Below are positions 1 through 21,915 of a DNA stretch of 21,915 nucleotides, in pieces; position 1 is the first letter of the stretch, and each line of letters starts with the position of its first letter. Under the pieces are notes generated by a model. That model worked only from the letters and a program-made list of their open reading frames with translations. It did no database searches and was not told the DNA's origin. The position numbers and the translations under genes were made by a program. This stretch comes from a virus: IMG/VR virus record IMGVR_UViG_3300036801_000098, positions 1 to 21,915 of that record; one strand, written 5' to 3'.

Positions 1-404
1 CGCCCATTGCCTCCAGACGCGATGTGCGCCCCGCAGAATCCTGTGTCACTCGTCGCCGCGATAACCGTGAATCCAGTGATTCTCCAAGCTGTCTGGGAAG
101 CAGAAGTGACGTTTATAAGATACATAAACCCGTTGCAGGTTTTATTGGGTTCGTCGTCTATGATCACCGTCTGCCCAATGCCCTGTCCTTGAAGGGTTAT
201 GGCATGGCTCATGTTGAGCGTCGAAGTCCAACTATTCGATCCACCGATGGTTGTCGATGTACAGGTGGGGATGATGACCGTATCGCCATCGACGGAAATA
301 GCGTTTTGCGCGGACACGTCCGCATAGGAACACGATGCCGCTGTGCGCGTCGTGGCGAAACAGGAGGGCGCGATCAGCAACAGAAGAAAAGTTAGTTTTC
401 TCAT
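1..404 (-). CDS. Secreted parallel beta-helix-like protein, 3' end cut by window edge
   Basis: The start is ATG at 404-402, overlapping the stop of the upstream gene as ATGA, so the two are translationally coupled. The reading frame is open to base 1, giving 134 residues with the C-terminus outside the window. Residues 1-18 (MRKLTFLLLLIAPSCFA) form a signal peptide with a basic start, a Leu-rich core and a small-residue cleavage site. The mature part has the pattern of a right-handed beta-helix: DGDTVIIP, then ITLQGQGIGQTVI, then alternating hydrophobic strands with Cys pairs. Such folds occur in pectate-lyase-like enzymes and in phage tailspikes. No catalytic residues can be assigned from this fragment. 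It is the last visible member of a run of five signal-peptide genes. I am confident that it is a real exported protein, less so about its role as depolymerase, spike or secreted enzyme. Confidence 0.7.
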   Translation of the reverse strand, partial: MRKLTFLLLLIAPSCFATTRTAASCSYADVSAQNAISVDGDTVIIPTCTSTTIGGSNSWTSTLNMSHAITLQGQGIGQTVIIDDEPNKTCNGFMYLINVTSASQTAWRITGFTVIAATSDTGFCGAHIASGGNG

Positions 405-2536
405 TGCAGCCACAAGGCATTCCCTGCCGTTATTGACGTGATTGCATCCCCGTAATTCGCTTGCTCCCCGCCGCACGTTGCTCCGGGCAGCACCGTGTAG
501 TAAGCATCACAGGGACGCGAGCAAACTCCAGCCTCTTGTCCGTCATAGGCGTTGTCTGAAAGAGACACGAGTCCCTGATTGACGTTTTGGAAATCTTCTG
601 TCACCCAGAAGTTCAGACCAACCGCCTGAATCGTGTTGTTGAAGCTGGGTATCGTGAAAAGGTCGTTCGCTTCATCAAACCATCCCTGACCGCGCGCTGC
701 TTGGCTTGGGTAATTGATGGCGCCAGTGGGCTTACAGGAATAGTCCGAGTCAATGTTTGCAGGCATCACATTGAACATCGTGAAGGGCTTATTCCCTATG
801 TACTGCGTGTGATATTGAAGGCGGGCAAGCCATTCAGTCTGAGAACTAGCTAGGATGTGCTGGAATCCGCCTGTAAAGAATCCATCCACGTAGGGGGCTT
901 CTCCTGCGTCGAACTTGCTGAAAGCTGAGACTCCGTAGCTGCCTGTCACGTCCAGGCCGAAGTAAGGGAGATGTGAGCCGGCCGCAACTAAATTAGTGCG
1001 CATCGTCTGAAAGTATTCAGCGGCAAGCTGAGACACCCAATTATCGAGGTCCGCTCCAAGGTTCGCGTTTGCATTCGGCGCACCGAAGCCGCCACCGCCA
1101 TTCTTGCAAGCCGTATAAATCGCATAGCTGGGATTCGGCCCTTCCAGGCACCATGAGTTCGTTCCCACCCAAGAAGTATTTGCTCCGCTCTCATCCATGA
1201 GCCCGGTGCCGCCCTGCATCCATCCGCCATACTGGTAGCTGATGGTGATAGGCGTAGTATTTGCCGGTGGGCTTACGAAATTGATCGTTACCGCGCCCGT
1301 CGTGTAATTGATTGTGCTGGTCGCCGGCGTGATGAGGTTTGCTACCGAGCTCCCCAGCGTGCCTGTGTTTGCTGTGCTAGTGAAACAGAGCACGGCGGGA
1401 GAAACATGAACCCAGGGGCAATCCCCCATCTGATCCACGCCACCGACAAATATTTGAATGCTGAAAGGGTCTATATTCCCGTGCGCCGCGGTGTGGGTAA
1501 ATGTTGTGGTGGTGCCGTCGCCCGTGCCGAACGATTCAGCCGTTACCTGCGTGGCGGTTGAATCGAACGTGGTGTAGGTCGAACCCCACGCCGTATTGAG
1601 TGCTCCAATCGTCGTGTACTTCTGCTTCAGGTAATCGCGCAAGCTGCATGGTGCTGAGATCGAACAAGTCGTTACCGGATTAAGTGCCTGTGTCTTGGAA
1701 AAGTTCTGCGTAATCGTATAAACCAGTTTCTTATTTCCGATGTCCGTTCCGCTGTTGTAGGTCTGCACGGGTGAAGTCAGCAGTGTAGTCCAAGCTGGAT
1801 TCGGCGCTGTTTTACCGGTGACGAAATCGGGCGTCGCCCCCGCCCCCGAGAAGAAGTCAGAATCGTCCGTCAGGACATAGGCTACCCAAGGACTGTTAGT
1901 TCGTATTGCCGTAGTGCCTGGATTGGTATGATCTGCGAGTTCTGCCGCCCACACGGTTGACAGACCCGGATCAAACACGTCGAACAAGGCGGCGCCGCGA
2001 TAGCCTTTCCAGTTGGAGTTCGTCGCTACAATGGAATCCTTGATCGCGCTCGTGATGAAGTTACCCACGTTCTGATAGGCATTCTCCGCTGGTTTCGATT
2101 CGATGATGTAGGGTAGAGGAATAGGCTGTGTATGCCCAGGCCACACGCAGCTCGAGCAGGTTGCCAGAGGTTGAGCAAAGCCCACGGAATCCTGCCCTAC
2201 AGAATTGAATCCCCAATGCGTGACTCGCTTCAGCGTTTGCCACACCCAATTGAAGTTGGCGTCTCCGTACTTCGTGAGAATTATGGGAAAGAGATTGTTT
2301 CCACCCGTGCATGGGCTAGGAGTCGGATTCGGCGGAGTTCCAATCCCTATGCTCATGGAAATAAAGCCATGCCCAAGGGGAGTGCAGAACCACCATTTAT
2401 TGCCGATCTGCTCAACGTGGAAGTAAGGCAGCGTCACCGCGCAGGTCACGTCTGTCCTGCCGCCGTAGATGTCCAGCGTAGGCAGGGCGTGAGCCGCAGG
2501 CGCGACGAGCAAGAGAAGAATGGCTAGACGCTTCAA
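401..2536 (-). CDS. Secreted glycoside-hydrolase-like protein with an inserted phage tail-type beta domain
   Basis: I chose TTG at 2536-2534 as start: it overlaps the previous stop (TTGA), has AAGGGAAA just upstream, and gives MKRLAILLLLVAPAAHA, a clean signal peptide, at residue 1. The product is 711 aa. Residues 45-65 (NKWWFCTPLGHGFISMSIG), 107-113 (HWGFNSVG) and 185-190 (FDVFDP) resemble the N-terminal half of the TIM barrel in GH42/GH50 (agarase-like) hydrolases, as does SLRDYLKQKYTTIGALNTAW at 298-317. Where relatives carry an acidic catalytic pair there is YVLTDDSDFF (220-229), so the acid/base residue is uncertain. Residues about 335-437 (GTGDGTTTTFTHT, then INYTTGAVTINF, then TPITISY) match a beta module common in phage tail proteins. 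Many Cys pairs (CSSC, CSRPC) suit an oxidising compartment. The likely role is cleavage of a surface polysaccharide, but this is inferred. Confidence 0.65.
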   Translation of the reverse strand: MKRLAILLLLVAPAAHALPTLDIYGGRTDVTCAVTLPYFHVEQIGNKWWFCTPLGHGFISMSIGIGTPPNPTPSPCTGGNNLFPIILTKYGDANFNWVWQTLKRVTHWGFNSVGQDSVGFAQPLATCSSCVWPGHTQPIPLPYIIESKPAENAYQNVGNFITSAIKDSIVATNSNWKGYRGAALFDVFDPGLSTVWAAELADHTNPGTTAIRTNSPWVAYVLTDDSDFFSGAGATPDFVTGKTAPNPAWTTLLTSPVQTYNSGTDIGNKKLVYTITQNFSKTQALNPVTTCSISAPCSLRDYLKQKYTTIGALNTAWGSTYTTFDSTATQVTAESFGTGDGTTTTFTHTAAHGNIDPFSIQIFVGGVDQMGDCPWVHVSPAVLCFTSTANTGTLGSSVANLITPATSTINYTTGAVTINFVSPPANTTPITISYQYGGWMQGGTGLMDESGANTSWVGTNSWCLEGPNPSYAIYTACKNGGGGFGAPNANANLGADLDNWVSQLAAEYFQTMRTNLVAAGSHLPYFGLDVTGSYGVSAFSKFDAGEAPYVDGFFTGGFQHILASSQTEWLARLQYHTQYIGNKPFTMFNVMPANIDSDYSCKPTGAINYPSQAARGQGWFDEANDLFTIPSFNNTIQAVGLNFWVTEDFQNVNQGLVSLSDNAYDGQEAGVCSRPCDAYYTVLPGATCGGEQANYGDAITSITAGNALWLQ

Positions 2537-3375
2537 AATAGTTTCCCTTTGGGGCCGCGCCGGTTGGATGCAGCAGGGTCTGAAATCAATGTTATTCCCA
2601 CTTGATTTTGGGCGAGTCCTGCGGGGCTTTGGTGAAAAGACCAAACTTTAGAAGTCGTAACGACAACCGCTACCGATTCAATAGCGGTCGCGGTGGTCGA
2701 TTGATTGTCGGAACCTTGCGCCGGAATTGCGTCAAACACAAAGCAAGTTGATGGGCAACCTGTGACGCTACCAGGAGCAAGCACCGGATTGCTGCCGCTG
2801 ATAGTTACGGCTGTCGAGAAAACATACTCAGAAGCGCTCGCGAGAGTCCCAGAAAGAGCGGTGATAAATGGATCGCCACTGCAACACGCCGAATCCGTGG
2901 TACTTGCGTCAAGACAAGAACTTTGGTGAATATTAGAGACTTCCTGGGCATAGGTTGCTGTGATTCCAGCCATCGAAGCGCCCATATCCAGCGTGATCTG
3001 AATTGCGTTTGTAGGGCTTGTTATATCCCCGCCACAAGCATAGAAAATTCCGGTGAAGTATCCTGGGGGGGCAAAGACAGAGTTTTGAATTGAACCTGCC
3101 TTGTGCCAGGTGATTGTTGCTCCGGTGACGGAGATGTTGCCAGTAGCGCGATCGGTTGATCCGGCTTGTTGGTGATAAGCCAGAATGAGCGCATTAGTCG
3201 CGGTGTAATCCGATGTGCAGCCAGTAGAGCCGCCAGAACTTCCAATCGTGATGATGTAATTCTGCTTCGCAGCTCCCCCGTTCACGCTCTTGCAGGTCTG
3301 AATATTCGCGGGCGTGACGGCGCGTACAGGCAGCGCGCAGAATAGCAGGGCGAGAAGTAGTTTTATTGGTCGCAT
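2533..3375 (-). CDS. Secreted 280-aa beta-rich protein, function unknown
   Basis: ATG is at 3375-3373, overlapping the upstream gene's end by 13 nt. Residues 1-19 (MRPIKLLLALLFCALPVRA) are a signal peptide. The mature protein is rich in Ser, Thr, Gly and Ala, with repeated short hydrophobic strands (IQITLDMG, ITATYAQEV, YVFSTAVTISG). It resembles the beta-sandwich proteins seen in soil-bacterial and phage secreted adhesin-like proteins. There are several Cys residues, including SACCSGD and GCPSTCF, probably disulfide bonded. The last residues (NRRGPKGKLF) are basic, and the stop overlaps the TTG start of the hydrolase-like gene, implying coupled expression. I do not recognise a named family. 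Given the neighbours it may be an accessory or binding partner of the hydrolase or fibres. Confidence 0.65.
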   Translation of the reverse strand: MRPIKLLLALLFCALPVRAVTPANIQTCKSVNGGAAKQNYIITIGSSGGSTGCTSDYTATNALILAYHQQAGSTDRATGNISVTGATITWHKAGSIQNSVFAPPGYFTGIFYACGGDITSPTNAIQITLDMGASMAGITATYAQEVSNIHQSSCLDASTTDSACCSGDPFITALSGTLASASEYVFSTAVTISGSNPVLAPGSVTGCPSTCFVFDAIPAQGSDNQSTTATAIESVAVVVTTSKVWSFHQSPAGLAQNQVGITLISDPAASNRRGPKGKLF

Positions 3376-6326
3376 TCGAGTGTCGCCGAAACAAACTTGG
3401 CCGTTGCAACAGTCGAGACATTCATCGCAATTATGTCGTTGGCTGTAACCGTAGTTGTCGTGAAATCGCTCACCGTCGTTGAATGAATTGCCGTGCCGCT
3501 GGAAATCGCTACGCCGCTCGTGTTTATGGAATTGCTCACGGTCGGGATCGCGGTCCCTGTCGCAATCTTCCAGAACTTGATGGTGATCGTGCCTGCGTCA
3601 ATCAGGATGTTGTAGGCCGAAATGGTGCAGGCGAAGGGCACCGTCATGTAGTCGGTTGCTGTCGAGCCTGCCGTGATTGAGTTCGCGCTGCCAGGATCGC
3701 CGTAGGAGAAGACGAGGCCACGAGTCCGCACATTGGCTGTCACGGTGATATTCGGGGTCGTTCCACCGCTTGACGCTGCTCCGCTTGAGCCTGTTACTGC
3801 CGTGACAAATCCACCGGCACTGGCTCCGACCGCATCAGGCGACAGGATCGTCGTTGCTACTACCGCTGGGGCCGTGACAGTGGATTCAGCGAGGAATGTC
3901 TGGGTTCCAGTTGGCTGTACCGTCGAACCAGTGTCATCCACATCGCCCGCAACCGTCGCGGATGGAATCAGCCAATGGCCCGCCGTAGTGTTGTTGGTGG
4001 GAATGACGTTGCAATGAGCCGCCCAGCAAATCGTGGCTGGATTTCCAACCGTTACTGTGCCGAGTGCTACACCTAAAACACCTTGCGTCGTATTCGTGGC
4101 GCATATCTGCGCTTTGTTGGTTCCTGATCGGCAAGCCAACTTATTCGCCGTCACGCCGCCTGTATCGACTGTCCACTGGTCGTAATTGCCGGATGTGATC
4201 GTGTTGAGGCCGTTGGGAGTTTGCGTGGGACTTGTGCCGGTATCGGTGACGCTGGAATCTAGCGGTGCCACGCCCGCACCGCCGCCCTTCGTGAGCTTGT
4301 TAGCACTGAGAGCGCCTGACGTGGCGAGTTGCGAAGTGCTGGAGAAATAGGGGATGCCGCCCGAGGTTCCGGTTGTGGTCAAGCCTAGAGTGCCGGAAGT
4401 TGTCACGGGCGAGCCCGTCACGCCGAAGATGCTTGCCGCGGGAACTGATAGCCCTATGCTTGTTACTGAGCCGCCTCCGCCCGTTCCTGTTATGGATTGA
4501 CACCCGAAAGTATGGGTGGAATTGTCGTAGGAAGTGGCATGGGTTGAATCGCCGCAGCTTGATCCACCATTTATTTGTTTCCAGGCACTCGTATTTAGCG
4601 CCGTCGAAGTTAAGAGATAGTCCGGTCCGGCTGCATTCGTCGTAATCGCGAGAGTTCCGCTAGTTGTAATCGGAGAGCCCGAGACAGCAAATCCACCTGG
4701 AACCGTCTGGGCTACGCTTGCGACGCTTCCCCCACCACCGCCAGCCCCGCTGATGACTCCGCAATTCGCGTAGTAATTCGCGTTGTCCGAATAAAGGAAG
4801 CAGTAGTTTCCTGCTGGGACATCGAGAGTCGCACTCCCGTTGACTGTGCTAACCGTCGGTGTGACGGTGACGGTTCCCGATCCCTGTGCGTTCGTTAGAA
4901 CCATCGTGAAGCTATTGGCAAAGCCTGCCGATCCCGCTTGCGACAAAGCAACTGCCGTTGCACCCGATGCGGCGGTGTAGCGCACATCGCTCACGCGATC
5001 GGTCGATAGAATCGTGTCGCTATTCCCTGTCACCGTGCGCACTGGAACACCCAAAGTGCAATTGCCTAGTGTCGTGGGTGTCTGGAAGCAAATCACATCG
5101 TTGGTCGCGGGCGTTGTGAACGTGACGGGAATCGTTTGTATGCCGCAGACGTTTGGCATGAGATTCGTCCCGCACAAATCCTGTGCCAGCTTGATGAATC
5201 CTTCCTGCGAAGTAGAGGCTTCAGGGCACTCGAGCGAAATGTCCGATGTGGGCACACCGTTGTCGGTTTGGAAGAAACAATTCAGGAAGTTGGCCTGCGC
5301 TGCGGGAGTTGTGTTGCTGAAATTGTCGAGTGTTCCCGCGACTGTCACGCCACCTACCTGAATTGTTTGCCCCGAACCGTTTGGTCCGCCCTGCACATCG
5401 GAGATAAACACGTCAACGGTAGCGTTCGTTCCCGGCCCAGCGTTGACGTTCTGGGCGATCCCAAGCTGTTGCACGCCAGTCGGGCAGATTGCCCCCGCAT
5501 CGTGACCCTGTGCATTTGCCGAAGAGGCCACGATGCAATCATTCACGACGGACGTATTGTCGAGAGTTATCGGGCAGCTTCCGATTTTGCAAAGCATCGA
5601 CGTTCCGCTTGTCCCGCCCCCCGCATAGACGACGCCTACGATCTTCGTAGTCTGCGCGGCGGGTAGGTTGATGCAGTTTCCGTTCGCATCGCGTGTCACT
5701 AGCAATCCATCCGCTGTGCCACTGGCACTGTTCTGGCATAGGAACAGAACCAACGGCTGCGATGTCGGATTCGCGTTCTGAATGATCCCGTTCGCCAATA
5801 GAGTCGGAGCATTGCCTATGTCCGTCGGGTCGGTAAACATCGCATAGTTGTTGGCTGTTCCGGCGCCATTTATTCCACCGCCAGGAGGGGGAATAAAACC
5901 GGTCGAGGAAAATGTGCTCGCTGCCGATGCGGTGATTGCCGCCTGGACGGTTCCCCCTCCATAGGAAGAAACACGCGCGCGAATCACATAGACTGACGAC
6001 ACGTTGAATCGCCAGGCGCCGTTTGCTGTCGCGGAGCTCACTGCGCCAGTGCCCGCTACTGGCGTTCCGGTGATGGCCGTGAACGGTGAACCACTCGGTC
6101 CCGAACCTGTGCTCGCTTCGAATTGCACGGTCGCCGTCCACGTTCCCGAAAGTTGGATAACCGATGAAGCTGCATCCTTCGGGACGTTCACAAAAAGACA
6201 GGCGTTCGCCGTAGTGCAGGCGCCGGTGTCCTGCGCCGTGAGGTTTGCGGTCGCAGGAACTTGTTGTGCGGCTGCCGGCACGACGAGGAATGCCAGAAAC
6301 GCTGCGAGAAGCCACAGCCTTTTCAT
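3363..6326 (-). CDS. Large fibre-like protein with Sec signal peptide (987 aa)
   Basis: The start is ATG at 6326-6324, because GGAGG lies 5 nt upstream and the residues that follow (MKRLWLLAAFLAFLVVPAAA) make a signal peptide; an in-frame ATG at 6338 is a weaker choice. Residues about 25-115 are a beta module with QDTGACTTANACLFVNVP and SSVIQLSGTWTATVQFE, shared with the next gene upstream. The centre carries fibre-type repeats: VSGSPITTSGTLAIT near residue 550 and VTGSPVTTSGTLGLTTTG near residue 630, a pattern common in phage tail fibres. The final ~125 residues (from RGLVFSYGDPGSAN to ECDQ) look like a compact receptor-binding tip with strands and Thr/Ser loops. The oddity is the signal peptide, since ordinary tail fibres fold in the cytoplasm. 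Fibre/adhesin identity is fairly secure; attachment to a virion is not shown. Confidence 0.7.
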   Translation of the reverse strand: MKRLWLLAAFLAFLVVPAAAQQVPATANLTAQDTGACTTANACLFVNVPKDAASSVIQLSGTWTATVQFEASTGSGPSGSPFTAITGTPVAGTGAVSSATANGAWRFNVSSVYVIRARVSSYGGGTVQAAITASAASTFSSTGFIPPPGGGINGAGTANNYAMFTDPTDIGNAPTLLANGIIQNANPTSQPLVLFLCQNSASGTADGLLVTRDANGNCINLPAAQTTKIVGVVYAGGGTSGTSMLCKIGSCPITLDNTSVVNDCIVASSANAQGHDAGAICPTGVQQLGIAQNVNAGPGTNATVDVFISDVQGGPNGSGQTIQVGGVTVAGTLDNFSNTTPAAQANFLNCFFQTDNGVPTSDISLECPEASTSQEGFIKLAQDLCGTNLMPNVCGIQTIPVTFTTPATNDVICFQTPTTLGNCTLGVPVRTVTGNSDTILSTDRVSDVRYTAASGATAVALSQAGSAGFANSFTMVLTNAQGSGTVTVTPTVSTVNGSATLDVPAGNYCFLYSDNANYYANCGVISGAGGGGGSVASVAQTVPGGFAVSGSPITTSGTLAITTNAAGPDYLLTSTALNTSAWKQINGGSSCGDSTHATSYDNSTHTFGCQSITGTGGGGSVTSIGLSVPAASIFGVTGSPVTTSGTLGLTTTGTSGGIPYFSSTSQLATSGALSANKLTKGGGAGVAPLDSSVTDTGTSPTQTPNGLNTITSGNYDQWTVDTGGVTANKLACRSGTNKAQICATNTTQGVLGVALGTVTVGNPATICWAAHCNVIPTNNTTAGHWLIPSATVAGDVDDTGSTVQPTGTQTFLAESTVTAPAVVATTILSPDAVGASAGGFVTAVTGSSGAASSGGTTPNITVTANVRTRGLVFSYGDPGSANSITAGSTATDYMTVPFACTISAYNILIDAGTITIKFWKIATGTAIPTVSNSINTSGVAISSGTAIHSTTVSDFTTTTVTANDIIAMNVSTVATAKFVSATLECDQ

Positions 6327-6337
6327 CGGTGCCTCCA

Positions 6338-7918
6338 TCAGTTCGCTGTCGGAATGCAGTGATAATCGAATGTGACAGTTCCCGAAACTTTGACAGTTAT
6401 CGTTAGCGTCGTCGTGGCTGGAGTCACCCAATAGACGCCCACTGCGGTGGGATCGCTCGTTGGCGTGGCAGTGCAAACCGGAGCCGCGAGCGTATATGGT
6501 GTAGAAAATGTCACTGAACAGGTGGTCGAGGATGAAACCGCGCAGGTGCCCGCTGAGATAATGTTTGCATCGCTTAAACCCGTATAATTGAAGGAATGAA
6601 CAGGCAGTAACGCCTGATACGCTCCAAAGCCGGTTGCTCCGTCTATGATTGCGGCATACGCCTTGCTGTTGGTATCCGCTCCCGCCGTTCCATAAAGTGT
6701 TTTGATAGTGCCACCCGAAGTGCGCGGGTGGTACACGATGGATTGAGCAAGCGAACCATTGGCGGTCAACACCGGATTCAAAGTTATGCACGCCCCTACG
6801 TTCGCAGCGCTTCCGTCGCTCGTCGCGGCCGTGTCGCAACTAACCCCCGAAGTCCAAAAGTAAGGCCCACCAGAAACCGCCACTGGTTTGCTGATTTTTA
6901 TGGCAGGCATGTTGCCAGAGGCGGAGGCGTTTACTGTCGGTTGCGCCGTCCAACCCCCAGCTATGTCTAGTGCTGTCCCTTGGTCTGCGGTATTTTGAAT
7001 ATTCAGGTCAACCTCATCGCTTTGCACAAAAGAGGCTGCATGCCCGGAAAGAGTCTCAGCCAATGAATTGACACCCCAACATTTCACGCCGGTAACTGTG
7101 CAAACTCCTTGGAAATATCCGCCGACGCCGTTCGTGCTCGTGGAAGATACATTCGCGTAACCCGCTACCGCAGTGGCCTGCGTCGCTGTTGAACCCGCCC
7201 CGATCGTCACGCATCCGGTGATGCCTTCTGTGTCGGCCGTGCCGGTTCGGTTGAAAACAAGCCATTCGGTTGAAGGACTGCAACTATTGAGATTCCCGGC
7301 GACGATCGGCCCGTTTACTCCGGGCGTTGTGTTCGTAAAAACTCCGGTGGCAGTGAGCGACCAGGGCAGATGAGAACCGAATGCCGTCGTGGGCGTGGCT
7401 GCGGGATTACCGATCAGATCGAGGGTGTAATCGCTCGCGACTGCCACCACCGCACCCGTTCGTCCAAATACGCTGGAAACTGCTCCCCCGGAGGAGCTTG
7501 CGCCTGTTCCGGAGGAGCCCGTTGAAAGTGTTATCGCTGCAACTATTGGTCCGCTTGAAAAGGCAGAACATCTGACGCGAATCTGCGCGAGGCCCGAAGC
7601 CGTCACGCGCCACGAACCGACTGCGGTTGCAGAAGTGACAGCCGTACCACCGGCGAGCGGGGTAGCCGAAACCGCTACGAATGTGCCCCCTACGCTGGTG
7701 GTCCCTTCGAATTGAAGCGTGCCCGTGAAGGTTCCGGTGAGTTGGATCACCGACGCGGCCGCGCTGCCTGGGACGTTGACGGTGAGGCAAGCACCGGCGG
7801 TGGTGCAGGCGCCAGAATCGGAAGCTGTCAGATTGGCCGTGTTGGGAATGGTCTGAGCCCGGATGTGTGGCGTAAGCCCAAGCCCGAGGAGCAAAAGAAA
7901 AACCGCTATTTTCCTCAT
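6338..7918 (-). CDS. Fibre-like protein with Sec signal peptide (526 aa)
   Basis: ATG at 7918-7916 has a strong AGGAGGT site about 7 nt upstream. Residues 1-22 (MRKIAVFLLLLGLGLTPHIRAQ) form a signal peptide. Residues about 23-118 are a beta module with SDSGACTTAGACLTVNVP and SVIQLTGTFTGTLQFEG, clearly paralogous to the module in the next gene downstream. A Gly/Ser linker follows, then SSVFGRTGAVVAVASDYTLD, a motif that often precedes the shaft of phage fibres. The rest is Thr/Ser/Ala-rich beta sequence with scattered Cys. The end (LTITVKVSGTVTFDYHCIP) resembles the terminal strands of phage-encoded fibre tips. It is the first gene after the inserted HNH gene and its stop shares one base with the alternative ATG of the next gene, so it belongs to the same operon. 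Confidence 0.7.
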   Translation of the reverse strand: MRKIAVFLLLLGLGLTPHIRAQTIPNTANLTASDSGACTTAGACLTVNVPGSAAASVIQLTGTFTGTLQFEGTTSVGGTFVAVSATPLAGGTAVTSATAVGSWRVTASGLAQIRVRCSAFSSGPIVAAITLSTGSSGTGASSSGGAVSSVFGRTGAVVAVASDYTLDLIGNPAATPTTAFGSHLPWSLTATGVFTNTTPGVNGPIVAGNLNSCSPSTEWLVFNRTGTADTEGITGCVTIGAGSTATQATAVAGYANVSSTSTNGVGGYFQGVCTVTGVKCWGVNSLAETLSGHAASFVQSDEVDLNIQNTADQGTALDIAGGWTAQPTVNASASGNMPAIKISKPVAVSGGPYFWTSGVSCDTAATSDGSAANVGACITLNPVLTANGSLAQSIVYHPRTSGGTIKTLYGTAGADTNSKAYAAIIDGATGFGAYQALLPVHSFNYTGLSDANIISAGTCAVSSSTTCSVTFSTPYTLAAPVCTATPTSDPTAVGVYWVTPATTTLTITVKVSGTVTFDYHCIPTAN

Positions 7919-7950
7919 TCTTGACCTCCTAGATGTGTTAGTGTGGGAGT

Positions 7951-8391
7951 GTGAGAATAACTAAGCCTTGTCTCAAGTGCGGTACTGAATTTAGAAGTCA
8001 AGCCTCGAAGAATAGACAGTTCTGTTCCCTTCGATGCGCCTATGCTGCGCGACCGCCTGCTTCTCTCTTCTGCAAATGCGGCGCTCCGCGGAGAAAGAGC
8101 GGGATGGATTGCCTTGCCTGCCACACCGCCCATAACAACTTGACGCGCAAAAGATGGGCCGATTTCACGCCAGAAGAGAAAGTAAAGCTGGGTGCGAGAG
8201 CCCATGCGAGCATGGCCCTCAAGCGCGGGCAGATCACAAGAAGGCGCTGCCAGATTTGCAGTTCTCCGAAGTCCCAAATGCATCATCCCGATTACTCCAA
8301 GCATCTTGAAATCGTCTGGCTCTGCCGGACACACCATCTGGATGTTCACCGGGGCCTGATTGCGCCCCCGGATGTTATTGTGGTACGTTAG
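7951..8391 (+). CDS. HNH homing-type endonuclease
   Basis: The start is GTG at 7951 with GGGAG just upstream; an in-frame stop at 7939 rules out a longer form. The 146-aa product begins with zinc-finger-like cysteines (CLKCGTEF, FCSLRC, FCKCG, CLAC). It ends with a treble-clef HNH nuclease core: CQIC near residue 110, then MHHPDYSKHLEIVWLC and RTHHLDVH. The paired HH, the central Asn-less HPDYSK stretch and the final HH are typical of free-standing phage HNH enzymes, which nick or cut DNA to spread themselves. It lies on the opposite strand to all structural genes, and its stop overlaps the capsid gene's stop by four bases. It therefore probably entered as a mobile intron-less homing gene. 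The target site is unknown, possibly the flanking capsid/fibre junction. Confidence 0.85.
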   Translation: MRITKPCLKCGTEFRSQASKNRQFCSLRCAYAARPPASLFCKCGAPRRKSGMDCLACHTAHNNLTRKRWADFTPEEKVKLGARAHASMALKRGQITRRRCQICSSPKSQMHHPDYSKHLEIVWLCRTHHLDVHRGLIAPPDVIVVR

Positions 8392-9425
8392 CTAGTCAAC
8401 TGTGGGATCGCGTCAATCCAGCGAGTACGCGCTGTCCCTTGTACGAAGGGCGGAGGCGTAAACACCAGATGAGCCCTGGTAGCGACCCACGCTCCGATTG
8501 TTGCGGTCGGATCGTAGGACGACGACGGCGCATCGGTGACGATGTTCGTCTTGATCATCTTCCAGTCGGCTTCGCCAAATTCGGTGTCTCCGGGCACACG
8601 CATCACGAGCATCAGGAAGCCGTACTTTGCTTGCATGTACGTGCGGTATCCGGTTTTGCCGCCCGAAAGGCTGGCGGTTGCAGTCACGAACGGAGTAATC
8701 CCGAACGAGACGCCAAGGCCAGGGCCAATTTCCATGCGCTTCCACTGATTCGTCACGCCGGCCACTTCCTCGTAGCGCCCAATCTCTGAATACTTCCAAA
8801 GGTCGGCAATCGAGGCGTTGACTGTGACTGCGTTCGAAATGTCGTTCAGTAGGAGTGGGTGAATCTGCCCACCGTAATCCTCCCCCTTGATCGGCATCGC
8901 TGGCAGGTTGAAGAGTTGATTCTTCATCGTGCGCAGCACGTTGATGGTCAAGAGATAGGCCGGGGAACCGCCGGAAATGAGCGCGTTCTGGCCTACGGTG
9001 GTGTCTGTGTTGTTCTGCACGTCGAGGCTCGTATAAGCCAGGTTGTTGATGGTGATGCCGAGCTGATAGGCGAGCAATTCCGCCGTCGACTTGGCCTGGT
9101 TGGGATCGAGCGATGCAGCCGCCGAGAATGCGGACCAGTTCGCGAAGGCGTTGTACTCCGCGATCTGGGCATTCACGAAGGTTTGACCGAAATATTCTGG
9201 GGAACCGATTACGCCATCGGCCGACGCAGGAATCGTGTCGGTGATGAGGTCGTAGGTAAACATCGTGCGGTTGACGCCGGTGTGCAGCGCCTGTTCGCGT
9301 TGCTCAGCGGCCCACACGAATGCCGCAGTGTTCGCCATTAGGGGCGGAATGAAAGACGCATCGTAATGGACGATCTGCGCCAACATGTTGTTGGCAACAT
9401 TGTTTGCTGCCGGATTTGCGGACAT
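8388..9425 (-). CDS. Major capsid protein, N4-gp56-like
   Basis: ATG is at 9425-9423 with GAGG about 5 nt upstream. The 345-aa product is of normal size for a phage coat protein. The pattern ELLAYQLGITINNLAYTSLD in its first half, a middle IHPLLLNDISNA and a C-terminal AHLVFTPPPFVQGTARTRW resemble N4-gp56/P22-type coat proteins with an HK97 fold. The N-terminus (MSANPAANNVANNMLAQIVHYDASF) is consistent with a scaffold-assisted coat rather than a protease-processed one; no delta domain or protease gene is seen. It follows the scaffold gene after 15 nt, as in most podovirus-like head modules. Function: forms the icosahedral shell around the packaged DNA. The family call is from pattern recognition and would need a structure or profile match to fix. 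Confidence 0.75.
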   Translation of the reverse strand: MSANPAANNVANNMLAQIVHYDASFIPPLMANTAAFVWAAEQREQALHTGVNRTMFTYDLITDTIPASADGVIGSPEYFGQTFVNAQIAEYNAFANWSAFSAAASLDPNQAKSTAELLAYQLGITINNLAYTSLDVQNNTDTTVGQNALISGGSPAYLLTINVLRTMKNQLFNLPAMPIKGEDYGGQIHPLLLNDISNAVTVNASIADLWKYSEIGRYEEVAGVTNQWKRMEIGPGLGVSFGITPFVTATASLSGGKTGYRTYMQAKYGFLMLVMRVPGDTEFGEADWKMIKTNIVTDAPSSSYDPTATIGAWVATRAHLVFTPPPFVQGTARTRWIDAIPQLTS

Positions 9426-9440
9426 GGTGCCTCGCTAGTC

Positions 9441-10310
9441 TTAGCGACTGGCGAGCGCGGCGTTCAAAATCTTGTATTTCTGGGGATCCCTCATCCAGGC
9501 TTCATACTTTCGAGGCTCTTTGTAGAGCATATCGAGAGCCTGTTGCCTGGTAAGAACCGTCGCCGAGCTTGCCGGTCGATCCGACACCTGCGAGTTTCTG
9601 ATTCCACTCGCAGGTGCCCTCCGCTCTTGGGCTGGAGGGGTGCCCTGATTTGTTGGGGCATTGTCGGGCGAGGCATTGTCAGGACTCGGTGCGGGAGAAT
9701 TGTGGGGCCGCTCGACCAGCCTCGTGCCGAGCACGGCGGCTGCAAATTCCAAGTTCGGCACGGAAAACTCCAAATTGTTCGCGAGGAGATATTGGTTGAG
9801 CATTGCGTTGTTCGCCTCGATCGGCAGATAATCCTTGTTCGCGGCGACAAATTCACGCGCAATCGACATGCGCGCCTGCGTGTCGAGTACCTTCCCCTGG
9901 CGCGCGATCTCCGTCGCCATTTCCTTCAGCGGTACGGCGGACTCTACCACACGTTGCACGGCATCAGCGCCTTTTCGTGGGTCTTGCATGTCCAAACCGA
10001 CTTGCACGCGCTCATCGGGAGTCAGTGGTGTCGGCCTTATTTCGACTGGCGCCGGCCTCGCCGTCGGCTGTCGGGCGCTCAGAGTTTCAAAGCGCCGGCT
10101 CGAGCGATCAAGCGCACGTGCCACTTCGAGGTTCGCCTGCCCGAGTTTGCGAACGAGATCGCCGGGCGTGTCGGCGACAATATTGGTGAATCGCGGCTTT
10201 CCGCTGCGGTCAAGTATTGCCTTTCCATCTTCATCGCTAAGAGCGAAAGAGATCGTGTATTTTGTCTCGCCATCAACGGTGGTTTCTTGCATTTCCATTG
10301 GTTCGGTCAT
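9441..10310 (-). CDS. Putative capsid scaffolding protein
   Basis: ATG at 10310-10308 overlaps the upstream stop (ATGA). The 289-aa product is charged and mostly helical, with low-complexity Pro/Ala/Asn linkers (for example PHNSPAPSPDNASPDNAP) near residues 205-225. It ends in a basic helical tail (RKYEAWMRDPQKYKILNAAL). Acidic N-terminus, helical centre and basic C-terminal helix is the usual plan of internal scaffolds such as P22 gp8, whose C-terminal helices contact the coat. Its position directly before the coat gene supports this. No protease motif was seen, so the scaffold probably exits intact. Sequence alone cannot exclude another head-assembly role. Confidence 0.65.
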   Translation of the reverse strand: MTEPMEMQETTVDGETKYTISFALSDEDGKAILDRSGKPRFTNIVADTPGDLVRKLGQANLEVARALDRSSRRFETLSARQPTARPAPVEIRPTPLTPDERVQVGLDMQDPRKGADAVQRVVESAVPLKEMATEIARQGKVLDTQARMSIAREFVAANKDYLPIEANNAMLNQYLLANNLEFSVPNLEFAAAVLGTRLVERPHNSPAPSPDNASPDNAPTNQGTPPAQERRAPASGIRNSQVSDRPASSATVLTRQQALDMLYKEPRKYEAWMRDPQKYKILNAALASR

Positions 10311-10627
10311 TGTGTCATCTCCATTTCATTTTTAGATTGCCTGCTGCGAGCTTCTTCCCCTTCCTGCAAAGTGCGCCAGTTGAGGTCGATTTCCTTCCTC
10401 ACGAGTTCAAGGGTGAGCTTCATCGCGAATGCCACCGCGCCGATTCCATCGAGCTTCGTCACGCGCGCGGGATCGTCAGGCTGCACGCTGTGAACCTGCT
10501 CGAGCTGCTGCTGGACGTGACCGGCCATAATCTTTTCGATCAGCACTACCATGCCCGGATGCCTTGTGATCGAGCCGAGGTCTGAGCGCTCCGTAGGCGA
10601 AAGTTTTATGGGGTCGTGTTGCTTCAT
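10307..10627 (-). CDS. 106-aa helical protein between portal and scaffold, unknown
   Basis: ATG at 10627-10625 and the stop at 10309-10307 both form ATGA overlaps with the neighbouring portal and scaffold genes, so it is tightly coupled to head assembly. The product is helical and charged: MKQHDPIKLSPTERSDLGS, then hydrophobic HPGMVVLIEKIMAGHV, then amphipathic VQQQLEQVHSV, then KLTLELVRKEIDLNW. There are no Cys, TM or catalytic motifs. Small helical genes in this position are common in podovirus-like genomes and usually have no assigned function. A head-completion or assembly factor is a reasonable inference. Real gene: high confidence; role: unknown. Confidence 0.7.
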   Translation of the reverse strand: MKQHDPIKLSPTERSDLGSITRHPGMVVLIEKIMAGHVQQQLEQVHSVQPDDPARVTKLDGIGAVAFAMKLTLELVRKEIDLNWRTLQEGEEARSRQSKNEMEMTQ

Positions 10628-12726
10628 CCGACGAGCCCCGTTCCTTCCTGCTGCTGCCCGATCTGCAAAGCGTGTTCCGCCTGGAGTACGGTTGTTTTCT
10701 CGCCCGCGCGGGCGAGAGCTGAATCGAATATCTGCTGCGTCTTGGCTGCCTGTTCCTGATTGAATTTGGCCTGCTGCGCCTGATTCTGTTGCGCAGCGAT
10801 GCCAGCCTTCGAGTTCATGTCGCGCCGCTTCTTTTGCTCCGCCGTCATGGCAGTAAAAAATTCCTGGCTGAATTTGAAACCGGAGATTTCCGCGAAACTC
10901 TTGAACCAGTCTTTGAAGTTGAACTGCATATCCGCTTCGGCTGCCGCGCTAAGCAGTGCCGGGTTAATCGCAATCTGTTCGATCACTGCGAGGAATTGCG
11001 CCATTTCGCGCTTCGGCCCCAGGTGCGCGCCTGCCAGGACTTCGTATTTCATCTGCGCATTGCGGAAAGCGACATGATCGAGCTCGAAGTCCGCCATCTC
11101 TTTTTCGGTGAGGATTTCGCGGATGGATTGCGTAGGCAGAAGTTCGTTGTTCAAATTGTCCATGATGTAAAGCCAGGGAGTGAAGACTTGCCGAACGAAT
11201 CGCTCGGTGGGACCGTCCAGACGGCCGGCAGCCGCCGCGCCCACCAGACCAGCCCCGGTGCCCGAGCGCATTCCAGTCGATTGAATGCCGGCAGCGCCAG
11301 CACCCATCGTTACCTGTTGATTTGCACCAGCAGATTCCAGCGATTCGGCTTTGTTGTATTGCAGGATTTGCCACACTTCCGGCGGTACTTTGGGCATCTC
11401 GAGCAACCCGATTCCCTTGCGCACATCGTCGCCCTGGATCTTCAGGACGTCGCCCGATCCGAGCACGATTTGCTGTGTTGGCGTGTTCCAGCCCTCGATC
11501 ATGGTGAAAGTGGGATGCAGGGGGTAGGCGGCGACTTCCAGGGCAAGATTCTCGGTTCCCTGAGAAACCATCTGCCGCGTGCCGATTACCTGCCCGAGTC
11601 CTTGGCCGATGAGGGAATCGCGCAGCGGACGCCATACGCTCGAGAGATACGTGTGCCCCGTGCCGCCGGCACCCTTCGAGATTTCAGCGAAAGGATTCTC
11701 AGAGTTGCGCACGAGGATGCAGTCATTGCCGTGGCAGAGCACGACGATAATCGCGTTGGCATCCTGGCGCTCGACGAGTACCAGCGTGGCGCGAAGAGGG
11801 TCAGCGCTGGTGTTGAAATTCGCCGGCATGGCGTGAACGAGTTGGGCGCGCATCCCTTCCGGCATGGTCATTACCGGACTATCGGACTTGGCCGTTTTCT
11901 TGTCGCGGAAAAACCAATCGAGAAGGATCTCTTTCGAGGGGATTGTGTATTCTTCGTTCTGCCTCAGGGCTTCGAGGTCGCCCCAATCGGCATAGGCCCA
12001 CTCAACCGTCCATTTCGCCTTGCGGATATCGCACTCTTTGCAGGAGGGGTCTGCGCCTACGCGGGCGAGGTCTTTTTTCTCGATGAAGGGGCGCCGCACT
12101 TCTCTAGTGACATACTCAAACTCAATAGCGTCTGAGTCTTCCGTCTCTACGACGGTCTTAAAGCCTGTGGGCGATACATCGGTGATCGGCTGGCCTTTGC
12201 GCTTGAATTTCCTAAACCTTCGCGTCTCTTCGTGCCAACCCCATTTGAGGAACACTGTCCCGCGCAGCCCGCAATCGTAAATCGACGCCTCGATCGTCTC
12301 CGCGAAATTCATGTCTTCGAGTTGGTAGGAGAAAATCGCAGTCTTGGCCCGGATCACATCGTCCGATGTTCCTGGTCGCGGTCGCAAAAGAAACGGCGGG
12401 TCTTCGTAGGTCATGCCGCTTACAATCTTGGGCACAACTGCATCGAGCGTATTGGAGAGAAGGAAATTAGGGACGCACGCCTTTGTGCCGACGCCCTGGC
12501 CCCAGGGAGACATCGACTGCGGCGATTGCACTAGGGTATCGGCATCGGTCCACCGCGCAGCCCAATTGGTCGCGTTGATGTACGCGAACCAGGTGTCCAT
12601 GTCGCGCATGGTGATTTCAACGGCCGCGGCATCGGTGTACTGATACCCGGTTTCGGTGAACTTCACGTCCTTGCGGACGATTTCGTGGTTCTGGGGAATG
12701 ATCAGGGCTTCGGCCACAGGCCTCAT
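10624..12726 (-). CDS. Portal protein, large P22/podovirus-like type
   Basis: I start at ATG 12726-12724, which overlaps the stop of the 55-aa gene (ATGA) and has GGGGAAAG upstream; an in-frame TTG at 12738 would add four residues. The 700-aa product has the size of P22-like portals. Features include an aromatic N-terminal region (DTWFAYINATNWAARW), a wing-type section with NFAETIEASIYDCGLRGT and FLKWGWHEETRRFRKFKRK, and a stem/clip region (SVWRPLRDSLIGQGLGQ, then GTRQMVSQGTENL). The C-terminus is Gln/Ala-rich and helical (NQAQQAKFNQEQAAKTQQIF), like the barrel of P22 gp1. It would form the dodecameric channel through which the terminase pumps DNA. Its place between terminase and scaffold supports the call. 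Confidence 0.85.
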   Translation of the reverse strand: MRPVAEALIIPQNHEIVRKDVKFTETGYQYTDAAAVEITMRDMDTWFAYINATNWAARWTDADTLVQSPQSMSPWGQGVGTKACVPNFLLSNTLDAVVPKIVSGMTYEDPPFLLRPRPGTSDDVIRAKTAIFSYQLEDMNFAETIEASIYDCGLRGTVFLKWGWHEETRRFRKFKRKGQPITDVSPTGFKTVVETEDSDAIEFEYVTREVRRPFIEKKDLARVGADPSCKECDIRKAKWTVEWAYADWGDLEALRQNEEYTIPSKEILLDWFFRDKKTAKSDSPVMTMPEGMRAQLVHAMPANFNTSADPLRATLVLVERQDANAIIVVLCHGNDCILVRNSENPFAEISKGAGGTGHTYLSSVWRPLRDSLIGQGLGQVIGTRQMVSQGTENLALEVAAYPLHPTFTMIEGWNTPTQQIVLGSGDVLKIQGDDVRKGIGLLEMPKVPPEVWQILQYNKAESLESAGANQQVTMGAGAAGIQSTGMRSGTGAGLVGAAAAGRLDGPTERFVRQVFTPWLYIMDNLNNELLPTQSIREILTEKEMADFELDHVAFRNAQMKYEVLAGAHLGPKREMAQFLAVIEQIAINPALLSAAAEADMQFNFKDWFKSFAEISGFKFSQEFFTAMTAEQKKRRDMNSKAGIAAQQNQAQQAKFNQEQAAKTQQIFDSALARAGEKTTVLQAEHALQIGQQQEGTGLVG

Positions 12727-12890
12727 CTCTTTCCCCAATGGATCGGATTATGTATCTCGTGGTGCCGTACCGCTAAATCCGCTTCCTGCTGCGCGATGAT
12801 ACGGACCCGCATCTCCCGGCGGAAAGTCCACCTACCCCAAAGCTGCCACCCGAGCGATTGAAGGAGTCTGTCCCATCTTGAAATCATCAT
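12723..12890 (-). CDS. 55-aa basic, Trp-rich protein between terminase and portal
   Basis: This short gene fills the gap between terminase and portal exactly. Its ATG (12890-12888) overlaps the terminase stop as ATGA, and its TGA (12725-12723) overlaps the portal ATG as ATGA. The product starts MMISRWDRLLQSLGWQLW and contains RREMRVRIIAQQEADLAVRH, so it has an amphipathic Trp/Arg-rich helix followed by a charged helix. I do not recognise it. The perfect double overlap argues strongly that it is translated. A packaging or connector role is possible from position alone. Confidence 0.6.
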   Translation of the reverse strand: MMISRWDRLLQSLGWQLWGRWTFRREMRVRIIAQQEADLAVRHHEIHNPIHWGKR

Positions 12891-14905
12891 AGATGGATAC
12901 CTGAATCACCAAAGATCCATTGAGGGCCGCGATCCCGCACAGGTCCAGCCTCCGCCGGCATAGGGCGTTCGGGCGGCGGAGACTGGAAGGCTGTACGGTA
13001 TTCGGCGTCGGCGTGTTGACGCTGAAACTCGTCGCGCAGTTCTTTTGCTTCGCGGCGCTTGCGCTCGGGCTCTGTTTCTCTCTGCGCCTCTCCGGCAGGC
13101 AGTTCGCGCGGAATGATGCGCTGCAATTTCGAGATAGCGTCGGGAATGTCGTCTTTCCTGCGAGGCGAGAATCCGGTGAAACGCACAAACTGCTGCGTGG
13201 TGATTTCCATCCAGTCGCCGTCGACGAACCACAGGCGATCGTCTTTTATTAGCGTCTCGAGCCCCTTCACCCAATTGCGCTTCGAGCCTGCATTCATATC
13301 AATTTCGCGCCAGTACAGCGGCACCATGCTCTTGCGCGTCGCCATCGAGATGCGCTGGATCTCCATGCCGAACAGTTCCCACCCATGAAACTTCTCGATT
13401 TCCGTGTAAAGCGCGTCCCATTTCCAGTGCAGTTTCACCACTTCTTGCGCCGTCGCCGAATCGCGCCACTTGCCATAAGCCACTTCGAGGATGTACAGCG
13501 AGCGCGTCTCAGGGTCCGCCCATCCCACCGCTCCAACCGAATAGTCGGATTGCACCTTTTCGCCGTGCGCCGTGTCCCACCTGATAATTGGGCGACGCAC
13601 CCCCGTCAGGGGGCGCGGAACAGCTGTCAAAACAATCGTATGCCTCTGGATATCTTCGGCATCGAAGTGGACGAGAAGGTCTGATCCGGCCGGTTCGTTC
13701 AATTGCTGGCAGCGAAACTGCTTCTCGTTCTGCCGGCACTTCTTGATAAGCACACTAAACGGCATCTGCTCGGGGAAATACAGATCGACCATATGGGCCT
13801 GAAGCTGTTTGATCGGCAAAGCCGTAAAATCAGGCTTCACTGTCCAGGCCGAACGGCACAAATACTTCAGCGCGTTTGAATCGGGGTACTTCCTCCACTC
13901 CTCGATGCGCTCCCCATACCAGTCATCGGGGGCGTAGCGCGTCCCGAGATGATCCCTGAAAGCCCACTTGTCCGGGCGGTTCTGTGAGATGTTGTCGTAC
14001 TTATCCTTGAGCGAAGCCCTGGTTTCTTCGGTATTCGAGTTCTGCTCGTTTACGACGTCATCACCCTTCCAGACGTCGCAGTGCCATCCGGCGATCGCGC
14101 CATCGATCGAATTGACAGTGAGCGTCGGCGTACCGGGCTGAGGGTGCATACGCGCGGGAGTTGTCAGAGGGGCGAGCGAAGTGCCATCTTCGCCAGTGAC
14201 GATGTATTCGGGGAAGAGAGCCTGAAAATAGGTGACTTTGGTGCCTTCGGGCTTGTAGAAGAAGCCTTTTACTTCTTTCAGGAATTTGCGCGAGAGAGGA
14301 CCGGAACCAGTGATGATGAAAACGCGAATGTCCGGGCACGCGAGCATCCATTGCACGCAATCGACTTTGTTGGCTGTCGACTTGAAGGCGCCAGTCGGGC
14401 AGAGCTGCAACATTTCCTTCTCGGTGGCGCCGTTGCCCCTCTTCAGCGTGTCGATGTGCGCGCGCATTTCATCGAGATGCCAATCCTTGTGGTACACGCC
14501 ATCGAAGTTCTTTTCGACGAAGCAGGCCACCATTTCGCGGTGAACGTGCTCGACGAAGCCTGAGCCCGATTCCGTGGTGCCAATGCAGTCGTGCCCGAGC
14601 CAGTAGAGGTCTTTGCGCGCTCTGTCGCGGAGATCGAGCCATTCGCGAAATTTAGGGAAGTTGCGTTTGCCTTTGTAATAGCGTCCTCCGATCATTACAT
14701 CGAAGGGATGCCTCTGCATCTGTACGTTCCATAGTTCGTGCAGTCTTTCGAGCGGGCGGCATTCGGAGCGATAATAGAGGTCTTTGACTTCTTCGCCTTC
14801 GGGGAGAATATCGTAGAAAAGCGATGTCCATGCACTGGAATGCTTGGGCGCTTTCTCGCCCTCGGTCGAGAGCTCGGTCAATTTGGCTTGTACCTTCTGC
14901 ACCAC
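12887..14905 (-). CDS. terL: Terminase large subunit (TerL)
   Basis: The start is GTG at 14905, overlapping the upstream gene by 28 nt. The 672-aa product has an ATPase half with Walker A PTGAFKST (170-177) and Walker B DVWKGDDV (277-284). The nuclease half has an RNase H-like first acid in RPIIRWDTA (D444), candidate middle acids around E502-E515 and the final acids in RRKDDIPDAI (D585, D586, D589). Between them RCQQLNEP (398-405) is a motif typical of this TerL type. The C-terminal ~70 residues are charged and Pro-rich. TerL powers DNA packaging through the portal and cuts the concatemer. No small subunit is recognisable nearby; one of the upstream small genes may take that part. Confidence 0.9.
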   Translation of the reverse strand: MVQKVQAKLTELSTEGEKAPKHSSAWTSLFYDILPEGEEVKDLYYRSECRPLERLHELWNVQMQRHPFDVMIGGRYYKGKRNFPKFREWLDLRDRARKDLYWLGHDCIGTTESGSGFVEHVHREMVACFVEKNFDGVYHKDWHLDEMRAHIDTLKRGNGATEKEMLQLCPTGAFKSTANKVDCVQWMLACPDIRVFIITGSGPLSRKFLKEVKGFFYKPEGTKVTYFQALFPEYIVTGEDGTSLAPLTTPARMHPQPGTPTLTVNSIDGAIAGWHCDVWKGDDVVNEQNSNTEETRASLKDKYDNISQNRPDKWAFRDHLGTRYAPDDWYGERIEEWRKYPDSNALKYLCRSAWTVKPDFTALPIKQLQAHMVDLYFPEQMPFSVLIKKCRQNEKQFRCQQLNEPAGSDLLVHFDAEDIQRHTIVLTAVPRPLTGVRRPIIRWDTAHGEKVQSDYSVGAVGWADPETRSLYILEVAYGKWRDSATAQEVVKLHWKWDALYTEIEKFHGWELFGMEIQRISMATRKSMVPLYWREIDMNAGSKRNWVKGLETLIKDDRLWFVDGDWMEITTQQFVRFTGFSPRRKDDIPDAISKLQRIIPRELPAGEAQRETEPERKRREAKELRDEFQRQHADAEYRTAFQSPPPERPMPAEAGPVRDRGPQWIFGDSGIHL

Positions 14906-15075
14906 ATTTCACGCCCAATCGGCCACACGACTGTTCTGCACCGATTAGCCCCGTCCGAAGGAATGAAGTTCTCGCAGTTACTACAATGCTCGAGCTTCGT
15001 TCCATGCTTGTAATCGACCTGGCTGTGCGTCGCTTTCTCGGTTCGAGAGAGTTCGTGTAGTTCTGCCCAATTCAT
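14878..15075 (-). CDS. 65-aa Cys-rich HiPIP-like small protein
   Basis: ATG at 15075-15073 shares one base with the stop of the upstream gene (TGATG). The product has four cysteines in the order CSNCENF, RCRT, MWCRRYKP: C31, C34, C46 and C59. CxxC, then a single C, then WC followed by an aromatic is the spacing of high-potential iron-sulfur proteins and of related tiny phage-encoded proteins seen near packaging genes. The aromatic before the last Cys (W58) is also usual. It could bind a 4Fe-4S cluster or a zinc ion; the sequence cannot decide. It overlaps the terminase start, so it is coupled to packaging genes. Confidence 0.65.
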   Translation of the reverse strand: MNWAELHELSRTEKATHSQVDYKHGTKLEHCSNCENFIPSDGANRCRTVVWPIGREMWCRRYKPN

Positions 15076-15236
15076 CAGAAAAAGAAACTCAGGCACCAAA
15101 AGAACAATCCGGCTGCCACGAGCTTCATGCGATAAGGCTCGATCGGTTGAGGCCAGCCGAACGCCGCGAGCGCAAACAGAACCAGAGCCAGGACCATGAA
15201 AATCAAATGCAGAGGGGCGCCGTGCGCGTTTTGCAT
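15075..15236 (-). CDS. 53-aa two-TM membrane protein, holin candidate
   Basis: ATG at 15236-15234 shares a base with the stop of the His-rich gene, and its own stop shares a base with the next ATG. The product starts MQNAHGAPLH, then a first membrane segment LIFMVLALVLFALAAFGW, a short turn with PQPIEPYRMK, and a second segment LVAAGLFFWCLSFFF at the C-terminus. Two short TM helices joined by a charged turn resemble class II holins, but no lysin is visible nearby. Small membrane proteins of other roles are equally possible. Translation coupling on both sides makes it a real gene. Confidence 0.6.
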   Translation of the reverse strand: MQNAHGAPLHLIFMVLALVLFALAAFGWPQPIEPYRMKLVAAGLFFWCLSFFF

Positions 15237-15469
15237 CACATTCCTCCCGCGGGAGGAGCTGCACCCGCTCCCGCTTCCATCGCTTCCTCGCCAGGGGTTT
15301 CAGCCCCTGCGCCGAGATGCTGCTGCATTGAATCCATCATCCCGTCGTGATCCATCACCGCGTGCTCCACATCTTTCTTGGAATCCTCGCGGTGGTGGTG
15401 GTGAATCGTGTGCGAGCCGTCGTGGTGGTGGTGGACCGTGGTGTGGCTGTATTCGTGTCCCTTAGCCAT
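15236..15469 (-). CDS. 77-aa His-rich small protein
   Basis: ATG at 15469-15467 lies within the end of the upstream gene (8-nt overlap) and has GAAGAGG upstream. An in-frame upstream start is possible but lacks this site. The product begins MAKGHEYSHTTVHHHHDGSH, continues with a second HHHH and ends Ala/Gly/Pro-rich (GAGAAPPAGGM). Two HHHH clusters eight residues apart suggest a metal-binding surface (Ni, Zn, Cu or similar). Acidic/Met sequence in the middle (HAVMDHDGMMDSMQQHL) adds more ligands. Similar His-rich small phage proteins exist with no known role. The CAC/CAT codon runs also make the + strand look like a GTGGTG repeat. Confidence 0.65.
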   Translation of the reverse strand: MAKGHEYSHTTVHHHHDGSHTIHHHHREDSKKDVEHAVMDHDGMMDSMQQHLGAGAETPGEEAMEAGAGAAPPAGGM

Positions 15470-15641
15470 TTTTGCGCCTCTTCTCGTAGGCCGACTGATA
15501 CTCACTCTTGCCAGCCTTGGCCTTGCGTTTCTCAGACAGCATGATCGCCACCGCCTGCTTCTGAGACTTCACAGGTTTGCCGCTGGAACCTGATTTCAGG
15601 GTCCCAGCTTTCCATTTGTGCAGAACCTCATCCCACGGCAT
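15462..15641 (-). CDS. 59-aa basic protein, DUF6496-like
   Basis: ATG at 15641-15639 lies five bases after the stop of the 197-aa gene. The product starts MPWDEVLHKWKAGTLKSGSS and contains KPVKSQKQAVAIMLSEKRKA, followed by a Lys-rich end. The pattern (short lead, Ser-Gly linker, KSQKQAVAIMLSE helix, basic tail) is that of the small DUF6496-type proteins seen in phages and bacteria. It is strongly basic, so DNA or RNA binding is plausible but unproven. No clear Shine-Dalgarno is visible, suggesting translation coupled to the gene before. Confidence 0.6.
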   Translation of the reverse strand: MPWDEVLHKWKAGTLKSGSSGKPVKSQKQAVAIMLSEKRKAKAGKSEYQSAYEKRRKNG

Positions 15642-15645
15642 CGGA

Positions 15646-16239
15646 TTAAGTCGCGGTGAGCGAGAACTGGCTCATCTTCCCTACGTTCAGGGCGTCTGAG
15701 ACTCCGAACGTGACGCCGAACACGAAATAGTAATTCGTAGTCGTCAGATTCACGCCAGTCAGGTCCGTTGCCGTGACGGTCCCCGAAACGCCGTTGCAGA
15801 CAAACACAGCCGAGAAAATCTGCATGACGCCCGAAACCGCATCGCTTTGCAGACGCGCACTGAACGACCACGGATAGTTTGCCCCGGTGGTAAGCGACTG
15901 CGCCGAGGCCAGGACAGCCATCGTGGTATTCGAAGTGGCAGTGAGCGACGTGCCTTGCTGGAACGCGAAGTTAAGCGTGGGCGATGTCCCGTGGACGAAA
16001 ACGTACCCGCTCGCTACCACAGCAATCGCCTGCTGCTCATACTGGCCGGTCCCCGGAATCATGACCGCAGATGGGGCTATGGGGGCGGTTGCGGCCGGCG
16101 ATCCCGTTCCAAAGATGGTAGGAATCCCCGAAAGGTTCGCAATCGCGTTGGGGAAAATCTTGGCGACTGTTCCTGTGCCGCCGACGCTTACCGGCGTGTA
16201 CGCACCAACTCCAGGTGCTACTGAGAAAGGCTCTGACAT
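15646..16239 (-). CDS. 197-aa putative virion structural protein
   Basis: ATG at 16239-16237 has a good AGGAGA 8 nt upstream. The product is uncharged and beta-rich: many Gly, Ser, Thr and Ala, with strands such as AIAVVASGYVFVHG and YYFVFGVTFGVSDAL, and no signal peptide. This composition is typical of head decoration or head-fibre proteins. It leads the late transcription unit, ahead of the small genes and terminase, and a promoter-like TTGACA overlapping a palindrome sits about 115 bp upstream. I do not recognise the family. A small-terminase identity is unlikely because no helix-turn-helix or helical core is present. Confidence 0.55.
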   Translation of the reverse strand: MSEPFSVAPGVGAYTPVSVGGTGTVAKIFPNAIANLSGIPTIFGTGSPAATAPIAPSAVMIPGTGQYEQQAIAVVASGYVFVHGTSPTLNFAFQQGTSLTATSNTTMAVLASAQSLTTGANYPWSFSARLQSDAVSGVMQIFSAVFVCNGVSGTVTATDLTGVNLTTTNYYFVFGVTFGVSDALNVGKMSQFSLTAT

Positions 16240-16337
16240 GATCGTATCTCCTCTTTTTCGACGGGTTCTCCGCCGGCGCAGAGGTTCTCCCCGCGCGGGA
16301 GCACATCATTGTGGCAGAGCATTGTGGGTACAGAATT

Positions 16338-16559
16338 TCACCGAGTCGCGGTGAGGGTATTCCTGATTTGCGACTGTGTCAAGGGTGACACGGTATTTTT
16401 TTCGCCTTCGATGAAGGTCAAAGTCGACGATTCTGCCCCCGCTGCTCGGTCGATCGCCCCCTCCAGCCACTTTCCCAACGTGACTCCCGACTGCGCCGCC
16501 GCTACCTTCGCCCTCCGCCGGTGCTCCTCCGATACCCCTCGAATGTTCCAGAGCTTCAT
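16338..16559 (-). CDS. 73-aa ribbon-helix-helix regulator
   Basis: I place the start at ATG 16559-16557, which overlaps the upstream stop (ATGA) and has GGGAGG about 10 nt upstream; a longer form would run back inside the preceding gene. The N-terminal 45 residues (KLWNIRGVSEEHRRRAKVAA, then GVTLGKWLEGAIDRA) fit an Arc/ParD-like ribbon-helix-helix: one beta strand, then two helices with a GVTLGKW turn. Such proteins bind short palindromes as dimers. The C-terminal ~30 residues are polar. The codons near the 3' end carry a copy of the GTGTCA palindrome, so the gene's end doubles as a control site for the late genes. Confidence 0.6.
   Translation of the reverse strand: MKLWNIRGVSEEHRRRAKVAAAQSGVTLGKWLEGAIDRAAGAESSTLTFIEGEKNTVSPLTQSQIRNTLTATR
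16376..16391. promoter_or_regulatory. Palindrome GTGTCA-N4-TGACAC, copy 1, ahead of late genes
   Basis: GTGTCA-AGGG-TGACAC lies in the 3' part of the short RHH gene. On the minus strand the palindrome includes TTGACA (16382-16377), a perfect -35, followed after 17 nt by TACCCT, a weak -10. The start codon of the 197-aa gene is about 115 bp further on. It matches the copies at 17233 and 21314 in both arms and spacing. Confidence 0.5.
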
Positions 16560-16885
16560 TGGAATGCCGCCTCCCCGCAGACGTGCAAACTCCCATTCTC
16601 GTTCACCAGCTTCCCATCCGCCCGCCTCGATACCATCGCCCGGCAATTCAAACATTCCCTCTTCACCGCTGCCTGAGGCTTGAACGTCTCCTCATTTACA
16701 AGACCTGTCCCACTTGCAACCGTTACTCCCGTATCCGCGTCGACAAGATCGAATGGTACCCCGATCCCTTCCACCAGCAGCCGCCTGCAATACGAACTCA
16801 ATGGCTCATGCCCTGCCTTCTTCCCCAACTCCACTAACTCCGCCCCTGTCAGCATCACCTTTACTTGCTTGTCCCTCTTGTCCAT
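16556..16885 (-). CDS. 109-aa RHH-like N-terminus with Cys-rich tail, putative regulator
   Basis: ATG at 16885-16883 with AGAGGG about 7 nt upstream; first gene of the leftward unit after the divergent region. Residues about 8-40 (VKVMLTGAELVELGKKAG, then YCRRLLVEGI) have the strand-helix-helix outline of MobC/RHH-type DNA-binding proteins. The tail has ECLNCRAMV and, later, GSLHVCGE, a CxxC plus H/C arrangement that could hold zinc. It overlaps the next RHH gene by four bases, so a regulator pair is made together. The repeated ATGGAC operator in its own promoter suggests autoregulation. The fold assignment is moderate; function as a repressor is inferred. Confidence 0.55.
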   Translation of the reverse strand: MDKRDKQVKVMLTGAELVELGKKAGHEPLSSYCRRLLVEGIGVPFDLVDADTGVTVASGTGLVNEETFKPQAAVKRECLNCRAMVSRRADGKLVNENGSLHVCGEAAFQ

Positions 16886-16894
16886 GATTGGCCC

Positions 16895-16950
16895 TCTATG
16901 GACCTATTATCATGTCCATCTATGGACTACAAGGACTAAATGGGTCGGTA
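16895..16950 (-). promoter_or_regulatory. Promoter with ATGGAC operator for the RHH gene pair
   Basis: TCTATGGAC occurs twice in direct orientation (16895-16903 and 16919-16927), 24 bp apart. The inverted half-site GTCCAT (16914-16919) pairs with the second copy to give GTCCAT-CT-ATGGAC (16914-16927). Read leftward, a -35-like TTGTAG is followed after 17 nt by TAATAG (or 15 nt by GATAAT), with the palindrome between them. This is the usual place for a repressor operator. Confidence 0.5.
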
Positions 16951-17183
16951 CCATCGCCAACCACACAGGCCCCGTATGGGGCGCCGACCCCCTGCCGGTC
17001 GGCCGTTTGGAAGCATTCTTTTCGCTTAACATAATAAATAATTAGCGGAAGTGAAGCGCTAACACGCTGATTCTGCTGCCATTGCATTATGACCTGCGGT
17101 TCAAATTGAGAAAAGCCCTGGGAATGGCATAAAAGACACGCGTGAATTGCCCGTAAATCCCCGATACACAGCAGCTTAGCTTG

Positions 17184-17198
17184 GTAACATTTTGTTAC
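17184..17198. promoter_or_regulatory. Palindrome GTAACA-TTT-TGTTAC
   Basis: Perfect 6-bp arms with a 3-bp spacer in the non-coding divergent region. Its size and symmetry are typical of a dimeric regulator site. No other copy was noticed in the window. Confidence 0.35.
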
Positions 17199-17232
17199 AT
17201 CGCTATTCGAAAATGACCGAATCGCACAAAGT

Positions 17233-17248
17233 GTGTCAATTTTGACAC
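17233..17248. promoter_or_regulatory. Palindrome GTGTCA-N4-TGACAC, copy 2
   Basis: GTGTCA-ATTT-TGACAC, extended by one base to TGTGTCAA/TTGACACA arms. It lies in the divergent control region and contains TTGACA on both strands. The downstream -10 on either strand is poor, so whether it is a promoter or only an operator is unclear. Confidence 0.5.
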
Positions 17249-17365
17249 AGTTGGAGATAGCCTGGGAATCGCTTGTTAATGTGCTGTGGAAGTCATGTGC
17301 TTTGAAACCCCAGGATCGATCTAGTGACAATTACCGAGCTATTCACAGGTGATTATCCGGGCATT

Positions 17366-17379
17366 TGCAACTAATTGCA
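17366..17379. promoter_or_regulatory. Palindrome TGCAA-CTAA-TTGCA
   Basis: Perfect 5-bp arms around a 4-bp spacer, 20 bp upstream of the -35 of the rightward promoter. This position would suit an activator or a repressor. Confidence 0.3.
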
Positions 17380-17398
17380 TCACATCATCATTATGTGC

Positions 17399-17432
17399 TT
17401 GACAAGTCTGACATGATTATGAGAATGTCTGA
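17399..17432 (+). promoter_or_regulatory. Rightward early promoter with overlapping inverted repeat
   Basis: A consensus TTGACA (17399-17404) is followed after 16 nt by GAGAAT (17421-17426). An imperfect inverted repeat, TCTGACAT (17407-17414) and ATGTCTGA (17425-17432), with one mismatch, brackets the -10. The first gene starts at 17483 with GAGGGAG before it. The layout fits a repressible early promoter. Confidence 0.5.
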
Positions 17433-17482
17433 ATGTCCGCGAGACGCCAGTCTCAAACGAAACGGACGAGGGAGCAAACGAA

Positions 17483-17725
17483 ATGACCAATTACAAGGTA
17501 GGAGATCGAATCATTCAGTGGTGCTTCGGTGATTCTCGGTATGAGCGCGTGGTCACTGTCACAGCGAAGTATGACGACGTGAAGAATGGACGCCCTGGAT
17601 TTGATGGTTACACTCCAGACGGTTTAACAGTGTGGGGATACGATACAGACGTTCACGTTGTGATAGGCAACGTTCACACTTCTAACTGTGAGTGCGTCGC
17701 CTGTAAGCCGGGGGTGCAATCATGA
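17483..17725 (+). CDS. 80-aa early protein, SH3-like, unknown
   Basis: ATG at 17483 with GAGGGAG about 9 nt upstream, first gene after the early promoter. The product starts MTNYKVGDRIIQWCFGDSRY and continues with strands VVTVTAKYDD, GFDGYTPDGLTVWGYDTDV and VHVVIG, ending in CECVACKPG. The GDRI start followed by short beta strands suggests a small SH3/KOW-like barrel. Similar small early proteins with GRPGFDG are found in other phages. The C-terminal CEC and C could bind metal. It overlaps the next gene by ATGA. Its beginning resembles the second half of the gene at 19123 (NYKAGDRV), so the two may be distant paralogues. Confidence 0.65.
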   Translation: MTNYKVGDRIIQWCFGDSRYERVVTVTAKYDDVKNGRPGFDGYTPDGLTVWGYDTDVHVVIGNVHTSNCECVACKPGVQS

Positions 17726-18126
17726 ATCAATCATTTGACGTTTATAAGGACCGTGATACGCGGGAGTTAGCTCTTAAGGCTTTTCCTGAGTACCGTGGTC
17801 GCAAGATAAAGATTGAAGTACAGAGCTATCCGCTGAATTGCGCTTCCTATTGGGATGGCGGTTCGCGCAGCTATTTCCGCTTTGTTCGCTTGTCTGATGG
17901 AGCTGTGTCAATGCAGCTGCCAGCTCAGTCCGCGTTCGACAAGCCAGTAGCAGGTATTGATTCAGTAGAGCTACCAGAAGGGATAGCGTGCGTCGAGCAC
18001 ATTATCTTCTGTGGCAAGGATCTAGGGTTAAGGATTCACGTTAACCCTGCCAATGTAGCGAAACTCCTGCCAGCTTATCAAGCTGATGCTTCAGACCCCT
18101 GGGTTGCGATCAAGCACGAGTCTTAG
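17722..18126 (+). CDS. 134-aa early protein, unknown
   Basis: ATG at 17722 overlaps the upstream stop as ATGA. The product starts MNQSFDVYKDRDTRELALKA and continues with beta-type segments (KIKIEVQSYPLN, YFRFVRLSDGAVSM, IACVEHIIFCGKDLGLRIHV) and a short helical end. No TM, signal or catalytic motif is visible. The alternation of strands suggests a small alpha/beta fold. I do not recognise the family. It is probably an early phage protein of host takeover or regulation, from position alone. Confidence 0.65.
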   Translation: MNQSFDVYKDRDTRELALKAFPEYRGRKIKIEVQSYPLNCASYWDGGSRSYFRFVRLSDGAVSMQLPAQSAFDKPVAGIDSVELPEGIACVEHIIFCGKDLGLRIHVNPANVAKLLPAYQADASDPWVAIKHES

Positions 18127-18198
18127 ACCTGAGCGTGTGCGCCTTTCGCAGAGACGCACGCGAACAAGCCTAACGAGCTAGTTCAAAGGGAGATAGCG

Positions 18199-18408
18199 AT
18201 GAAAACTTACGACGTGGAGCTTGGATTAGATGTTCGCATGTATGCCTATGTGCGAGTTGAAGCGCGTAATGCGGCCGAAGCGAAGCGCAAGGCACTGAAA
18301 GCCAATGCTGCTGGGGATTGCATTTTCGAAAACTCATGCTTCGAGACAGACCTGGCCGAAGTAGTCTGCGCTTTGGCTTTAGAAGATGGCGAGGCGTCCC
18401 GTGGCTGA
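18199..18408 (+). CDS. 69-aa early protein, unknown
   Basis: ATG at 18199 with AAAGGGAG five bases upstream. The product starts MKTYDVELGLDVRMYAYVRV, then a helix EARNAAEAKRKALKANAAGD, then an acidic end. The strand-helix-strand pattern with AAEAKRKALKA is common in small phage proteins of unknown role. Its 3' end overlaps the ATPase gene by 23 nt (or by 8 nt if the ATPase begins at GTG 18401), so the two are likely co-translated. The 72 bp before it hold no gene. Confidence 0.55.
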   Translation: MKTYDVELGLDVRMYAYVRVEARNAAEAKRKALKANAAGDCIFENSCFETDLAEVVCALALEDGEASRG

Positions 18409-19105
18409 CCTATTTGGCACTGAGTTTCACGCACAAGCCGGCGAGGATCTTCAGACTGGATTGGACTATCCTCCTCCAATTAACTTCTCACTAACCGAGT
18501 CTTACAAGCCGCAGCGTATTGCAGACTTCGTAGGGCTCACCAAACAAAAGACTATCCTCGAAAACTTGATTGCACAGCCGCGATGCTGTGGCTTGCGATT
18601 CCTAGGCACGCCTGGGACTGGCAAAACTTCAATGGCGTTTGCATTCGCTGAGGCTATTGGCGCGCAGATTCACCACGTACCATCCCAGGACTGTAACCTC
18701 GAGAATCTAGAGAGAATCGCTCGAATGTGTCATACAGTTCCCTACGATTGGCACAAGGGTAAGGCGTGCAAGTGGCACGTGGTCATCATTGACGAAGCAG
18801 ACGAAATGTCCAAAGCCTCGCAGACGTTCTTGCTATCGCGTCTGGATGGTTCGAATCCATGCCCTAGCACCATATGGATTCTTACAGCCAATTCAGACGA
18901 TCGGTTCGAGGATAAATTGCTGTCTCGCGTGATTAAGCTCCCCCCGTTTAATGGGTATGGCATGGGAAACGAAGTACGCGCTCTTCTCGCTCGAATATGG
19001 GCAGAACGTGCCGGCGGAGCTCCTGAACCTGATTTCGCTCGAATGAATACGGGGAACGTGCGAGAGGCTTTGCAGTCTTTAGAGGTCGAATTGCTTTCAG
19101 TCTAA
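18386..19105 (+). CDS. AAA+ ATPase, clamp-loader (RFC/DnaX) small-subunit-like
   Basis: The longest start is ATG 18386; GTG at 18401 has a better GAGG at 6 nt and may be used instead. The 239-aa product has YKPQRIADFVGL (40-51), the standard entry to clamp-loader ATPases, then Walker A GTPGTGKT (74-81), Walker B VVIIDEAD (132-139), sensor 1 TAN (167-169), an SR arginine finger (180-181) and a sensor 2-like GNVREAL (223-229). It ends right after the lid domain, so it lacks the C-terminal collar that RFC/DnaX subunits use to oligomerise. It may therefore work with another protein. Role: ATP-driven loading of a sliding clamp, or a related DNA-remodelling task. No clamp or polymerase is in the window. 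Confidence 0.8.
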   Translation: MARRPVADLFGTEFHAQAGEDLQTGLDYPPPINFSLTESYKPQRIADFVGLTKQKTILENLIAQPRCCGLRFLGTPGTGKTSMAFAFAEAIGAQIHHVPSQDCNLENLERIARMCHTVPYDWHKGKACKWHVVIIDEADEMSKASQTFLLSRLDGSNPCPSTIWILTANSDDRFEDKLLSRVIKLPPFNGYGMGNEVRALLARIWAERAGGAPEPDFARMNTGNVREALQSLEVELLSV

Positions 19106-19122
19106 GAGGAGAATAGCAGACC

Positions 19123-19659
19123 ATGAAAACTCAACACGTAAAAGTAGCACGCGGCTGTACTTGCGAAGCATATCCGTTCTGCGAGCACGCGCCGAATGCT
19201 GTGAAAACGCAAGAGAAAGCGCATATTACACCGGGACCGATGCTGCGAGCAGCAAAACAGTACGTACATCAGTGCCCGATGTGCAATTCTGGCCAAGAAT
19301 GCCAAGATGACCTGTGCTTTGAGTTTAGGAGAGCGCTTGAAACCTCCGCACAAGCCATTGCAGCCGTACCAGACCTGATTGCGGCCAGCGAGCACGAACT
19401 GGACCGAGTCGGCGGATCCGGAGGCGAAACCGTGAACTATAAAGCCGGCGATCGAGTCCTAATCCACTATCGGCGAGGCGCGAAGCTCGCCGAGATTATC
19501 GGACCGTCCGCTTTTCATCGCGGAGAGTACGTCGTCAAGATCTGGAAAGCGTCCTCGCAGAGATGGACGCGCGCGATCCGGCGCTCGGCCGATGAAATCT
19601 TCGGACGAGCGTCCGAGTCCGATCTCCGATGTTGGCGCTTTCCGGAGGCGAAACCGTGA
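19123..19659 (+). CDS. 178-aa two-part protein, possible in-frame fusion of two early genes
   Basis: ATG at 19123 with GAGGAG 11 nt upstream. The first ~100 residues are Cys-rich (CTCEAYPFCEH, QCPMCNSGQECQDDLC) and helical, ending AIAAVPDLIAASEHELDRV, which looks like the end of a small phage protein of the LIAAS type. The part from residue 104 (NYKAGDRVLIHYRRGAK) resembles an SH3-like small protein. Between them lies GGSGGET, whose DNA is a good ribosome site: GGAGG followed after 7 nt by GTG at 19432. So the second part (75 aa) may also be made alone. The stop overlaps a second GTG as GTGA. I cannot tell whether fusion or internal start dominates. Confidence 0.5.
   Translation: MKTQHVKVARGCTCEAYPFCEHAPNAVKTQEKAHITPGPMLRAAKQYVHQCPMCNSGQECQDDLCFEFRRALETSAQAIAAVPDLIAASEHELDRVGGSGGETVNYKAGDRVLIHYRRGAKLAEIIGPSAFHRGEYVVKIWKASSQRWTRAIRRSADEIFGRASESDLRCWRFPEAKP
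19417..19437 (+). repeat. 21-bp direct repeat, copy A, carrying GGAGG and GTG
   Basis: This 21-bp stretch is identical to 19641-19661. It holds GGAGG, a 7-nt spacer, GTG and AAC, that is a complete translation start signal. The two copies are 224 bp apart. Confidence 0.7.
19432..19659 (+). CDS. Possible internal start giving a 75-aa SH3-like protein
   Basis: GTG at 19432 follows GGAGG with 7-nt spacing and lies in frame inside the 178-aa gene. The product would start MNYKAGDRVLIHYRRGAK, compare MTNYKVGDRI in the first early gene. It has basic strands (EYVVKIWKASSQRWTRAI) and an end with SESDLRCWRFPEAKP. The ribosome site is part of a 21-bp direct repeat whose second copy again precedes a GTG. 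Alternative reading: simply a domain of the longer protein. Confidence 0.4.
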   Translation: MNYKAGDRVLIHYRRGAKLAEIIGPSAFHRGEYVVKIWKASSQRWTRAIRRSADEIFGRASESDLRCWRFPEAKP

Positions 19660-19661
19660 AC
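19641..19661 (+). repeat. 21-bp direct repeat, copy B
   Basis: Second copy of the 21-bp repeat. Here the GTG (19656) overlaps the TGA of the 178-aa gene and opens a frame leading into the 43-aa MSRSGY gene. Confidence 0.7.
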
Positions 19662-19697
19662 GAGGAAGCAAAACAAAACGGAGGAGGTAAAACGAAA

Positions 19698-19829
19698 ATG
19701 AGCCGAAGCGGTTATACGGACGACTGCGAAAGTGACTGGGGGATGATTTGCTGGAGGGGAGCCGTCAAAGCGGCGATCCGCGGCGCAGTGAGACGGACGC
19801 GAGAAGTGCCGGAGCTGTTTCCTCTATGA
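19698..19829 (+). CDS. 43-aa truncated copy of a common phage protein (MSRSGY family)
   Basis: ATG at 19698 has a strong AGGAGGT 9 nt upstream; a GTG at 19656 in the same frame would add 14 residues. The first 30 residues (MSRSGYTDDCESDWGMICW and then RGAVKAAIRG) match a widespread small phage protein that normally continues GKRGQAFLRE for another 60 or more residues. Here the sequence turns into a different basic end (AVRRTREVPELFPL) and stops. It is therefore either a shortened version or one broken by an upstream deletion. The function of the family is unknown to me. Its stop overlaps the next start (ATGA). Confidence 0.55.
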   Translation: MSRSGYTDDCESDWGMICWRGAVKAAIRGAVRRTREVPELFPL

Positions 19830-19891
19830 CGATCAGAGCCAGAATCACAGCCGAATTGCGGGCAGCTCTCACTAAGGCTGGTGTGCTGTGA
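19826..19891 (+). CDS. 21-aa mini-ORF linked by ATGA/GTGA overlaps
   Basis: ATG at 19826 overlaps the previous stop and its TGA overlaps the next GTG. The product is MTIRARITAELRAALTKAG plus two residues, one amphipathic helix. It may be a real micropeptide or only a coupling device; there is no independent ribosome site. Confidence 0.25.
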   Translation: MTIRARITAELRAALTKAGVL

Positions 19892-20097
19892 TCACTGAAA
19901 CCGTTCGTCGCGAGTGTCATCGCCGTGTAATGCGTCAATTCTGGGCTTTTAGATGGCGGGCGTTCTGGGCATATCTATTGGGGTGCGTTCAGGAATACAG
20001 TTCGCAAGGTGCTTTTAGCTGTGCTGCTGGTAGCCATGCTGCTGATCTCGGTTGCCGGCGGTTTTCAGTATGCCCACATGCTGCAGGTAATCCATGA
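19888..20097 (+). CDS. 69-aa reading frame, possibly the N-terminal part of a frameshifted membrane protein
   Basis: GTG at 19888 overlaps the previous stop (GTGA). The start (MITETVRRECHRRVMRQFW, then AFRWRAFWAYLLG) is basic and aromatic, as in the cytoplasmic lead of a small membrane protein. Past about residue 33 the frame becomes Cys/Ser-rich and unconvincing, while the +1 frame of the same DNA encodes a hydrophobic segment (next entry). I read the two as either overlapping genes or one gene with a frameshift. Confidence 0.3.
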   Translation: MITETVRRECHRRVMRQFWAFRWRAFWAYLLGCVQEYSSQGAFSCAAGSHAADLGCRRFSVCPHAAGNP

Positions 20098-20152
20098 TCA
20101 GCAGGAGTACATTGAGTTAGGTTGCAATGGCAGGTATCAGGGGGCAGAGTAA
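20009..20152 (+). CDS. 47-aa single-TM protein in the +1 frame
   Basis: GTG at 20009, nested in the +1 frame of the 69-aa frame. The product has a membrane segment LLAVLLVAMLLISVAGGF followed by a polar end (YAHMLQVIHDQQEYIELGC and 8 more). A one-TM protein with a short helical periplasmic tail could be a spanin-like or small inner-membrane protein. No clear ribosome site precedes the GTG, so expression may depend on coupling or on frameshifting from the overlapping frame. Confidence 0.4.
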   Translation: MLLAVLLVAMLLISVAGGFQYAHMLQVIHDQQEYIELGCNGRYQGAE

Positions 20153-20256
20153 CGGTCTAGCTTCGCGCAACCCTGGAACCCTCCAGGTGTGCGGACGTTG
20201 AGGGTCGTCCCCTCTCACTCCGGGTACGCAAGCCCGGTATTTCATCCTGCAGCCGA
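20153..20256. terminator. Convergent gap with three stacked hairpins
   Basis: Between the rightward and leftward units lie CCTGGA-ACCC-TCCAGG (20172-20187), GAGGG-TCGTC-CCCTC (20200-20214) and CCGGG-N8-CCCGG (20220-20237). None is followed by a clear U-run on either strand, so they are not classic intrinsic terminators. Their placement between converging genes still suggests a bidirectional stop for transcription. Confidence 0.4.
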
Positions 20257-20682
20257 CTATTTATTATCCGTGAAGTTGAACCAATTCCATGGATTCGCCT
20301 TTCGTGCCCATCCCCCACCGCCCCCAGGAGTAGTGCCCGGAGGCCCAGACATGTTACAGCTGTTGCACGGAGGCCAGCCGCCGCCTCCACCACCGTTGAT
20401 AGGCTGATTCGTCACCACGCACCCATCCGACATGCAACCAAATAGGAACCCTATCAGATGGTCTATCCCTCCTGAGAGCCATTCGGGGAAGTTCATCGCC
20501 GGCATCCGCATAGGCCCCAGTATCATCCCCGCGCTCGAAGCATCACCCCAGCCCCCACCACCCCCACCACCGAACGCCCCTTCGGGATATGCGTTATTCG
20601 TGGCGCCCACTAAGAGCGCACCAAACAGCACTAGTACTGCCACTAGCACCAACTTCATAGTCACAAAGCGTGTGAGATTCAT
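20257..20682 (-). CDS. 141-aa exported Gly/Trp-rich protein, unknown
   Basis: ATG at 20682-20680 with AAGGGGA about 5 nt upstream; this site overlaps the end of the nuclease gene, so they form an operon. Residues 9-28 (MKLVLVAVLVLFGALLVGA) are a signal peptide or membrane anchor. The rest is dominated by three runs of Gly ending in Trp: GGGGGGGW, GGGGGGW and GGGGGW, plus an aromatic C-terminus (NPWNWFNFTDNK) and five Cys, two of them in PPCNSC. Repeated poly-Gly-Trp blocks suggest a flexible, surface- or membrane-binding protein. I know no family. An exported protein amid recombination nucleases is unexpected. Confidence 0.55.
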   Translation of the reverse strand: MNLTRFVTMKLVLVAVLVLFGALLVGATNNAYPEGAFGGGGGGGWGDASSAGMILGPMRMPAMNFPEWLSGGIDHLIGFLFGCMSDGCVVTNQPINGGGGGGWPPCNSCNMSGPPGTTPGGGGGWARKANPWNWFNFTDNK

Positions 20683-20693
20683 GCGTCTCCCCT

Positions 20694-21146
20694 TTAATCC
20701 ATAGCTCCTATCACATCGTCAAGTGATTTAGCCAACAAGTAATACCCACCCGCTTCTCTGAACGCTTCCTCGAACGCGTGTTGGTCTACGGACTGGCTGC
20801 CGTTGGGTGCTTTGCACTCAATGCCCCATATCTGGGCCTCAGAAAACTCCCGATGGAGGGGGTCGGTTGTAAATGTCTTAACCCTGCGAATCACGAATAT
20901 ATCTGGTGCGCCCTTGGTGCCGAACTTGATGAACCTGCGATTCTTACCGGCAGCTACGACCATTGCGCCTGTGTTGTTACGCCACCAGAAATACCGCTTG
21001 AGCCTGAGCCAAGCGATGATTGTGCGCTGAATGTCTTGCTCTCTGAGCTTATGCACGTAGACCTTCGAGTTTGGATTCATGTGCGGCGCAATTTTTCTAG
21101 TAGTGTTTGGTTGCATCAACGGCTTGTCAGTCGATATAGGATTCAT
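20694..21146 (-). CDS. VRR-NUC family nuclease (Holliday-junction-resolvase-like)
   Basis: ATG at 21146-21144 is the longest start; Met11 and Met23 are alternatives without better ribosome sites. The 150-aa product has the VRR-NUC signature: an N-terminal helix with E36 in LREQDIQRTIIAWL, GTKGAPDIFVI with D82, IWGIECKAP with E110 and K112, and a final SVDQHAFEEAFREAGGYY (Q122). These are the PD-(D/E)xK metal ligands. Stand-alone phage VRR-NUC proteins act on branched DNA such as replication forks or Holliday junctions. It lies next to a YqaJ recombinase and the clamp-loader-like gene, consistent with a replication/recombination role. Confidence 0.85.
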   Translation of the reverse strand: MNPISTDKPLMQPNTTRKIAPHMNPNSKVYVHKLREQDIQRTIIAWLRLKRYFWWRNNTGAMVVAAGKNRRFIKFGTKGAPDIFVIRRVKTFTTDPLHREFSEAQIWGIECKAPNGSQSVDQHAFEEAFREAGGYYLLAKSLDDVIGAMD

Positions 21147-21172
21147 CTTCCACGCTCGCTCCGGGGGTGTGG

Positions 21173-21190
21173 GCCTTCCTACGGGAAGGC
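21173..21190. other. Perfect hairpin GCCTTCC-TACG-GGAAGGC
   Basis: A 7-bp perfect stem with a TACG loop; read as + strand RNA this is a C(UACG)G tetraloop, one of the most stable known. It is 27 bp upstream of the VRR-NUC start codon. In the leftward transcript the loop reads CGUA. No U-run follows on either side, so it may be a leader structure or part of a terminator. Confidence 0.45.
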
Positions 21191-21313
21191 AGAAGCAGCA
21201 GCAAAACCACGAGAGAAACTATTCCATTGCAAACCTAAACAGAATCTTTAGCACGACTTTTGCCACTCTTTTTGGAATCAAGAATGCTTAGCTGTAACAA
21301 AAACTCCCCAAAC

Positions 21314-21329
21314 GTGTCAGATTTGACAC
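21314..21329. promoter_or_regulatory. Palindrome GTGTCA-N4-TGACAC, copy 3, ahead of the VRR-NUC operon
   Basis: GTGTCA-GATT-TGACAC, followed on the + strand by a further half-site (GTGTC at 21336-21340), giving three half-sites in a row. It sits 170 bp upstream of the VRR-NUC start. Same arms and spacing as copies 1 and 2. Confidence 0.5.
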
Positions 21330-21476
21330 ACTTTTGTGTCCAAAGAGTAAACAAAATACCTTTCTTTTGTCGCACAACATCAGGAAAAGTACTTGACACT
21401 GAATTGCGCCGCCGCCGCATAGTGGCACTAGCCCGTCGGCTCCACAGTTCTGCTGCACGGAATCGGCGCAAACTCG

Positions 21477-21915
21477 TTACCTAAAACTCGGAATCTCTGC
21501 CTTGGGCGGTCCTGCCGCTCGAATCGAGGCTTCCAGCTTCCCCACCAGCACGCCGCCTGAGTGCTTCACAAGCTTCTGCGCCATCGCATCCAATTCCTCG
21601 ATGAAGCAGCAGACGGCGGCCTCCATCGCCTTGATTACCTTGTCATCGCGCATCCAGCGCATCACGAAAAAGCCAAACTCTTCCGGCAGGCGCGGATCGT
21701 AGGAAACGAAATCAACCCAGGCGCGCCCCGAACAGGCTAGTTGCCAGTTCAGTTGCGGCAGGTATTCTTCGGGAACCTCTTCGGCCAGTAGGTAAGACAA
21801 GTGCGTGGTGGTGGTGGGCACCTTAAACTCCACCAGGCCATCGTCGCCCACCAGGCCATCGGGTGATGCGCCGCTGCGAGGAATCGAGGGGTGCCGGATG
21901 TAGCCGATGCGCTCT
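21477..21915 (-). CDS. YqaJ / lambda-exonuclease-type recombinase, 5' end cut by window edge
   Basis: The frame is open from base 21915, so the start lies outside; a GTG at 21851 is internal to the conserved core and not the real start. The visible 146 residues hold the family signature: SGASPDGLVG with the metal-binding Asp, then DDGLVEFKVP with the E-x-K pair, then YLPQLNWQLACSGRAWVDFV with the Gln and the conserved aromatic core. The C-terminal ~60 residues are a helical extension. These 5'-3' exonucleases make single strands for annealing-type recombination, normally with a Beta/Erf/RecT-like partner that would lie further right. No partner is in the window. Confidence 0.85.
   Translation of the reverse strand, partial: ERIGYIRHPSIPRSGASPDGLVGDDGLVEFKVPTTTTHLSYLLAEEVPEEYLPQLNWQLACSGRAWVDFVSYDPRLPEEFGFFVMRWMRDDKVIKAMEAAVCCFIEELDAMAQKLVKHSGGVLVGKLEASIRAAGPPKAEIPSFR

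Follow-up and report, generated by a model that had tools for sequence, protein, structure and literature searches.

The window analysed here, the whole of a 21.9-kb stretch of soil phage DNA (IMG/VR record IMGVR_UViG_3300036801_000098, positions 1 to 21,915), carries a late operon on its minus strand, in which genes for the terminase, the portal, a 106-aa protein, a scaffold-like protein and the capsid protein are followed by a cassette of five genes (Table 1). An earlier note on this DNA had drawn attention to a five-gene block at 1-7918, left of the capsid gene, and both its span and its minus-strand positions are confirmed; 134 residues of the fifth gene lie inside the window. Placed right after the capsid gene, the cassette occupies the spike/fibre slot of the virion-gene operon, and relatives have equivalent slots. 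No holin or lysin was recognised beside it within the window, and a Pfam search with the 146-aa ORF that separates it from the capsid gene gave zero matches. A consensus scan, whose reach is that of known promoter types, returned one weak promoter-like match before the cassette, where five are expected by chance. Since the cassette runs on from the late structural operon, display of their products on the surface of a lysogenic cell, one of the uses put forward in the note, is not specifically supported. By its sequence, the portal groups the phage with podovirus-like relatives; its only match among phage isolates is Tunturi_3 of Tunturiibacter (Acidobacteriota), and the host is probably a member of the Terriglobales (Acidobacteriota).

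Table 1. Genes of the late operon and cassette, with the predicted signal peptides (arrow, predicted cleavage site) and their rule-based scores.
Feature	Position	Strand	Start or best match	Signal peptide	Score
Fifth cassette gene, cut by window end, possible beta-helix	<3-404	-	ATGA overlap with 711-aa gene (4 bases)		11.5
711-aa protein gene	401-2536	-	TTG start, overlaps preceding stop by 4 bases	AHA↓L	12.3
280-aa protein gene	2533-3375	-	Start overlaps preceding stop by 13 bases	VRA↓V	12.1
987-aa protein gene	3363-6326	-	Strong Shine-Dalgarno	aa 1-20, AAA↓Q	13.8
526-aa protein gene	6338-7918	-	Shine-Dalgarno AGGAGG	aa 1-21, IRA↓Q	12.2
Intervening 146-aa ORF, HNH-like by eye	7951-8391	+	ORF list
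Major capsid protein, directly upstream of cassette in operon	8388-9425	-	phrog_1357 major head protein, E 1e-4
Portal protein	10624-12738	-	SU10_portal, phrog_332
Terminase large subunit	12887-14905	-	phrog_38, E 4e-41

All five cassette N-termini are complete n-h-c signal peptides by a rule of our own, used rather than SignalP, which scores a positive n-region, an uncharged h-region and an AxA-type c-region. With scores of 11.5-13.8, and with starts anchored by a Shine-Dalgarno sequence or a stop overlap, the five signal peptides described in the note are confirmed. At scores of 10 or more the background of the rule is 0.6-0.8% (16 of 2845 shuffled proteins and 3 of 373 shadow ORFs), and these controls, together with conservation, rule out chance or a gene-call artefact. 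Signal peptides are not a general trait of P22-like phages either, as only one of 81 annotated virion genes in six proteobacterial members reaches a score of 9, nor of the window's own phage family, in which Tunturi_3 and the near relatives G002 and G003 lack the block. Among the 17 other genes of the window a single one scores, a Gly-rich 141-aa ORF on the minus strand at 20257-20682 (score 15.4), far from the cassette. Separately, a putative structural protein beside the tail spike of Xanthomonas phage PBR31 (L227:21906-22715) scores 9.75, and the trait may thus occur beyond Acidobacteriota phages.

Behind its signal peptide, the 526-aa protein has an N-terminal domain with the XepA/YomS fold (the N-domain, aa 22 to about 135) and then a fibre-type body; the 987-aa protein follows the same plan, with a long fibre-type body and an N-domain 50% identical to that of the 526-aa protein. 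This shared domain and phage-fibre-like repeats, judged by eye, bear out the note's view of two fibre-type proteins. Whole-length orthologues of the 987-aa (63-72% identical) and 280-aa (69%) proteins stand in the same order, signal peptides kept, in L029, a record in which no terminase related to the window's was found. There the 987-aa orthologue apparently starts at an ACG behind a good Shine-Dalgarno sequence (L029:7332-7340), its signal peptide intact. Direct searches of viral contigs with the 987- and 711-aa proteins gave no relatives, the window's cassette proteins had no confident match to a named Pfam or PHROG family, no sequence relatives of them were found in the PDB, and the AF2 model of the 280-aa protein reached a pLDDT of 32.

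The 711-aa protein, a polysaccharide hydrolase according to the note, is probably a polysaccharide-active enzyme, judging from sequence features seen by eye and from a match to GH42 (Pfam) that, at 12.7 bits, lies below the cut-off of 21. Relatives of nearly full length, 28-38% identical, are found in 17 of 249 Terriglobales genomes. These host relatives fall in no Pfam family, and the complete ones bear signal peptides and the same internal domain, so that the 711-aa protein may simply be secreted. In some Terriglobales genomes the relatives are adjacent or present in several copies (G166:C84, G102:C16, G015:C34).

An AF2 model of the N-domain, built from 41 sequences, is a confident C2-like beta-sandwich (pLDDT 92). 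The closest solved structures are XepA (6i56_B, Z 15.1 over 102 residues) and YomS (6i5o_A, Z 14.7), both at an rmsd of 1.6-1.7, followed by a baseplate component of Klebsiella phage KP1 at Z 9.5, with matches below about that value taken as background; a profile of 35 N-domain sequences gave zero matches to PDB chains at E ≤ 1. XepA of PBSX and YomS of SPbeta (PDB 6i56 and 6i5o) are of prophage origin and share the fold at 14-15% identity, but they lack the long fibre body of the 526- and 987-aa proteins and are described as lytic-cassette proteins. XepA is reported to be exported during PBSX development and to be absent from mature particles (PMC6834076), and the 526- and 987-aa proteins may likewise act away from the virion. 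The main rival to the interpretation favoured below is built on this precedent: an exported cassette with no place on the virion, its products secreted or held on the infected cell for polysaccharide cutting, release, a block to superinfection or matrix binding. Several small exported proteins encoded alongside the cassette, the occurrence of the 711-aa hydrolase-like family in host genomes and the lack of a cassette at this place in the nearest capsid relatives, G002 and G003, all count in its favour, and we regard it as a serious possibility, if one that falls somewhat short of even odds.

Searching with the N-domain retrieved 58 viral loci. In about 40 of them a signal peptide immediately precedes the domain, at 30-60% identity, and signal-bearing genes often follow one another in runs of two to five. 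Core genes beside the loci vary: the window's portal/capsid type, P22-like genes with Hc3 and ejection proteins, and phrog_283 coat, phrog_156 portal and phrog_2 terminase types all occur, which indicates that the trait crosses phage lineages. A signal-bearing XepA-type protein lies between a gp4-like gene and Hc3 in G205, and a signal-less one after a gp4-like gene in L051. Two further signal-bearing proteins have matches of their own: one of 1038 aa (L033:4871-7987) weakly resembles the C-terminal domain of a K1 capsule-specific lyase tailspike (E 1e-4, below the cut-off), and one after the tail genes of G007 (L020:8791-9711) has an HpiC1-cyclase-like domain (E 5e-14).

The mature parts of these proteins are rich in cysteine. 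With cassette-strand genes pooled over these phages, the median mature-part content is 2.06% in signal-bearing proteins (n = 78) and 0.72% in their signal-less neighbours (n = 293), about a threefold difference with p ~1e-13 (p ~5e-17 among proteins of at least 250 aa), and even counts are found in 49 of 64 signal-bearing (p 1e-5) against 65 of 146 signal-less proteins, all p-values being indicative because the pooled sequences are partly related. Within the N-domain common to the 526- and 987-aa proteins, a cysteine pair is present in 32 of 35 signal-bearing copies and in none of seven N-terminal signal-less homologues (Fisher p 4e-6). The many cysteine pairs claimed in the note agree with the pooled enrichment and parity and, in the window, with the even mature counts of the 987-aa (24 cysteines) and 280-aa (eight in the mature part) proteins, whereas the 526- and 711-aa proteins have odd counts. 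Taken at the level of sequence, cysteine content and parity fit exported, disulfide-bonded proteins.

Could the hydrophobic N-termini instead be assembly or membrane-anchoring segments of virion proteins assembled in the cytoplasm? Their positions in virion slots, the tailspike N-domain homology described below and the want of precedent for export of a large fibre in the literature searched would suit such segments. We nevertheless consider this improbable, as the N-termini have a textbook n-h-c layout with AxA↓Q, Q standing at +1 of the predicted cleavage site in 40 of 78 signal-bearing proteins, and as cysteine enrichment, even parity and new cysteine pairs confined to signal-bearing forms point to an oxidising compartment, not the cytoplasm. 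It is thus highly probable that the cassette proteins really are exported. The note's proposal of a phage-encoded exported set is upheld to this extent, by signal peptides conserved over about 40 loci, by the enrichment and parity of cysteine and by a cysteine pair that tracks the signal peptide; the choice between use at the cell surface or in secreted form and addition to virions turns on the relatives.

In the window's own clade, the capsid protein is 86-92% identical in three viral contigs, and relatives at this level of identity differ among themselves. Four signal-bearing genes (864, 518, 899 and 118 aa) lie between the capsid and tail genes of G001. In G002 and G003 there are none at that place, but both genomes encode a long signal-less fibre-like protein, of which G001 retains only the first 100 or so residues. 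From these sequences it looks as though the cassette replaced the distal fibre in G001, and the loss of that distal part argues against an exported cassette with no virion role.

Stronger pointers to the virion come from Terriglobales prophages. Their signal-bearing proteins of 469-709 aa, encoded after the hub gene, belong to the phrog_863-type tail fibres (L215, E 2e-25), and the first post-signal domain of these proteins has homologues in the N-terminal domains of tailspikes and fibres from other podoviruses. The combination of signal peptide and phrog_863-type tailspike N-domain is found in seven loci (L035, L040, L067, L077, L213, L215 and L216), and in the first four of these the signal-bearing spike stands in one run with a signal-bearing XepA-type fibre. 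In five outside phages, including Rhodoferax P26218 and Pseudomonas PAE2, the same domain opens the protein at residue 1-2 and both signal peptide and cysteines are lacking; in the alignment, the initiator Met of these homologues falls close to the predicted cleavage site of the signal-bearing copies. One of two co-varying cysteine pairs is present in all seven signal-bearing domains and in none of the five signal-less ones. By analogy with podoviral tailspikes in general, the domain is presumably the virion anchor.

Gene position tells a similar story. Signal-bearing genes of Terriglobales P22-like prophages occupy the slots after the coat gene, the hub (Hc3) and the ejection proteins, and it is in the last of these slots that P22-like phages such as Xanthomonas PBR31 have their tailspike. 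P22-like podoviral tailspikes and phrog_863 fibres (such as those of PAE2, P26218 and Pseudoalteromonas H6/1) sit in the same slots and share the N-terminal domain with the window's relatives, but they begin at that domain, lack signal peptide and cysteines, and are assembled in the cytoplasm. A signal peptide placed before a tailspike domain whose homologues do without one, together with the virion-gene slots, favours addition to virions over use at the cell surface or in secreted form, and both observations weigh against a cassette with no virion role. On the other side, the tailspike/fibre-homologous domain was not found in the window's own proteins, which bear the XepA-type domain in its place, and Tunturi_3, a related Acidobacteriota phage, manages without signal peptides. 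Three prophages also have a signal-bearing protein directly after the coat gene (L213:10907-11929, L216:12473-13495 and L215:14261-14998), two of them with a weak match to the phrog_1101 tail protein; it could be a head-associated exported protein.

Cultured phages of Tunturiibacter (PMC11924767) also carry comparable signal-bearing proteins. Signal peptides are found on gp12, gp13, gp14 (annotated tail spike), gp16 and gp17 of Tunturi_1, whose gp12 is identical to that of Tunturi_2, and on gp113 and gp114 of Tunturi_4, and on zero structural genes of Tunturi_3; in the text of PMC11924767 there is no mention of these signal peptides or of virion proteomics. Tunturi_1, _2 and _4 resemble the window in carrying signal-peptide spikes and fibres beside structural genes, but belong to different phage lineages. 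Tunturi_1 is infectious, yet nearly all its large fibre/spike-type proteins are signal-bearing and it has no obvious other receptor-binding protein, which counts against a cassette that never reaches the particle.

Relatives of the 711-aa protein in host genomes also suggest that the genes might be morons, host genes for secreted proteins acquired by chance that kept their signal peptides and have no phage role. We hold this very improbable, and it was disfavoured already by the 4- to 13-base gene overlaps inside the late operon and by the conservation of such genes, in runs of two to five, over several phage lineages. Moreover, while viral contigs carry the N-domain, its profile matches only 5 of 397 Terriglobales genomes, four of which also have a P22-like Hc3 gene and are thus taken to carry it in prophages; one copy belongs to a prophage deep inside a 1.16-Mb contig. 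Scanning GTDB bacterial genomes with an N-domain pattern gave zero matches, as did a wider sample from the phylum of G406 (0 of 297), and three matches in two genomes from the phylum of G405 include none with signal peptide and cysteines on a phage-like gene.

We propose that the cassette encodes late-operon tail-adhesion proteins, of the fibre/spike class and with at least one probably glycan-active enzyme, each bearing a working Sec/signal-peptidase-I signal peptide. Late in infection the proteins would cross the inner membrane unfolded via Sec, lose their signal peptides (in this group mostly at AxA↓Q), and fold and form disulfide bonds in the periplasm; attachment to finished virions would follow at cell lysis, most likely via the mature N-terminal domain. 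Cleavage and export, the virion location of the window's proteins and their joining at lysis are all steps that we infer from sequence. That exported tail-adhesion proteins end up on virions is, as a joint claim, an even bet, and the full reading, in which tailed phages of Acidobacteriota make spikes and fibres via Sec, disulfide-bond them outside the cytoplasm and add them to virions only at lysis, has in our estimate a probability of roughly 0.47.

In the textbook view, tailed-phage virions are completed in the cytoplasm before lysis. The open literature searched, which takes in few subscription papers or preprints, contained no precedent for a Sec-made virion component of a tailed phage, nor any virion proteomics on members of the group. 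The coat proteins pVIII and pIII of filamentous phages likewise are virion proteins with signal peptides that pass through the inner membrane, but those phages assemble during extrusion through the membrane, with no tail and no lysis, unlike the window's phage. Another comparison is with Streptococcus mitis phage SM1, whose tail-fibre-class proteins PblA and PblB also occur on the surface of bacteria but have no signal peptide and arrive there by phage lysis.

If the proposed route is correct, some phages finish their particles outside the cytoplasm, and two compartments share the assembly of the virion. Signal peptides before tailspike N-domains, with co-evolved cysteine pairs, occur in several lineages of phages of apparently one host group, and disulfide-stabilised adhesins of this kind would be suited to soil. 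Annotation pipelines could label such spikes as secreted bacterial proteins, and the route would raise questions of exclusion and of spike sharing between co-infecting phages. With Tunturi_1, _2 and _4 in culture, the reading is testable now.

Several other genes of the window are of interest in their own right. On the minus strand, a small His-rich protein (TTVHHHHDGSHTIHHHH) is encoded at 15236-15505, with look-alikes just upstream of the terminase in G001 and G005, and a 197-aa protein at 15646-16239, which has no Pfam match, is conserved at 40-79% in every member of the clade, G007 among them, and is possibly a virion protein. An AAA+ protein resembling clamp-loader/DNA_pol3_delta2 ATPases is encoded on the plus strand at 18386-19105, and VRR-NUC-like and YqaJ-like nuclease genes follow it at 20694-21146 and 21477-21914.
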